A stretch of DNA of 64,000 nucleotides. Origin: Puniceicoccaceae bacterium 5H. GTDB lineage: Bacteria; Verrucomicrobiota; Verrucomicrobiia; Opitutales; Oceanipulchritudinaceae. The DNA lies in contig WOUP01000006.1 of NCBI GenBank assembly GCA_009772895.1, positions 1 through 64,000 of the forward strand, in the 5' to 3' direction. Both the position numbers and the translations under genes were made by a program. Shown in pieces: positions 1 to 64,000 of the stretch (position 1 is its first letter; each line of letters starts with the position of its first letter). The notes under the pieces were generated by a model. That model had not been told where the DNA came from, made no database searches, and was given only the letters and a program-made list of their open reading frames with translations.

Positions 1-1300
1 CCAGCGTGAGCCCCTCTTCCGCCCCCGCCTGATTGTCGGGGCTGCGCAGTTCCATCACGGCGCCCCCGGCGATCTGGTCGTCGACTGGCAAGTGCACGAC
101 GTAGTCCTCGGCGTCTGCTCCCGTGCGACCGTTGAGCAAAGTAAAGTAGAGGTAGCCCTCCTTCGCATCACGAGTGCAGTAGGCCTGGAACGCCGGCGGC
201 GCATCTGCCACCTCCAACGGGATCAGCTCGTTCCCCTGCGCCGCGAGCTGAAAGGCCCGGATCCCATAGCCGAGCGGCAACACCTGTACCCCGTCGTCGA
301 CCGCCGTCAGGGCGGTATAGACGTTTTTGCGTACCACTTCATCCCCGGGGAAGACCTTTTGCCCGCAGTGGAAGTTGATGCCCTTCGCATCGTGGCCGGC
401 CCACCAATAGAGGTAATCGAGCCCCCAGAGCGTGGCGGCAAAGGTATCGCTGGCCCCGTGCACACCGCCACTGCTGAAGCTGTTGGTCTCCTCCAGGCGG
501 AAGCCGGGACCGTATTCCAGCACCGCGGGCACAAACGCTTGATAAAGGTCCTCGTAGCGGTCGTGCCAACTCAGCGAAATCATGTTGGCTCGCGCCTCCA
601 GTGGCCGGTCGTTGAATTTGCCCGAACCGCCGCCCGCATAGTAGTGTTGCGCCAGCATTTGCAGGCGACCGGTTTCCGCCTCGTCCTCCGCCATCAACGC
701 CGGCCAGTGCGGGTGCCCGTCCGTCGTGGCGGGCGCACAAAACTTCGCCTCGGGCACAAAGGCCTGTGCGTTGATGACCTGCACGAACTGCTGCCACTTC
801 TGGTAATAGGTGTCGTATTCGCGGGATTTGTCCGGCTCGTTGCCCACGATGTAGCAATCGACCAGATCGCGGTAGTGCGCGTCGATGTAGCGCACGATCC
901 GGGCGGCTTCAGCCGGCTCGTTCCCGTCCATGCGCACGGTGTAGATCACCTGGATGCCCGCCGCCCGCGCAAAGCCAAACAGCGCATCGATGTCGGCTTC
1001 ATCCGGGATCGGCACACTGGCCCGCTCCGCCGTGTTACCGCCCACCCGCAGGCTCTTGATGCCCAGCTGGCGAAAGGCCGCCACCAGCGCCTGATGCTGC
1101 GGACTGAAGTAATGGTTGCCCTCCGCATCGGGCAGCAGCACCCGCGTTTCGAAGCTGAGCCCGCAGAAGTCCGCTGGGATTTCGCGAATGGGTTGAGCGT
1201 AGTCCGCCATCAGGGAAACGCCCTGAGCAGCGTGCAGTCGCGTAATAGAGGTCAGCGAGGCGCCCAACAGCAGCGCACTCAGGAGAGGGGTCTTGATCAT
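1..1300 (-). CDS. GH79-type glycoside hydrolase (beta-glucuronidase-like), 3' end cut by window edge
   Basis: The minus-strand frame is open from ATG at 1300 to the left edge, so the C-terminus is missing; about 433 residues are visible. The N-terminus MIKTPLLSALLLGASLTS followed by an HAAQG region looks like a Sec signal peptide, so the enzyme is probably periplasmic or secreted. A TIM-barrel retaining glycosidase pattern is visible: VGNEPD near residue 155 (candidate acid/base Glu155), then RLEETNSFSSGG near 268-279 (candidate nucleophile Glu271), followed by GASDTFAATLWGLDYLYWW. The E-x-N-S plus SDxFAxxLWxLDYL pattern is characteristic of clan GH-A family 79 (bacterial beta-glucuronidases). 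It diverges from a TonB-dependent receptor across about 314 bp, which suggests one glycan-use unit. Substrate is inferred, not seen. Confidence 0.8.
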   Translation of the reverse strand, partial: MIKTPLLSALLLGASLTSITRLHAAQGVSLMADYAQPIREIPADFCGLSFETRVLLPDAEGNHYFSPQHQALVAAFRQLGIKSLRVGGNTAERASVPIPDEADIDALFGFARAAGIQVIYTVRMDGNEPAEAARIVRYIDAHYRDLVDCYIVGNEPDKSREYDTYYQKWQQFVQVINAQAFVPEAKFCAPATTDGHPHWPALMAEDEAETGRLQMLAQHYYAGGGSGKFNDRPLEARANMISLSWHDRYEDLYQAFVPAVLEYGPGFRLEETNSFSSGGVHGASDTFAATLWGLDYLYWWAGHDAKGINFHCGQKVFPGDEVVRKNVYTALTAVDDGVQVLPLGYGIRAFQLAAQGNELIPLEVADAPPAFQAYCTRDAKEGYLYFTLLNGRTGADAEDYVVHLPVDDQIAGGAVMELRSPDNQAGAEEGLTL

Positions 1301-1614
1301 ATCCGGAATGGGGTAAGGAGTCTGCTTGGCGGCCAAGGGCGAGCCCCGGCCGCCCTTCTCTATCATCCTTGCCCCGCCTCTTCTAGTTAAAAGTAATAAT
1401 TACAACCCGTAAAAGCTCTTTGCACGAAATGCACCCTGCCGTTAGAGAAGCAGCGACCTTTTCATGAGACCCATCTTTTTCGCAAAGTTCGTGGCGGGTT
1501 CCTGCGCAATTCAGCGCATATAGGGGTGAAGTCAATATCCCCGCCCGGCAGGCGCACCCATGTGGCTCCATGTCGGGATAGCCTTCAAGCAAAGCTCACT
1601 AACACCCCCTGCTT
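1301..1614. other. Divergent intergenic region between GH79 gene and TonB-dependent receptor
   Basis: About 314 bp without a supported gene. It must hold the promoters of both divergent genes. The GH79 leader contains a small hairpin at 1325-1337 (CTTGG-CGG-CCAAG). An AT-rich patch at 1385-1403 includes the short palindrome GTAATAATTAC (1393-1403). I could not identify a convincing -35/-10 pair or a shared operator; the palindrome found upstream of the lacI gene at 31.26 kb is not present here. Short open frames in this stretch have no recognisable protein signal. Confidence 0.5.
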
Positions 1615-4479
1615 ATGACCCCACACCTACAAAGCCTGACTCCGGGTTTTCTGGCTCCGAAAAGCAAGCTTGCACGCTTTTCCTTTGCCATGCTGCTGGT
1701 CCTGTCCTCCGGCGCCAACGTCGCCATGGCCCAGGCCACGACGGATGACGACGAAGATACCAGCAACCAGGCCTCGACCGTCCCCGCCGAAGAACAGGTT
1801 TTTGAACTGGATGAATACGTCGTCCAAGGCATCCGCGAGAGTATGGTCAAGGCCGTCGAAATCAAGCGCGGCACCTACCAGATGGTCGACGCCATCGTAG
1901 CGGAAGACCTCGGCAAGTTCCCCGACAACAACCTGGTTGAAGCCCTGCAACGCGTTTCCGGCGTCCAGGTGACCGACCGCGGCGCTGGTGAGGTCTCGAC
2001 GGTTTCCATTCGCGGTCTCAACGACGTCACCACCACGATCAACGGCCGCAATATCTTTACCGCCTCCGGTCGCTCCGTCGCGCTGGCCGACATCCCGGCC
2101 AGCCTGCTCAACCGCGTGGACGTCTTCAAGACGCGCTCGGCCGAGCAGATCGAGACCGGAATCGCGGGGGTGATCGACATCCGCACGCAACGCCCCTTCA
2201 ACTTCGACGGCAGCCAGGTCTCCGTTTCGGCCCGCGGCATCTATCAGGAGCAATCCGACGAGATCGACCCCAACATCAGCGCTCTATTCAGCAACGTGTG
2301 GGAAACCAAGGCAGGCAAATTCGGCGCGTTGGTCAATATCTCCTACGCCGAGACCCACTATCGCGACCAGAGTGTGACGCCGGGTGCCCTGGTGCCCTTT
2401 CTCACCGCGGATGCGCCGGACGGCTGGGTGCCCTACGAGCGTATCTTCCTCAGCGACGACCGCGTCGAGGAAGACCCGATCTGGCAGGCCGGTCTCGAAG
2501 CAGGGCTCCCCTTCGATGAAGGCTCCACCCTCACCATGAATGGCGAGCCGGTGGAATACCTGCTCTCCCGCGACGCCATTTTTGCCAGCGACTTTACCGG
2601 CAAGCGTGAACGCCCCGCCGCCAACATCTCGCTGCAGTGGGCGCCCAACGACTGGTCCGAATACGTGGTGGAAGCCTTCTACAATGGCTACCGCAACGAG
2701 TCCTACAACTCCCTGCTCTTCTCCTTCGCCGACTGGTGGGGCGATCTGGGCGACGACCCGACCGTCGTCACCTACCCCGGCACCAATGTGGTGAAAGAGC
2801 GCGTGGTCGGCTCTCCCTACGGCTTTACCAGCGGCGACCTGACCACCGGCGAGACCGACAGCTATCTCTATGCGATCGGCGGCAAATGGGAGCTGGGCGA
2901 AAACCTGCAGCTCGAGTCCGAGTTCACTTACCAGACGAGCGAATACAACACCGACTTCTTCGCCATGCGCTTCGAGAAGGTGTACGAATCGCTCATCGTG
3001 GACTTCAATGCGGATGACGGTCTGCCAGCCTACCGCTTCGGCGACAATCCGGACACGCCCGATGTCGACGAAAGCGATCAGACCGATCCCGGCCAGTGGA
3101 CCATTGCCCAGCTTTACGACAACGCCAACCAATCCAAGGGCGATGCCTGGACCTATACCCTCGATGGCGATTACCAGCTGGACTGGAACATCTTCCAGAC
3201 GCTCAGCTTTGGCGTGCGCTACGACGATCGCAATGCTTCGGAGTCTGAGCGGACCCAGGACGCCGGCGTGCTCGGTCAAAACCTGGCTGACCACCCCGAA
3301 CTGTTCCTGACCAACGAAGACTTCTTCGATGGCGAGGCGGATGTGCCCGACTCCTGGGCTTCGGCCGATGGCTATTACATCCGCGGCCACGCCGCCGAAA
3401 TCCGCGATCTCTACAACAACACGATCGACGCCGGCCTGGCGACGGGCGACGACCTGCAACTGGTCGAAAACTTCAACGTGCAGGAGGCCACCACCTCGGC
3501 TTACGTGCAGATGGACTACGCCACCTCCGTCTCCGGGCACACCATCGACGGCCAGTTCGGCGTGCGCTACGTCTCGGTCGATACCGAGATGGAATTCGGG
3601 GACTCCGGCGCCGATACCAGCACCTCCAAGCCGCTGCCGAGCGCCATGATCCGTTTTGGCATCACCGATAACCTGCGCCTGCGCGTAAGCTACGGTGAGA
3701 CCCTGCGCCGGCCCGCCTTCTCGCAGCTGAACCCGAACATCACCTACGTCGAAGACGTCACCAACATCGGCTACGGCACCGCGACCGGCGGCAACCCGGA
3801 CCTCGATCCGGTCGAATCGAAGAACTACGACATCTCGCTCGAATACTACTTCGGCAACGCCAACGCCGTCTATGCCACCGCGTTCCGCCGCGACATCGAC
3901 GGGTTGATCACCGACTTCCGCCGCCGCGTGACCTACGAGGATTACGACTACATCCTCACCCAGCCGGACAACGCCTCGAACGGCAAGCTGGAGGGCTTCG
4001 AATTCGGCCTGATCTACTTCCCGGAAAACCTGCCCTGGCTGCTCGACGGCTTCGGTGTGCAGGCGAGTTACACCATCCTCGACTCTTCGCAGGACATCCC
4101 GATCACCAACGATGCGGGTGAAGTCACCGGCACCGATACGACCCCGATGTTCGGCGTTTCCGATACGTCTTACAGTATCGCCCTCGCCTACGAACGGGAG
4201 AAGTTCAGCGGCCGCCTCGCCTACGTCTGGCGCGACGACTTCCTGAACAACTACGAAGCCGCCCAGTTCGCCAATCCGCTCGGCGTCTACCGCAAGGCGG
4301 AGAAGAGCCTCGACCTGCAGCTGACCTACAACGTCACCGACAGTTGGTCGATCACCTTCGACGCCACCAACCTGACGAACGAAATCTTCCAGAGCTACTA
4401 CGAGTATCCCGAATACTTCAACTTCGGTAACTCGCTCTACAGTCGCACGTTCGCCCTCGGCACGCGTTTCTCTTTCTAG
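1615..4479 (+). CDS. TonB-dependent receptor (TIGR01782-like), outer membrane
   Basis: 954 aa, a normal length for a large substrate-specific receptor. The N-terminus carries a signal peptide (hydrophobic stretch FAMLLVLSSGANVAMAQ, cleavage after about residue 40), then an acidic linker and a TonB-box-like segment VFELDEYVVQG. The plug domain spans roughly residues 70-210 (NNLVEALQRVSGVQV, VSTVSIRGLNDVTTTINGR). The remainder is a 22-strand-type barrel with many alternating aromatic residues, ending in FALGTRFSF with the terminal Phe typical of outer-membrane proteins. ATG at 1615 gives a good signal peptide; no strong ribosome-binding site is visible. It diverges from a GH79 glycosidase, so a glucuronide-containing oligosaccharide is a reasonable ligand guess. 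Energy would come from a TonB complex such as the one at 59-63 kb. A terminator follows at once. Confidence 0.93.
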   Translation: MTPHLQSLTPGFLAPKSKLARFSFAMLLVLSSGANVAMAQATTDDDEDTSNQASTVPAEEQVFELDEYVVQGIRESMVKAVEIKRGTYQMVDAIVAEDLGKFPDNNLVEALQRVSGVQVTDRGAGEVSTVSIRGLNDVTTTINGRNIFTASGRSVALADIPASLLNRVDVFKTRSAEQIETGIAGVIDIRTQRPFNFDGSQVSVSARGIYQEQSDEIDPNISALFSNVWETKAGKFGALVNISYAETHYRDQSVTPGALVPFLTADAPDGWVPYERIFLSDDRVEEDPIWQAGLEAGLPFDEGSTLTMNGEPVEYLLSRDAIFASDFTGKRERPAANISLQWAPNDWSEYVVEAFYNGYRNESYNSLLFSFADWWGDLGDDPTVVTYPGTNVVKERVVGSPYGFTSGDLTTGETDSYLYAIGGKWELGENLQLESEFTYQTSEYNTDFFAMRFEKVYESLIVDFNADDGLPAYRFGDNPDTPDVDESDQTDPGQWTIAQLYDNANQSKGDAWTYTLDGDYQLDWNIFQTLSFGVRYDDRNASESERTQDAGVLGQNLADHPELFLTNEDFFDGEADVPDSWASADGYYIRGHAAEIRDLYNNTIDAGLATGDDLQLVENFNVQEATTSAYVQMDYATSVSGHTIDGQFGVRYVSVDTEMEFGDSGADTSTSKPLPSAMIRFGITDNLRLRVSYGETLRRPAFSQLNPNITYVEDVTNIGYGTATGGNPDLDPVESKNYDISLEYYFGNANAVYATAFRRDIDGLITDFRRRVTYEDYDYILTQPDNASNGKLEGFEFGLIYFPENLPWLLDGFGVQASYTILDSSQDIPITNDAGEVTGTDTTPMFGVSDTSYSIALAYEREKFSGRLAYVWRDDFLNNYEAAQFANPLGVYRKAEKSLDLQLTYNVTDSWSITFDATNLTNEIFQSYYEYPEYFNFGNSLYSRTFALGTRFSF

Positions 4480-4504
4480 CCCCACGGCTGGGAAACCGCA
4501 CAAT

Positions 4505-4538
4505 AAAAAGGCAACCCTGGGGGAGGGTTGCCTTTTTT
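4505..4538 (+). terminator. Rho-independent terminator after TonB-dependent receptor
   Basis: Perfect 9-bp stem GGCAACCCT / AGGGTTGCC with a GGGGG loop (4510-4532), preceded by an A-run and followed by six T (4533-4538). It begins about 25 bp after the receptor stop. The A-run means it could also work on the other strand. Confidence 0.93.
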
Positions 4539-4706
4539 GCGTCCCCGTCTGCCTGTAGCGACCGTTTCTGAAGGTTCCCGATTCAAGCCTGACCTATTTT
4601 GGTCACAGATTGCTAATCGTGATTTTTAGTCTCACTACAAACAATGGGGCGACCCGTTTGCGCCTTGCAGGCGCGGCCCGCTGCCTCATGGCTCATCCAC
4701 TAGATT

Positions 4707-5147
4707 ATGTCAGAAAAACTCATCACCTCGCTCAATGGAATGCTGGCCGACATGCACGTCATGATCGCCAAGCTCCATAACTACCACTGGAATGTCTGCG
4801 GCTTGCAGTTTTATTCCATCCACGCGGTCACCGAAGGCTACTACAACTACTTCTTCGAGACCTTCGACGACGTCGCCGAGCGCATCCTGCAGCTGGGCGC
4901 CAAGCCGCTGGCCACCGTGCGCGGCTATCTGGAAAACGCCAAACTGGCCGAAGAGACAGGCGACAGCTTTGAGCCCGCCTACGTGCTCAACAGCATCAGC
5001 GCCGACTTCAAAACCTTTCTCGAGCAGGCCAAGGCCGCCAATGCCCTGGCCGAAGAAAGCGGCGACGTCGCGACCCAGGACCTGCTCTCCGGCTTTATCG
5101 CGAAACTGGAAAAAGAGCTCTGGCTCATCCGTTCCACGCTCGCTTAA
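4707..5147 (+). CDS. dps: Dps family DNA-binding ferritin-like protein
   Basis: 146 aa, short for Dps, which is usually 150-190. Dps proteins form dodecamers that oxidise and store Fe(II) with hydrogen peroxide and protect DNA. The ferroxidase ligands at the subunit interface are all present with canonical spacing: His27 (LHNYHWNV), His39 (FYSIHAVTE), Asp54 and Glu58 (FDDVAERI). The N-terminus lacks a Lys-rich tail, so direct DNA binding is uncertain. It is monocistronic: a terminator precedes it at 4505-4538 and another follows at 5171-5205. Upstream (4600-4660) is an AT-rich stretch with the small dyad GATT-GCT-AATC, but no OxyR, Fur or PerR box can be called by eye. Confidence 0.93.
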
Positions 5148-5170
5148 ACAAGCCGACCCAACCTTTGCCG

Positions 5171-5205
5171 CGCCCGGTTTCTCGACTGGAAATCGGGCGT
5201 TTTTT
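5171..5205 (+). terminator. Rho-independent terminator after dps
   Basis: Stem CGCCCGGTTTC / GAAATCGGGCG (one G-T wobble) with a short loop at 5171-5199, followed by six T at 5200-5205. It lies about 25 bp after the dps stop. Confidence 0.88.
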
Positions 5206-5264
5206 GTCTCGAAAACCGCGCCCCAGGCCAAATTGTCTTATTTTTTAGACACTTTCACTGACGC

Positions 5265-5687
5265 ATGAACTTTCACACCCGTAAATGGATCAAGCCGGAG
5301 GACCTCAATCCCAACGGCACACTTTTTGGAGGCAGCCTGCTGGCGTGGGTCGATGAAGCGGCGGCCATATACGCCATCATTCAACTCGAAAACCATCGGG
5401 TGGTGACGAAGTATATTTCCGAAATCAACTTCATGGCTTCGGCCCGCCAGGGTGAGATTGTGGAGCTGGGGATGGAGCCCACCCACTGGGGCAAGACTTC
5501 ACTGACGCTGCGCTGCGAGGTGCGCAACAAACTCACCCGCGAAACGATCGTGAAGATTGACCGCATCATCTTTGTCAGCCTCGACGAGCACGGCCAGCCA
5601 GCGCCTCACGGCAAGACCCGCATCGAGTACGTCGCCGACCGCCTGGGCCAACCCCGCGCCCCCCACGAACAAGAGCCGCAGGCGTAG
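5265..5687 (+). CDS. Hotdog-fold acyl-CoA thioesterase (YciA/BFIT-like)
   Basis: 140 aa, single hotdog domain. It hydrolyses acyl-CoA to free acid and CoA in the cytoplasm. The N-terminal signature NPNGTLFGGSLLAWVDEAAA (residues 15-34) is the active-site region of the YciA/acyl-CoA hydrolase group; Asp30 is the candidate catalytic residue on the central helix. The following strands (INFMASARQGEIVELG, KTSLTLRCEV) are typical of the fold. The C-terminus after residue 115 is a polar tail. Chain-length preference cannot be read from the sequence. It is convergent with the giant DUF11 gene, with 28 bp between stop codons. Confidence 0.88.
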   Translation: MNFHTRKWIKPEDLNPNGTLFGGSLLAWVDEAAAIYAIIQLENHRVVTKYISEINFMASARQGEIVELGMEPTHWGKTSLTLRCEVRNKLTRETIVKIDRIIFVSLDEHGQPAPHGKTRIEYVADRLGQPRAPHEQEPQA

Positions 5688-5705
5688 GAGGAAAAAGGCT
5701 CCTCC
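5687..5705. other. Small hairpin between convergent stop codons
   Basis: Arms GGAGGA (5687-5692) and TCCTCC (5700-5705) are exact inverted repeats with a 7-nt A-rich loop. It occupies most of the 28-bp gap between the thioesterase and the 3150-aa gene and may act as a weak bidirectional terminator. There is no T-run beyond the stem, so this is tentative. Confidence 0.3.
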
Positions 5706-5715
5706 ACACGCCGTC

Positions 5716-8700
5716 CTAGTTGTCGATCTGCACCTGGTAGGTCACTTCACCTTGGGCGCCGGGGTCGAGAGTGCCGGTGAAGGTCCAGATGATGGAACCG
5801 GCTTCGCCCGGCGTGGGTTCGGTGATCGAAACGCCCGTCAGGGCATCCGGCAGCGGCGTGGTCGCAGCGGCGCTGACAAAGGTCGTGTAGGCCGGCGTGC
5901 GGTCGAATACCACGATTTCGTTGAGCGGATCCTCGCCCTTGTTCTCGAAGGTGATCGTGTAGGTGATGACGGCGCCCGGCGATGCCGAAGACGTGTCCAC
6001 CGCCTTGACCAGTTCCAGTCCCGCCGTGGTACCGGGGCCGATGCGCGTCAGGTCCTGCCGCGTCAGCACGTTGCCCGGCAGCGACGGGCTCGCGTCGGTG
6101 TAGGTAAAGGTCGCGGTGAGCGTAATCTGATTGGTCGAGCCGTAGGGCGCACCACTGGGCGAAGCATCTTTCACGATCAGGCAAATCACGTCGCCCGCGT
6201 TGACCGAGATGGGCGTGCCCGGCAGGCTGATCTGCGGCTCACCCGCATCCAGCACGCCGTTGCAGTTGGTGTCGCGGAAGAGCGTCTGGCCCCAGCCCGG
6301 GTAATTCGGGTTGAGCGCGTTGCCAAGACTGAAGACCACTTCGCCTCCGGTGCCGGCCATGAAGGTGTGGCTGTAAAAGGCCACGTTGCCGGGCAGGATC
6401 GTCTGCTCGCCGTCGGTCAGCAACGCGTTGGGCGGCACGTCGAAGAACAACACCCCACTGCGGCTCTCGCTCTGGGCGTAGGTGAAAGTCACCGCGTCGG
6501 CCGAGCGATCGTAGCTGCCGCCCGTATCGCCGGCGTCGCCGCCAGTAGAAACATACTCCGAGAGGTTGTACTGCTCGATGCACAGCGTCGCGCCATTGGC
6601 CACCGAAGGCGGCACGACCAACTCAAAGCTACCGTCGCCATGCGTCAGCGCCTCGTTATAGACCGTGCTGCCGCAATCGGTCAGGCGCACGACGACGTTG
6701 CCGAGGCCGACCTCTCCGCCGTTGAGCGAGCCGTCGTTGGCGGTGCCCCCACCCTCGCCGTCATCACGGATGACGCGCCCGCTGATGACGGTGCCCCGGC
6801 GCAAGCCGAGTGGCACGTCGTAGAGGCTGTCGTTGGCCACGGTGAGCGGCAGGCGTCCGTCAGACGGCAAGGCCTCGTAGAAAATGAACCCACTGGGCGC
6901 CACCGCGGTCGTTTTGGACGCACTGTCCGTAATGACCAGTTCGTAGTTGCCGGAAGGCACGCGATCGAACCGGAAGTCGCCAGCCCCCGGATCCACCCGG
7001 TAGGAATCGATCACCGAGCCGCCCTGCACGAGGTTGACGTAGACAGTCGAGCCAGTGGCCCACGTCTCGCCGTAGCTGCGACCGCGGTTACCGTTCACGT
7101 CCTCGAAAACGAAGCCCTGGACGGTGATGGCGATGTCGACCGGCTCCGTCGCAGGCACGACGTTGTCGTATTTGCGGCGGCCGTCGGTGCTGGTGCTGGG
7201 CTGTGAATAGTGCTCCGTCACGTCGACGGAATTGTGAATCGTCTGATTGCCCTGCACGGCCGGATCGACCGTAAAATCATAGCTCACCACCAGGCTGTCG
7301 CCCGGGTCGAAGCGCTGGGCATCCGTCAGCGTAAGCGTCAACTCGCCGGTGGCAGCCGAATAGGTGTAGGCCAAGTCGCCGAGGATGTCGTTACCGGCGA
7401 GGGTCGCCGTCTGCAGCGTGGGCGTGGTCTGGCGCAGGCCGACCGGCAGCGTATCGACGATCACGGCATCGTAGGCCGGAGCCGTGCCCTGATTGGTGAT
7501 GGTAAACTCGAAGCGGCCCGATTCCTCCGGCACCAGATCGTTGCCGCTCGACGGCAGCAGCAACTGCTTGTCGGCGATCAATTCCGGTTGGCGCAAGATA
7601 ACCGTATCCGAGGTCGCCGCCGTCTCGTGCAAGTCATCGCTGGGATCGTAGCCCGCGAGGTGGAAGGCCGCGCGCGCGCTGTTGACCAGGTTGGTATTGC
7701 GGTCCGCGCTCGTCCCGGCCAGGCCGTCTGGAGCGTCCAGATCCACATCGTCGACGATCCGAACCCGGTAGACAAGCGTCAGCATGTCATTGTCGGTCTG
7801 CGCATCGCCCTCGTTGACGACCGTGCCGAGCTGGAAGGCAATCGTGCCGGTATCCCCGGCTTCGGGCGCAGTGGTGCCGGCGACCGGAGCGGTGTAGGTG
7901 ATGCCGTCATTATCGCTGGCGGGCGTGATGGCGTCGAAGCCGACAAATTCCATGCCCGCCGGCAGGTCGTCGCGGATCTCGAAATCATCCTGCGTGCCCT
8001 CCATCAGCGTAACTTCGAGCGTATAGGTCACCACGTCGCCCACGCGGAAGCCGCTGGCGGGGGACGAAAGCGGCAACGTATCGCCGCTGGCTGTCTTGCT
8101 GGAGACTACGCTGGACTTGGCCGAGACCACGTTGGCCGAAGCCGTGGCGCGGTTGTCGTTCGCCCCGCTGGCATCGCCGGTTCGCTCGCCATTGCTCGAG
8201 CCGGCGGTGTCCATGGTTACATCTCCCAGATCCGGGCCCGGATCGCCGTCGAGCGAGGTCCAAGTCACGAGCACATCGTTGTCCAGATCCTGTTCGGGCT
8301 GCACGGCGTCATCCACCGTCGCGCGGTAGGTAAAGACCAGGCGTCCGCCGGTGGCGAGGTCGAGGTTCACGGGCGAAGACTGCGTCCGCCCCCAGGTCAG
8401 CACGCCCGCATTGTCGTCGGGTTCCGCCAGGGTGCCGGTCAGGTTCTGCGTTTCGCCCGACCCGCTCAACAGGGTGGTGCTGCCAGGCTCGTAGGTCAGG
8501 CCATCCGGCAGAGTATCCTGGAGATCGAGTTCGTAGGCCGCCGCTCCTCCGCCGGCGTTTTCCACCGTCACGGTAAAGGTCAAGGTGTCACCCGCATCCA
8601 CGGGGTCCGTCGTATCGACCTGCTTCGTCACCGTCATCTGCGCCTCATGCAGCGTCAACTCTACGTCGGCGATCTCCATCGGCGTACCGCTCAAGGAGTA

Positions 8701-11700
8701 GCTGGCCTTGTTGGTAAGCGTCGATGCGTGCTGATTGCTGGCGATATTGCGCACCTGGGCCGTATAGCGCAGCGTGATCGTGCGGTTGACCTGCGGATCG
8801 CCTGAGCCGGAAACGACCGTCGTGTTGCCGAAGTCCCATTCGAGATCGAGCGGACTGCCGTGCGTCGGCAGCGAAACCGTGGGCGTGGTCGTGCTCCCGG
8901 TCGTGACGCCCGAGCCGATGATCGGCGCGTCGATCGCGACCAGCTCGAGGCCCACCGGCAGGCTGTCGTTGACGACGAGGCTCGGGGCGGTGCCCTGCGG
9001 CAGCACGAGGCTCACCTCAAACTCCACCTGCTCGCCGATCAGCACGGTGCGGGAATCGTCGTTACCGACCGAAGTCGTGGAGACGATCTTCGCCTGGTCG
9101 ATCGAGTTGATCGTAATGGTCACCCCCGGGCTATCGGAGGCGGTCAGCTCGGCGGCGCCGTCGCTATCGCCCGTGCTGCCGGTGCGCGCGCTCTGGCTGC
9201 CGCTGGTGCCCGGCAAGGTGTCGGCAGAGACCGTTACGGGATCCGTCAGCTGCTGACTCGGGTTCACACTGAGGGCGGCCTGCGCGCGGTAGAGGATCGT
9301 GATGCTCTCGCCCGGAGCCAGCTCCGTCAGATCACGGCCGGGATCGGAAAGGTTCAGGTTCGTCGCGTTGATCGTCAACGAGCCGCCGGAGCCTGCCACA
9401 ATACCGCCCGTCATGGCCACATCGACCGCGCCGTCACCCGTGGTATCCGCACCAGGCGCAAAGGCCGGGCTGGAAGAGCCGTCGAGCAAATCGAAGCGCC
9501 CGGGGATCGTGTCCGTAAAGGCGATGTCGTAGAGCGGCACCGTGACCGCCGTGGCGTCAGTATTCGTAATGACGGTGCGGAATTCGAAGACGTCGGTGGC
9601 CTCACCCTCGGCCGTGTTGCCGAAACTGCCGCCCGCAGTGATGTTGCGCACCTGCTTGTCGACGCTCATGGTCGGGCGCTGCACGCGCAGGCTGGCGGAG
9701 CTGTGCAGCTCGGCATAGCCGATGCCGCCGGAGAACGCGTCAACCGTCTCGCTCGAACGGAAGACCTGGCCGAGGTAGCTCAACGACACGCCCACATGGT
9801 TGTAGAGCGTCTTGTTGTCGCTGTTGACCGCACTCAATCCGGTATCGTTGAGCGTGCGGGTCACGATGCGGGCGGTGAACTCGTTGTTGCCGCTGCCGAT
9901 CGGGCCTGTGATGGTCCCAAGGTTGAAGTCGATGACCCCGTTCTGGACCGGGTCGGTGGAATCGAGCCCCGTCGGCGTGGTCGTGACGGAGGTCGGCGTC
10001 AGCTCCGAAGAGCTGGTGTCGATGCTGACCAGGCCGAGCCCCTTGTCCGCCGCCGCGCTGTCACCAAGCGTATCGCGCACGACGAGGTTGGAAATGTCCG
10101 CCCCGGTCTCCGCGCCGAAGAAGCCGACCGCGAGATCGAACGCCGCTTCTTCACCGATCAACGTGTCGCCGTCGACCGTGGAGTCGCCCTCGGTAGTGGA
10201 GCCGGTGACGTAGGTCTTGGCCACCGTCACCCCCAGGCAGCGGAAGCCCCGGCTGTCTTGCGAGATGTAGCGACCGGTCGTGGTGCCGTCGGTGGCGTGT
10301 TGCGGGCTGTCCACCTCGGCTTGCACGCTCAATGAATCGCCCGGCGCACCGGTCGGCGTCGCGATGATGCGGAGATGGACCTCGTCGTAGCTGGAGCCCG
10401 AGCGACGCAACTCCCCGACCTGGGCTGCGGTGAAGGTAAAGGTGTTGCCGCTGGCGCTGCCACTACCGCCCGAGCCGCGCGGGGTCGAAACAATCGCGGC
10501 CGAAGCGCTGGCCCAGCCGGCGCCCAGGGTGATCGTGACGCTGTTATCGGTCGCACTGGAGCCCGATTCGCCTTCGTTCCGGATGTAGACATCGAAGGTT
10601 TCCTGCTGCCCCGCAAAAACGATGCGGTTGAGCACCGTGCTGGAGGGGCTGCCGCCGTTGGCCGCAAACTTGATGTCGAGATCCGGCTGACGCGGGTCGA
10701 TGTTGAGCGTGATGGTGCGGTTCAGGTCGGCCCCGCAAGCGCTCTTGAAGTCGGCGCTGATGTTGCGGTTGTTGCCACCGAGGCTGATGGAAGGATCCAG
10801 ACCGTTGCCCGTCTCTTCCTCGTCCGCCAGATTCGGGAAAGTCGAGGCGCGCGTGGTGTCGTCGATCGTGCTGATGACGTAGAACTCCATCGTAAAGCTC
10901 TCGCCGTGCTCCATCGTCCCGGTGAACTCAAACTTCGGGTCGCTGGTCGAAACGCTGTCCCAGGCGACGGTCGTCAAAGAGCTGCTGTTGCTCACGAAAA
11001 CAGGCGCGGTCGTGGTATCGAGCACCGTATTGACCGGCAGGTCCGGCGTCACGCTGACCGTATTGGCGACGGCCCCCGAGTTGGTCATGGTCACGCGAAT
11101 GCGCGCACGACTGTTCGAGCCGCGGCTGGGGCTGCTCGTCAGGCTGTTGTCGAAACTGGCCGTCATGGTGCCGCCGTTGTCGACGAAGTTCGGCAGCATG
11201 ATGATCTGCGCCGTATCGTCGTTGTCGCTGGGCTGCGAAACCAGGTTCGGGGAGTTCGCGCTGGGCGTATCGCAACCCCAGGTGACTTCGGCCGTCGAGA
11301 GCTTGTCTGCGCAATCGCTGCCCAGGGTCTCGAGCACCGTCACTTCGATGGAGCTGCCCGGCAGGACGGTATCGGCGGCAAACCAGCCACCGGAATATGT
11401 GGCGCCCGGCGAAGTCACATCACCCGAAAGCACCGCGCTGCCGTTGCTGCCGGAGAGGGGGATGCGCACCCGCACGTTTTCCGCCGCGGCGACCCCGTCG
11501 TTGGAGATCACGAAGCGCCACGCGACGACATCGCCCGGCACGCCATATTCCACCTCGCCGTAGCCGTCGTTGACCTCGGTATTCTCGATCGTCAGCGAAG
11601 TGCTGATGTCGGGCTTTTCCGTCGGGATCACAAACGGGATGCCGGGAGACGGCACGTTGCTGCCGCAAAACAGCTCCGCGCTACCCTCCGCCGTCAGGCT

Positions 11701-14700
11701 CGGGCCCGGGTTGTTGCCGGCGAACACGTTCGGATCGCTCGCTTCGATCAGGAACCGGATCGTGAGGGAGTTGACGGTGCTGCCATCGTCGTCATGCACC
11801 GCCACGAGGTGATCCAGCTCCGGAATGAGGCTCGAATCGAAACGGTAGGGATTGCTGGAGCTGCCCGTGCCGGTCGGCAGACCGCCGACCGTCGTAAAGC
11901 TGCCGGGGTTGTTGTCCGTCGCATAGCTCACGGAACCCGGGATGATGCTCAAACCGGTGATGGAGGCGTCCATCTCTTCCAGCGCTACCACATTGTAGAT
12001 CGCGCCGCTGCCGGAATTGCGCACGAGGATCTCGACCTCGCCGTTACTGCAAAGACGGGCCACGCTGTTGGTCGTATTATGCACCACCTGCAGATCGCCG
12101 GAGCCGAGGCGGAAGTTCGGGGCCAGCTTGTTGATCGTCTGTGCCGCCGTGCCGCAGCCCCAGGTCACCGTGACCGTATTCTGATCGTCGGGGATCGCAC
12201 AGCTCGAGCCGGGCACGAGATCGGCGACCACGGTGAGGGTTTCGGCATCGCCGCCCGCGACGTCACCCAGGTCGAAGGTAATCGTCTGGCCGCTGGTCGA
12301 ACTGCCGGAGACGGTAAAGCCGACGCTGTTGGCTGCGGCGGTCGCCGATGAGTCGATCTGGAAATAGGGCGGCAGCTGGTTGACGGCCTGGGCGTCGTAG
12401 GCCGTGCCCGGCTGCAGGTTTTGCACGATGATCGACCACTGCGCGCGTGTGTCGGAAAGCTGGATGCGAGGATTGGGCGTGACGGTGGCGGCCAGTTCGG
12501 CCGTAAAGACGAAACCGGGGCTGCCCGCCGCCGTCGTGGAGAAGTCGCGACTCGTGGTCGGGTAAGTCTGCTCGTCATCGTAGGCGACGCGAGCGGACAG
12601 GCTGGACGTGTCCGTGCCCGAGCTGGCGGAACGGAGCATCCGCACCGTGATGGTGCCGCTGCCGGACAACTCGGTGCCCGTGTAGCGGAAGGTCGGGTTG
12701 CTGCCGCCGTTTTCGCTATAGACGATGTTGCCGGAGTCGAAAGCGCCGCCGTAGACCGGCGTTTGCCCCGTGATGTAGGTGTAGTCGGGGTTGCTGGTCA
12801 GCAGCGTGGTGAGGACGCGAGAGATCTCCTGGTTGTTGGCATTGCCCACCGTGATGACCGCATCGAACTCCTCGCAGACTTCCAGCTGGTTCGGCAGGTT
12901 GACGGACAGGCTCGCCGCCGCCCGTTGCACGCTGTAGCTGTCGACCTGGGTAAAGATCGAGTCGCCCATGCTCGCACAAGCCCCCACCCCGGTCGTCGGC
13001 GCCTGCAGGCGCAACACCACCAGATTGGTATAGCCGGCGGAGCTGCCGCTGCCGAGGGAGGCGTCGGGCACCGTCGTCTCGTAGTCGAACGTCACCATGG
13101 CGTCGCCGACCGCGTTGCGGCCGATATAGCTGTCGCCCGCGAGAAAATCCAGGTTGATGCGCAGTTCGCCCGTCGATTGCGCGAGCGTCGCCGCATCCGT
13201 CGGCACCGGCACCGGACCGGAAGTGGTCGTGCCGTCCGAGAAGGTCACCATCAGCGAGCCCGGGACGAGGGTCTGGTTGGCGTCGCCACCGAAGTCGTCC
13301 GTATAGGTACTGCCGATCCACTCGCCCGGGTAGCTCGCATCGAAGCTGTAGATGGCGGTGTGCGGGATGAATTCGCCCTCCCCGCTATCCCGGGTGTCGT
13401 CCGCCGAGGCGGCGCCCGTCTCGAAGACATTGCCCGTGATGTTGTAATACTGCTGGATCTGTGCGCCCGGGTTGTTCGTGATCGTAAACGAATCGGAAGC
13501 GCTGTCGGAGATCGTACAGGGCGCGCCACTGGCAGAATTCACCGTATCCACTTCGATTGTGGCGACGATACCGGCATGGGTGCCGCCCAGACAGGGATCC
13601 GAGTCGACCTGATAGGCGAGCGTCGCCGTCGGGTTGCTGCTCAGGCTCGAGCGCGGGAAGCTCCAGGTGTAGGTGCCGTCCCCGTTGTCCGCGACCGAGC
13701 CCGCCGACAGGCCGGGAGCCGACGTGATGCTCACGTAGCCGTTGACCTCGATATCGACCGTGACCGGGTCGCTCGCGATACTGCTGAGCTCCGTGCCGCT
13801 GGCGACGACGGTAAAGGTGCCCGTCTCGTTGTTGCTCAGGCGCGATTCGCCCCCGTCGGAGGCGCTTACGCTCACCGAAGGATTGTTCGCCGGCGCGCTG
13901 ATGCTGCTGATGTCGAACGGCACCGCATAGGGGTCGCCGCACTCGTTGTCGTAAAAGGCCTGCCAGACGATCGTGCCGCCACCGGTGCCCGCACACACAT
14001 CCGATGAGACCACGTCGAAGGTCAGCGTCGCCGTGGTGGCTGCGTCGATATTGCCGCCATTGGCCGTGTAGGTAAACTGGCCGTTGCTGGCATTGTAGGA
14101 GAACCCGCCCCCCACATTCGAGACCACCACCCCGAGGTTGTTCAGGTTGGAATCCAGCACGAATCCCACCGCCGGGCCCGTGCCCGCCACATTACTGATG
14201 GGTATGGAGACGCTGGTGGGCGTGAGAAAATCGAGGGAAATCGCGTTCGTGGTGAGGTCCACGATCGGCAAGTCGAAGTCGAGCACTACCGAGCCTTCGC
14301 GGCTGGCCGCGGTGAGGCCCGTGCGGTCGGTGGTGGAAGCCGTGTTGCCGAGGTTGTCGCAACCGACGACGACCGCCGTGACTTCGAGCGTAAAGTCTTC
14401 GCCCGGCGCCAGGTAAGGCAGCGTGTAGAGGCCGGTGGGGCTTTGGGTCGCCGTGGTGGCGGGCGACGTCTGGCTGATCGAGACCGTGCCGAACGAGCTG
14501 TTGCCCAGCAGGTCGCGCTCGTCGATCTCCACATCAAAGAGGCCGCCGTAACCGGAATTGGTCACCGTGACGGTCCAGGTGGCGGTTTCCCCCACCCCGA
14601 CGGTCTGACTGGCGGGAAACTTCTCCAGGACCGAAGCACCGGCGAACACCAGAGCGTTCTGCGCGGTCGAGCCCGTCGTGGTCGAGGTCGGCGTCTCGGC

Positions 14701-15168
14701 ATCGCCATAGCTCCACTGATAGCCGAGGGAATAGGTGCCGGCGGCGACCGAAGCCTCGGCCCGCAGCCCGTAGTCGATCGTAATGCTGCTGCCGTTGGCG
14801 AGATCGTATTCGCCGCTATCGAGGGAGATCGTGAGCGTCGTACCGCTTTGCGAAGCGCTGACTGAAGCACCGGACGCGCTGGCCGTGCCCGGCACGTAGG
14901 TAAAGCCGGCGGGCAGCGTGACCGTCACCCCCAGATCGTAGGCCGTCGCGCCGCTGTTGCTCAGCGTGAGCGAAAAGGTATCGCCGGTGCTGTTACGCAC
15001 GTCGCTGCTGCCGTTCCAGACGCCGGCGCGGTCCATGTAGGGCGTCGAAGCCGTCGGGGTGTCGCGGCTCGAGTCGGCGGGCGTGAAGTCGACCGAAGAG
15101 TCGATGGTAGCAGCCTGCGCGGCAGCGAGCAGGAGCAACTGGGAGAAAAGGCAAATCCAGCGCATCAT
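5716..15168 (-). CDS. Giant secreted DUF11-repeat surface protein (3150 aa)
   Basis: 3150 aa; signal peptide MMRWICLFSQLLLLAAAQA then a mature, Thr/Ser/Gly/Asp-rich protein with few Lys and Cys. Most of it is a chain of immunoglobulin-like DUF11 (conserved-repeat) modules, each with the pattern V-K-x-V-x... G-D-x-V-x-Y-T-h-T-h-x-N-x-G followed by a D-x-L-P-x-G-h motif. Clear modules start near residues 1646, 1840, 2026, 2180, 2353, 2526 and 3053. Two SdrD-B/carboxypeptidase-regulatory-like modules lie near 2676 (GFVFEDVNGN) and 2793 (VISGRVIRDDGEGGG). A calcium-loop motif DTNCNGVLDAGE is near 2969. There is no C-terminal barrel, LPxTG, PEP-CTERM or other visible anchor, so it is released or held by a partner. 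Its ATG overlaps the stop of the 1990-aa barrel gene by 4 nt (ATGA), implying coupled translation and a shared job. Function unknown; adhesion or matrix role is inferred. Confidence 0.88.
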   Translation of the reverse strand: MMRWICLFSQLLLLAAAQAATIDSSVDFTPADSSRDTPTASTPYMDRAGVWNGSSDVRNSTGDTFSLTLSNSGATAYDLGVTVTLPAGFTYVPGTASASGASVSASQSGTTLTISLDSGEYDLANGSSITIDYGLRAEASVAAGTYSLGYQWSYGDAETPTSTTTGSTAQNALVFAGASVLEKFPASQTVGVGETATWTVTVTNSGYGGLFDVEIDERDLLGNSSFGTVSISQTSPATTATQSPTGLYTLPYLAPGEDFTLEVTAVVVGCDNLGNTASTTDRTGLTAASREGSVVLDFDLPIVDLTTNAISLDFLTPTSVSIPISNVAGTGPAVGFVLDSNLNNLGVVVSNVGGGFSYNASNGQFTYTANGGNIDAATTATLTFDVVSSDVCAGTGGGTIVWQAFYDNECGDPYAVPFDISSISAPANNPSVSVSASDGGESRLSNNETGTFTVVASGTELSSIASDPVTVDIEVNGYVSITSAPGLSAGSVADNGDGTYTWSFPRSSLSSNPTATLAYQVDSDPCLGGTHAGIVATIEVDTVNSASGAPCTISDSASDSFTITNNPGAQIQQYYNITGNVFETGAASADDTRDSGEGEFIPHTAIYSFDASYPGEWIGSTYTDDFGGDANQTLVPGSLMVTFSDGTTTSGPVPVPTDAATLAQSTGELRINLDFLAGDSYIGRNAVGDAMVTFDYETTVPDASLGSGSSAGYTNLVVLRLQAPTTGVGACASMGDSIFTQVDSYSVQRAAASLSVNLPNQLEVCEEFDAVITVGNANNQEISRVLTTLLTSNPDYTYITGQTPVYGGAFDSGNIVYSENGGSNPTFRYTGTELSGSGTITVRMLRSASSGTDTSSLSARVAYDDEQTYPTTSRDFSTTAAGSPGFVFTAELAATVTPNPRIQLSDTRAQWSIIVQNLQPGTAYDAQAVNQLPPYFQIDSSATAAANSVGFTVSGSSTSGQTITFDLGDVAGGDAETLTVVADLVPGSSCAIPDDQNTVTVTWGCGTAAQTINKLAPNFRLGSGDLQVVHNTTNSVARLCSNGEVEILVRNSGSGAIYNVVALEEMDASITGLSIIPGSVSYATDNNPGSFTTVGGLPTGTGSSSNPYRFDSSLIPELDHLVAVHDDDGSTVNSLTIRFLIEASDPNVFAGNNPGPSLTAEGSAELFCGSNVPSPGIPFVIPTEKPDISTSLTIENTEVNDGYGEVEYGVPGDVVAWRFVISNDGVAAAENVRVRIPLSGSNGSAVLSGDVTSPGATYSGGWFAADTVLPGSSIEVTVLETLGSDCADKLSTAEVTWGCDTPSANSPNLVSQPSDNDDTAQIIMLPNFVDNGGTMTASFDNSLTSSPSRGSNSRARIRVTMTNSGAVANTVSVTPDLPVNTVLDTTTAPVFVSNSSSLTTVAWDSVSTSDPKFEFTGTMEHGESFTMEFYVISTIDDTTRASTFPNLADEEETGNGLDPSISLGGNNRNISADFKSACGADLNRTITLNIDPRQPDLDIKFAANGGSPSSTVLNRIVFAGQQETFDVYIRNEGESGSSATDNSVTITLGAGWASASAAIVSTPRGSGGSGSASGNTFTFTAAQVGELRRSGSSYDEVHLRIIATPTGAPGDSLSVQAEVDSPQHATDGTTTGRYISQDSRGFRCLGVTVAKTYVTGSTTEGDSTVDGDTLIGEEAAFDLAVGFFGAETGADISNLVVRDTLGDSAAADKGLGLVSIDTSSSELTPTSVTTTPTGLDSTDPVQNGVIDFNLGTITGPIGSGNNEFTARIVTRTLNDTGLSAVNSDNKTLYNHVGVSLSYLGQVFRSSETVDAFSGGIGYAELHSSASLRVQRPTMSVDKQVRNITAGGSFGNTAEGEATDVFEFRTVITNTDATAVTVPLYDIAFTDTIPGRFDLLDGSSSPAFAPGADTTGDGAVDVAMTGGIVAGSGGSLTINATNLNLSDPGRDLTELAPGESITILYRAQAALSVNPSQQLTDPVTVSADTLPGTSGSQSARTGSTGDSDGAAELTASDSPGVTITINSIDQAKIVSTTSVGNDDSRTVLIGEQVEFEVSLVLPQGTAPSLVVNDSLPVGLELVAIDAPIIGSGVTTGSTTTPTVSLPTHGSPLDLEWDFGNTTVVSGSGDPQVNRTITLRYTAQVRNIASNQHASTLTNKASYSLSGTPMEIADVELTLHEAQMTVTKQVDTTDPVDAGDTLTFTVTVENAGGGAAAYELDLQDTLPDGLTYEPGSTTLLSGSGETQNLTGTLAEPDDNAGVLTWGRTQSSPVNLDLATGGRLVFTYRATVDDAVQPEQDLDNDVLVTWTSLDGDPGPDLGDVTMDTAGSSNGERTGDASGANDNRATASANVVSAKSSVVSSKTASGDTLPLSSPASGFRVGDVVTYTLEVTLMEGTQDDFEIRDDLPAGMEFVGFDAITPASDNDGITYTAPVAGTTAPEAGDTGTIAFQLGTVVNEGDAQTDNDMLTLVYRVRIVDDVDLDAPDGLAGTSADRNTNLVNSARAAFHLAGYDPSDDLHETAATSDTVILRQPELIADKQLLLPSSGNDLVPEESGRFEFTITNQGTAPAYDAVIVDTLPVGLRQTTPTLQTATLAGNDILGDLAYTYSAATGELTLTLTDAQRFDPGDSLVVSYDFTVDPAVQGNQTIHNSVDVTEHYSQPSTSTDGRRKYDNVVPATEPVDIAITVQGFVFEDVNGNRGRSYGETWATGSTVYVNLVQGGSVIDSYRVDPGAGDFRFDRVPSGNYELVITDSASKTTAVAPSGFIFYEALPSDGRLPLTVANDSLYDVPLGLRRGTVISGRVIRDDGEGGGTANDGSLNGGEVGLGNVVVRLTDCGSTVYNEALTHGDGSFELVVPPSVANGATLCIEQYNLSEYVSTGGDAGDTGGSYDRSADAVTFTYAQSESRSGVLFFDVPPNALLTDGEQTILPGNVAFYSHTFMAGTGGEVVFSLGNALNPNYPGWGQTLFRDTNCNGVLDAGEPQISLPGTPISVNAGDVICLIVKDASPSGAPYGSTNQITLTATFTYTDASPSLPGNVLTRQDLTRIGPGTTAGLELVKAVDTSSASPGAVITYTITFENKGEDPLNEIVVFDRTPAYTTFVSAAATTPLPDALTGVSITEPTPGEAGSIIWTFTGTLDPGAQGEVTYQVQIDN

Positions 15169-18100
15169 GGCAGTGGTTCTTCCTTTCGGCCGAAACGCAG
15201 GTTGTCTTCGTCAAACTTCATACTGAAGGAGATAAAGAGGCCCTTTTGGGTCTCGCCGGAGGTATCGAAATCGCGGTCGACATACCCCCAGAAGTTGTAG
15301 CCCACACCGAAACGCATCTGGCGCTTCCACCAGAAGCCGATCTCCGGCCCGAGCCCGTAGTTGAATTCATCCTGATCGCCCGTCCACATCAGCGCGTAGT
15401 TGAGGCCCACGTCCCAGCGGTCCTCGAACTTGCGCAGGATACGCCCGTTGTCCTGATAGGCGGAAAAGTCGTCGGAGAAGGGATCCAGCTCTTCGTGCAC
15501 CCACTTCGCGGCGAGGCGGTTCGTCCATATCCAATCTTCATTGGGTTGGTAATTCAGGTTGGTCGAAAGCAGGTGCACCTGGCGCTTCGTGCCCAGATCG
15601 TCATACATCGTGACGCCAGACTCGGTGCGGTATTCGTAGAGAAACAGCGCGTTCCAGACATCCTGATCCACCTGACGCCAGGCGAAACCCACCTGAAAGC
15701 GATTTTGCCGCAGATCCTGGGAATCCTCGCGCTTGTTGTCCTGGTAATTGAAGAGCGTGCGCCCGAGGAAGGTCCAGTCCTGGTCCAGCTTGCGGGCGTA
15801 GCCCAGCGTGTGCAGGTAGGTATCCTGATCGGTCGCCATGCGGACTTCGCCGCGCGCGGTCGCCTTCCAGTTGTCGGCCCCCGTGACCTCGATCGCTTCG
15901 GTTACGGCGGTAGATTCGGTCGTCTGCGTGCCGGTGAAAGGCGTGATGCGCTCGAAGGTCGTTTGCAGCTTCACGCCGCGGTCCACCTGCCACTCATTGC
16001 GCAGGCCCACAGAGGCCTCCGACTGGCGACCGTCGAGGGCGTCGCGCACCCGGTATTCATTGTAGCTACGCGTGTTTTGCAGCACCTCCGACTCGACGCC
16101 GAAGAGCGTGCGGTAATTTTGCTGCGACTCCGTCAGCTCGAACTCGCCGCCCAGCGAGTTGATGAACTCGTGGATGGCATAGACGCGCGAGCGGCTGGAT
16201 ACCTGGTAATCCGCCCCCAGGGCCACGCGGCGCTGATCCGTCTTCACCACGTCCTGTTCCACCTCGGCGGAGACGCGGGCATCCGGCAGATAAGGCATCC
16301 GGGTGGTGGCCTTGGTGCGCACGCTGCGGACTTCGTTGGGCGTAAAGTTGTTTGCGAGCGGGTTGGCTGCCGTCTCGGTCTCGTTGGAAACGCGCCCGCC
16401 CACTTCAACCTCCACGTCGTTGTCGAAACGGTGGATCAAATCGACCCGCACGCCCTTGCGGTTGCCGTCCGTGACCGCATCCTCGGTATAGACCGCCTGT
16501 GTGTGCAGGTCCGTCTGCGGCGAGAGGCGATGGGTGATCTCGGCCCCGCCCTCGATGCGGCCGGAGGTCAGCGTGGCGCTCGGATTCTCGAAGGTCTCTT
16601 CGGTCTGGCCGTAGAAAATGCGACTTTCTGTATTGCCGCCCTGCGAAAGCAATTCCACGCGACCGGCCATGCCCTGCCCCTTGTCCATGCTGTCGCTCTG
16701 GGCGACTTCGCCGACGACATAGGTCTGCTCGGTCAGCTTGACCGTGACGTTGCCGCTGGTCAACTCGTAGGCGTCTTCAGGGTTTTCGTCGCGCACGTAG
16801 GAGCCGCCGACTTCGAGGCGATCCGTCAGCTTGTATTGCGCATCGCCGCCGTAGGTCCAGAAGGCCGGCCCGCCCTGATCCACTTCGTAGGTGATGCGGA
16901 TGTACTGCGGGTTGAGGTTGGTATCCAGCGTCGGCACGGGGCGGCGGAAGAGCACACGCCCGGTAAAAGGCTCAAACTCGTAGTCCTCGTAGCGATTCAT
17001 CATCTCGCGCTCGAGGATGACGGACGGCTGGTTGCGGTCGCGCGTGATGATCTCGATCTGCTCCGAATTGAGCAAGCCGTTGCGCGCGCTGAAATTATAG
17101 GGGCCGGAAGTGCCGTTGGCCGGGATCTCGACCACCACCTGCCGCGAGGTGCCGCGACTGACGAAGGCGTTCGCCGCCGTGCGGGCGTTTTCGTAGTGGG
17201 CCTGAAAGCCGTTGAGGCTGCGGTTGTAATTGCCGAAGTCGCGCGCCTCATTGGTCGTCCGCGTCAGGAAGTCGCCCCACAGCAGGTAGGTGCGCTTGTG
17301 GTCGAGGCGCACATACAGGTTGCCGGAAGACTGCGCATCGTAACCGCGCACGGACGAGTCGCCGTAGACGGGGTAATACTTGTCCGGCTCGATGTCGCGG
17401 AAGAGCTCGGCGTCGTCGCGCTTGTCGGAGTCGTAAGCCGCCGTCAGCAACCACTCGCCTTTGACCTGGCCTTTGAGGAAGAAGGCGGCGCGGCCCTCGG
17501 CGGCGTTGCCTTCGCCGGAATTCGCGAACGCACGCAGCTCTTCCTCAAAACCACTGTTGCCATAGACGGGCATGATCCCGCCGCCGTTGCGACTGTTGAG
17601 GTTCAGGCGCCCCTGCAACACGCCGGAAGCGACCAGCGGGCGCAGATCGGGCAGGAAGGGCAGTTGCGCGTCCGCCTCGATCACCCCGCTGCTGATACGG
17701 ATGTCGGCCAGGCCGGGCTCCGCCGGAGGCTGGAGCGTAAAGGTCCCTTCACCGCCGGTGAGGAAGACTTGCGTGCCCGGCTCCATCTCGTTGACGTCCG
17801 TGACTTGCCAGGTGCCGAGGGTGCTTTGCAGCGTCAGCGGCGTGCGGGCCGAGACGAGCGTCCCGTGGGCGTCTTCAAGGCGCACGTGGACTTCGACCGG
17901 CGTCGTGCCGTCAGCCGGCGGCTCGGAGTTGGAAAAGGCGATGTTGAGCTGCGACAGGCTGTCGGGCGCCCGCACCGTAATCGTCTTGGAACCGCGGGGA
18001 TTGCCGAACGGGTCGTACTGCGTGACGGTCAACGTGTTTTCGCCCGGCAGCAGGGCCACAGCCACGTATTCCGCCGCCTGCAGTTCGCGCTCCGGGTCTT

Positions 18101-21100
18101 CGACCAGCTTGCCGCGTCGCTCCGGGCCCAGCGGCGTGTCGTTGACCGTCACCACGAGCTTCGTGCCCATGCGGCCCTTCACGCGCAGGCGCAATTGCGG
18201 CAGCGGCAGTGTATCGCCGTCGTTCAGGCCCACGAAGCCCGGCTCGTTGTCCTCGACGGCTGCCAGCTCCTGCTCCATCTGCACGTGCGGCACGACGGCC
18301 ACCGGACGCTCCGGCAGGTTGGAGTTGCCCTCCGTCAGCGTGCGTTCCGGCAAGGTGGGGGCAAAGAACGCCGGCGCGCTTTCGCCCTGGGCGACGGTGC
18401 CGCTGGCGGGCCCGCTAGTGCGTTCGCGCACGATGCCCTGGCCGTCGTAGGAGAAGCGGCGCTGCAGGGTGCGCTCGATCTCGGGCGTTACCACGGCCTG
18501 GGCCGCACGGCGCTCTGCCACGCGCTCGAGCAGCTCGGACGAGGGTGCGACAATGCGGAAATTGGCCTTGTGCAGCTCGCCCTTGCGCACGTCGGCAAAG
18601 CGGCTGTCGGGATCGCCGGCGTTGAGACTGTCGATCACGCCGAGTTCGGCGCCCGCGGGCAGGGTATAGCGGTCGACCTTCACCACGTGGGTGATGGCGC
18701 GCTGGCCGTAAATGCTGTATTTACCTTCGACATCCGTCACGGCATAGGTGCCGTCTTCGAGGAAGACGCGCACGCCCGGCACGCCCGGCTCGGTCACTTC
18801 TTCGCCCGTCGCTTGATCGACGAAGGAGTCTTGGATGCGGTTGTCGTTGAGGTCGACGAAGACCTTACCGAAAATGATGCCGTCGTCGGTGAAGACGCCC
18901 TGCTCCACCTTGATTTTGGCCTCCGCCAGATTACTGCGGACGGCCGGCGGCCCCAGACTGGTGGCCCGGGCACGGTTGATGCCGTCGCCACGCTCCGCGC
19001 CGAAGCCGACCCGCGCCCGGTAGGTCAGCTCCGCCGTGTCGCCCGCCTTGAGGTGGCCGACCTGGAAGCGTAAGTCCGGCCCCTTGCCGCCAACCGGATC
19101 GGTGGTCGCCTCGCCGTCCAGACGTGCCGAACCAGCGATGTAGGTCACCGCGTCGGGCAGCACGTCCTGAATGTAGGTCCCGTAAAAGTCCGCCTCGGTC
19201 TGGTTTTGCAGGCGCAGCGTGTATTGCACCGAATCGCCGATCTCCACCTCTTCCTGGTTCACCGTCTTTTCCAGCACGAAGCCAGTGGGCTGCGTCGTAT
19301 CGACCGGCACGTCGAGGAAAACCGCACCCGTCGTCTCGTCGACTACGAACGCCCGGGAATAAGAGCCTTCGTCCTCAATGCGCGGGCGGGCTTCCGGGTT
19401 CAAAATCATCGGCAACAGGCCGGCGGGCACTTCACTCGGGTAGGTCTGCTCTTCCGGTAGCTCGATCTGGAGGCGGTAGCGGCTCGTGGCGACGCGTGGG
19501 AACTCAAAGGCCCCATCCGCACCGGTCACGACGGAGCTGGGCATCGGCGTCGTGCCGTCGGCGGCAAACACGACCGCTTCGCCGCCCGGATGGCCGCCGT
19601 TACCGGAGCCATCGACGTCGATCAGCGTCACGGTGGCCCCGGCCACGCGCTCGCCGGTGCGGCTGTCGAACACGATGCCTGCCGGGTCGATCAGGATCTG
19701 GATCTGCGTGACGGCGTCGAGGCAGCCGTTGTGCACCAACGCGGTCAACACGTCGCGCGGCGCCGTTTGCAGGATCTGGTCATGGGGATTCGCCGTGGTG
19801 TTGGCCTCGGTCTGGATGCCAAGCGAATCGTTGTCCGCACTGGTCTTGCGTCGGAAAATGCCGGTATTCGGACCGGTTTCGATAAAGGTGGCGTTCATCA
19901 CGTCCCCCGTCTGCTCCGATGTCACCGTAAACGGCAACTCGTCGCGCACCGTCGGCAGGACGTTGAGGAAGCCCGCCTCGATCTCGACGAAGACCGGCTT
20001 GCCCACCGAAGCCACCTCCGTGGGCAGCGTAAACGTCTCGTCGGAGTAGACCGTGATCACCGGACAGGCGATCGGGATCGAAATCTGCACCTCGTTGGAA
20101 GGCACGATCTTGACCGGCTGATCCCCCACCCGGTGATAGAGGTAGGCCAGGTTGACGATGTCGCCGCTGGCCAACTCGTTCATCACCACCTCAAACTGGG
20201 CGGTCATGACCTGGTGCGCGTTCATCCGCGGCATCGCAAAGGCGACGGCATCGACCTCCTCCAGATTGACGGGGGCCGTGCTGGTGTAGCGGTGGTCGCT
20301 GGCAAAGGAACGCAAGTGGTAGAGCGGCTGGGCGCCCGGTGAAGAAATGATGCGGGAAAGGGTCGTGTTGCGCGGGATCTCGTCGCGCACGATGATGGCT
20401 GCCGCGGTCTGACCGTCGACCGTCGCCACGATCGGCGACAGCTGCGTATAGCCGTTGATGGCCGTGAGCGTAAAGACGATCGGGTCGCCCGGCAGCGCTT
20501 CGCTGCGATCGACGCTCTTGGTCAGCCTTACTTCGTCGGCGCCGACGGTGACGTCGTCCGTAATGGAGGCGGAAATGGCAGTGCCCTCTACGGTAGCAGT
20601 CACGCCCGCGCGGGAGATGTCGCCGCCGCGGAGATTGGTCGGCAGCACGCCGCAGAAGATGAGCGAGGCCGACTCGAGGGGAGCCAGGGAAAGCTCACCG
20701 CCATCGGCAATCGACGGCTCGCCCGGGTCGATCACCCCATTGCCGTTGCTGTCGTGGATCAGGTTGAGCGTGCCGAGGTCGTAGTCGTCTCCGTCGTGGT
20801 TGGCATAATGGAGCGTATAGGTGCTGCGGACGTTGCCGACGTTGGTCAGCAAATGATTGAAAGTGGCCTGTTCACCCGGTGCGAGTTCGGCCGACCGGTT
20901 GGGGGCCAGCGTCAGGCGAGGGTCCTCCACCACGGTCACGACGACCTTGTTGGAGACCAGATTGATTTCGCGCGAAACGTCGGGCCGGAAGCCGAAGGCC
21001 TCCGCCTGGTTGGCGATGCGCGAGCCGGGGCTCAACGTAGTAGCGAATGCACTACCACTGGCCAGCATGCAGCTCAGCAGCAGGTAGCACCAGCAACGCA

Positions 21101-21137
21101 GACTCCGCGCAAATTGACTCAGCACCGTAAAATTCAC
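15165..21137 (-). CDS. DUF11/SdrD-B modular protein with C-terminal outer-membrane beta-barrel (1990 aa)
   Basis: 1990 aa from a GTG start at 21137; the frame gives a signal peptide (LRCWCYLLLSCMLASGSAFA) and no ATG fits as well. Order of modules: signal 1-32; DUF11-like domain about 45-130 with calcium-loop DSNGNGVIDPGE; further Ig-like domains to about 470; carboxypeptidase-regulatory-like domain near 488 (GIVFDSRTGERVAGATV); DUF11 near 623 (VLEKTVNQEEVEIGDSVQYT); SdrD-B-like domain near 752 (FGKVFVDLNDNRIQD); an invasin-like Big domain near 1073 (DGTTPVEVHVRLEDAHG). From about 1183 (IMPVYGNSGF) to the end there are dozens of alternating amphipathic strands (YYPVYGDSSVRGYDA, LFISFSMKF), read as an outer-membrane barrel of unknown family. 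I infer an anchored surface platform. It is the third gene of the operon and overlaps the next by ATGA. Confidence 0.85.
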   Translation of the reverse strand: MNFTVLSQFARSLRCWCYLLLSCMLASGSAFATTLSPGSRIANQAEAFGFRPDVSREINLVSNKVVVTVVEDPRLTLAPNRSAELAPGEQATFNHLLTNVGNVRSTYTLHYANHDGDDYDLGTLNLIHDSNGNGVIDPGEPSIADGGELSLAPLESASLIFCGVLPTNLRGGDISRAGVTATVEGTAISASITDDVTVGADEVRLTKSVDRSEALPGDPIVFTLTAINGYTQLSPIVATVDGQTAAAIIVRDEIPRNTTLSRIISSPGAQPLYHLRSFASDHRYTSTAPVNLEEVDAVAFAMPRMNAHQVMTAQFEVVMNELASGDIVNLAYLYHRVGDQPVKIVPSNEVQISIPIACPVITVYSDETFTLPTEVASVGKPVFVEIEAGFLNVLPTVRDELPFTVTSEQTGDVMNATFIETGPNTGIFRRKTSADNDSLGIQTEANTTANPHDQILQTAPRDVLTALVHNGCLDAVTQIQILIDPAGIVFDSRTGERVAGATVTLIDVDGSGNGGHPGGEAVVFAADGTTPMPSSVVTGADGAFEFPRVATSRYRLQIELPEEQTYPSEVPAGLLPMILNPEARPRIEDEGSYSRAFVVDETTGAVFLDVPVDTTQPTGFVLEKTVNQEEVEIGDSVQYTLRLQNQTEADFYGTYIQDVLPDAVTYIAGSARLDGEATTDPVGGKGPDLRFQVGHLKAGDTAELTYRARVGFGAERGDGINRARATSLGPPAVRSNLAEAKIKVEQGVFTDDGIIFGKVFVDLNDNRIQDSFVDQATGEEVTEPGVPGVRVFLEDGTYAVTDVEGKYSIYGQRAITHVVKVDRYTLPAGAELGVIDSLNAGDPDSRFADVRKGELHKANFRIVAPSSELLERVAERRAAQAVVTPEIERTLQRRFSYDGQGIVRERTSGPASGTVAQGESAPAFFAPTLPERTLTEGNSNLPERPVAVVPHVQMEQELAAVEDNEPGFVGLNDGDTLPLPQLRLRVKGRMGTKLVVTVNDTPLGPERRGKLVEDPERELQAAEYVAVALLPGENTLTVTQYDPFGNPRGSKTITVRAPDSLSQLNIAFSNSEPPADGTTPVEVHVRLEDAHGTLVSARTPLTLQSTLGTWQVTDVNEMEPGTQVFLTGGEGTFTLQPPAEPGLADIRISSGVIEADAQLPFLPDLRPLVASGVLQGRLNLNSRNGGGIMPVYGNSGFEEELRAFANSGEGNAAEGRAAFFLKGQVKGEWLLTAAYDSDKRDDAELFRDIEPDKYYPVYGDSSVRGYDAQSSGNLYVRLDHKRTYLLWGDFLTRTTNEARDFGNYNRSLNGFQAHYENARTAANAFVSRGTSRQVVVEIPANGTSGPYNFSARNGLLNSEQIEIITRDRNQPSVILEREMMNRYEDYEFEPFTGRVLFRRPVPTLDTNLNPQYIRITYEVDQGGPAFWTYGGDAQYKLTDRLEVGGSYVRDENPEDAYELTSGNVTVKLTEQTYVVGEVAQSDSMDKGQGMAGRVELLSQGGNTESRIFYGQTEETFENPSATLTSGRIEGGAEITHRLSPQTDLHTQAVYTEDAVTDGNRKGVRVDLIHRFDNDVEVEVGGRVSNETETAANPLANNFTPNEVRSVRTKATTRMPYLPDARVSAEVEQDVVKTDQRRVALGADYQVSSRSRVYAIHEFINSLGGEFELTESQQNYRTLFGVESEVLQNTRSYNEYRVRDALDGRQSEASVGLRNEWQVDRGVKLQTTFERITPFTGTQTTESTAVTEAIEVTGADNWKATARGEVRMATDQDTYLHTLGYARKLDQDWTFLGRTLFNYQDNKREDSQDLRQNRFQVGFAWRQVDQDVWNALFLYEYRTESGVTMYDDLGTKRQVHLLSTNLNYQPNEDWIWTNRLAAKWVHEELDPFSDDFSAYQDNGRILRKFEDRWDVGLNYALMWTGDQDEFNYGLGPEIGFWWKRQMRFGVGYNFWGYVDRDFDTSGETQKGLFISFSMKFDEDNLRFGRKEEPLP

Positions 21138-21229
21138 AGGAAGTTCATTCCGGGGCCGCGAGATGCTGATCAGGCACCCCGCGCCACTCCGAAAGCAGGA
21201 AAAAGCAGGAAGAAAACAAGGCCGTTGGA

Positions 21230-21262
21230 GTCTGCCGCGGGGGATGGGACCCGGCGGCAGAC
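21230..21262 (-). other. Intra-operon hairpin, possible attenuator
   Basis: Exact 9-bp inverted repeat GTCTGCCGC (21230-21238) and GCGGCAGAC (21254-21262) in the 151-bp gap between the 907-aa and 1990-aa genes. Read on the minus strand the stem is followed, about 10 nt later, by pyrimidine-rich sequence with several short T-runs (21187-21220), not a clean T-tract. It could partially terminate or stabilise the upstream mRNA, giving more 907-aa than downstream protein. Confidence 0.45.
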
Positions 21263-21288
21263 AAAACCAATAACCTGAGCGGGCGCGT

Positions 21289-24012
21289 CTACTCGTCGAT
21301 CGTCACGCCGAAGCGGACGACGGCGGCATTACCCGGGGCCAGCGTGCCCACATTGAACTCAAACGAGCCCTTGGCGCCGTTGGCTGGGCTGGCATCGACC
21401 GTATCGACATCGCCACCGCTGACCTGGGCCACCGCGGCGTTGCCATTGGCACCGGCGTAGTTCGTGCCGACCGGCGTGGTGTCGAAGATCTTGATGTCGG
21501 TGGCATCGGCGGAACCGGTATTGGTCACCGTGATGCGGTAGAGGATCGACTCACCCGGATGCGCTTCGAGGTCGAGCTGCGTGAAGGCGCCATCGGCATT
21601 GCCGTCGTTGTCGGCGTCGAGGGCCTGTTCCTTCAGGATCGCCAGGTCACCGAGGACGACGGTCGAGGTGTCGGTGTTGATGAGCGGCGACGGGGCGGCC
21701 ACACCGCTGATCGTGCCTGAAGGCGTGGCGGTGAGCGTCGTGATGTTGATCGAGCTGTTCGGGGTGCCGAACGGCGCGAAGACCTTCACGAAGAGGCGCA
21801 CCTGATCGTTGGCGCCGCCGGTCTTGTCGAGCTGGACGAAGCCGGGGGCATCGACGTGCGGCAGGCTGGAGATGATCGGGTCGCTCGCGTCGGCCGTGCC
21901 GTTGTCGTTCGCGTCGTAGATCACCACGGAGGTGAAGCCGAGGGCGGCACCGGAGTCGGCGAGCGAGATCGCGATGTCGCTGGTGCTGGCCACCGCTTCC
22001 GGCACGTTGCCGAGGTTGGTCAGCAAGTGCGAGTAGACCACGGAACCACCCGGGAAGACCTGGCCGGAGTTGTCGCTCACGAGTGAAAGCTCACGGTAGG
22101 TGTTGACGACGATGGTGTTGATCAGCGTATCGCTGGCGGCCGAAACCGTGGAGACGGCGGAGAAGGTGATGTCGTAGTTGCCCGGGGTCTGACCAGCCGG
22201 GACGGTCACTTCGGCGACGTAGCTGTAGGAACCACCGTCATCGCCGCTCGGCGGCAGCAGAGTGCCCGTATTGGTCACGACGGCACCGCCGGCAACGCGG
22301 CGCAGCACCACGGACCAACCGCTCGGGATCGCGCTGGCAACCTTGAGATTGTAGGTGTCGACGATCGCACCTTCGTTCTCCACCGTCAGCGGGATGACAA
22401 CCTTCTGGCCGGGGTCGGTCGTGAAGTCGTCGCCATCGGTCACGCCCACGCCGTCACCGGCGCCGTCGTCCGGATCCTGCGCACTCGTGGCGTTGGTCAA
22501 GTCGACGGAGGGCGGGATGATCGTGGTCACTTCGTCCACGGCGGTCGCGCTGGCTGGATTGCCGGTGTCGGAATCGACCACGGTGCCCCGAGCCTGCTTG
22601 GTCAGCTGATAGGGAGCCGGGAAGGTCGTGGTATTGATGCTGGTCGGCAAGGTCGCCTGGATCACCACGTTGTAGGTGTTGCCACCGGCGAGGCGGCTGT
22701 TCACCGGGCCCGTATCCGGGATACCGTTGTTGTTGCTGTCCACCATCGGCGTCTTGCCGTCTTGCTGGAAGAACTTGAAGGTCGTGCCCGTCGGGAAGTT
22801 GTTACCGGCCGTCAACACCGTCATGTCGAAGGTGTCGGTGGTCGTGCCCGTGTTGGTCAGCACGTTGGTAAAGGTCACCGTTTCGCCCGGGCGCGCACTG
22901 GCCACGGTGTCACCCAAGAGACTCACCCCCGGCTCCGCCAGCACGTCGAAAGGCGGCTGGTTGGTATTGTAGGGGCCTTCCGTCACGCCCGTGCCCGGGT
23001 CGTAGGTGTAGTTGGCGACGTTGAGGATGCGCTGCGGCGCTACATCGCTGTCCACCGACACCTGGAAAGTGATGCTGCCGGATTGGCCCGGGTTGACGTT
23101 ACCGAGCGTCACCGTCAGACGATCGTTGGACGTATCGTACTGGTAATCGACGGTGTTGGAGCCGCTACCTTGTGCCGGGTCGGAGTCGTCGTCCGTCAGC
23201 ACGGTCGAGCCGGTGAGACTGGAACGGCCCGAGCTGGCCACGTAGGTCATGTTCGCCGGGATGTTGTCGATGATCTCGAGATCCGTCGCGGCGGTGTTAC
23301 CCGTATTGGTGTAAGTGAGGGTGTAGGTGATCGGCGTGGTGCCGGGCTTGCCCTGGGCGGTGTCGATCGACTTCGTAACGGTCACGACCGCATTACCGGA
23401 GACCGTAACGGTGTCGGTATTGTTGGCGGTATTGTTGGCGGTCAAAGGCGTACCGCTTTCGGAAAAGTCGGAACGGCCGTTGATGTGGAGGGAAGCCGTG
23501 TCCCCGTCATCCGCGGTGCCCGGCACAACGATGCCTACCACAAAGTAGAAGGACTCGCCCGGGTCGAGTTCACCCGTGTTGGTGATCGGGGTGGTAATAT
23601 CGTCCGGTTGGCCGTCCTGATTGGTGTCGGCGTAGACCTGCAGCAGGCTGAGGGAGCCATCCAGGCTGGAGTTGTCGACCGTATCGAGATACAGGTCGAA
23701 CGAGTCCGTGCCATTCCCCGTATTGGTCAGCGTGTGCGGGAAGAACAGGTTACCCCCGGCAGATACCGAGCGACTGTTGTTCTGGGTGAGGGCGAGACCG
23801 GGCTGCTGCAAGACGACCGTCGTCACCGTATTGGACGTGGTGGTCCGTTGGGTGTTCGACTGGTCCGTATAGGTAGCAGAAGCCTGGTTCCCGATGTTGG
23901 TCCCAACGAGGGGAGCAGCTGCAGAGGCGACAGAAGTGCCCAGCAGCGCGAATGCACCGAGCCCGCCGAGAGTATAGCGGGAACGACGCAGCATGCGAGT
24001 AAACGAGCTCAT
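21289..24012 (-). CDS. Secreted DUF11-repeat protein (907 aa)
   Basis: 907 aa. The N-terminus (SRYTLGGLGAFALLGTSVASAA) is a clear signal peptide. The mature part begins APLVGTNIGNQASATYTD, the same N-is-IGNQA opening as the 1990-aa neighbour (RIANQAEAF), so the two share an N-terminal module. DUF11 modules are plain near residues 208 (VTVTKSIDTAQGKPG ... TYTNTGNTAATDLEI) and 788 (AILKEQALDADNDGNADG). Several Asp-rich calcium-loop motifs occur (DTNQDGQPDD, DSNNNGIPDTGP, DANDNGTADASD). The C-terminus is a DUF11 module ending VRFGVTIDE with no anchor. It has the composition of a secreted beta-sandwich fibre. Second gene of the DUF11 operon, 111 bp after the 160-aa gene; a hairpin lies just downstream. 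Specific function is not recognisable. Confidence 0.88.
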   Translation of the reverse strand: MSSFTRMLRRSRYTLGGLGAFALLGTSVASAAAPLVGTNIGNQASATYTDQSNTQRTTTSNTVTTVVLQQPGLALTQNNSRSVSAGGNLFFPHTLTNTGNGTDSFDLYLDTVDNSSLDGSLSLLQVYADTNQDGQPDDITTPITNTGELDPGESFYFVVGIVVPGTADDGDTASLHINGRSDFSESGTPLTANNTANNTDTVTVSGNAVVTVTKSIDTAQGKPGTTPITYTLTYTNTGNTAATDLEIIDNIPANMTYVASSGRSSLTGSTVLTDDDSDPAQGSGSNTVDYQYDTSNDRLTVTLGNVNPGQSGSITFQVSVDSDVAPQRILNVANYTYDPGTGVTEGPYNTNQPPFDVLAEPGVSLLGDTVASARPGETVTFTNVLTNTGTTTDTFDMTVLTAGNNFPTGTTFKFFQQDGKTPMVDSNNNGIPDTGPVNSRLAGGNTYNVVIQATLPTSINTTTFPAPYQLTKQARGTVVDSDTGNPASATAVDEVTTIIPPSVDLTNATSAQDPDDGAGDGVGVTDGDDFTTDPGQKVVIPLTVENEGAIVDTYNLKVASAIPSGWSVVLRRVAGGAVVTNTGTLLPPSGDDGGSYSYVAEVTVPAGQTPGNYDITFSAVSTVSAASDTLINTIVVNTYRELSLVSDNSGQVFPGGSVVYSHLLTNLGNVPEAVASTSDIAISLADSGAALGFTSVVIYDANDNGTADASDPIISSLPHVDAPGFVQLDKTGGANDQVRLFVKVFAPFGTPNSSINITTLTATPSGTISGVAAPSPLINTDTSTVVLGDLAILKEQALDADNDGNADGAFTQLDLEAHPGESILYRITVTNTGSADATDIKIFDTTPVGTNYAGANGNAAVAQVSGGDVDTVDASPANGAKGSFEFNVGTLAPGNAAVVRFGVTIDE

Positions 24013-24123
24013 AGTTATTGGTGGATAAACCCTTTTCCGACGGGTGTTTGAGCCAAACGCCCTACGCAGAAAGTCGCAAAAGAGGCAGTAAGTAGACGGT
24101 GATCAAGAAAAGGAAAAGGCGCC

Positions 24124-24606
24124 TTACTCTTCCGGCAGGCGGACTTTCAGTTCGGCCTCGAAGGTCTGGCCGGGCTCCAAAGTCCCTACATTCCAGCGCA
24201 AACCCCGGTAGGCGCTCAGCTCCGGGGCATCTGGCTGGTCTTGGGTGGTGTAAGGAATTGCGGTGCCGTCCTGGAGCAGGATGGCATCAGCCGTCGGCTT
24301 GGCCGAGCCCGACAGATAGACCATTTGAGACGGAATGGGGATCTGCGGGCGCAGCCCAGAGAGCGGGCTCTCGCCGTGATTGCTGAAAGTAGCGCGATAA
24401 ACGATGACGTCTCCAGGCGAAGCCTCGTCGGCCGCGACCTCTTCCACATGTCCATCTGCTTCTTGCACAACGAGAAAAGCGTTCATCTCGATGCTGAGCG
24501 GCGAATCAGACACACCTTGTCCGCTCTGCCCACAAAGCACGCCAGGGCAGATACAGATGAAAAACAGCAAGCAGCGCAGGTAGGATGTAGAGGTATTTAC
24601 GCGCAT
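24124..24606 (-). CDS. Small secreted DUF11-like protein (160 aa), first gene of DUF11 operon
   Basis: 160 aa when started at ATG 24606, which has AAGG about 10 nt upstream and gives a compact signal peptide (LRCLLFFICICPGVLCGQ). The open frame extends to 24690, but that extension crosses the 24652-24671 dyad and adds an unlikely charged leader. A Cys ends the hydrophobic stretch (VLCGQSG), so lipoprotein processing is possible (LPGVLC is a loose lipobox). The mature part is a single DUF11-like sandwich: DEASPGDVIVYRATFSNHGE, then LRPQIPIPSQMVYLSGSAKP and LRWNVGTLEPGQTFEAELKV. It may be a minor subunit or cap for the larger DUF11 proteins encoded downstream; that is inference from context. 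Confidence 0.75.
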   Translation of the reverse strand: MRVNTSTSYLRCLLFFICICPGVLCGQSGQGVSDSPLSIEMNAFLVVQEADGHVEEVAADEASPGDVIVYRATFSNHGESPLSGLRPQIPIPSQMVYLSGSAKPTADAILLQDGTAIPYTTQDQPDAPELSAYRGLRWNVGTLEPGQTFEAELKVRLPEE

Positions 24607-24651
24607 TTTATAAAGCCTTAAATGTAAAAATCGACAGCGAAAGACCCTACT

Positions 24652-24671
24652 TAGGTGAAACATCTCACCTA
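24652..24671. promoter_or_regulatory. 20-bp dyad upstream of DUF11 operon (candidate operator)
   Basis: Perfect 7-bp arms TAGGTGA and TCACCTA separated by 6 bp (AACATC). It starts 46 bp upstream of the 160-aa gene start, in the expected promoter or leader region of the whole DUF11 operon. Size and symmetry fit a homodimeric repressor site. Confidence 0.5.
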
Positions 24672-24693
24672 TACGCAACGTACAAACCAAGCA

Positions 24694-24714
24694 ATTAACG
24701 CAGTTATTAACGCA
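24694..24714. promoter_or_regulatory. Direct repeat ATTAACGCA x2, 12-bp period
   Basis: Two identical 9-mers ATTAACGCA at 24694-24702 and 24706-24714, spaced by GTT. They sit about 90-110 bp upstream of the first DUF11 gene, in an AT-rich stretch unlike the surrounding GC-rich DNA. Tandem head-to-tail sites near one helical turn apart resemble response-regulator or activator sites. No convincing -35/-10 pair could be assigned. Confidence 0.4.
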
Positions 24715-24877
24715 CCTAATAGTAATAAAGCGCTCTCAATAAATAAATCTTCTCAACTCAAACGGTCGACTAAACTTGCTCAACACATCCGCAACTGCCG
24801 TCAGCGCGCGACTCCCTGATCGTCATTCTGCACGACTTTCCGCTCGTCATTCCTTCTGTAGCCGCTAGGCAACAGCC

Positions 24878-25042
24878 ATGCATGCACGCAAGCTCATCCT
24901 GGTCGGCTGGGACGCCGCAGACTGGCAGATTGCCCAGCCATTATGGGAGGCGGGGCGCTTGCCTGCCCTCGCAAACCTGATCCGTCAGGGAGCCAGTGGT
25001 CCGCTCGAGAACAGTCGTGACCTCTATACGCGGGAATTCTAG
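24878..25042 (+). pseudogene. Truncated 5' remnant of a type I phosphodiesterase / alkaline-phosphatase-family gene
   Basis: ATG at 24878 opens a 54-codon frame ending at TAG 25040-25042. The first 44 residues (KLILVGWDAADWQIAQPLWE, then GRLPALANLIRQGASGPLE) match the start of the PF01663 alkaline-phosphatase-superfamily proteins, often TPR-fused, that begin with a GWDAADW metal-binding motif; those proteins run to several hundred residues. Here similarity stops and a stop codon follows after about ten unrelated residues. The stop overlaps the stop of the convergent CE7 esterase gene, so the junction was probably made by insertion or deletion. No product of this size would be catalytic. Confidence 0.6.
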
Positions 25043-26016
25043 GCGCCGGGCACCCAACCCTGACAAAGGAAGCCGTAGGCGCGGTCGTAGAAGCCCGGCA
25101 ATAGCTCGTGACGGAAGTCCGGATACAGCACCATCTCCTTTTGCGTCTGCAGCTTGTTGTAGGCGGCATACTGGGTGGAGGGCGGGCAGATGTCGTCCAT
25201 CAGCCCGGTGGCCATCAGCACATTGGCCTTGATCCGCGAAGCGAGGTGCTGCACGTCGACATAACCGAGGCGGCGGAAGGTTTCGGCCTCCTGCTCATGG
25301 CGGGGATCGAAGCGGCGGAAGTAGTCGCAGAGGCCGATATAGGCCCCCTTGGCCAAATCCATCTCCCACACGCGCTGATAATCACACAGAAACGGGTGCT
25401 GCGCCACCGTCCGGGAGACGATGTCGGGGCTGAGGGCCGCACAGGCCAGCGCCAACCCCCCACCCTGACTACCGCCAAAGCTGGCCACCCGGTCGGGATT
25501 CACGCCCTCGAGATCGCACACCACTTCCGCCAGTCGGCGCGTATCGAGAAAGACGTTGCGGTAGTAGAGCTTGTCCGGCGTGTCGGATACCCCCTTGACC
25601 ACATGGCCGTAAAGCGTGCCGCCGCGGGTCGGGGAGATGTCTTCCGAGAGACCGCCCTGCCCGCGACAATCCATCGCTGCCACCGTAAAGCCGGAGGCCG
25701 CGTAGTGCAGCAGGTTGATCCAGTCGCCTGAGTTGCCGGTATAGCCGTGGAAGTGCAGCAGAATCGGCGTCCGCCCCTCTCCGCGCTTGGGCTGGAGCAA
25801 CTTGGCGTGGATCCGGGCGCCGTGCGTGCTGGTGAAATACAGGTTGTGACACGTAGCCAACGGGCTCGTGAAATCCGCCGGGCGCAGTTCGGGCTCCGCC
25901 GGCACCGCCGCCAGCTCGTCCAGCGACTGCTGCCAGAACGCGTCGAAATCGTCCGGCCGCGGGTTGCGGCCCTGATACGTCTTCAGTTGCTCGAGGGGTA
26001 GATCGAGAAGAGGCAT
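25039..26016 (-). CDS. Acetyl xylan esterase / cephalosporin-C deacetylase family (CE7)
   Basis: 325 aa, the usual CE7 length (about 320). Alpha/beta hydrolase that removes O-acetyl groups from sugars and small esters. The oxyanion region LLHFHGYTGNSGDW (87-99) and MDCRGQGG (115-122) are family hallmarks. The catalytic triad is visible: Ser183 in GGSQGG, Asp274 in GLMDDICPPSTQ, His303 in FRHELLPG. There is no signal peptide, so it acts in the cytoplasm on imported acetylated oligosaccharides, as CE7 enzymes do. It is the last gene of the lacI-led operon and is separated from the SDR gene by 77 bp containing a strong hairpin. Its stop overlaps the pseudogene remnant on the other strand. Confidence 0.93.
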   Translation of the reverse strand: MPLLDLPLEQLKTYQGRNPRPDDFDAFWQQSLDELAAVPAEPELRPADFTSPLATCHNLYFTSTHGARIHAKLLQPKRGEGRTPILLHFHGYTGNSGDWINLLHYAASGFTVAAMDCRGQGGLSEDISPTRGGTLYGHVVKGVSDTPDKLYYRNVFLDTRRLAEVVCDLEGVNPDRVASFGGSQGGGLALACAALSPDIVSRTVAQHPFLCDYQRVWEMDLAKGAYIGLCDYFRRFDPRHEQEAETFRRLGYVDVQHLASRIKANVLMATGLMDDICPPSTQYAAYNKLQTQKEMVLYPDFRHELLPGFYDRAYGFLCQGWVPGA

Positions 26017-26035
26017 GAGCTCGATTCAGACAAAC

Positions 26036-26063
26036 GGACCGACGAGCACAAGCCCGTCGGTCC
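26036..26063 (-). other. Strong intra-operon hairpin between SDR and CE7 genes
   Basis: Nine perfect pairs (GGACCGACG / CGTCGGTCC) extend to 12 pairs with one G-U wobble and a 4-nt loop. On the minus strand it is followed by GTTTGTCTG, a poor T-tract. Likely an mRNA-processing or partial-termination element that sets CE7 esterase expression apart from the upstream genes. Confidence 0.45.
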
Positions 26064-26093
26064 TCAATCCGTTGGAATTTTTGGCGGCAGTCG

Positions 26094-26876
26094 CTAGATC
26101 GTCATACTGGCGTAACCGCCGTCGACGATCAGTTCCAGGCCCGTGATGAAGCTGCCGGCCTTGCCGCTGGCGAGCAGCAGGGTTGCACCCACCAACTCGT
26201 CGGCCTCGCCGAAGCGCTTCATCGGCGTATGCCCCATGATGGAGGCCACGCGGTCTTCGGTCAGCACCTTGCGGTTCTGCTCTGCCGGGAAGAAGCCCGG
26301 CACGAGGGTATTGACGCGCACACCCTGGGGAGCCCACTCGCGAGCGAGGTTCTTCGAGAGGTTATGCACGGCGGCCTTCGACGCGCTGTAAGTAAAGACG
26401 CGCGAGAGGGGGATGACGCCGCTCATCGAACCGAGATTGATGATGCTGCCACCCTGACCGCGTTGCACGAGGTATTGGCCGAACACCTGGCAGCTCTGGT
26501 AGAGCGCCTTGAAGTTGACCGACATGATGCGCTCCAGCTCTTCCTCGCTCACCTCGAAGAAGGGCGTGGGCGAGTTGATGCCCGCACCGTTGACGACGAT
26601 ATCCACCTGGCCGAACTGCTTGAGCACCTCCGCCAGCAGGTTCTCGATGTTCTGTCGCGAGGAGACGTCGGCCGCGACGAAGTGCGCTTCGCCCCCGGCG
26701 TCCTTGATCCGGGCGAGGCGAGCGTCGGCCTTGGCCTGGCTGCGGCCGACCAGCACGGTCGTGGCGCCCGCAGACGCGAGGCCTTCGGCCATGGCGCCGC
26801 ACAGTTCGCCGGTGCCGCCGATGACGACGGCCACCTGGCCCTGCAGGCCAAAGAGCTTGTCCAAATAATCTGACAT
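26094..26876 (-). CDS. Short-chain dehydrogenase/reductase, probably of uronate catabolism
   Basis: 260 aa from ATG 26876 ([15 protein letters not shown]); the frame extends 13 codons further but would overlap the preceding kinase gene. Classical SDR: nucleotide-binding [10 protein letters not shown] (20-29, a variant of TGxxxGxG), NGAG 97-100, catalytic Ser150/152 region INLGSMSG, Tyr163 and Lys167 in YSASK, and [10 protein letters not shown] in the substrate lid. Gly41-Arg45 (VLVGRSQAK) favours NADP(H). The sequence style resembles the KduD / D-mannonate oxidoreductase / DEH reductase group. Placed directly after a 2-keto-3-deoxygluconate kinase-like gene (19 bp gap), it probably makes KDG or mannonate from a uronate intermediate. 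The exact substrate is inferred. Confidence 0.88.
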
Positions 26877-26895
26877 GTATCCGTGGGGGTTGGGA

Positions 26896-27993
26896 TTAGC
26901 GCACGACGCGGGCACCGCCGCCGGAGCGGATCTTCTCCACTTCCTTGAGGTTGGCCATCGAGGTATCGCCCGGGGTGGTCATGGCCAGCGCGCCGTGGGC
27001 CGCACCGTATTCGACGGCTTCCGCCGCGCTGCCGGTGGTGACGAGGCCATAGATAAAGCCGCTGGCAAAGCTGTCGCCCCCGCCCACGCGGTCCATAATC
27101 TCGAGCGCCGGGTATTCGCGGCTGAAGTGGAACTCGCCGTCCATCCACGCCATCGCACCCCAGTCGTTGACCGTAGCGGTCTTGACGCCGCGCAGCGTAG
27201 TGGCGGTGGCCTTGAAGTTGGGGAAGGCCTTGGTGGCCTGGGCGATCATGGCCTTGAATGCCTCGATCGGCAGATCCTTCAGGTTTTCGTCCACCCCCTC
27301 GACCTCGAAGCCGAGGCAGGCGGTGAAGTCTTCTTCGTTACCGATCATCACATCGACATACTTCGCGATCTCGCGGTTGACCTCCTGGGCCTTGGCGTGG
27401 CCGCCGATGCTCTTCCAGAGGCTCGGACGGTAATTGAGGTCGTAGGAGACGACGGTGCCGTGCTTCTTGGCGGCCTTGACCGCTTCGATCGTCACCTCGG
27501 CGGCGGATTCGCTGAGCGCGGCGAAGATGCCGCCCGTATGGAACCAGCGGCTGCCGCATTGGCCGAAGATGTAACCCCAATCCACATCGCCGGGCTTGAG
27601 TTGGCTGGCGGCGGTGTTGGCACGATCGGGCACGCCGACGGCGCCGCGAATGCCGAAGCCGCGCTCGGTGAAGTTGAGGCCGTTGCGCACTTCGCGGCCG
27701 ATGCCGTCGTAAGGCTTCCACTGGATGAAGCGCGTATCGACGCCGCCCTGCAGGATGAAGTCCTCGATCAGGCGGCCCACGTCGTTATCGGCAAAAGCGG
27801 TCACGACGCCCGTGCGCCAGCCGAAGCAGCGGCGCAGGCCACGGCTCACGTTGTATTCGCCGCCACCTTCCCAGGCGCGGAACTCGCGGGCGGTGCGCAC
27901 GCGGCCCTCACCGGGATCGAGGCGCAGCATCACCTCGCCGAGCGAGATGCAATCGTATTGGCAGGAGTCGGCAGACTTGATGTCTAAAGGCAT
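26896..27993 (-). CDS. kdgK: PfkB-family sugar kinase, probable 2-keto-3-deoxygluconate kinase
   Basis: 365 aa, longer than most KDG kinases (about 310-340). Ribokinase fold: substrate region [16 protein letters not shown] (41-56) near the N-terminus, [10 protein letters not shown] (184-193) typical of KdgK, and the C-terminal PfkB signature [13 protein letters not shown] (301-313) with catalytic base Asp307. KdgK phosphorylates KDG to KDPG, which an aldolase splits to pyruvate and glyceraldehyde 3-phosphate. The flanking SDR and 2-hydroxyacid/Ldh2 dehydrogenases and a CE7 esterase support a uronate or pectin-like route. No KDPG aldolase lies in the window. An alternative is a kinase for another keto-sugar acid. 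Confidence 0.87.
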
Positions 27994-28029
27994 GATTGGA
28001 GTCAGTTGAGATTGGCGATGACAGAGCGG

Positions 28030-29121
28030 TTATTCGGTAGTCTTGAAGTTCTTCACGTCCCACTGGGCCACGTCGCATTCGGCGGCCAGTTCATTGAACG
28101 CGTTGACTTCGGCGGCGCTGAAGAGCAAGCCTCCGGCGGCGTCGCTCTTGCGGGCAAAAGTGGCTTCCGGCTGGCCCGGCAACATGCAGCCCTCGTTGCC
28201 GTGGCCCAGCACGTCCTCGATCACGGCCTGGAGGTTCTGGGACTGGTTGCGGCCCAGTGCGAAGTCCCCTCCGCTGAGCGCATCCGGGTGGATGACCTGG
28301 AAGTAGAACGACGGGGTGTGTTTCTCCTCCGGCTGTTCGCTCCAACGGCTACGCAACGTGGGCAGCGAACCGCCGATGAGGCCCCCGACCAGCTCGTTGA
28401 TCAGGCTGAGGCCGTAGCCCTTGTGCGCGCCGAAGGTGGTGAGCGCGTACACCTCGTCCGGGTTGGTCGTGATGTCGCCGTCCTTGTCCACCGCGGCATT
28501 GGGCGGCAGTTGCTTGCCCTCGCGCTTGAGCTGCTGCACGCGCCCCATGGCGACGACGGAGGTGGCCCAGTCGATCACGATGGGGAAGCCCACGGCGTCT
28601 GCGGTCGGGAAGCCCCAGCTGTGCGGGTTGGTGCCGAGCGTCGGGTATTTGCCGCCAAAGGGCACCACTTCGGCCAGCGCGGCCGTGCAGTTGGTGTAGG
28701 CGATGTAACCGCGCTTGGCCGCCTCCATCACATAGCCCCCACCCCAGAGGTAGTGGAAGGCGTTGTCGACGGCGACCTGACCGATGCCGTATTGCTCGGC
28801 CAGCTCGATTGCGCGCTCCAGGGCGGCGTATGCCGTGGACTGGCCGAGCTTGCGGTTGGCATTCCAGACTTCACAGGCCGAGAAGCGGTGGGAGAGCTTC
28901 TCGATCTGGGCGCCGGGCACGCAGCCCTTGGCGCCACTGCCAAACAGGTGGTCGAGGTGCAGGGCCTTGAGCGCGTTGTGCGTGCGGATGCCGTGCCGGG
29001 AGGCGAAGGCGGCAAAACGCGCGGCGTCGTGGGCCTCGTCGGCGGTGAAGCCGCGGTGCCGGTAGGCGGTCGAGACCAGCGCGTTGTGCTGCTCTTCGGG
29101 GACGATGTAAAACGTTTCCAT
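28030..29121 (-). CDS. Ldh2-family NAD(P)H-dependent 2-oxoacid dehydrogenase (YiaK/YjmC-like)
   Basis: 363 aa, normal for the malate/L-lactate dehydrogenase type-2 (Ldh_2) family, which has its own fold unrelated to Rossmann LDHs. Visible family marks: RHGIRTHNALK (43-53 region, substrate His), GGYVMEAAKRGYIAYTNC, PFGGKYPTLGTNPHSWGFPT (cofactor loop), FGAHKGYGLSLINELVGGLIGG (conserved glycine-rich C-terminal helix). Members reduce 2,3-diketo-L-gulonate, ureidoglycolate, sulfolactate or malate. In this sugar-acid operon a keto-sugar-acid reductase like YiaK/YjmC is the best guess. ATG at 29121 starts METFYIVPEEQHN, typical of the family, so no signal peptide. Confidence 0.87.
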   Translation of the reverse strand: METFYIVPEEQHNALVSTAYRHRGFTADEAHDAARFAAFASRHGIRTHNALKALHLDHLFGSGAKGCVPGAQIEKLSHRFSACEVWNANRKLGQSTAYAALERAIELAEQYGIGQVAVDNAFHYLWGGGYVMEAAKRGYIAYTNCTAALAEVVPFGGKYPTLGTNPHSWGFPTADAVGFPIVIDWATSVVAMGRVQQLKREGKQLPPNAAVDKDGDITTNPDEVYALTTFGAHKGYGLSLINELVGGLIGGSLPTLRSRWSEQPEEKHTPSFYFQVIHPDALSGGDFALGRNQSQNLQAVIEDVLGHGNEGCMLPGQPEATFARKSDAAGGLLFSAAEVNAFNELAAECDVAQWDVKNFKTTE

Positions 29122-29153
29122 GGGATACGGGGCTAAAGGGGGATGAGGCGCGG

Positions 29154-30125
29154 CTAGCCCTTGATCTTCACCTCGGGGTTGACCTGCGCGAGCGGCTTCT
29201 GGCCGTCGAGCACGCGCTTGAGGTTTTCGATCGACTTGGTGGCCTGGCGCACGACGCTCTCGTAGGTGCGGGAGCCGATGTGCGGCGACACGTAGCAGTT
29301 GGGCTCGTGCAGCAGCGGGTGATCGGCGGGCGGCGGCTCTTCGTCGAGCACGTCGGTGCCGTAGCCGCCGAGCTGGCCGCTCTTGAGCGCGTCGACGATG
29401 TCGCCGGTGTTGACCAGTTCGCCACGGGCGCAGTTGATCAGGATCGCGCCCTTTTTCAACTGCTGGAGCGACTGGGCATTGATCATCTCCCGCGTCTCCT
29501 CACTGAGGAAGGTGTGCAGCGAAAGGATGTCGCACTGCGGCAGCAGCTCGTCGAGGCTGTGAGCGCGGCGGATGTCGTGGTGACGCGCAAAGTCTTCGTC
29601 CCAATAGACGTCGTAGGCGACGACATCCAGGGCGAAGGCGCGGGCGCGGATGGCCAGCTCCTTGCCGATGCGGCCCAGGCCGACGATGCCGAGCGTGCGA
29701 CCCATGATCTCGTGGCCGACGAGGCGCTTCCATTGGCCGGAGCGGGTGTAGGTGACCTCTTCGACGAGGTTCTTGAACAGGCCCAGCAGCAGCGCAAAAC
29801 AGTGCTCGGCCACCGTGGTGTGGTTGACGCCCGGCGTAAAGCAGAGGGGGATTTCACGCGCGGTAGCGGCCTTGACGTCGATCTTGTCCACGCCAATGCC
29901 GTATTTGCTGATGCAGCGCAGGCGCGGCAAGGCCTTGTCGATCACCTTTTCGGTGATGGCATCGTCGCCGCAGATAAAGGCATCGAAGTCGCCCACGAGG
30001 TCGAGCATCTGCTCTTCGCTCAGCGGGCCGCGGGCGGTGACGATTTCCCAGCCGGTCTCGGCCAGGAGGTCGTGATGGCTCCCAGGCGTATCCTGGAAGG
30101 AGGTGGTGGTCAGCAGTACGCGCAT
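29154..30125 (-). CDS. D-isomer-specific 2-hydroxyacid dehydrogenase (phosphoglycerate-dehydrogenase-like)
   Basis: 323 aa, one-domain-pair form without the ACT/regulatory tail of SerA. NAD-binding fingerprint GIVGLGRIGKE (GxGxxG at 149-154), then the catalytic trio Arg234 (NCARGELVN), Glu263 (DEEPP) and His282 (PHIGSRT). The substrate-binding segment SKYGIGVDKID near 73-83 is also conserved. It interconverts a 2-oxoacid and a D-2-hydroxyacid with NAD(P). It follows lacI by 64 bp and precedes the Ldh2-family gene by 32 bp, so it belongs to the sugar-acid operon; two different 2-oxoacid reductases side by side suggest a pathway with a keto-acid intermediate such as a 2-keto-aldonate. Specific substrate unknown. 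Confidence 0.9.
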   Translation of the reverse strand: MRVLLTTTSFQDTPGSHHDLLAETGWEIVTARGPLSEEQMLDLVGDFDAFICGDDAITEKVIDKALPRLRCISKYGIGVDKIDVKAATAREIPLCFTPGVNHTTVAEHCFALLLGLFKNLVEEVTYTRSGQWKRLVGHEIMGRTLGIVGLGRIGKELAIRARAFALDVVAYDVYWDEDFARHHDIRRAHSLDELLPQCDILSLHTFLSEETREMINAQSLQQLKKGAILINCARGELVNTGDIVDALKSGQLGGYGTDVLDEEPPPADHPLLHEPNCYVSPHIGSRTYESVVRQATKSIENLKRVLDGQKPLAQVNPEVKIKG

Positions 30126-30189
30126 CGTTTCAAGGGGGATGGTCAGAGTTAAGGAGATGAGTTACAGGGGATGTGGTAAAGGGCGATTA

Positions 30190-31245
30190 TCAAGCGGCGG
30201 GAACAGGTCCGGTGGTGTCGCGCAACACCATTTGGGCCTCAATGCGTTCGACTTCAGGGGCTTCGGCGGGTTCTTTATGAATGGCCGAGACGAGGCGCTC
30301 AACCGCCCGGGCCATCATCGTCTCGATTTGCTGGTCGATGGTGGTGAGCGCGGGCTCCACCCAGGCCGAGACGTCGGTGTTGTCGAAGCCGATCAACGAG
30401 TAATCGCGCGGCACCTGCAGCCCAGCCTCGCGCAGCGCCCGCATGGCCCCGATCGCCAAACGGTCGTTGTTGGCGATGATGCCGGTGTGTTGGCGGGCCT
30501 GCTCCAGCCAGAGACGCCCGAGATCGGCTCCGTAAAAGTAGTCCTGCAGGCTGCGCTCGGGCAGGTGAAAGCTCTTGAAATCGCCCTGCGGGTCCAGCCC
30601 CAGCTCCACCTGAGCCCGCGCGATGCCGCGCAGGCGCTGCGGGCCGAGGATGGGGTCGCTTTCGATGCCCAGCAGCGCAAACTTGCGGTGGCCCAGCCCG
30701 TGAAGATGCCGCACCGCCTCGGCGATCGCTTCGGCCCGGTCGAGCTGCACGGTGGTCATCGACAAGGCCTGGGCCGGATCGACCACCACCGCCGGGATCG
30801 CCTGCCGCGCCAGTTGCCGCAACAGCGTGTGGTCTACCGGCAAAGTGGTGCCCACCAAGACCACCCCATCCACCCGCAGGGACATGAAGTGCCGTAGCGT
30901 CTCTTCCTCCCAGCGTTGATCCGCGGCGCTGAGCTCGATCAGCGCGCGAAAACCGGCATCGCGCAGGCGCTGCTGCAATTGGGCGGCCTTGCGGGCCAAC
31001 GCCGGGGACTCGAGCTCCTGGAACAGCACGCCGACGAGGCCGGTCGTGCCGCCGCGCAGGCCGCGCGCCATTCGGTTGGGCTGGAAGCCGCTCTCCGCCA
31101 CCAGTGCTTCTACGCGTTGGCGGGTCGACTCGCTGACGCCCGGTTGCCCGTTCAACACCCGCGATACCGCCCAGCGCGAAATCCCCAGGTGAGCCGCAAG
31201 GTCACCAGTGGAGCGGAAAACGGGTTTGGAGGGGTCGGGGCACAT
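30190..31245 (-). CDS. LacI-family transcriptional regulator heading the sugar-acid operon
   Basis: 351 aa. N-terminal helix-turn-helix (residues 11-35, STGDLAAHLGISRWAVSRVL) followed by the hinge helix NRMARGLRGG (57-66) that inserts in the minor groove at a central CG. The rest is a periplasmic-binding-protein-like sensor domain (TGLVGVLFQELESP, VDGVVLVGTTLP, YSLIGFDNTDVSAWVEPALT). It would bind a pathway intermediate and release DNA. The gene is first in a run of six minus-strand genes with short gaps, and a perfect 24-bp palindrome lies 12 bp upstream of its start, so autorepression and repression of the whole operon are likely. Confidence 0.92.
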   Translation of the reverse strand: MCPDPSKPVFRSTGDLAAHLGISRWAVSRVLNGQPGVSESTRQRVEALVAESGFQPNRMARGLRGGTTGLVGVLFQELESPALARKAAQLQQRLRDAGFRALIELSAADQRWEEETLRHFMSLRVDGVVLVGTTLPVDHTLLRQLARQAIPAVVVDPAQALSMTTVQLDRAEAIAEAVRHLHGLGHRKFALLGIESDPILGPQRLRGIARAQVELGLDPQGDFKSFHLPERSLQDYFYGADLGRLWLEQARQHTGIIANNDRLAIGAMRALREAGLQVPRDYSLIGFDNTDVSAWVEPALTTIDQQIETMMARAVERLVSAIHKEPAEAPEVERIEAQMVLRDTTGPVPAA

Positions 31246-31256
31246 ACGTGGGGCGC

Positions 31257-31280
31257 GTTGCCTAACACGTGTTAGGCAAC
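31257..31280. promoter_or_regulatory. Perfect 24-bp palindrome, LacI-family operator
   Basis: Left arm GTTGCCTAACAC (31257-31268) and right arm GTGTTAGGCAAC (31269-31280) are exact inverted repeats with a central CG step, the hallmark of LacI/GalR operators. It starts 12 bp upstream of the lacI start codon, so bound repressor would block transcription of lacI and the five downstream genes. Confidence 0.85.
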
Positions 31281-31351
31281 CAATCCGACCGCGTCAAGGG
31301 CAATGCGCTTCAAAGGCGATCTCCCTTGAGACGCGGCCGAATCCACGGGCG

Positions 31352-32092
31352 CTACATCTTCTCTTTCACGCCCTTGCGCACCAGCAGCCAGTTGACCGGG
31401 TAAGCAGTGAGGAAGCCGCAATGCATCGCGATCTGCATCATGAACCAGAATTCCCACGAGTTGACCTCCAGCTTGACGCCCCAGAGGTGCTTGAAGATCG
31501 CAAAATGGGCGATGGCCATCCAGCCATACATGCCGACCTGCCAGGACGTGATCGAAGCCGTATCGGCCTTCATGGCCTGCAACAGGCCCTGCCCCGGCGA
31601 CAGGTTGCGCATGGGCTTGATCGTGAAATACTGGAAGGCCACGCCGATCAGCCAGGCGATGATGTAATCGAAGATCCAGATCGCGAAAATCTTCTCCTGA
31701 AAAAGCGAATGGTAGCCAAACCACACGGCAATCGCGGGCAGCAAAAACGCACTCCACTCAGCGATGATGTCCCCCAGCGTGCAACCTGCACCGCAGTGCG
31801 ATGCCCCCTTGCCCACCATGACCGGGAACGGGGTGAAGCGCATGTTGGGCGGATCCTCGCCCTTTTGCTGGGCTTCCATGGCGGCCCGCTTGGTGCCGAG
31901 CGTGCCGTACTGGAAGTAGGCCCAAAGCGTGAGAAACGTGCCGTAGAGCGCCGTCGCGGGCCAAACAATGTTCATGATCCACATTTTCTGTGGACGGCGA
32001 AACTCATCGAGCGCCACGACAACGGCACAGACGAAGCCGAGGCAGACCCAGATGAGCGATAATGTATGTAACCAATCGGGGATCGCTGTCAT
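31352..32092 (-). CDS. DUF4396 integral membrane protein
   Basis: 246 aa from ATG 32092, chosen because AGGAG sits 6 nt upstream; the frame could start at 32134. About six hydrophobic segments are visible (LHTLSLIWVCLGFVCAVVVA, MNIVWPATALYGTFLTLWAY, SAFLLPAIAVWFGYH, IFDYIIAWLIGVAFQYF, MYGWMAIAHFAIF, MMQIAMHCGFLTAYPVNWLL). A cytoplasmic or periplasmic loop holds SHCGAGCTLGDI, with two Cys and a His that are a signature of DUF4396 and could bind a metal. Function of the family is unknown to me. It is 60 bp downstream of an MFS exporter gene on the same strand and may be co-transcribed with it. Confidence 0.82.
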   Translation of the reverse strand: MTAIPDWLHTLSLIWVCLGFVCAVVVALDEFRRPQKMWIMNIVWPATALYGTFLTLWAYFQYGTLGTKRAAMEAQQKGEDPPNMRFTPFPVMVGKGASHCGAGCTLGDIIAEWSAFLLPAIAVWFGYHSLFQEKIFAIWIFDYIIAWLIGVAFQYFTIKPMRNLSPGQGLLQAMKADTASITSWQVGMYGWMAIAHFAIFKHLWGVKLEVNSWEFWFMMQIAMHCGFLTAYPVNWLLVRKGVKEKM

Positions 32093-32152
32093 GCCCTGCT
32101 CCTGCTGCATCCGCAGTACCAGTTGCGACAACAAGAAGAGGCGCCAGCCGCG

Positions 32153-33625
32153 CTATCCGCGACGGCTGTGCGTGCGCAAAGTCGCCTCCTGCGCGCTGGT
32201 CGCGGGCTCGCGCACTCGGTTGTCGCGATTGCTCACGTTGTTGCCGTCGTCCTGCCGCAGCCCGAGGAACACCGCCGACGACAGCGCCGTAAGCCCACCC
32301 AGAATCCAGAACGTGCGGTGCAGCCCCCACGCAAACACTCCCGGCTCGGCATCATGGATCCCGCCGAGAAAGAGGATCGCCAGAAACGAGGCCGTCGCAA
32401 TGCCGAAGCTGAGCGACATCTGCTGGGCCGTGCTGGTGATGGTCGAGGCGCCGCTGGTGCGTTCGTTGGGGATGTCCGCGTAGGCGAGCGAGTTCACGCT
32501 CGTGAACTGCAGCGACATGAAAAACCCGTGCATGAAGGCCAGACAGACGATCAGCACTAGCGGCCTCCCCGGACTGATCAGCGAATACGCAGCCACGACG
32601 CCCCCAAGCAGAAGGGTGTTCCACCGCAGCGCGTTGAGGTGCCCGATGCGTTGCAGGATCGGCCCGGTCATGAACTTCATGCAGATCGCCGCTGCCGGGG
32701 TCGGCATCATCAGCAGGCCGGCCTTCCAGGGCGGGAAGCCGAGACCGATCTGGTAGAGCAGAGGCAGCAAAAAGGTCATACCGCCCACGCTGAGGCGCGT
32801 CAGAAACGCTCCCACCACCGAAATGCGGAATGTGCGCACCTTGAAGAGGTCCAGCGCCAGCAGGGGACGCTCCTTGCGCCGCGCCGTCAGCAGGTAGGCC
32901 GAGATCAGCGCGACCGCGAGCACCACGATGACGCCCACCGCCCACCGCGGCAGCATATGCTCGCCCAGCACCTCCAGAGCATAAGCCAGCAGCCCCACCC
33001 CACTGCCGAAGAGCAGGAAGCCCCGCCAGTCCAGCGGCGGCGAATCCTCCTCGCGGTAATCGGGCATGTGACGCCGCGCCATCAGCACCCCGGCGAGGCA
33101 GAACGGCAAATTGACCCAGAAGATGAAACGCCAGGGGAACCATTCGACAATCAGGCCACCCGCAAGCGGCCCCAGCAACGGCCCCAGCAGACCGGGGATG
33201 ATGACGAAGTTGAGCGCGCGGATGAGTTGCGAACGCGGGTAGGTGCGCACCATCGCAATGCGGCCCACGGGGATCATCAGCGAGCCCCCCATGCCTTGCA
33301 GGATCCGGGAGGCCACGAGCATCGGCAGGTTGAGCGCCAGGCCGCAGAGCAGCGAACCCAGCCCAAAGAGGGCCATCGCACTGCTGAAGGTCAGCCGCGT
33401 GCCGAGCCGATCGGCCACCCAGCCACTCACCGGGATGAACACGGCCAGGCTCAGCGCATAGCTCGTCAACGCTGCCTTGAGGCTCAACGGTGCAACCTGC
33501 AGGCTGTCGGCGATCGTCGGCGCCGCCGTGTTCAGGATCGTGGCGTCGAGCGTCTCGATAAAGAAGGCAATCGCGACGAGCCAGGGCAGCACGCTGCGAA
33601 TGGTGGGCTTGTAATCCGTATTCAT
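32153..33625 (-). CDS. MFS drug exporter, DHA2 (EmrB/QacA) type, 14 transmembrane segments
   Basis: 490 aa, the standard size of the DHA2 subfamily. Motifs: FFIETLDATILNTAAPTIA in TM1 (motif D1 of the 14-TM group), GWVADRLGTRLTF (motif A in loop 2-3), RILQGMGGSLMIPVGR (motif B in TM4) and GPLLGPLAGGLIVEWFPWRF (motif C, antiporter signature, TM5). It would be a proton-coupled exporter of small amphipathic compounds in the inner membrane. No EmrA-type membrane-fusion gene is adjacent, so it probably acts alone. The C-terminus after residue 455 is polar. Followed by the DUF4396 gene. Confidence 0.92.
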   Translation of the reverse strand: MNTDYKPTIRSVLPWLVAIAFFIETLDATILNTAAPTIADSLQVAPLSLKAALTSYALSLAVFIPVSGWVADRLGTRLTFSSAMALFGLGSLLCGLALNLPMLVASRILQGMGGSLMIPVGRIAMVRTYPRSQLIRALNFVIIPGLLGPLLGPLAGGLIVEWFPWRFIFWVNLPFCLAGVLMARRHMPDYREEDSPPLDWRGFLLFGSGVGLLAYALEVLGEHMLPRWAVGVIVVLAVALISAYLLTARRKERPLLALDLFKVRTFRISVVGAFLTRLSVGGMTFLLPLLYQIGLGFPPWKAGLLMMPTPAAAICMKFMTGPILQRIGHLNALRWNTLLLGGVVAAYSLISPGRPLVLIVCLAFMHGFFMSLQFTSVNSLAYADIPNERTSGASTITSTAQQMSLSFGIATASFLAILFLGGIHDAEPGVFAWGLHRTFWILGGLTALSSAVFLGLRQDDGNNVSNRDNRVREPATSAQEATLRTHSRRG

Positions 33626-33716
33626 GCCAAACGCCCCGGATCGACGGGGGCTTCAATCTATAAGGGAGGTGCGGCTACCGGGCAATCGCGGGCGCAGCTG
33701 CTCCAGATACTGACGT

Positions 33717-33749
33717 AAAAAAGCGTGACAAGAAAGCCTTGGTCACGCC
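33717..33749 (-). terminator. Terminator after class I aldolase gene
   Basis: On the minus strand, arms GCGTGAC and GTCACGC (33742-33748 and 33723-33729) extend inward by CAAG/CTTG with one bulged base, followed directly by six T (A-run 33717-33722 on the plus strand). It lies about 25 bp past the aldolase stop. Confidence 0.85.
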
Positions 33750-33774
33750 GGTGAAAATGCGCTGTCGAGCGGAC

Positions 33775-34665
33775 TCAAGTAACGGAAGCCTGATAGATGC
33801 TCTCGATCGAATCGTTGAGCACAGCGGTAAATTCCTCATCGCTCTGCTGGGCGGTGAGGCCTTCCAGCAAGGCGCGGGAGAAGCTGGCGATGATCTTCGG
33901 ATTCTTTGCCAGCAGCACGTTCGCCTCATGGCGGTCGTAACCCCCCGAGAGGGCGACCACGCGCACGACGTTTTTGTGGATACGGCAGGGCTCGTAGAAG
34001 CCAGGCTCGTTGGGCAACGAAAGCTTCAGCATCACGAGTTCCTTTTCATCCAGGCCGTCCAGGTGGCTCAGGATCTCGTCCCGCAGGAGCTTTTCGGCCT
34101 CGCCCTTGGTCGGCGAATTGATGTCGACCTCCGGCTCGATGATCGGGACCAGCCCGGCCGCGCAAATACGGTGCGCATAGTCGAACTGTTGCGAAACGAT
34201 GGCCTTGATCCCGGCCGGATTTGCTTCCTTGACCACTGAGCGCATCTTGGTGCCGAAAACGCCTTCTTCGTTGGCGCGCTTCAGCAGGTGCTCCAGGCGG
34301 TCCATCTCCTTCATCAGTTGCACGCCGTCGCGCTCTTTTTCCATGCCTTGGTCGACCTTCAAAAAGGGCACGATCTGCTTCTGCTTCCACAGGTAGGCGG
34401 CCGTTTGCATGCCCTCGACCTGACGCTCCATCGTGGCCTCAAAGAGGATGGCGCCGAGGATGCGGTGGTCGAACGCGGGGTTGGAAATGATGCGGCTGCG
34501 CATCTGGTGCACGAGGTCGAACATGGTGGCCTCGTCGTCGTAGGCGTCGTCCGGGATGCCGTATTCACGCAGCGCCTTGGGCGTCGAGCCTCCGCTCTGG
34601 TCCAGCGCGGCGATAAAACCGCTTCCTTCGCGAACCTTCTTCAATTGATCGTCAAACATGGCCAT
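33775..34665 (-). CDS. Class I fructose-bisphosphate aldolase
   Basis: 296 aa from ATG 34665 (MAMFDDQLKKV); a longer frame to 34698 adds a basic leader not typical of the family. Splits fructose 1,6-bisphosphate to dihydroxyacetone phosphate and glyceraldehyde 3-phosphate by a Schiff-base mechanism. The opening GSGFIAALDQSGGSTPKAL is the bacterial class I FBA signature; IIEPEVDI near the middle and the KLSLP segment (VMLKLSLPNEPGFY, its Lys being the likely Schiff-base residue) are conserved, as is ASFSRALLEGLTAQQSDEEF at the C-terminus. It is a stand-alone gene between two exporters, with its own terminator. Confidence 0.92.
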   Translation of the reverse strand: MAMFDDQLKKVREGSGFIAALDQSGGSTPKALREYGIPDDAYDDEATMFDLVHQMRSRIISNPAFDHRILGAILFEATMERQVEGMQTAAYLWKQKQIVPFLKVDQGMEKERDGVQLMKEMDRLEHLLKRANEEGVFGTKMRSVVKEANPAGIKAIVSQQFDYAHRICAAGLVPIIEPEVDINSPTKGEAEKLLRDEILSHLDGLDEKELVMLKLSLPNEPGFYEPCRIHKNVVRVVALSGGYDRHEANVLLAKNPKIIASFSRALLEGLTAQQSDEEFTAVLNDSIESIYQASVT

Positions 34666-34743
34666 AGCTACGGGGTGTTTTGCACGCGACCGGTTCACCC
34701 GGTCCGTTCCTGCATCCTAGCGCCGCTGGGCGGCATTGTCGAA

Positions 34744-35982
34744 TCATGCCCCGCTGTTTGCCTCCGCGCATGTCACCCCGGCGCCCTCTCCGCCGCTCAG
34801 TTGGCGGGTCAACAGCACGTGCAGGACGGTAGCGCAGGCGCAGCTGGCGAGGCAGAGGCCGACGACGCCGCGCCAACCGGCCAGCTCATAGAGCGTGCTG
34901 GCCGTAATCGAGCCCACGGCAAAAAACAGAAAGATGCCGCTGATGAAGATCGCGTTGATCCGGCTCCGCGCATTGTCGTCCAGCGAATACACGATCGTCT
35001 GGTGCGAAATCATGCCCAGTTGCAGCCCCAGATCGAACAGCACGGTGGCGGCGATCAGCACCGGCATCGAGTAGGGCCAGGCAAAGAGGCTGAGGAAGGA
35101 GAGGCTGATCAGCCCGATGCCGCAGCGGATGTTGAAGAGCGGTCCGTAGCGGTCGGCCAGGCGCCCCACGATGGGCGCGAAGATCGTGCCGCCCGCCCCG
35201 ATGATCGCGAACAGCCCGATGGCCGAGGCTGAGAGGTTGAACGGCGGACCGCTGAGGTGGAAGGCCAGGACCGTCCAGAAGGCGCTGAAAACCAGCCCGA
35301 GGAAACCCTGCCCCACCGTGCTCAGGGCGATCTCTGGGTAGCGCTGCAAAAGGCCGCCCATCGAGCGCAGGAGGCTGCCGTAGGACGCCTGAAGTTTACG
35401 CGGCGTCACCGGCAGATAAAAATAGGTGAGCACGGTCAGCACCAGCGCGGCTGCCGCCCCGGCGAAGAAGACCATACGCCAGCCCGCAAAGTCGGCAATG
35501 ACGCCGCTGAACGTGCGCGAGAGCAGGATGCCGAGCAGCAGACCGCTCATGACGGTGCCGATCGCGGCCCCACGACGTCTGGGCTCGGCCAGCTCCGCCG
35601 CCAGCGGCACGAAGTCTTGCGCCACCGACGCGCAGACGCCGAGGAAGAGGCTCGTCGCGACCAGTTGCAGATGGTTTTGTACCAGGCCCACCGCCGCCAG
35701 CGAAGCGACCATGATCAGCAATTTGACGAGGATCAGGCGGCGCTTGAGCAATACGTCGCCCAGCGGCAGCAGAAAGAAGATGCCCAGCGCGTAGCCCAGC
35801 TGCGTCACCATCGTGACGACGCCCATGCCTTGCGTGCCCGCATGCAGGCTCTCCCCCAGCAGGTGCAGGATGGGCTGGCTGAGGTAGAGCGTCGAGACAC
35901 CCACCCCAGTCCCCGCCGCCAGCAGCAACAGAAGCCCCCGCGTCAAGACGGGCTTTGCGTCGGTATTGGATTGGTCTTGCAT
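34744..35982 (-). CDS. MFS transporter, 12 transmembrane segments, divergent from merR
   Basis: 412 aa from ATG 35982 (MQDQSNTDAKP), preceded by a weak GGGGA; the frame extends to 36039, which would run into the regulatory repeats. Motifs of the DHA1-like drug:H+ antiporters: VSTLYLSQPILHLL in TM1, LPLGDVLLKRRLI (motif A), GTVMSGLLLGILLSRTFSGV (motif C-like, TM5), second-half motif A GRLADRYGPLF. It resembles YnfM/YgaY-type exporters. Substrate unknown. It shares an 84-bp promoter region with a MerR regulator, an arrangement seen with MerR-controlled exporters such as B. subtilis YfmP/YfmO. Confidence 0.9.
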   Translation of the reverse strand: MQDQSNTDAKPVLTRGLLLLLAAGTGVGVSTLYLSQPILHLLGESLHAGTQGMGVVTMVTQLGYALGIFFLLPLGDVLLKRRLILVKLLIMVASLAAVGLVQNHLQLVATSLFLGVCASVAQDFVPLAAELAEPRRRGAAIGTVMSGLLLGILLSRTFSGVIADFAGWRMVFFAGAAAALVLTVLTYFYLPVTPRKLQASYGSLLRSMGGLLQRYPEIALSTVGQGFLGLVFSAFWTVLAFHLSGPPFNLSASAIGLFAIIGAGGTIFAPIVGRLADRYGPLFNIRCGIGLISLSFLSLFAWPYSMPVLIAATVLFDLGLQLGMISHQTIVYSLDDNARSRINAIFISGIFLFFAVGSITASTLYELAGWRGVVGLCLASCACATVLHVLLTRQLSGGEGAGVTCAEANSGA

Positions 35983-36013
35983 GTAGTGTTCCCCGAGTTG
36001 TGAATGCATGCAG

Positions 36014-36046
36014 CGACAACAATTGTCAATCGACGACAATTATTGT
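36014..36046. promoter_or_regulatory. Duplicated operator motif CGACAA-N3-TTGT with overlapping promoter
   Basis: The 13-bp motif CGACAA-N3-TTGT occurs twice, at 36014-36026 (spacer CAA) and 36034-36046 (spacer TTA), exactly 20 bp apart, that is two helical turns. Each is a partial dyad. A plus-strand promoter overlaps: TTGTCA (36023-36028), 17 bp, TAACAT (36046-36051), placed to drive merR at 36067. The elements lie between the divergent exporter and merR genes. Confidence 0.5.
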
Positions 36047-36066
36047 AACATTACTCCACAAACCCC

Positions 36067-36411
36067 ATGCCCGACCGAATCGACCCGACCGAATGGACTG
36101 CCGAGCTGGACCTGATGCGCCGGCTGGTGGTGGGGATCCGCGAAGTCTCGGAGATTTCCGGCGTCCCGCAGCGTCAACTGCGCTATTGGCAGCAGAAGGG
36201 CATCATCCAGCCCGTCAACCCGGACTGCACGGTGCGCAAGTTCGATTACCTCAACATCAAGCGCATCCTGCTGATCAAGGAACTGCTGGACGAAGGCTAC
36301 ACCCTCGATGCCGCCGCCGGCAAGGTGGCCGCCCGCATCCAGCGCCTCAACGAGGCCTTCACGCGCCTGCACGCCGCCAGCGACAATCCTCAGGAAAAGC
36401 CGCAAGCCTGA
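36067..36411 (+). CDS. Small MerR-family transcriptional regulator
   Basis: 114 aa. The winged helix-turn-helix spans residues 22-75: GIREVSEISGVPQRQLRYWQ, KGIIQPVNPDC, and RKFDYLNIKRILLIKELLDE for the second wing and helix. The tail (ARIQRLNEAFTRLHA) is one short helix suited to antiparallel dimerisation; there is no effector-binding domain and no Cys cluster, so it does not look like a classic metal-sensing MerR. It more likely resembles the truncated GlnR/TnrA/YfmP group. ATG 36067 has no strong ribosome-binding site. It probably controls the divergent exporter and itself through the paired CGACAA-N3-TTGT motifs. Confidence 0.87.
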   Translation: MPDRIDPTEWTAELDLMRRLVVGIREVSEISGVPQRQLRYWQQKGIIQPVNPDCTVRKFDYLNIKRILLIKELLDEGYTLDAAAGKVAARIQRLNEAFTRLHAASDNPQEKPQA

Positions 36412-36438
36412 GCACCGCTTCCGCCGCCAACGAGCTTT

Positions 36439-36478
36439 AAAAAAGAACAAGGGCCGGGTTTTCACAACCCGGCCCTTG
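36439..36478 (-). terminator. Terminator after the giant TPS exoprotein gene
   Basis: Stem CAAGGGCCGGGTT / AACCCGGCCCTTG, 13 perfect pairs with a 5-nt loop (36448-36478). The T-run is on the minus strand (A-run 36439-36444), so it mainly serves the minus-strand exoprotein gene ending at 36498, though the same stem lies about 37 bp after merR and may slow transcription from that side too. Confidence 0.92.
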
Positions 36479-36497
36479 GCATTAAAGAAGAGGCGCT

Positions 36498-39400
36498 TTA
36501 CTCGACGTCGCCGAAGGAGAGCGTCCAGTAGCCGGAATCGGCGTCGAACTGGAAGGCGTTGATTTCCCAGAGGCCCGCGTTGAGGAAGTTCGACGCCACC
36601 GTGCTGTAGGCAGGCTCGCTGGAGGCGAACTGGGTCTCCGAATCCTGGAAGGCCACCGCCTCGGCGTTGAAGACCGCATTCTGGACCACGACCCCGCCGA
36701 TGATCCGGTCGTTGTGACGGATGATCGGGATTTGGTCGTCGAACACTTCAAGCAGCTCAATCGGATCAATCACGGAGTAGACGTCGACTTCACCGGCGTA
36801 AAGGTGGGCACCTTCCTGGGTCGAGAGCGTCGGCGAGATGATCGTGATCGTGCTGTCGATCGTGCCGACCACACTGCTCAACTCGACCTCGTTGCCGGCC
36901 CGCAGCACGATGTCTCCGTCGGTATTGGAGGTCGTCGTGTCATTGGCCATCGTGATGCTGCCACCCGCGTTGAGGATGACCTCGCCGCTGCCGAGGATGT
37001 CCGTGTCCTGTTGGATGTCGCCGTCCGTATCCAGGCGGATGTTGCCACCGTTTTCGTTGCGGATCGTCTCCGCCACTGTCACCTGCGTATCAGCCTGGAT
37101 GCTGATGTCGCCACCGTCGGTGCTCACGCCTTCGATGTCTTCGAGGCCCATGCCCGGAGTGACACCGCCGATGTTGAGGCCGTCGGGGTTTTGGCTGGAG
37201 ACGTGGACGCCACCGTTGCCGCCATCGGCCACGAAGTTGTCGACGTTGAGGTCGAGCACGTTGGTGTCGTTGCCGACCCCGTTACCGGCCGAGACCGCGA
37301 GGTTGGTGGCGTTGACGTTGGCGCCTTCCGCCCCACCGAGCACGGAGCCGGTTTCAGCCACAAGCGTGACCGTATCGTCTTCGCCGCCCGCCGTGATCGC
37401 GTCGACCGTCATGTCGCCCGACTGGGTCACGAGGTTGATGTCGCCGTCGAGGGTTTCCACGGCGCCCACGGTCATGCCGTCGACTTCGTTGATGTAGATC
37501 TCGCCTGCGCCGGTGACCGTCGCATTGAGCGTGTTGACCTGGGTGTCGATCGCCCGGGTTTCCAGTGCGCCCTCGGTGCCGATGCCATCGCGGGCTACCA
37601 GATTCGCCGTATCGGCCGTCAGTAACGTGCTGTTGACGTTATCGTCGAAGATCGAGCCAGCCGCGGCCGTAAGGGTCGCATCGCCGTCGGTCGTGACGGT
37701 GCCCAGCGTGATCGAACCGTCGGCCACGGAGACGTTCAGGTCGCCGCTGCCCATCGTGATGCCGTCGAGGGTGAGGGCATCGGCTTCGTTCACGCTCAGG
37801 TTGCCGTTCGCGACGTTCGCGCTCAGGCGATCCAGCGAGGTCTCGAGAGCGTTGCTGTCCGGAGCCACCCCTGCACCCGCGGTGAGGTTCAGCTCACTGG
37901 CCACCACCTCGAGGTCGGTGTCGCCGCCATCGGTGATCGCTCCGGCGGTCGCCGTGACGTTCACGTTGCTGGTGCCAGCGTCGAGTCCGCCGAGGACGAC
38001 GTTGCCGCCCGCGCTGTAGTCGATCACGCCGTTGTCGGTCATGGCAGTCGCACCGTCGGCCATGGTGATGTCACCACCAGCGGTGACATTGATGGCCTTG
38101 CCAGCGGCAGAGGCATGGATATCGCCCGCCGCCGTCTGCGTGATGTTGCCGCCCGCCGTGACGTTGATGTCGGTCTGGCCGCTGCCAGCGGTGGCATTCA
38201 GGGTGATGTCACCCGTGCCCGCCGAAAGGTCCAGCCCGGCAGAGCCGTAAACCGAGGCATTCGTTACGATATTGCCCGTGTCGGAACTCAGGTGCGTCGC
38301 GAAATCAGTCGAAACCGCCGCATTGACCGTGAGATCGCCCGAGTGGGTGCGCATCTGGATATCACCGCCCGAATTGACCTGCCCGTTGGTCGTGAGGTTG
38401 CCCTCAGCCTCGAGCAAGGCCAGACCGTAGCTGCCAATCTCTGCATTGGTGGTGATGTCACCCGCATCGGCCTTCAGCGTGAGCTGCCCAACGGCAAACA
38501 TGTCGCCGTCGATGGTGATGTCGCCTTCCCCGGCGAGCACCTTCAGATCCTGCTCACTGGACTGATAAGGGCCAGCCACCCGCACATCGCCCTTGAGGGC
38601 GTTGATCTCAAGATTCCCTTGGCTGAGCATACGGCCCGTAGTGGTCACATCGCCCGCATCGGCCTTGACCAGCGTTTCACCCTCGGTGTCGACGTTGCCG
38701 TTGACCGTCAGGTTGCCCGCACCGGCGAGCACGTTCAGATCGCCGCCGGTGGTGACGTCGCCGTTGACGGCCACATTACCCAAGCCCGCGTTGATCTCGG
38801 CGTTGCCGGTCGTATCGATCGTGCCGTTGGTCGTCAGCGTGCCTTCGCCCGCCGTCACCGAGGTGTTCCCGCCCGTCACCACGTCGCCTTCCACCAGCAG
38901 GTCGCCCTGCCCGGCGTTGACTTCGAGGTTGCCGGTCGTGTCCACATCGCCGTTGACCGTCAGGTTACCGGCATCGGCCTTAACCAGCGTTTCACCCTCG
39001 GTGTCGACGTTGCCGTTGACCGTCAGGTTGCCCGCACCAGCGAGCACGTCCAGATCGCCGCCGGTAGTGACGTCGCCGTTGACGGCCACATTACCCAAGC
39101 CCGCGTTGATCTCGGCGTTGCCGGTCGTATCGATCGTGCCGTTGGTCGTCAGCGTGCCTTCACCCGCCGTCACCAAGGTGTTCCCGCCCGTCACGACGTC
39201 GCCTTCCACCAGCAGGTCGCCCTGCCCGGCGTTGACTTCGAGGTTACCGGTCGTGTCCACATCGCCGTTGACCGTCAGGTTACCGGCACCAGCGTTCACC
39301 CGTGCATTGCCTTCCGTGGTCAGTTGGCCGTTGGTGACGATGTCACCGAGGTCGGCGTTAACCTCGAGGTTGCCCGTCGTGACGACATCGTCGTTGACCG

Positions 39401-42400
39401 TGAGGTCGCCCGCAGCCGCATTCAGCTCGGCGTTGCCGCCGGTAGTGACGACTGCGTTGGTGGTCAGATTACCCTGCGTCGCGTTCAGCGTGGCGTCGCC
39501 CGTCGTGTCGATCGCGGCATTGACCGTCAGGTCGCCGCGGTCGGCGTTGACGAGCGCATCGCCGAGGACTTCCGAAGTGCCGTTGAGGGTCAAGTCGCCC
39601 TGGTCGACATCCAGCTTTAGATTGTTGCCAGCGTAGATACCAGCCGTATCGGTGCCGCCGTTGACCGTCAGGTCGCCCGCCGAGACCCGGAGCACCAGGT
39701 CGTTGCCTGCGGTGAGATCTTCCAGCGCATCGGCGGTCGTCGTGGTGACGCTGCCGTCGGTGTTGACGCGGTCTACCGTAAGGCTCAGGTCGTCCACTGT
39801 CACGCCATCGAGTTCCGTGAGGTAGGCGTTGGTCCCGGCCGCAGCAGCGAGCGTGTCCACATTGGTTTCGACAGAGTTGGTCTCCGTGCCGATCTGGTCG
39901 CCCGCCTGGACGATCAAACCTCCGGCGACGACGTCCACGACGGACGTGTCGTCCGCGCGGTCCAGGACGCTGCCGTCGTTGGCGATCAGGGCCACCTTGC
40001 CGGTCGTGGTGCCGGCGTCACCGGTGCGGATCTGTCCGAGGGTGATGTCGCCGTCCCGGGCTTCGTAGCGGATCGCGCCGTCGACGCTTTCCGTGACCGC
40101 GCCATCGGCCATGACGATGTCGCCTTGTTGGGCGAGCACGTCGATGGTCTTGCCGTCGGTCTCAGTGGAGACGTCGCCCGTAGCGGTTTGCTCGATGCTG
40201 TCCACGGAAGTCAGCGACACGTTCCCGCTGGTCGAAGTCACGGCCGCGTTCACCTTGAGGTCGGCGCTGGTGCCTTCGGCGAGTTCGCCGGCGCTGAGCA
40301 GGATATCATCCGTCGCCACAACGCCGCGGTCATCGGTGCCGCCGTCAACCGTCAGGCTGCCGTCCACCGTGTTGAGCACGAGGTCCGCGCCGCTGGTCAG
40401 GTCTTCCTGGGTGTTGGCAACGGCTTCGAGGCTGCCGTCTTGCTGGACGCGGTCGACCGTCATGCTGAGGTCGTCCACCGTCACGCTGTCGGCTTCCGTG
40501 ATGAAGGTGCTGCCCGTGCCCGAACCGGTCGTGACCACTTCCACCTGTGTTTCGAGGTGGTTGTTGGCTTCAGCGATCGCGGTGCCGGCATTCAGGATCA
40601 GGTCCTGTGCCGTGATGTCCTGCGTGGAGCTGTCCACCGCGAGGTCGAGGATGCTGCCTTCCGTCGCGAACACGCCCACCTTGCCGGTGGTGGTGCCGGC
40701 GTCACCCGTCTTCAGCTCGCCCACGGTGATGTCACCCGTGGTCGCTTCGTAGCGGATCGCGCCGTTGGTGCTCTCGGTCAGCGCACCATTGTTCATCGTG
40801 ATGGCGTCGTCCGCCTTCACGTCAATGGTCTTGCCCTCGGCTTCCGTGAACACGTCGCCGGTGCTCGTTTGCGTAATGCTGTCGTTCGAAGCGATGGAAA
40901 CGTTGCCATCCGTCGACGTCACCGTGGCGTTGACCGTCAGGTTCGCGTTGGTGGCTTCGGTCGTTTCACCGGCGTTGAGCAGGATGTCGTCCGTCGCGAC
41001 CACGCCCGCGTTGTCCGTACCACCGTTGACGTAGAGGCTGCCGTTGACCGTGCTGAGCACGAGGTCCGCGCCGCTGGTCAGGTCTTCCTGCACATCGGCG
41101 GCGGTCGTCACGAGGCTGCCGTCGAGCTGGACGCGGTCGACCGTCATGCTGAGGTCGTCCACCGTCACGCTATCAGCTTCCGTGACAAAGGTGCTGCCCG
41201 TGCCGGAGTGCGTGCTGATCACCTCGACTTGCGTATCCACGTGGTTGTTGGCCTGGCCGATCGCGGTGCCGGCGCTCAGGATCAGGTCGTGCGCCGTGAT
41301 GTCCTGCGCGGAGCTGTCGGCGGCGAGATCCAGGATGCTGCCTTCCGTCGCGAACACGCCCACCTTGCCGGTGGTCACGTTGGCGTCGCCCGTCTTCAGC
41401 TCGCCCAGGGTGATGTCGCCCGTGGTGGCTTCATAACGGATCGCGCCGTTGGTGCTCTGGGTCAGCGCACCATTGTTCATCGTGATGGCGTCGTCCGCCT
41501 TCACGTCAATGGTCTTGCCCTCGGCTTCCGTGAACACGTCGCCCGTGCTCGTCTGCTCAATGCTGTCGTTCGAGGCGATGGACACATTGCCATCCGTCGA
41601 CGTCACCGTGGCGTTGACCGTCAGGTTCGCGTTGGTGGCTTCGGCCGTTTCCCCGGCGTTGAGCAGGATGTCGTCCGTCGCCACGACGCCGGTATTGTCC
41701 GTGCCGCCGTTGACGTAGAGGCTGCCGTTGACCGTGTTGAGCACGAGATCCGCGCCGCTGGTCAGGTCTTCCTGGGTGTTGGAGACGGCCTCGACGCTGC
41801 CGTCGAGCTGGACGCGGTCGATGCTCATGCTGAGATCGTCCACCGTCACGCCGTCGGCTTCCGTGATGAAGGTGCTGCCCGTGCCGGAGTGCGTGCTGAT
41901 CACTTCGACTTGCGTATCGAGGTGGTTGGTGGGCTCGCCGATCGCGGTGCCGGCGCTCAGGATGAGGTCCTGGGCCGTGATGTCCTCGGCGGAAGTATCG
42001 TCCGCACGATCGAGGATGCTGCCCTGGGTGGCAAACACACCCACCTTACCGGTGGTCACGTTGGCATCGCCCGTCTTGAGCTCGCCCAGGGTGATGTCGC
42101 CCGTGGTCGCTTCGTAGCGGATCGCGCCATTGGTGCTCTGGGTCAACGCCCCGTCCACCATCGTGATGGCGTCGTCGGCCTTCACGTCGATCGTCTTGCC
42201 ATCAGCTTCCGCGAAGACGTCACCGTCGACGTTTTGCGTGATGCTGTCCTTGGAGATGATCGAGATATTGCCGGCGGTCGAGGTGACCGTGGCGTTCAGC
42301 GTGATGTCGGCATCCGTCACTTCGTCGGTTTCCCCGGCGTTGAGCAGGATGTCGTCCGTCGCCACGATGCCCGCGGCGTCCGTGCCACCGTTGACCGTGA

Positions 42401-45400
42401 TGCTGCCGTCCACCGTGTTGAGCACGAGGTCCGCGCCGCTAGTCAAATCTTCCTGGGTGTTGGAGACGGCCTCGACGCTGCCGTCGAGCTGGACGCGGTC
42501 GATGCTCATGCTGAGATCGTCCACCGTCACGCCGTCGGCTTCCGTAATGAAGGTGCTACCCGTGCCCGAATCGGTCGTCACCACTTCCACCTGCGTATCG
42601 AGGTGGTTGTTGGCCTGGCCGATCGCGGTGCCGGCGCTCAGGATCAGGTCGTGGGCCGTAATGTCCTCGGCGGAAGTATCGTCCGCACGATCGAGGATGC
42701 TGCCGTTGGTGGCAAACACGCCCACCTTGCCGGTGGTCACATTGGCGTCACCCGTCTTGAGCTCGCCCAGGGTGATGTCGCCCGTGGTCGCTTCGTAGCG
42801 GATCGCGCCATTGGTGCTTTGGGTCAACGCGCCGTCCACCATCCTGATAGCGTCGTCGGCCTTCACGTCGATCGTCTTGCCATCAGCTTCCGCGAAGACG
42901 TCACCGTCGACGTTTTGCGTGATGCTGTCGTCCGAAACGATCGAGATATTGCCGGCGGTCGAAGTGACCGTGGCGTTCAGCGTGATGTCGGCATCCGTGA
43001 CTTCGTCGGTTTCACCCGCGTTGAGCAAGATGTCGTCTGTCGCCACGATGCCCGCGGCGTCCGTGCCCCCGTTGACCGTGATGCTGCCGTCCACCGTGTT
43101 GAGCACAAGGTCCGCGCCACTGGTCAGGTCTTCCTGGCCATTGGCCACATTCACCAGGCCGCCGTCGAGCTGGACGCGGTCGATGCTCATGCTGAGATCG
43201 TCCACCGTCACGCCGTCGGCTTCGGTGATGAAGGTGCTGCCCGTGCCGGAATGCGTGCTGATCACTTCGACTTGCGTATCGAGGTGGTTGGTGGGCTCGC
43301 CGATCGCGGTGCCGGCGCTCAGGATGAGGTCCTGGGCAGTGATGTCCTCGGCGGAAGTATCGTCCGCACGATCGAGGATGCTGCCGTTGGTGGCAAACAC
43401 GCCCACCTTGCCGGTGGTCACACCGGCGTCGCCCGTCTTCAGCTCGCCCAGGGTGATGTCGCCCGTGGTCGCCTCGTAACGGATCGCACCGTTGGTGCTT
43501 TGCGTCAGCGCGCCGTCCTGCATCGTGATGGCGTCATCAGCCTTCACGTCGATCGTCTTGCCGTCGGTCTGGGTGAAGACATCGCCCGTCGCCGTCTGCT
43601 CGATGCTATCCTGAGAGATGACCGAGACGTTGCCAGCGGTCGAGGTGACCGTAGCGTTCACCGTCAGGTCGGCATCCGTAATTTCGGCCGTTTCACCGGC
43701 GTTGAGCAGGATGTCGTCCGTCGCGACCACGCCCGCGTCGTCCGTGCCGCCGTTGACCGTGATGCTGCCGTCCACCGTGTTGAGCACGAGGTCCGCGCCG
43801 CTGCTCAGGTCTTCCTGGGTGTTGGAGATGACGCGGGTGGTGCCGTCGGTGTTCACGCGGTCAACGCTCATGCTGAGGTCGTCCACCGTCACACTGTCGG
43901 CTTCGGTAATGAAGGTACTGCCGGTGCCCGAATGCGTGCTGATCACTTCCACCTGCGTTTCGAGGTGGTTGGTGGCCTGCGCGATGTCGCTGCCGGCGCT
44001 CAGGATCAAGTCTTCAGCCGTGATGTCCTGCGCGGAGCTGTCGACCGCGAGATCGAGGATGCTGCCCTGGGTGGCAAACACACCCACCTTGCCGGTAGTG
44101 GTGCCGGCGTCGCCCGTCTTCAGCTCGCCCAGGGTGATGTCACCCGTGGTCGCCTCGTAGCGGATCGCGCCGTTGTTGCTCTCGGTCAGCGCACCGTTGA
44201 CCATCGAAATGGCGTCGGAAGCCTGCACGTCGATCGTCTTGCCGTCGGCCAGCGTGTAGACGTCGCCGTCCACATTTTGCGTGATGCTGTCGTCGGCGAG
44301 CAGGGTGGCGTTGCCGTCGGTCGAAGTGACCGTGGCGTTCACCGTCAGATCGGCACCCGTGACCTCGGTCGATTCACCCGCACGCAGCAGGATATCGTCC
44401 GTCGCGACCACGCCGGTGCTGTCCGTGCCGCCGTTGACGACCAGATTGCCTTCGGAGGTCTGGAGCACCAGATCGGCGCCAGAGCGCAAGTCTTCCTGCA
44501 CATCCGGGGCGGTGGTGACGAGGCTGCCGTCTGCCTGCACGCGGTCGATCGTCATGCTCAGGTCGTCCACCGTCACATCGTCGGCCTCGGTCACAAACGT
44601 GCTGCCGGTGCCGGAAGCGGTCGTGATGATTTCGACTTGGGTGTCGAGGTGGTTATCGCCTTCGCCAATCGCCGTGCCGGCGTTGAGGATCAGGTCGTGC
44701 GCCGTGATGTCCTGCACGGAGGTATCGTCCGCGCGATCGAGGATGCTGCCGGCGGTCGCGAACACGCCCACCTTGCCGGTGGTCACGTTGGCGTCGCCCG
44801 TCTTCAGCTCGCCCAGGGTGATGTCGCCCGTGGTGGCCTCGTAACGGATCGCACCGTTGACGCTCTGCGTCAGCGCGCCGTCCTGCATCGTGATGGCGTC
44901 GTCGGCCTTCACGTCGATCGTCTTGCCGTCGGTCTGGGTAAAGACGTCGCCCGTGGCGGTCTGTTCGACGCTGTCCTTGGCAATCATGGAGACGTTGCCG
45001 GCGGTCGAGGTGACCGTGGCGTCGGTCTTGACGTTGGAGATGGTCCCTTCGGCCGTTTCACCGGCGCTGAGCAGGATGTCGTCCGTCGCGACCACGCCCT
45101 CGTCATCCGTGCCGCCGTTGACCGTGATGCTGCCGTCCACCGTCTGGAGCACGAGGTCCGCGCCGCTGGTCAGATCTTCCTGGGCGTTGGCGACGGCTTC
45201 GACGCTGCCGTCGCGCTGGACGCGGTCGACGCTCATGCTGAGGTCGTCCACTGTCACGCTGTCGGCTTCGGTGATGAAGGTGCTGCCCGTGCCCGAGTCC
45301 GTGCTGATCACATCCACCTGCGTTTCGAGGTGGTTGGTGGCCTGCGCAATATCGCTGCCGGCGCTCAGGATCAGGTCGTGCGCCGTGATGTCCTGCGCGG

Positions 45401-48400
45401 AGCTGTCGAGGGCCAGGTCGAGGATATCGCCCGCCGTCGCAAACACGCCCACCTTGCCGGTGGTGGTGCCCGCGTCGCCCGTCTTGAGCTCGCCCAGGGT
45501 GATGTCGCCCGTGGTCGCTTCGTAACGGATTTCGCCGTTCGTGCTCTGGGTCAGCGCACCGTCGACCATCGAGATGGCGTGATCGGCCTTGAGATCGATC
45601 GAGCCGCCGTCGTGCTGGTTAAAGATATCGCCGTGGACGTTTTGCGTGATGCTGTCCTGTGTGACCAGGGAGATGTTGCCGCCGGTCGACGTGACCGTGG
45701 CATTCAGCGTCTGGTTGGCGTTCGTGGCTTCCACCGACTCACCGGACTCGAGCAGGATGTCTTCACCCGCTTCGATGCCGGCATCGTCCGTGCCACCATT
45801 GACCACCAGGCTGCCATCGAGCGTGCGCACCACGATGTCGGTGCCCGCGGTCAAGTCTTCCTGGGTGTTGTCGACATTGACCAGACTGCCGTCGGACTGC
45901 ACGCGGTCGATGCTCATGCTGAGATCGTTCACCGTGAGCGCGTCAGCCTCATCGATGAAGGTGCTGCCCGTGCCCGAATCGGTCGTGACCACTTCCACCT
46001 GAGTATCGAGGTGGTCGTTGCCCTGGCCGATGTCCGTACCCGCATTGAGGATCAGATCACGTGCGGTGATGTCCTGCGCGGAGGTATCGTCGGCGCGGTC
46101 GAGGATGCTGCCGGCGGTCGCGAACACGCCCACCTTGCCGGTGGTGAGGCCCGCGTCGCCTGTCTTGAGCTCGCCCAGGGTGATGTCACCCGTCGTCGCC
46201 TCGTAGCGGATCGCGCCGTTGACGCTCTGCGTCAACGCGCCGTCCTGCATCGTGATGGCGTCGGCGGCCTTCACGTCGATCGTCTGGCCGTCGGTCTGGG
46301 TGAAGACATCGCCCTTGGCGGTCTGCTCGACGCTGTCCTTGGCGATGAGCGAGACGTTGCCGTCGGTCGAGGTAATCGTAGCGTCGGCCTTGACGTTGGC
46401 CGTCGTGGCTTCGTCGGTTTCACCCGCGCTGAGCAGGATGTCGTCCGTCGCCAAAATGCCCGCGTCGTCGCTTCCTCCGTTGACGGTGATGCTGCCGTCG
46501 AGCGTCTGCAGCACGAGATCAGCGCCGCTGGAAAGGTCTTCCTGATCGTCACTCTGCACCTGCGTAGTGCCATCGGTCTGGACGCCGTTGATGCTCATGC
46601 TGAGCGCATCCACGGTGATGTCGTCGGCCTCGGTGATGAAGGTGCTGCCCGTGCCGGAAGCCGTGCTGATCACCTCGACCTGCGTGTCGATGTGATTGGT
46701 GGGCTCACCAATGCCGCGACCGGCATCCAAAACGAGGTCGTGCGCGGTGATGTCTCGCACGGAGCTGTCGACCGCGAGATCGAGGATGTCGTTGCCGGCT
46801 TCGACCCAAACCTGGCCGGTGGTGGTGCCCGCTTCGCCGGTCTTCAACTCACCCAGCGTGACATTGCCCATGTAGGCGCTGTAGACGATGGTGCCGTTGG
46901 TGCTCTGCGTCAGTGCATCGTCCACCATGGCGATGTTGTCGTAAGCCCCCACATAGATGGACTTGCCTTCGCCTTGGGCAAAAATGTCGCCGTCGGCGTT
47001 TTGCGTCACATCGTCGTAGGACCTCATGCTGATGTTACCGCCCGTCGATGTGACCGAGGCATTCAGCGTAATGTCCGCATCCGTCACTTCGCTCGACTCG
47101 TTGGCAACCAGCAGAATGTCTTCCGCCGCTTCGATGCCTGCGATATCGGCCCCGCCGTTGACGGTGATGCTGCCATCAACCGTGCGTAGCACCAGGTCTG
47201 CGCCACTGGTCAGATCTTCCTGCGCATCGTCGACTTCCACCAGCGAGCCGTCGAGCTGCACGCGATCGACGCTCATGCTGAGGTCGTCCACCGTCACGCC
47301 GTCGGCTTCGGTGATGAAGGTGCTGCCCGTGCCGGAAGCCGTGCTGATCACGTCCACCTGCGTTTCGAGGTGGTTGGTGGGCTCACCGATGGCGGTGCCC
47401 GCATCCAGAATCAGGTTCTGGGCGGTGAGGTCCTGCGTTGACGTATCGGTCGCGAGGTCGAGGATGCTGCCGTCGGTGGCGAACACGCCGATCGTATCAA
47501 ACGCCTGCAATTCACCCAGCGTGATGTCGCCGGTGCCCGCTTCGTAGCGGATGTTGCCGTTGGCGGCCTGGCTGAGGGCGCCGTCGACCATCGTGATCGC
47601 ATCGTCGGCCTTCAAGTCGATCGCCTTGTCTGCCGCCGTCGCGAAGACGTCACCGTGGACATTTTGCGTGATGCTGTCCTCGGAAACGATCGAGACGTTG
47701 CCGGCGGTCGAAGTCACCGTGGCGTTCAGCGTGATGTCCGCGTCGGTCGTTTCGTCGGTTTCACCCGCATTGAGCAGGAGGTCGTCCGTCGCCACGATGC
47801 CCGCGGCATCCGTACCGCCGTTGACCGTGATGCTTCCGTCCACCGTGTTGAGCACGAGGTCCGCGCCGCTGGTCAGGTCTTCCTGGCCATTGCTCACGTT
47901 TACCAGGCTGCCGTCGAGCTGGACGCGGTTGATGCTCATACCGAGATCGTCCACCGTCACGCTGTCGGCTTCGGTAACGAAGGTGCTGCCCGTGCCCGAG
48001 GCCGTGCTGATCACGTCCACCTGCGTATCGAGGTGATTGTCACTCTCGCCGATGGCGGTGCCCGCATTCAGAATCAGATCCTGGGCGGTGATGTCCTCGG
48101 CGGAAGTATCGTCCGCACGGTCGAGGATGCTGCCATTGGTCGCGAAGACGCCCACCTTGCCGGTGGTGGTACCCGCCTCGCCCGTCTTCAACTCGCCCAG
48201 GGTGATGTCACCCGTGGTCGCTTCGTAACGGATCGCGCCGTTGACGCTCTGCGTCAGTGCGCCGTCCACCATCGTAATGGCGTGGTCGGCGGCTACATCG
48301 ATCGTCTTGCCGTCGGTCGTGGTGCTGAGGTCGCCGTCGGCATTTTGCGTAACGTCGTCGGCCGCCTGCAGAGAAATGTTGCCCGCTGCGCGCACATCGG

Positions 48401-51400
48401 CGTTGAGCGTCAGGTCCGCCGTGGTGACTTCAGCCGTTTCACCCGCACTCAGGCGCAGGTCGTCGCCCGCGCTGACGCCGGAAGCGTCGGTGCCGCCGTT
48501 GACCGTCAGGCTGCCGTCCCCCGTGCTGACCACGAGGTCGCCCGCAGTGCTGAGGTCTTCCTGGGTATCGACCGTGGTCGGGACGAGGCTACCGTCGACC
48601 TGCACGCGGTTCACCTGCGTGGTGAGGTTGGTCACGGTCAGATCGTCCGCTTCCGTGATGAAGGCTGCGCCATTGGTGGCCTGGGCGCTGAGGTTGGCCA
48701 CCTGCGTATCGAGGTGATTGGTGCCCTGCCCAATCGAACCGCCCGCCTGTAGAATGAGGTCCTGCGACGTGATGTCAGTCGCGTTGTCGCCGGCCAGATC
48801 GAGGATATTGCCACCCGCGAAAAGACCGACCTTGCCCGTCGTCGTGCCGGCCGCACCCGTAGCGATTTCGCCCACGGTGATGTTGCCCGAACCCGCTTCA
48901 TAGCGGATGACGCCGTTGTTGCTCTGCGTCAGCGCGCCATTGACCATCGAGATTGCATCGCTGGCCTTCAGGTCGATCGTCTTGCCCTCTTCCTGGGTGA
49001 AGACGTCGCCGTTCACGCCCTGGCTGATGCTGTCGGTCGAGATCAGGCTGACGTTGCCCTTTTGCGAGGTGACACTGCCGTTGAGCCCGATGTTGGCGAT
49101 GGTGCCTTCGGCGGCTTCGCGGGACTCGAGGCGGATGTCGTCGATGACGTTGCTGGCCTCGCTCGTGGTGAGGCTGCCGTCCTTGACGATGACGATCGCG
49201 TCGCCGGAGGTCGTGGTGCTGACGCCCGAGAGCGCATTGCCGGCCGTCGGGTTGACGCTACCGAGGTTCAGGCTGCCGGTGTTGTCGACCACGTAGAGGC
49301 CGCCGGTGGCGCTGGTTGCCTCGAGGTTCTGGGCTTCGATTTCGAGGAAATTGTCGGTGCTGGCGATGCCGGTATCAGCCGTCAACGCGACGCCTGCCGC
49401 GTTGAGGTTGGTCGTGTCGCCGCCCTGAGTGTCGATGATGGACCCACCGCTGACCAACGTGATCGTGTGGTCGGTCGCGAGGTTGGTGTCCTTGATGACG
49501 TGGGACAGGCGCAGGTCACCGCTGGTGGTAATATCGATGTCACCGTCGGAAGACACCCCGTTGACGCCGTTGAGATCTGCGATCGTGAGGGCGTTGGTGG
49601 TATTGGTGTTGATGACGGAGACATCGCCGGTCGTGTTCTGCGCGGCGATGTTATCGACCTTGGTGTTGATCGAAGAATCCGTGCCAATGCCGGTGGCGGC
49701 CTTCAGCGTCAGGTTCTCCGCGATGACGGTGTCGTCAGTCGTATTGGCCGTGCCGTCGATCTCACCGTTGCTGGAGGTGAGGCGCACGTCCTGCGTGGAG
49801 GAGTTGCCCACCTGGCCCTTGACGATGATGTCGTTGAGCGCGGTGACGTCGATATCGCTCGTGCCGATGGTGCTGATGTCGCCAAGGCCGAGCGGGTTGG
49901 CGCCCTTGGACTCGAGGGAGACGTAGGTATCCAGCTGGCCCAGTGTCGAGACATCGACGCGCGAGGCCGAGACGCCGAGTGGTTGAGTCGAAGTGCCAAC
50001 GGGGTTGTCCGTCGCAAGCACGGCGTAGCTCTGCTGCAGCAGCTTGGCGCTGGCCGCCTGCATCAGCAGCGCGGTGTTAAAGGATTCCTGTGCGACCTGT
50101 TGGTCGTCCCGGGCCGAATTGAGCTCGCTGACCGCCGCCTGGTTGTCCAGCGTGGCTGCCGTCAGTTCAGCCTCGGCGGTCGCCAGGGCATTGCTGGCGT
50201 TTTCAGCCTTGGTCGCCTGCGGCCCGAGCACGTAGCGGTCATAGCTGTCGAGCGCCAAGTCTGCGACGCCGAGGGCCACTTCCGCAATGGCATCCCCCGT
50301 TTCCGCGCCACCGTCACCGCTGAGCGGGATCGCCTGAGCGCCGCCGGAAGGAATGGCGATGACGTTCTTTGCCAGCTGAGCCACCTTGACGGCCGTCGCC
50401 AAGGTGTTGCTCATCGTCTGATAAATGCTCAGCGTCGTATTTTCGCGAACCGCCGTGCGGTTCTTCGAATTGTAGTTCGAGAGCTTGCTCTGGTAATTCG
50501 AGGCCGCGACCGCTGCCTGGTTCGTTTCGGCCGCGAGGTTGTTGTTCTCGATGGTGAGAACGAGATTGGATGTATTGACGTCGGAGGTCTTGCCCGAGAA
50601 ATCGGCGATGGCCAGCGTCTGACGCAGCGTGTTCTCCACCGTGTCCTGCTTCTGGACGACGATGGAGACCTTGTTGCCGATCAGGTTTTCCGCCGTGCCG
50701 TTGCCATCGATGATGATGCCGTTGGGCACGATGATCGAAACGTCACCGCCGCCGTAGACGGCATCGAGCTTGCCGATCGTCACATCGCGATCAGCCTCCA
50801 GCTTGATATCGCCGCCCGCGGTCTTCAGGTTGCCGGCGATAATGTGACCGCCGGAGCTGACGCCGAGGTTGTCCGTGCCGAGCTGGGCGGTGAGGTTGAT
50901 GTCACCGGAGCCAGTGGTCGCGAGCGTGTCGTTCTGGTTGAGGAAGACGATATCGCCGCCCGTAGCCTTCAGGTTCAGACCGCCGCTGCCCACCGTCACC
51001 ACACTGCCCGCGCTCTGGCTGAGCAACGCGCCATTGTTGGCGTTGGCTGCCACCGAGCTGTCGACGATGATGATGTCCGTCGCCGCGATGGAGACGTTGC
51101 CCTTGCCGCTGAGCGTCGAGGAGAAGAGGAAGACCGGCCCCTGGTTGGAGGCCGCCACATCGCCGCTACCGCCGCTGGCGGAGAGCACGCTGACGTTGAG
51201 GATGATGTCGCCGCCGTTGGAACCGGTCACCCCGTCCGCCGCATCGAGCAGCAGTTCTTTCGCCGTCACCGCCGCTTCACCGCTCGTGGTGTGAGCATCG
51301 GTGATCTGGCCGTCTTCGGAGATCAGGACGACGCGGTCGGCCTGCGCGGTGATTTTGCCCAGGTTGATCGTGCCGTTGGCCGTCACCTCGATGTCGCTGC

Positions 51401-54400
51401 CTGAGCCGCCGGCATTGGCCGTGACCAGGTCGAGCACCTGCCCAGCGTTCAGCTGCTTGAGGTAGATGCCGCCGTTGAGCGTGGTGATGCGCGCCTCGCC
51501 GGAGACGTCCGTTTCGATCTTGTGGTCGGTGTCCGCGCCAAAAGAGGTCGCATTGACGGTCAGGTCCTGACCCTTGATGTCGATCGACGGGGTGCCGCTG
51601 TCGTCATCGGCGGCGTCGGTCACATCGCCCAGCACATCCAGGGTCACGTTGCCGTCGGCATCCAGGGAGCCGAGGCCGACGTTACCCGTATTCTCCAGCT
51701 TGATGTCACCGCCAGTCGCGGTGATGGAGGCCGAATCCAGGGAGCCGGCATTCTGGAGATAAACACCGTCCGCCGAACTGGAAGCTTCCAGATCGCCCGT
51801 AATAGCGGTGCCCAGGGACTGGCTGCTGGTACCGATGCTGCCACCGGTGGCGGTCAGCTTGGCGCCGGCAGTGGCCACCACACTCGACATGCCCGGGTTG
51901 CCGTCGAGGATGGAACCGCCGTTGGCCGTGAGATCGACTGCGTTGCCGCCGCTGGCGAGCTCAACCGTCAAGTCACCGCTGTTGACGACTTCCAGGTCGT
52001 GGCCGTCGCCGATCGCAGCGGCGGAAAGGGTGAGCGACTGGGCGTTGCGCAGGTAGACGCTGCCGGCGGTGCCGGTGGCGTCGAGGTGGGCGGCATCCGT
52101 GCGGATGGCATTGCCCGCAGCGCCGAGGCTGGTGCCAGCCATCTCGATCGAATCCGCGATGATCGCGTTGGTGCCGCTCTGCGTGATGGCACCGTCGGCA
52201 CCGAGGGAAACGTCGCCGCCCGTCAGGTCGAGGCCGGCGACTTCGATGTTGCCGGCGCTGTTTTCAAAAATGAGGGACTCGAGCGGCGTGCCCGTCGAGG
52301 TCAGCGTCAGGCGCTTGGTCGTGCCGTCAAAGTTGAAGGCACCGCCCGCGTGGGTGATGGAGACGGCATTGTCCTCGGTCCAGGCTTCGAGCTTGGTCAG
52401 CGAGCCGGTGTCGGTGATGCCGATGTCACCGATTTCGCCATCCGTAGTGGCCTTCAGGTCGGTGGTGTTGGCGAGCTCGAGGCTGTCGGCGCCACCGATG
52501 TGCCCACCGGCGTCCAGCACGACCGTCCCTGCGTCGATGTTGGTCGCGCTGCCGTTGTCGTCGGTGATGTCGGTATCGGCCGTAATCTCGACGCTGCCGT
52601 CGCTTACGATACCGCTACCGCCGAGCTGGATGCCGTTGAGGTTGGTCGTCAGGCCAAAGTCGCCGCCCGTGACGCTGATATTGCCGGTGCGGACGCGGTC
52701 GGCCTCGGTCACCCAGAGGCTGCCGTTGGTCGTCACCGCATTCAGGTTGGCGATGAAGGTTTCCAGCGGGTTCTCGCTGGTGCCGATCGAGGAAGCGGAG
52801 AGGTCGAGCGTCGTCGCCGTGAAGTCCACGCCCGCGGTGTCTTCCACGATCTCGCCAGCGGTGTGGAGCGTAACGGTATCCGAAGCCGTGACGCCCGCGG
52901 TCAACGTCACCTTGCCGGTGGAATCGATCGTGACGTTGTGGGTCGGGTTCTCGATCTCGCCTTCGATCTCCAGCGGCACCGTGCCCGCATCCTTGGCGAT
53001 AACTTCGCCGAGGGTCAGGTCGCCCGTGTGCGAGAGGGCGATGTCGCCATTGTCAGCGGTCGCCTTGAGCTTGGAGGACACGTTGGACAACTCGAGCGCG
53101 TCGCCGGCGCCGATACCTTGTTGGGCGGTCAGCGTGACGGTCTTGGCGTCGATGTTGTTGGCATTGCCGTTGGCGTCGGTGATGGCGCCGGCGCTGGTCA
53201 GCGTGACGGAGCCCTCGGAGTCGATGCCGGTGGTCCCGCCGAGGGCGATCCCGTTGGAGTCGGTGGTCAGGCCGACATTGCCCTGCGCGGAGATGTCACC
53301 GGTCGTCAGGGTATCGGTTTCCTTGGCAAACACGCCGCCGGTCGTGGCCGTGGCGTTGAGCGTGCCGACGGAGGTCTCCAGCGCATTGCCGCTGGTGCCG
53401 ATCGCCGTGCCGGAAAGGTTGAGCGTCGTGGCGACGAAGTCGACTCCGCTCGTGCTCTCGATGATCGCGCCGGTCGTATCGATGGTGACGACGTCGGAAG
53501 CCGCGACCTGACCGGTCAGGGTCACGTCACCCTGCGCGGAAATGTCGATCGTGCGGTTCTGGTTGGCGATGGTACCGCCCACTTCGGTCGCGACGAGACC
53601 CGCGTTGCGGGCGTAAACGTTGCCGAGTTTGAGGGACGGGCCCGTGCTCTGCAGGTAAACATCGCCATCGTCAGCCGTTGCACTGACGGTACCAGTGGCC
53701 GCGATCTTGATCGCTGCTCCGTTGGCCCCGATGGAGCCCCCACGCACGCCCCCGTTGGCCTGGGTGGTGAGGTTGACCGTCGTAGCCGTCACGGAACCGT
53801 CGGCGTTGGCCGTGATGTCGCCAAAGCTGTAAAGGTCGACCAGCCCGATGCTGGTAAGAGAGCTGTTGATCGCGAGGTTGGCCGAGTTGGAGACCGAGAT
53901 TTGCCCGGCCCCGGCATTCAGGGTGCCCCCGAGCGTCACATCACCGGTATTGCCGATGGTGGCGCTGCCCCCGTTGGTCTGGATCCCGCCGCCGGTGGTG
54001 GACGTAAAGTCGATGCCCGTGGCGTTGAAATTGCCGCCGTTGGTCGTGATCGAACCATTGATCTCGACCATGCCCGAGCCGCTGGCCGACGCGCCGGAGT
54101 TGGCGTTGAGCGTCACACTCAGCTTACCCCCGGTCGCCTGGATGCTATTGTTGATGATAACATCGTTGGCCGCATTGAGCGTCAGCGTCCGGTCGGCGCT
54201 ATTGCCATACAGCAGATCGGTCGACAGGGTGATATCGCCCCGTTCGCCGCTGCCGACCTGGTCCTGGGTCGTGATCGAGACATTGCCGGAGTTGAGGGCC
54301 GTCAGGATGAGGTCGACGCCGAGCTGCGCGTTGTCCGCCGTGCTGGCAAAGGGGTTGGCCGCATTGATCCGCGTCGCGCCATTACCCGCCACGATCTCGA

Positions 54401-55652
54401 TGTCGTTCGGGTCGATCAGCCAAGTACCCGCGTTACCGGCGGCGGCAGAGACGTCTGCTGTCGTGCCGATCTGGAAGCCTTCATAGCCGCTGGTCTCGAT
54501 AAAACCGCCGTCGCCACCCTGGGCACCGCCCTTGGCCGCCACGCTGGCATCGCTCCCGAGCAGGAGGCCCTTTTCGCCGATCGCGAGGATTTCGCCACCC
54601 TGCCCTTCATTCAAGGCGCTGGCGGTGGTTTCGCTGCCGTCGGTCAACGCGACGGTGTCGCTCGCATACAGGTTGATCTTGCCAGCGGTGCCGTTTTCGG
54701 CGTCGGCGCTGGCGCGGCCAAACTGGCCGACCAACTCACCGGTCATAGAAATATTGCCGCCCTGGGTCTGGCCCGAGGCATCCAGGGTGCCGGTATTGAC
54801 CACCTGGCCGGCGCCGCGGCCGGTCATTTCGATCGAGCCGCCCTTGCCGTCGAGCGAGGTCGCTTCGACGATACCGCCGTTGTTGACGACGGAAGACATG
54901 ATGTCGCGCGCCGCATCGCCGCTCATCACCACACGGCCGCCTTTGCTCTGGACCGTGCCGGTGTTGCTGACGGCCGCCTCGAGGGATTCGCCGTCCGGGC
55001 CGGTGACCGAGGACAGGACTTCGCCCGAGACCTCAAAGCTGACCAGGCCATCGCCCGAGAAGTCGACCGCATACTTGTCACCCGAGGCCAGGACCACGTC
55101 GCCGACGTTGGCTACGATGAGACCGGAGTTCTGGACGCCCGGCGCTACGAGGTGGATGAAGCCGTCTTCGCGCGCCTCCAGCTTGCCCTTGTTGACGACG
55201 TAGGAGAGCGCCGCGGTGTCATCGAGCTCAAACTGGAAGTTGTCGCCGAGAAAGTCTTCGTCGCGGATGCTCAGCGTCGTGGCGAGCAGGCCCCCGACGT
55301 CCACCGAAGCGTCCTTGCCAAAAAGGATGCCGGCGGAATTGAGGATAAAGATGCGTCCGTTGGCGGTCAGCTCACCGTAGATCTCGGTGGGGCCGCCGGC
55401 CGTGACGCGGTTCAGCGCCACGGAGGAGTTGCTGTTTTGCTGGAACTGGACGAGTTCGTCCGCCGCGATGTCGAAATCGTCCCAGTTGATGACCATCTTG
55501 TCGGTCAACTGGTTGATCGTCGTGGTGTTGCCCTCGGTGTTGATGGAGCCATCACCGTGAACGATGTCGCCCCCGGTGGCAGCAAACATACCGGAGGTGA
55601 TGCAGGCAAAGGAGCTGAGGCCTGCCAAAAGGTTGGTGCGAGCTTTGCTCAT
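36498..55652 (-). CDS. Giant two-partner-secretion exoprotein (filamentous-haemagglutinin-like, TpsA), 6384 aa
   Basis: 6384 aa. Signal peptide at 1-25 (LLAGLSSFACITSGMFAATG), then the TPS/haemagglutination-activity domain to about 250: INQLTDKMVINWDDFDI, QNSNSSVALNRVTAGGPTEI, and GRIFILNSAGILFG, where NSAG replaces the usual NPNG. The rest is a predicted right-handed beta-helix built of G-N/D-h-T-h-x-A repeats. Blocks: irregular helix to about 1660; an alpha-helical, Ala/Gln/Asn-rich insert at about 1670-1880; 13 tandem copies of a 227-residue unit at about 2363-5309 plus a diverged copy before them; a 23-25-residue-period array to about 5800 including a 105-residue near-perfect duplication; a C-terminal cap ending NAFQFDADSGYWTLSFGDVE. 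No barrel or sorting anchor. It starts 12 bp after the translocator gene. Large adhesin role is inferred from family; the frame is intact throughout, which argues for selection. Confidence 0.92.
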   Translation of the reverse strand: MSKARTNLLAGLSSFACITSGMFAATGGDIVHGDGSINTEGNTTTINQLTDKMVINWDDFDIAADELVQFQQNSNSSVALNRVTAGGPTEIYGELTANGRIFILNSAGILFGKDASVDVGGLLATTLSIRDEDFLGDNFQFELDDTAALSYVVNKGKLEAREDGFIHLVAPGVQNSGLIVANVGDVVLASGDKYAVDFSGDGLVSFEVSGEVLSSVTGPDGESLEAAVSNTGTVQSKGGRVVMSGDAARDIMSSVVNNGGIVEATSLDGKGGSIEMTGRGAGQVVNTGTLDASGQTQGGNISMTGELVGQFGRASADAENGTAGKINLYASDTVALTDGSETTASALNEGQGGEILAIGEKGLLLGSDASVAAKGGAQGGDGGFIETSGYEGFQIGTTADVSAAAGNAGTWLIDPNDIEIVAGNGATRINAANPFASTADNAQLGVDLILTALNSGNVSITTQDQVGSGERGDITLSTDLLYGNSADRTLTLNAANDVIINNSIQATGGKLSVTLNANSGASASGSGMVEINGSITTNGGNFNATGIDFTSTTGGGIQTNGGSATIGNTGDVTLGGTLNAGAGQISVSNSANLAINSSLTSIGLVDLYSFGDITANADGSVTATTVNLTTQANGGVRGGSIGANGAAIKIAATGTVSATADDGDVYLQSTGPSLKLGNVYARNAGLVATEVGGTIANQNRTIDISAQGDVTLTGQVAASDVVTIDTTGAIIESTSGVDFVATTLNLSGTAIGTSGNALETSVGTLNATATTGGVFAKETDTLTTGDISAQGNVGLTTDSNGIALGGTTGIDSEGSVTLTSAGAITDANGNANNIDAKTVTLTAQQGIGAGDALELSNVSSKLKATADNGDIALSHTGDLTLGEVIAKDAGTVPLEIEGEIENPTHNVTIDSTGKVTLTAGVTASDTVTLHTAGEIVEDTAGVDFTATTLDLSASSIGTSENPLETFIANLNAVTTNGSLWVTEADRVRTGNISVTGGDFGLTTNLNGIQLGGSGIVSDGSVEITADTDITDDNGSATNIDAGTVVLDAGGHIGGADSLELANTTDLKATTDGEIGDIGITDTGSLTKLEAWTEDNAVSITHAGGAFNFDGTTKRLTLTSTGTPLESLIFENSAGNIEVAGLDLTGGDVSLGADGAITQSGTNAIIADSIEMAGTSLGAAGNAIRTDAAHLDATGTAGSVYLRNAQSLTLSAAAIGDGHDLEVVNSGDLTVELASGGNAVDLTANGGSILDGNPGMSSVVATAGAKLTATGGSIGTSSQSLGTAITGDLEASSSADGVYLQNAGSLDSASITATGGDIKLENTGNVGLGSLDADGNVTLDVLGDVTDAADDDSGTPSIDIKGQDLTVNATSFGADTDHKIETDVSGEARITTLNGGIYLKQLNAGQVLDLVTANAGGSGSDIEVTANGTINLGKITAQADRVVLISEDGQITDAHTTSGEAAVTAKELLLDAADGVTGSNGGDIILNVSVLSASGGSGDVAASNQGPVFLFSSTLSGKGNVSIAATDIIIVDSSVAANANNGALLSQSAGSVVTVGSGGLNLKATGGDIVFLNQNDTLATTGSGDINLTAQLGTDNLGVSSGGHIIAGNLKTAGGDIKLEADRDVTIGKLDAVYGGGDVSIIVPNGIIIDGNGTAENLIGNKVSIVVQKQDTVENTLRQTLAIADFSGKTSDVNTSNLVLTIENNNLAAETNQAAVAASNYQSKLSNYNSKNRTAVRENTTLSIYQTMSNTLATAVKVAQLAKNVIAIPSGGAQAIPLSGDGGAETGDAIAEVALGVADLALDSYDRYVLGPQATKAENASNALATAEAELTAATLDNQAAVSELNSARDDQQVAQESFNTALLMQAASAKLLQQSYAVLATDNPVGTSTQPLGVSASRVDVSTLGQLDTYVSLESKGANPLGLGDISTIGTSDIDVTALNDIIVKGQVGNSSTQDVRLTSSNGEIDGTANTTDDTVIAENLTLKAATGIGTDSSINTKVDNIAAQNTTGDVSVINTNTTNALTIADLNGVNGVSSDGDIDITTSGDLRLSHVIKDTNLATDHTITLVSGGSIIDTQGGDTTNLNAAGVALTADTGIASTDNFLEIEAQNLEATSATGGLYVVDNTGSLNLGSVNPTAGNALSGVSTTTSGDAIVIVKDGSLTTSEASNVIDDIRLESREAAEGTIANIGLNGSVTSQKGNVSLISTDSISQGVNGDVFTQEEGKTIDLKASDAISMVNGALTQSNNGVIRYEAGSGNITVGEIATGAAGTTTGKVGLFAGGNILDLAGDNATDITSQDLILQAGGSIGQGTNHLDTQVANLSAQATNGAAFITEADDLTVTNLTTQVNRVQVDGSLVPTTVDTQEDLSTAGDLVVSTGDGSLTVNGGTDASGVSAGDDLRLSAGETAEVTTADLTLNADVRAAGNISLQAADDVTQNADGDLSTTTDGKTIDVAADHAITMVDGALTQSVNGAIRYEATTGDITLGELKTGEAGTTTGKVGVFATNGSILDRADDTSAEDITAQDLILNAGTAIGESDNHLDTQVDVISTASGTGSTFVTEADSVTVDDLGMSINRVQLDGSLVNVSNGQEDLTSGADLVLNTVDGSITVNGGTDAAGIVATDDLLLNAGETDETTDADITLNATVTSTAGNVSIVSEDSITQNVHGDVFATAADKAIDLKADDAITMVDGALSQAANGNIRYEAGTGDITLGELQAFDTIGVFATDGSILDLATDTSTQDLTAQNLILDAGTAIGEPTNHLETQVDVISTASGTGSTFITEADGVTVDDLSMSVDRVQLDGSLVEVDDAQEDLTSGADLVLRTVDGSITVNGGADIAGIEAAEDILLVANESSEVTDADITLNASVTSTGGNISMRSYDDVTQNADGDIFAQGEGKSIYVGAYDNIAMVDDALTQSTNGTIVYSAYMGNVTLGELKTGEAGTTTGQVWVEAGNDILDLAVDSSVRDITAHDLVLDAGRGIGEPTNHIDTQVEVISTASGTGSTFITEADDITVDALSMSINGVQTDGTTQVQSDDQEDLSSGADLVLQTLDGSITVNGGSDDAGILATDDILLSAGETDEATTANVKADATITSTDGNVSLIAKDSVEQTAKGDVFTQTDGQTIDVKAADAITMQDGALTQSVNGAIRYEATTGDITLGELKTGDAGLTTGKVGVFATAGSILDRADDTSAQDITARDLILNAGTDIGQGNDHLDTQVEVVTTDSGTGSTFIDEADALTVNDLSMSIDRVQSDGSLVNVDNTQEDLTAGTDIVVRTLDGSLVVNGGTDDAGIEAGEDILLESGESVEATNANQTLNATVTSTGGNISLVTQDSITQNVHGDIFNQHDGGSIDLKADHAISMVDGALTQSTNGEIRYEATTGDITLGELKTGDAGTTTGKVGVFATAGDILDLALDSSAQDITAHDLILSAGSDIAQATNHLETQVDVISTDSGTGSTFITEADSVTVDDLSMSVDRVQRDGSVEAVANAQEDLTSGADLVLQTVDGSITVNGGTDDEGVVATDDILLSAGETAEGTISNVKTDATVTSTAGNVSMIAKDSVEQTATGDVFTQTDGKTIDVKADDAITMQDGALTQSVNGAIRYEATTGDITLGELKTGDANVTTGKVGVFATAGSILDRADDTSVQDITAHDLILNAGTAIGEGDNHLDTQVEIITTASGTGSTFVTEADDVTVDDLSMTIDRVQADGSLVTTAPDVQEDLRSGADLVLQTSEGNLVVNGGTDSTGVVATDDILLRAGESTEVTGADLTVNATVTSTDGNATLLADDSITQNVDGDVYTLADGKTIDVQASDAISMVNGALTESNNGAIRYEATTGDITLGELKTGDAGTTTGKVGVFATQGSILDLAVDSSAQDITAEDLILSAGSDIAQATNHLETQVEVISTHSGTGSTFITEADSVTVDDLSMSVDRVNTDGTTRVISNTQEDLSSGADLVLNTVDGSITVNGGTDDAGVVATDDILLNAGETAEITDADLTVNATVTSTAGNVSVISQDSIEQTATGDVFTQTDGKTIDVKADDAITMQDGALTQSTNGAIRYEATTGDITLGELKTGDAGVTTGKVGVFATNGSILDRADDTSAEDITAQDLILSAGTAIGEPTNHLDTQVEVISTHSGTGSTFITEADGVTVDDLSMSIDRVQLDGGLVNVANGQEDLTSGADLVLNTVDGSITVNGGTDAAGIVATDDILLNAGETDEVTDADITLNATVTSTAGNISIVSDDSITQNVDGDVFAEADGKTIDVKADDAIRMVDGALTQSTNGAIRYEATTGDITLGELKTGDANVTTGKVGVFATNGSILDRADDTSAEDITAHDLILSAGTAIGQANNHLDTQVEVVTTDSGTGSTFITEADGVTVDDLSMSIDRVQLDGSVEAVSNTQEDLTSGADLVLNTVDGSITVNGGTDAAGIVATDDILLNAGETDEVTDADITLNATVTSTAGNISIISKDSITQNVDGDVFAEADGKTIDVKADDAITMVDGALTQSTNGAIRYEATTGDITLGELKTGDANVTTGKVGVFATQGSILDRADDTSAEDITAQDLILSAGTAIGEPTNHLDTQVEVISTHSGTGSTFITEADGVTVDDLSMSIDRVQLDGSVEAVSNTQEDLTSGADLVLNTVNGSLYVNGGTDNTGVVATDDILLNAGETAEATNANLTVNATVTSTDGNVSIASNDSIEQTSTGDVFTEAEGKTIDVKADDAITMNNGALTQSTNGAIRYEATTGDITLGELKTGDANVTTGKVGVFATEGSILDLAADSSAQDITAHDLILSAGTAIGQANNHVDTQVEVISTHSGTGSTFVTEADSVTVDDLSMTVDRVQLDGSLVTTAADVQEDLTSGADLVLSTVNGSLYVNGGTDNAGVVATDDILLNAGETTEATNANLTVNATVTSTDGNVSIASNDSITQTSTGDVFTEAEGKTIDVKADDAITMNNGALTESTNGAIRYEATTGDITVGELKTGDAGTTTGKVGVFATEGSILDLAVDSSTQDITAQDLILNAGTAIAEANNHLETQVEVVTTGSGTGSTFITEADSVTVDDLSMTVDRVQQDGSLEAVANTQEDLTSGADLVLNTVDGSLTVDGGTDDRGVVATDDILLSAGELAEGTSADLKVNAAVTSTSGNVSLTSVDSIEQTATGDVSTETDGKTIDVLAQQGDIVMADGAVTESVDGAIRYEARDGDITLGQIRTGDAGTTTGKVALIANDGSVLDRADDTSVVDVVAGGLIVQAGDQIGTETNSVETNVDTLAAAAGTNAYLTELDGVTVDDLSLTVDRVNTDGSVTTTTADALEDLTAGNDLVLRVSAGDLTVNGGTDTAGIYAGNNLKLDVDQGDLTLNGTSEVLGDALVNADRGDLTVNAAIDTTGDATLNATQGNLTTNAVVTTGGNAELNAAAGDLTVNDDVVTTGNLEVNADLGDIVTNGQLTTEGNARVNAGAGNLTVNGDVDTTGNLEVNAGQGDLLVEGDVVTGGNTLVTAGEGTLTTNGTIDTTGNAEINAGLGNVAVNGDVTTGGDLDVLAGAGNLTVNGNVDTEGETLVKADAGNLTVNGDVDTTGNLEVNAGQGDLLVEGDVVTGGNTSVTAGEGTLTTNGTIDTTGNAEINAGLGNVAVNGDVTTGGDLNVLAGAGNLTVNGNVDTEGETLVKADAGDVTTTGRMLSQGNLEINALKGDVRVAGPYQSSEQDLKVLAGEGDITIDGDMFAVGQLTLKADAGDITTNAEIGSYGLALLEAEGNLTTNGQVNSGGDIQMRTHSGDLTVNAAVSTDFATHLSSDTGNIVTNASVYGSAGLDLSAGTGDITLNATAGSGQTDINVTAGGNITQTAAGDIHASAAGKAINVTAGGDITMADGATAMTDNGVIDYSAGGNVVLGGLDAGTSNVNVTATAGAITDGGDTDLEVVASELNLTAGAGVAPDSNALETSLDRLSANVANGNLSVNEADALTLDGITMGSGDLNVSVADGSITLGTVTTDGDATLTAAAGSIFDDNVNSTLLTADTANLVARDGIGTEGALETRAIDTQVNTLNATVTGAGEIYINEVDGMTVGAVETLDGDINLVTQSGDMTVDAITAGGEDDTVTLVAETGSVLGGAEGANVNATNLAVSAGNGVGNDTNVLDLNVDNFVADGGNGGVHVSSQNPDGLNIGGVTPGMGLEDIEGVSTDGGDISIQADTQVTVAETIRNENGGNIRLDTDGDIQQDTDILGSGEVILNAGGSITMANDTTTSNTDGDIVLRAGNEVELSSVVGTIDSTITIISPTLSTQEGAHLYAGEVDVYSVIDPIELLEVFDDQIPIIRHNDRIIGGVVVQNAVFNAEAVAFQDSETQFASSEPAYSTVASNFLNAGLWEINAFQFDADSGYWTLSFGDVE
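38656..39285 (-). repeat. Near-perfect 315-bp tandem duplication within exoprotein gene
   Basis: Two head-to-tail copies, about 38656-38970 and 38971-39285, differ at only a handful of positions (for example TTGACC against TTAACC near the start). Each encodes 105 residues made of about four shorter units with the pattern G-(N/D)-L-x-V-N/E-G-x-V-x-T-x-G-(N/E)-x-x-V-x-A. It is part of a longer short-period array from about 38.3 to 39.7 kb. Confidence 0.85.
39728..48565 (-). repeat. 13 tandem ~680-bp repeats in exoprotein gene
   Basis: Each unit encodes about 227 residues beginning QEDLTSGADLVLNTVDGS and containing GAIRYEATTGDITLGELKTG, GSILDRADDTSAEDITAQDL and TGSTFITEADGVTVDDLSM. Counting the QEDL block gives 13 copies between 48565 and 39728, mean spacing about 680 bp, with a more diverged copy upstream (to about 49.2 kb) and a partial one (LEDLTAGNDLVLRV) downstream. 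Some neighbours are nearly identical (the two copies covering about 41.8-43.1 kb), others differ mostly at loop positions. The long antisense open frames seen over this stretch are a by-product of this periodicity. Confidence 0.9.
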
Positions 55653-55664
55653 GAGAAAAACAGG

Positions 55665-56768
55665 TTAGAAAGTGAAACGACCTTGCAGGTAAAGTGAGAC
55701 GTCATCTTCGGCTTCCTCGCCGAAGGGCACCGCCACATCCGCGCGGATGCTGGCATGTTCGCCAATGGCCACCCGGGTGCCGACCCCCGCGCCGCCGATG
55801 GAATAACTGTCCGCCTGGTGCTGGAGCGGATTCTTCAAATAGACCGCGCCCTGATCCACAAAAGCCACCAACTGGTAATCGTTGGTGCTCTTGAAGACAG
55901 TGTAACGCGACTCGAGGTTTGCGGTGTAGCCGTGGTCGCCCAGGTGGATGCCCTGTGGGAAGCCACGCACCGAGTTGGCGCCGCCGATGGACCACTCTTC
56001 CGAGGCCACCAGCGTGTTGGCCGCGATCTGGCCGGAGAACCGGGCGATCAGATACATGCGGTCGTTGATGCGCTGGAGGCGGGCGACGTCGAAGCTGAGC
56101 TTGGTAAAGACGTTGTCGGCCCTCGCATCGCCGCGGCTGGAGTCGGTCGAATCGCTTTCCATGCCGCCGAGTACCTCACCGAGACCCTGGTGGATCTTGG
56201 CCGAGGCCATCGTGCGCCCGCTCGAGTCCTTGTCGTCAAAGGAAAGGCCGAGCTGCAGCTTGCGGATGTTGTCCTCGAAAATCGTCTGACCGGCGGCGTC
56301 CTGTTGTGAGTCGAGCCAGCTGAACCAGCCGTCGACCATCAGCGAGCGCTCGGTCGTCTTGAAGATGGGGTAGCTGGCCCCGACGCCGAAGGAAAAGTTC
56401 TCCCCCTCCGAGCCGAGGAACGCAAACTCCTCCCCGATCTCGTAGCGACCGGCGGAGACGTAGCCGTTCAGCGCCAGGCCGTTGTAGCCGACCGGGCGAC
56501 TGTAGTGGCCCGTGCCGTAAAGGGTTTCGTTGGCGTCGAAGGCAGAGACGACTGCCACGCCGAGTTCGTCGCCGCGCCCGCTGAAGTTCGGGAGGGTGAC
56601 GCTGGGGATGAAACGGTATTCGCCCGTATTTTCGGTGCCGAAGTTATTCAGCTCGAGTTCCGAAATGACCCGCTTGTCTTCCTTGACGTTGACCACGAGG
56701 TCTGTGCCGCCGACCTGCGTGCCGGGCTGCAACGTCGCCTTGAAGCTGAGGCCCGAGAGGTCGTTCAT
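55665..56768 (-). CDS. C-terminal barrel part of frameshifted TPS translocator (TpsB/ShlB/FhaC family)
   Basis: This is the second part of one gene; the first part is at 56644-57369. The apparent ATG (56768) is internal. Translating with one G removed from the run at 56823-56830 joins the two parts as GYLGG-LPQGQALRLDPVANALYGMNDL, giving a 567-aa protein, the normal TpsB length. This part carries the end of the second POTRA region (LVVNVKEDKRVISELELNNFG) and the 16-strand barrel, with the family's conserved barrel-lining motif SVRGFPQG and a terminal Phe (LQGRFTF). TpsB proteins recognise the TPS domain of the exoprotein and export it across the outer membrane. Downstream, the exoprotein gene begins 12 bp later. 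Confidence 0.85.
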   Translation of the reverse strand: MNDLSGLSFKATLQPGTQVGGTDLVVNVKEDKRVISELELNNFGTENTGEYRFIPSVTLPNFSGRGDELGVAVVSAFDANETLYGTGHYSRPVGYNGLALNGYVSAGRYEIGEEFAFLGSEGENFSFGVGASYPIFKTTERSLMVDGWFSWLDSQQDAAGQTIFEDNIRKLQLGLSFDDKDSSGRTMASAKIHQGLGEVLGGMESDSTDSSRGDARADNVFTKLSFDVARLQRINDRMYLIARFSGQIAANTLVASEEWSIGGANSVRGFPQGIHLGDHGYTANLESRYTVFKSTNDYQLVAFVDQGAVYLKNPLQHQADSYSIGGAGVGTRVAIGEHASIRADVAVPFGEEAEDDVSLYLQGRFTF

Positions 56769-57369
56769 CCCGTAGAGGGCATTGGCAACCGGGTCCAGGC
56801 GCAGGGCCTGGCCTTGGGGCAGCCCCCCCCAGATAGCCCATCACGTGGTCGGTCGAAAAACGTCGATTGCCCTGCACGACGATCTTGCCGAGCGTGCCTT
56901 CGAGTACCTGCATGCGCACGACGCCGTCCTGGGCCGGCACATCCTGCTGCGGGATCATCACCTTCGTCAGGGCAAAACCGCGCTCGTGGTAGTAGGCTTC
57001 GATTTGCTGCGCGACCTGGCGCAATTCCGGCAGGCTCATCTCGCGCCCCACAGCGGGCAGCACGGAGCTCAGCTCCGCATCGGTAAACTCGGTGTTGCCG
57101 TTCAGCTCGATCTGGCGGATGAACACCGTAGAGGCGTTGTCACTGCTCAATTCGGCCGGCTGTTCTTGATCCACCGAAACTTCAGGAGGTGTTTCGCGAG
57201 CGGCTTCTTCCGCCTGGCGCAGGCGTTCAGCTTGTTCGCGCGAAGGAGGTCCCATCTGGGCCGATGCTTGATTCACAGCTATGACCGAGCCCGTAAATGC
57301 AAACAACAAAACGTTAGCCAGCTTCATGGTCAGACGACTTTGAGAGATAGCGGGAGGTAAAAATTTCAT
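56644..57369 (-). CDS. N-terminal POTRA part of frameshifted TPS translocator (TpsB)
   Basis: First part of the interrupted translocator gene. The frame is genuine from 57369 (or ATG 57327, which starts the core signal peptide MKLANVLLFAFTGSVIAVNQ) to about 56831; the rest, to 56644, is out-of-frame junk. After the signal comes a Gln/Glu-rich helix (REQAERLRQAEEAARETPPE), which in FhaC-type proteins plugs the barrel pore, then a POTRA_2/ShlB-type domain: VFIRQIELNGNTEFTDAEL, LRQVAQQIEAYYHERGFALT, VVRMQVLEGTLGKIVVQGNR. The reading breaks at the C8 run (56823-56830), where seven bases would keep frame. No strong ribosome-binding site distinguishes the two start choices. Confidence 0.83.
   Translation of the reverse strand: MKFLPPAISQSRLTMKLANVLLFAFTGSVIAVNQASAQMGPPSREQAERLRQAEEAARETPPEVSVDQEQPAELSSDNASTVFIRQIELNGNTEFTDAELSSVLPAVGREMSLPELRQVAQQIEAYYHERGFALTKVMIPQQDVPAQDGVVRMQVLEGTLGKIVVQGNRRFSTDHVMGYLGGAAPRPGPAPGPGCQCPLRDERPLGPQLQGDVAARHAGRRHRPRGQRQGRQAGHFGTRAE
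56823..56830 (-). repeat. Homopolymeric C8 tract (G8 on coding strand) at the tpsB frameshift
   Basis: Eight consecutive C on the plus strand. The codons around it read CTG GGG GGG CTG if seven G are present and continue into the barrel part; with the eight present the frame shifts by one and ends at 56644. Confidence 0.9.
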
Positions 57370-57689
57370 TAGAGAAAGACGGAGTACCTGACGCAGCGGC
57401 CTGCAGCCGCAGGATGCTTAGGCAATTAGTGTCGGAATCTTGATCCGAAACTTTACTAATGACAACGTTTTTCAGGGGTTAAACCCTACCGTTTATTTAA
57501 TCCCTAATACCCTGCCACTCCGTCGCTGAATACCAAGCTCACGATGATAGCACTGCTCATGCGCCGTAGGGGTATGCCGCAAGCGTCTTACTGCCAGCAT
57601 CTTTCACGTCGGACAAACCATCGGATCGCGCGTTAAGCCGCGGAATGATGCCTATTAGAGATCCTGGTTAATCAAGCCGAAAAAACCGT
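57370..57689. other. Intergenic region upstream of TPS locus
   Basis: About 320 bp without a supported gene; it carries the promoter of the translocator/exoprotein operon (minus strand) and the 3' side of the TPR gene. A weak minus-strand promoter candidate is TTGTCA (57465-57460) with CAAGAT 17 bp on (57442-57437); only the -35 is good. Other structure: imperfect palindrome GGGTT-A-AACCC at 57476-57486 and a leader hairpin GCGGC-CTGCA-GCCGC near 57396-57410. The DNA is more AT-rich than its flanks. No strong terminator for the TPR gene was found; a T6 run near 57675 follows only a 3-bp stem. Confidence 0.45.
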
Positions 57690-59057
57690 TTATCTGGCGG
57701 AACGATCCACCGCTTCCGCCACCGCCTGGACCTGATCGAGATAGCGAGCGACGCGTGGCTCCTGCCTCAACTCCCATGCCTGCCGCAACAAATCGACGGC
57801 CTTTGCATAACGTTCTTTTACCACGAGATACTGTGCATGTTGCAAGAGGGCATCATAACGGGATGCGTCCAGCCGTTCGGCCTGCTTCAATCGCTCCATG
57901 GCCAAAACCGGTTCGCCTTGCTGCCACAGACACGCCGCCAGCTCGAGCAAGGCCTCGCCGTCGGTCCCATCGAGGTCGACGAGACGGCGCCACGTTTCGG
58001 TTGCTTCATCCACCTTGCCCTGTCGGCGCAGCAGCTTGGCCCTCAGGCCGAGCACCTGCAACTGTTGTGAGTGGCTCATGTCCCGGGTTCGCCCCTCCAG
58101 CAGACCTACCAGACGCTCCGCCTGTTCGAGACGATCCTGACGCAAGAGCAACTCTACCATGCGCAGGGCCGGGTCGAGAGCCCTTGCCGTCTGCCCCTGC
58201 TCCACCGCCTCGCGATAGAGATCCGCCGCTCTCCCGAACATCTGCGCGTTGTAATAAATATCCCCCAGCAAGGTGAGGGAATGCGTATCCAACCCGGTGT
58301 AGAGACGCCCGGCCTCGAGTGCCTTGGCCGCGTCGACGGGTTCTTCCAGCGCCAGGTGAGCTTGAGCCAGTAAACGCCACAACTGCGCGTTCTCCGGCCA
58401 ACGGTCCACCAGCGACTCGACTAACGCAATGGCCGCCCGATAGTCCCTTTGGTCGTTGAGGGCCTGGGCCAGGCCGATTTGCCAATCCAGCGCCTCCGTA
58501 TCCATTAAATGCGCCTGGCGGTAAGCGGCTTCGGCCCCGACTGCGTCTCCAGACTTCAGCAGGCTGTAGCCGAGGGCGCCATACACCCTGCCCTCCCGCG
58601 CGCCCAGCTCGATGGCTTTGCCGAGGTGCGCGACCGCAGCAGCGTAATGACCCCGCTGGGCCTCGAGCAGACCAAGATTTTCCTGTGCCCGTCGAAAGCT
58701 TGGGAAACGCTCGAGGGCCGCCTCGTATTGCGCCGCCGCAGCCTCCAGCTCTCCCTGCTGAAAATACAGGTTGGCCAGCACGAGGTTGAGCGCAGCCCCG
58801 CCCCCGTCTTCCAGCGCCGCCTGCAAAAAGCCGATGGCCTGGTGCTCGTCCGTCTCCAGCAACTCGAGCGCTCGCCTCAAATCACGCTGATCCTGCGGCG
58901 ACACCTCCGGCTCGACATCTGGCAACACCCGGTAGCTGCCCAGGAAGCCTGCCCGCCAATCCGGATCGTGCAGCATCCGTTCAGGCAGCGCCGACGCCGC
59001 CCCCGCGGCCAGCCAGGGCGTCAAGAGCAGGAGCAATGAGAAGGGCAGCAACTTCAT
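57690..59057 (-). CDS. Secreted/periplasmic TPR-repeat protein of the TonB cluster
   Basis: 455 aa. Signal peptide MKLLPFSLLLLLTPWLAAGA, then about nine tetratricopeptide repeats from residue 60 onward, for example ALNLVLANLYFQQGELEAAA, AQENLGLLEAQRGHYAAAVA and RVYGALGYSLLKSGDAVGAE. TPR solenoids scaffold protein-protein contacts. The ATG overlaps the tonB stop (ATGA at 59054-59057), so the protein is made with TonB. Similar TPR genes close TonB2-type clusters in Vibrio, Shewanella and relatives, where they are thought to help TonB-dependent uptake. It is the last gene of the operon; its exact role is inferred. Confidence 0.87.
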   Translation of the reverse strand: MKLLPFSLLLLLTPWLAAGAASALPERMLHDPDWRAGFLGSYRVLPDVEPEVSPQDQRDLRRALELLETDEHQAIGFLQAALEDGGGAALNLVLANLYFQQGELEAAAAQYEAALERFPSFRRAQENLGLLEAQRGHYAAAVAHLGKAIELGAREGRVYGALGYSLLKSGDAVGAEAAYRQAHLMDTEALDWQIGLAQALNDQRDYRAAIALVESLVDRWPENAQLWRLLAQAHLALEEPVDAAKALEAGRLYTGLDTHSLTLLGDIYYNAQMFGRAADLYREAVEQGQTARALDPALRMVELLLRQDRLEQAERLVGLLEGRTRDMSHSQQLQVLGLRAKLLRRQGKVDEATETWRRLVDLDGTDGEALLELAACLWQQGEPVLAMERLKQAERLDASRYDALLQHAQYLVVKERYAKAVDLLRQAWELRQEPRVARYLDQVQAVAEAVDRSAR

Positions 59058-59725
59058 TTGAGCGAGACGGGGATCGGCAGGATCACATTGGCGCGGACGG
59101 GCTCGCCGCCACGCGTGGGTTGGGTAAAGCGTCGTGCGCGCAGCTCCGCCAGAATGGCCGTCTGAACCGGCTCCGGTAACGCCGATTGCTCCGCCCAGGC
59201 CTCGAGGACATGACCTTGCTCGTCCAGCAGCAAGTGCACGCGTAAGAACCCACGGGTGCCCTGGTAACTGCGCAAGATCTGCGCCGGCAGGACCAGAGGG
59301 CTGCGGTCGAGCATCTGAGGCCGGCGATCGAGCACCTCCGCCCCCTCGGCTCCGGGGGGCCCAGCAGGGTCGAAGTCGGTCGACCGTTGCGCCAGGCCGC
59401 CGGAGCCGAGGCCCTGCAGCACCTCCACATTTTCCGAGGCCAGCGGGACCGGCTCAGCGCCGGCTTCGGCCTGTGCCGGCTCCAGGCGGGGCGCTGGCAG
59501 GCTGGGAGCGGCTGAGCTGGGGAGCGTGTCTCCTGGAGGCGGCGACGCTGCCGGCGGAGCCGACGCCAAGGGGCGCACCTCGATCGCCACCGGCTTGCGT
59601 TCATGCGGGCCCAGCGAAAGAGCCGACAGGATCAACAAAAACAGCACCACCGTGGTCGCAACGCCCAACAACCACGCAATCGATCCCTGCCGGCGTGCTA
59701 CCGGCGGTGTAAAACGGCCTTCCAT
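59054..59725 (-). CDS. tonB: Energy transducer TonB
   Basis: 223 aa from ATG 59725, which overlaps the exbD stop by one base (TGATG); the longer frame to 59818 lies inside exbD and is rejected. One N-terminal transmembrane helix (SIAWLLGVATTVVLFLLILS, residues 15-34), then a Pro/Ala-rich spacer (ASAPPAASPPPGDTLPSSAA) that spans the periplasm, and a C-terminal TonB domain (YQGTRGFLRVHLLLDEQGHV, LPEPVQTAILAELRARRFTQ, VILPIPVSLK). The spacer is shorter than in E. coli TonB. It relays proton-motive force from ExbB/ExbD to outer-membrane receptors such as the one at 1615-4479. Confidence 0.9.
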   Translation of the reverse strand: MEGRFTPPVARRQGSIAWLLGVATTVVLFLLILSALSLGPHERKPVAIEVRPLASAPPAASPPPGDTLPSSAAPSLPAPRLEPAQAEAGAEPVPLASENVEVLQGLGSGGLAQRSTDFDPAGPPGAEGAEVLDRRPQMLDRSPLVLPAQILRSYQGTRGFLRVHLLLDEQGHVLEAWAEQSALPEPVQTAILAELRARRFTQPTRGGEPVRANVILPIPVSLK

Positions 59726-60135
59726 CACTCGGCTTCGTCCTTGGTGGCGACCCGAATCCGCTTGGCCCCGGCGTCCTCGGCCGTCGTCCACACGCGGGAA
59801 AAGGCCGCATGGCTGCAATTGCGGTCGGCCTGGATGACGACCGGGTAATCCCGGTCCTGCAACAGCTGGCGCAGCCGCAAGCGCAACCCCGCCAGTTCGA
59901 CCGCCCGCCCTGCGTAGACGATCTCGTCCCGTTCGGTGATCCCCACGATGATGCTGCTGTCCTGCAGCGCTTCATCGCTCAAGGCGGCCGGTTCGATGAT
60001 CTGCACCTGCGGTGTCTCCACAAACACCGTCGTCACGACAAAGAAGATCAGCAGGATGAAGATGCAGTCGATCATCGGCGACAGGTTGATGCCTACCGTT
60101 TCGTCCGTTTGCGTCTGCAGTCGATCGCGCCTCAC
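59725..60135 (-). CDS. exbD: ExbD/TolR biopolymer transport protein (second copy)
   Basis: 136 aa from a GTG start at 60135 that has GGAGG 9 nt upstream; the ATG at 60192 would overlap the previous gene by 53 bp and add a basic leader, so GTG is preferred. Single membrane helix with the essential Asp: GINLSPMIDCIFILLIFFVV. The periplasmic domain (SDEALQDSSIIVGITERDEI, LLQDRDYPVVIQADRNCSHA) follows ExbD. It is paired with another exbD immediately upstream whose membrane segment is nearly identical, while the periplasmic domains differ; a mixed ExbD heterodimer is possible. Confidence 0.9.
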   Translation of the reverse strand: MRRDRLQTQTDETVGINLSPMIDCIFILLIFFVVTTVFVETPQVQIIEPAALSDEALQDSSIIVGITERDEIVYAGRAVELAGLRLRLRQLLQDRDYPVVIQADRNCSHAAFSRVWTTAEDAGAKRIRVATKDEAE

Positions 60136-60139
60136 CCGG

Positions 60140-60556
60140 TCAATCCTCCGTGGAAAAGGTGATCTGGTCGATCCCGGCGAGCCGGGCGGCATCCCAGACG
60201 GCCACCAGCATCTGGTGGCGCGATTGCCCCGCGACCTGGATGGTGAGCCGTGCCTCCCGCCCCTGTTGGCGGGCCAACTGCAGGCGGTTGCTCAAGTGAG
60301 ACAACGGAATCGGCGCACCCTGGAACGCCACCGAGTCGTCGGCCGCGATCTCGACCACCAGTTGTTGCACGGCCCCCGAAACATCATCGCCCGCTTCCGG
60401 TTGCTGGTGCATCTGCAGTCCGCGCTCATCCAGAAATACCGTGGTCACGACGAAAAAGATGAGGAGAATGAAAATACAGTCGATCATCGGCGACAGATCG
60501 ACCTTGGCCCCATCCTCGCCGCCCTCTTCCAGATACTGACTTCGGTGGGACTTCAT
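60140..60556 (-). CDS. exbD: ExbD/TolR biopolymer transport protein (first copy)
   Basis: 138 aa from ATG 60556, overlapping the exbB stop by 4 nt (ATGA). N-terminus MKSHRSQYLEEGGEDGAKV, then the helix DLSPMIDCIFILLIFFVVTT with the proton-carrying Asp, then a periplasmic domain (VQQLVVEIAADDSVAFQGAP, LTIQVAGQSRHQMLVAVWDA). ExbD dimers sit in the pore of the ExbB pentamer and convert proton flow to motion of TonB. The stop is 4 bp from the GTG of the second exbD. Confidence 0.91.
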   Translation of the reverse strand: MKSHRSQYLEEGGEDGAKVDLSPMIDCIFILLIFFVVTTVFLDERGLQMHQQPEAGDDVSGAVQQLVVEIAADDSVAFQGAPIPLSHLSNRLQLARQQGREARLTIQVAGQSRHQMLVAVWDAARLAGIDQITFSTED

Positions 60557-61218
60557 GCGCCCGGGAATCGATAAATGGAGGTGCCGCCCGGTGGGGTATC
60601 CAGAGGCGGCGCGGCGCCAAGCTGCTCGAGCGACGCCAGAACCGCGCATTCCAATTGCTGCAGCTGCAGGGAGAAACGTTGGTGGTGACGCCGGATCGAC
60701 ATCGACAGATACAGCCCCGGCAGCGCAATCACCAACCCACTGGCGGTGGTAACGAGCGCCAGGCGGATCCCCCGCGCCACGTCGTCCAGCGATTCGTTGC
60801 CACCGTGGGCATCCGACAGCCCCGTGAAGGTGGCCAGCAATCCCAGCACGGTGCCCAGCAAGCCGAGCAGAGGAGCCGCCGCGATCAGGGTATCCAGCAA
60901 CCGGATCTTTTGCTCCAGTGTCCCGACCGTGGCCGAGCGCACTTCGGCAAAGCGCTGGCGCACCACCGGAGGCACCTGATTGCCTCCCCCGCTCAGGACG
61001 CAGGTCAAGACGTTGCGCGTGAAGCCCTCTGGCGCGGTCCGGGGAAACGCAATCCACAACGGCCATTCCGTTCCCGACGCGCCTTCAATCTGGCAGGCAC
61101 GGGCGCCGAACAAAACCCAGAACCCGTAGGTATAGAGCGACACCGAGAGCAGGGCGAGCGCGCTCATGACCCACCCGCCGCTTTGGCCCAGCGCCCAGAG
61201 CTGTTCAACAAGAGCCAT
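60553..61218 (-). CDS. exbB: ExbB/TolQ/MotA-type proton channel
   Basis: 221 aa, three membrane helices: GWVMSALALLSVSLYTYGFW (15-34), LDTLIAAAPLLGLLGTVLGL (about 106-125) and LALVTTASGLVIALPGLYLS (about 151-170). The second and third helices contain the conserved APLLGLLGTVxG and LxTTAxGLxxAxPG motifs of the ExbB/TolQ family, whose Thr/Gly faces line the proton path. Its start overlaps the end of the TtpC-like gene by 14 bp, and it overlaps exbD by 4 bp, so translation is coupled. It forms the energising complex with the ExbDs and TonB. Confidence 0.92.
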   Translation of the reverse strand: MALVEQLWALGQSGGWVMSALALLSVSLYTYGFWVLFGARACQIEGASGTEWPLWIAFPRTAPEGFTRNVLTCVLSGGGNQVPPVVRQRFAEVRSATVGTLEQKIRLLDTLIAAAPLLGLLGTVLGLLATFTGLSDAHGGNESLDDVARGIRLALVTTASGLVIALPGLYLSMSIRRHHQRFSLQLQQLECAVLASLEQLGAAPPLDTPPGGTSIYRFPGA

Positions 61219-62641
61219 GCTTCGGAGCCGTTCCGGTCAGGATGGGGTTTGGGTCGGGCCGCATCAGGTCCAGCCCGTTCAGAAACGCGATCGCCGTCTG
61301 TTCCAGCCGGGCCACGCGTTGGCGCGCCAGTCGCGACATGACGCCATGCAGCAACAGCACGGGGATGGCCACGATCAGCCCGAGCGCGGTTGTGATCAGC
61401 GCCTCCGAGATGCCGCCCGAAAGGCTTTTTGCGTCTCCCGTGCCAAAAATCGTGATGAGGTTGAAGGTCTTGATCATGCCGACCACCGTGCCCAACAGGC
61501 CGAGCAAGGGCGCCGCGGCCACCGTCAGGGAAAGAAAGGGCAGGTAGCGCTCGAGCTCTGGACGGATCAGCACGATGCGCTCGTACATCATTTCTTCCAG
61601 CGCAGCTCTCGGCTCCATGTAATGGCGCGCGCCGGTCATCAGCAGTTCGCGGTCGACCGTCTCCAGCTTTTCCGCGCAATCCAGTGCCGCTCGCGGGTGC
61701 CCCTCCTGCAGGTGCCGTAAAATGGCGGCAACATCAGACGATGAAGCGGTTTTGAAGTTAAAAAACCAGTACAACTTCAACAGTGCCAATGCAAAGGCCG
61801 TCGCCCCCAGCGCAAGGATCACGTAACCGATCGGGCCTCCGTCCCGCAAGTAATCCTCCAGCCGGCGCGCTGACTCGACGACCTGCAAGGCCTGCCCATT
61901 GGAGGGATCCAGCGGCAGCCAGGCCGGTGTCCCTTCCGCCGCATCGTGTAGCTCCAGACGCTCATACCCCGGGATCGACACCACGGTCGCAAAGTTTGAA
62001 TTGGGGCGTTTCTCCACCCAGCCCGACAACGTCCCGTCGTAACTTTCAAAATACACCGCTGGGCCCAACGTATAACACACCCCGACTCGGAGCACACCAT
62101 CCGTGCCCAAGGCCTCACTGTAGTAGGCGCGGCCTCCCTCCTGCTGCCGCCACCGGATCAATGATTCGTCGATCAACGCCAACTGCCGCTCAAGCCGTTC
62201 ACGGGGCTGTAGATCCGGATGCTCCCGCGCGGTTTCCGCGGCCGCGATCAGGTCCTCATATGCGGGAATTTCGCTGTAACGGATCCAGGATGAAAAATCG
62301 GCGGCGAAGCTCTCCAATTGGCGGTAAATAGCGTCGTGCTGTTCCTGTGCAGAGGTAACTGCGGCTTCCAGCGCTGCCAGATCCTGCGCCCGTTGATCCT
62401 GGATCAGTCGCAGCTCTCTTTCCCGGTCTTCCAGCGCAGCCAGCTGTTCCTGCAGGGCGCCCACTTCCTGGGAAAGGGGGGCGATACGTGCCGTATTTTC
62501 CTGCCGCACCTGCGCCAGCTCCTCCAGACTGGTTTGCAGCCTGGCTTCCGCCACCGCCTGAGGCGATGGCGCCTGAGCGGCGAGGCGACAGGTTGCCAAC
62601 ACCACTGCCAGTAGCAGCCCCCACCCCGCCTGTCGGCTCAT
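61205..62641 (-). CDS. TtpC-like MotA/TolQ/ExbB protein with periplasmic coiled coil
   Basis: 478 aa from ATG 62641, which overlaps the DUF3450 stop by ATGA; a longer frame to 62782 is not credible. Order: signal peptide (GWGLLLAVVLATCRLAAQA), coiled coil at about 25-115 (LQTSLEELAQVRQENTARIA, LEDRERELRLIQDQRAQDLA), a folded periplasmic part, then three membrane helices in the C-terminal half with ExbB motifs (TVAAAPLLGLLGTVVGMIKT and SEALITTALGLIVAIPVLLL). This domain plan matches Vibrio TtpC, the fourth component of TonB2 systems, which bridges ExbB/ExbD to the periplasm and can help the short TonB2 reach the receptor. That fits the short TonB here. Confidence 0.88.
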   Translation of the reverse strand: MSRQAGWGLLLAVVLATCRLAAQAPSPQAVAEARLQTSLEELAQVRQENTARIAPLSQEVGALQEQLAALEDRERELRLIQDQRAQDLAALEAAVTSAQEQHDAIYRQLESFAADFSSWIRYSEIPAYEDLIAAAETAREHPDLQPRERLERQLALIDESLIRWRQQEGGRAYYSEALGTDGVLRVGVCYTLGPAVYFESYDGTLSGWVEKRPNSNFATVVSIPGYERLELHDAAEGTPAWLPLDPSNGQALQVVESARRLEDYLRDGGPIGYVILALGATAFALALLKLYWFFNFKTASSSDVAAILRHLQEGHPRAALDCAEKLETVDRELLMTGARHYMEPRAALEEMMYERIVLIRPELERYLPFLSLTVAAAPLLGLLGTVVGMIKTFNLITIFGTGDAKSLSGGISEALITTALGLIVAIPVLLLHGVMSRLARQRVARLEQTAIAFLNGLDLMRPDPNPILTGTAPKHGSC

Positions 62642-63423
62642 GGCTGACCCTCGCTCTTTTCGGGGATCGGCACTGGGACGGGAAAAGACACGTAATGGAC
62701 ATCGCCGTTCGACCCGTCGGCCATGCGCACCAATTCGAAGGCGTGCGCAGCCGCCCGCCCCTCCAGAGGCTCGAATTGCCAAGGCCCATTTGCTTGCGGC
62801 CGCCCAAGGTAGGCTTCGTCATTGGCGACCGAAGCCGAAAGCGCGAACGCCAAGCCCCAGTAGACCGTGTCAGCCTGAATCCGCGTGCCATCGGAACGGG
62901 TGCGAATCTCGTGTGCCACCGTGATGGTTTCGTTGAACCGGGCCACCTCCTCCAGGATCGACAGCACGGTCTGCAGGCGTTCCCCGGCGGTTGCCCTCGT
63001 ATGAGCAGGATCATTGGGCAACTGGCGAAACTGAGCCCGCAGACGCTCCTGCAAGGGTGATGGCAACGCGCTGTAGCGATTTTTCAACTGCAACTCGTAG
63101 CTCGCCAAAGCCTCCACCAGCGCATCGCTCATCTCCTGTTGCTGTGCCTGGGCCTCACGCAATTCCACGCGCTGCTCACCGGAAACGTCTTGAGCCGACT
63201 CGAGGTGGTCAATCTCTGCTCGAACGGCCTCGATCCGCTGCTGGAGCAGGTCGCGAGTCGATTGCAGCATCGCTATATCCTGCTCGGCCTCGACCTTTTC
63301 CTGGGCGATGAGACGCTCGGTCTCCACCCACCGGTCGATCAACTGACGGGTCTGCGACAGTTGATCCGCAGCGGATACGCCGACCACAGCAAACCAGAGC
63401 GCCAGTATCGAAAACGGCTTCAT
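62638..63423 (-). CDS. DUF3450 periplasmic coiled-coil protein
   Basis: 261 aa from ATG 63423 (MKPFSILALWFAVVGVSAAD, a signal peptide). Residues 25-110 are a long heptad-rich helix (RQLIDRWVETERLIAQEKVE, LLQQRIEAVRAEIDHLESAQ), followed by a small alpha/beta domain (SILEEVARFNETITVAHEIR, DTVYWGLAFALSASVANDEA). DUF3450 genes are a constant partner upstream of TtpC-type ExbB genes in TonB2-like clusters. It probably interacts with the coiled coil of the next gene in the periplasm. Function is known only by association. Its start is 25 bp after the FecR stop. Confidence 0.87.
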   Translation of the reverse strand: MKPFSILALWFAVVGVSAADQLSQTRQLIDRWVETERLIAQEKVEAEQDIAMLQSTRDLLQQRIEAVRAEIDHLESAQDVSGEQRVELREAQAQQQEMSDALVEALASYELQLKNRYSALPSPLQERLRAQFRQLPNDPAHTRATAGERLQTVLSILEEVARFNETITVAHEIRTRSDGTRIQADTVYWGLAFALSASVANDEAYLGRPQANGPWQFEPLEGRAAAHAFELVRMADGSNGDVHYVSFPVPVPIPEKSEGQP

Positions 63424-63448
63424 GCGAGAGAAAGGTCGCCTATATCCC

Positions 63449-64000
63449 TCATGGTATGTCCGCCTCGGCGTCAACCTCGAAAATCACCTTCTCAAGATAA
63501 GTGCTATTACGGACAACGCGGGAGTGGAGGCCTTCCGTCTTGCCCAGCACGTCGAGGATTTCTTCCAACGATTCGTGCTCAAACTCCGCCGTAAGATGGT
63601 GTTGCGCGGCCTTGGTTCCCTGGACCTCGACCGGCACCCCAAAGCGCCGCCCCAGCATGCGAGCTGCCTCTGGCAAAGGTGTATCGTCAAAAGTCAGCCG
63701 GTTGAAGCGCCAGGTGGCCGCCTTGCTCAGATCAAAGGGGTGAGTGCTGGATTGACGGGTCTCACGGTCCAGCTCGAACGCCGAGCCGGGCTTCAAGACC
63801 ACCGGCTCGACGACGCCCGCCGTGCCGGCGGGGGGCGTGACCGCCACCCGGCCCTCGACCAGCGACACCGCTTGTACCGGGCTGTCGTCGTATGCCTTGA
63901 GGTTGAACTTCGTGCCCAGCACGGTGGTGCGCAGCCCGCCGGCGTCGACCACGAAGGGGTGCTCCGGATCGTGCGTGACCTCAAAGAACGCCTCCCCCTC
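63449..64000 (-). CDS. FecR-domain anti-sigma / signal-transfer protein, N-terminus beyond right edge
   Basis: Only the C-terminal 183 residues lie in the window; the frame is open to the edge. The FecR core EGEAFFEVTHDPEHPF then VVDAGGLRTTVLGTKFNLKA is unmistakable, followed by LKPGSAFELD. The C-terminal part (FDDTPLPEAARMLGRRFGVP, LTAEFEHESLEEILDVLGKT) is the DUF4974/secretin-TonB N-terminal-like domain that contacts receptors. FecR proteins span the inner membrane and pass a receptor signal to an ECF sigma factor, which should be encoded just beyond the right edge. Adjacent to the TonB operon, it may control it or a receptor elsewhere. Confidence 0.9.
   Translation of the reverse strand, partial: EGEAFFEVTHDPEHPFVVDAGGLRTTVLGTKFNLKAYDDSPVQAVSLVEGRVAVTPPAGTAGVVEPVVLKPGSAFELDRETRQSSTHPFDLSKAATWRFNRLTFDDTPLPEAARMLGRRFGVPVEVQGTKAAQHHLTAEFEHESLEEILDVLGKTEGLHSRVVRNSTYLEKVIFEVDAEADIP

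Follow-up and report, generated by a model that had tools for sequence, protein, structure and literature searches.

Split of a two-partner secretion translocator gene at a run of eight G in Puniceicoccaceae bacterium 5H

The closest known case of slippage in a two-partner secretion (TPS) system is fhaB of Bordetella pertussis, the TpsA side of FHA secretion, which varies at a G10 tract (PMC7446907, PMC1891110). This tract was found to be mixed within isolates in a set of 49 clinical isolates (PMC7446907), and variation of one B. pertussis tract in culture was confined to alleles that exceeded C8 (PMC1891110). In the Verrucomicrobiota, tracts of G8 and C10 in capsule genes of Akkermansia muciniphila were proposed, without proof, to be phase variable (PMC3048395). 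A partial literature search returned no report of a homopolymer tract in a translocator gene.

Here, we examined a translocator (TpsB) gene of Puniceicoccaceae bacterium 5H that is interrupted at a G8 run (Table 1). As in fhaB, a change of one base in tract length truncates the product; in contrast to fhaB, where the tract is G10, lies in the exoprotein gene and has been shown to be mixed, the 5H tract is G8, lies in the translocator gene and was read from one assembly. With Akkermansia it shares the phylum, a G8 tract in a surface-related gene and a proposal of phase variation, although class and gene are different, and there too the proposal was made without shown length variation (PMC3048395). 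Relative to the TpsB family (FhaC, ShlB, CdiB and HMW1B), the 5H gene has the same ShlB-type POTRA, PF03865 barrel, VRGF and FxDxG-type motifs and position directly before an exoprotein gene with a TPS domain, but differs in that it occupies two frames as assembled.

Table 1. Coordinates of the TPS locus and the in-gene G/C runs of at least eight. Positions refer to the window (the whole stretch of DNA analysed, 64,000 nucleotides) unless a contig or locus is given.
Feature	Position	Strand	Description
TPR protein	57690-59057	-	Pfam TPR; closes the upstream ExbB/ExbD-type operon and delimits the TPS pair
ORF A	56644-57369	-	241 aa; N-terminal region of TpsB with the first POTRA and the beginning of the second
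G8 run (C8 on + strand)	56823-56830	-	Site of frame change; profile switch 166/167 and codon usage
ORF B	55665-56840	-	Stop to stop, 391 aa; remainder of second POTRA and TpsB barrel
TpsA	36498-55652	-	6384-aa repetitive exoprotein; follows the TpsB stop after 12 bases (ORF list)
Second broken G8	contig C28, 40865-40872 (locus L052, C28 37500-44500, tract 3366-3373)		Secreted protein with Ig-like domain and RCC1 repeats
In-frame G9			Metallo-beta-lactamase/rhodanese-like protein (name from reading the translation)
In-frame G9			Alanine racemase (name from reading the translation)
In-frame G9			Glycosyltransferase (name from reading the translation)
In-frame G8			CBS/CorC-like protein (name from reading the translation)

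ORF A and ORF B overlap in different frames of the minus strand around the run, which was read directly from the sequence as eight C on the plus strand. Pfam placed a ShlB-type POTRA domain (POTRA_2, PF08479; 7e-18, residues 84–158) in ORF A and the ShlB barrel (PF03865; 2.5e-31) in ORF B. Against the PDB, ORF A matched the POTRA of TpsB4 (2mhj; 1.1e-11) and ORF B gave weak sequence matches only, to CdiB (6wil/6wim) and FhaC (3njt/4qky). The motifs GGANSVRGF and FVDQG (AFVDQG), which are of the L6 VRGY/F and FxDxG types, were read in ORF B.

The frame change was located with a profile of 18 TpsB sequences from the same order as the host. Profile positions 31–166 aligned to ORF A (last aligned residue 181) and positions 167–548 to ORF B (first aligned residue 7), and the two matches abutted with neither gap nor overlap. 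In ORF A, the G8 run opens at codon 180, where the profile matches meet, and the frame change is thus inside the run. Codon usage, an independent measure, switched frames at the same place and was native in both halves up to the tract. An earlier note on this DNA had already assigned the POTRA and barrel halves of one TpsB to different frames broken at the G8, and the profile junction bears this out. The tract accounts for only 0.47% of the 1705-bp gene, so that a random indel would seldom land in it; the split is genuine in the given sequence and the position of the break is not a matter of chance.

The length of this tract sets the reading frame of the gene, whose halves therefore lie in two frames rather than in the one continuous frame of a TpsB gene. 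Past the tract, ORF A continues for ~60 out-of-frame residues before its end. Neither half contained a further stop and no second lesion was present across the 1.7 kb. A signal peptide was absent from ORF B and from the 367-aa barrel ORF listed from the ATG at 56768; thus, the pieces as assembled would not yield an exported barrel, and no working pore is expected. Judged by domains, motifs and gene order, the gene is a TpsB gene by descent that, as assembled, is predicted to encode no working TpsB.

The genome (4.10 Mb in 40 contigs, of which the window is contig 31) contained one TpsB and one TPS exoprotein, adjoining each other. The TPS domain of TpsA (PF05860; 54804–55550, 7.6e-31) was the sole copy in the genome, and the TpsA gene, which carries 315-bp repeats near 38656–39438, was uninterrupted over 6384 aa (19 kb). 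Since the single TpsB stands beside the single TPS exoprotein, no exit for the 6384-aa protein is evident other than the broken gene, and the earlier description of it as the single translocator of a giant exoprotein holds for the entire genome. The same note had called both genes open and well conserved: open they are, both halves and TpsA alike, but the best TpsB homologues were only ~30% identical (~31% or less) in a search of the genus, the family and, within the order, 373 genomes. No further homologues were obtained by a scan of genome contigs. The named relatives of the host's DnaA were Opitutales metagenome-assembled genomes, with up to 72% identity.

ExbB-, ExbD- and TPR-type genes form an operon upstream of the TPS pair, and the same gene order was found in a sister genome (G001) without the TPS pair after it; no TpsB match at all was obtained in the sister species. 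The pair was therefore either gained in the 5H lineage or lost in the sister. The homologues were encoded in one open frame, except for one with an in-frame TAG and one ended by the end of its contig. A G/C run of at least seven at the position of the G8 was found in 0 of 41 homologues of the order, all of them distant. Taken as a set, TpsB genes of the order contained five G/C runs of at least seven, compared to 11.4 in shuffled versions. One TpsB gene of another Opitutales genome (L009; 47% GC) had an in-frame G9 at codon 270, away from the G8 position.

We favour a recent frameshift by slippage, without evolved switching and with export off, at a probability of roughly 0.4; the weights that we give to this and to the other explanations are judgements and not computed values. 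In the sequenced DNA, a single-base slippage in the G8 run would have shifted the frame of the only TpsB gene. The cell would then produce a truncated POTRA fragment in the periplasm, the pore would not be built and the 6384-aa TpsA would not be exported, and the same tract may revert by the same mechanism. Nothing else is broken in the TpsB/TpsA pair, which argues that the lesion is recent, and nothing indicates that selection has maintained the tract as a switch. Against this reading, both the off state of a true switch and an error restricted to runs of at least eight would look alike in one assembly, and two of the three in-gene GC8 runs of this genome were broken.

We inspected all G/C runs of at least eight in the 4.1-Mb genome as a control. 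There were 32 distinct runs, six of which lay in genes: four, three of them G9 and one G8, kept the frame, and the other two, in the TpsB gene and in that of an RCC1-repeat protein, were broken. By length, all three in-gene GC9 runs were thus in frame. The four genes with in-frame runs fall into metabolic, transport or glycosyltransferase types. Both halves of the RCC1-repeat gene are open in two frames, and TpsB is the only other such G8 case in the genome. The shorter in-gene runs that were inspected, 63 of GC6 and 11 of GC7, were all in frame with no internal break. Besides these, internal breaks were few in ~600 kb: a DsbD-like gene (L186 near 6667, minus strand), without a homopolymer at the break, and an apparent integrase gene (L067 near 838, minus strand), close to the gene start, neither of them at a long homopolymer.

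We compared the number of runs with that expected from shuffling synonymous codons within genes. Random sampling of 404 kb of coding DNA gave 0, 1 and 0 runs of length 7, 8 and at least 9, compared to 33, 10.5 and 4.4 expected; the one run of at least seven was the TpsB tract itself, compared to ~48 expected. Long G/C runs are strongly avoided in the coding DNA of this genome. The G8 is unusual for the genome, yet synonymous shuffling predicts more such runs. As long runs have been purged from coding DNA, the tract in an export gene is an outlier: it could be retained as a switch, be tolerated since the gene is dispensable, or be an accident that has yet to be removed.

Evolved phase variation, in which slipped-strand mispairing reversibly switches the translocator and hence the export of TpsA, is a tentative reading that we hold to be unlikely. 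It would suit a tract within the translated sequence of a surface-export gene without backup, in a genome whose coding DNA has otherwise been purged of runs of this length, and it has precedents in fhaB of B. pertussis and the capsule genes of Akkermansia. Both broken G8 genes, moreover, encode a secreted protein or its exporter, a coincidence with a chance of 1 in 15 (two of six broken, two of six secretion-related) that is only suggestive. Several observations argue against a switch: the absence of a tract at this position in the 41 distant homologues, the deficit of G/C runs in TpsB genes of the order relative to shuffled versions, the absence of the TPS locus from the sister species and the presence of intact mismatch repair genes, MutS and MutL both having open frames. 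Eight is also about the lower limit, or the short end, for contingency tracts that switch by slippage. One tract of B. pertussis varied in culture only above C8 (PMC1891110).

The earlier note had left the matter at a switch, decay or a sequencing error. What it built on, a break at the tract, no other damage and a single pore, was upheld, whereas the absence of the tract in 41 homologues and the presence of MutS and MutL weaken the first of these options. A fuller proposal, that TPS is phase variable on the translocator side through this G8 in a bacterium that is free-living and has intact mismatch repair, and in parallel with the G8 of the RCC1-repeat protein, strikes us as improbable. If the change were real and reversible, homopolymer phase variation of two-partner secretion would extend to the translocator of an environmental verrucomicrobiote, whereas earlier cases are exoproteins of animal pathogens.

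It is equally doubtful that the tract length is off by one in the assembly and that the gene is intact in the organism. The break is on the sole G/C run of at least seven in the sampled coding DNA, the broken GC8 runs would allow for an error that affects runs of this kind alone, and clustering studies regard lone frame-shifted genes with intact homologues as often being sequencing errors (PMC3711429). In contrast, the in-frame runs elsewhere, from GC6 to GC9, indicate no general fault of the assembly at homopolymers, and the window itself contains unbroken ORFs of 19 kb, 9.4 kb and 6 kb; the scarcity of other internal breaks, and their location off homopolymers, also speak against it. The control within the genome thus makes a simple homopolymer error at the TpsB G8 less likely. 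If the break were an error or a one-off mutation it would be ordinary, and mainly a caution for the annotation of split genes at G/C runs.

Decay of the locus long ago has very little to recommend it. The sister lacks the pair, and the TpsB gene with the in-frame TAG, from another member of the order (L005, genome G018), has kept its family match on both sides of that stop; these two cases indicate that TPS loci may be lost in the order. Against old decay, the codon usage of 5H is still native on both sides of the break and a second lesion is absent from the 1.7 kb of TpsB and the 19 kb of TpsA, in agreement with the earlier argument against long-standing decay. Least probable of all is recoding, in which ribosome or RNA polymerase slips on the run and some full-length TpsB is made: a G8 run is slippery in principle and both frames are open around it, but homologues are encoded in one frame, so that a programmed shift does not characterise the family, the two-frame arrangement was conserved in none of them, and no unusual structure was found around the tract (z -0.24), so that a role for a hairpin was rejected.

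Other candidates for frame breaks were set aside on inspection. Three apparent breaks at G7 runs (L093, L095 and L098) were at runs between genes, and the other flagged runs of six or seven were beside a start codon or outside clear genes, as judged by sequence inspection. Most of the 33 candidates from the frame-switch scan were opposite-strand gene shadows or ordinary gene junctions. Most other apparent breaks at runs of at least eight fell between genes; nine came from the repeat-rich contig C27 (L051, 17.4 kb), where nine G/C runs of 8–13 lie in intergenic dispersed repeats. These repeats have a 376-bp unit, in tandem at 20–921, with the appearance of a REP-type repeat expansion, and an ORF of the same contig (11360–11809) resembles a REP-associated tyrosine transposase. 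Positions 7501–12500 of one genome stretch (L188) are a run of exactly 5000 N, either withheld or unresolved. Within the window, three consecutive, very long genes on the minus strand (5716–24012) encode proteins of 3150, 1990 and 907 aa that carry DUF11 and related repeat domains and are probably secreted.
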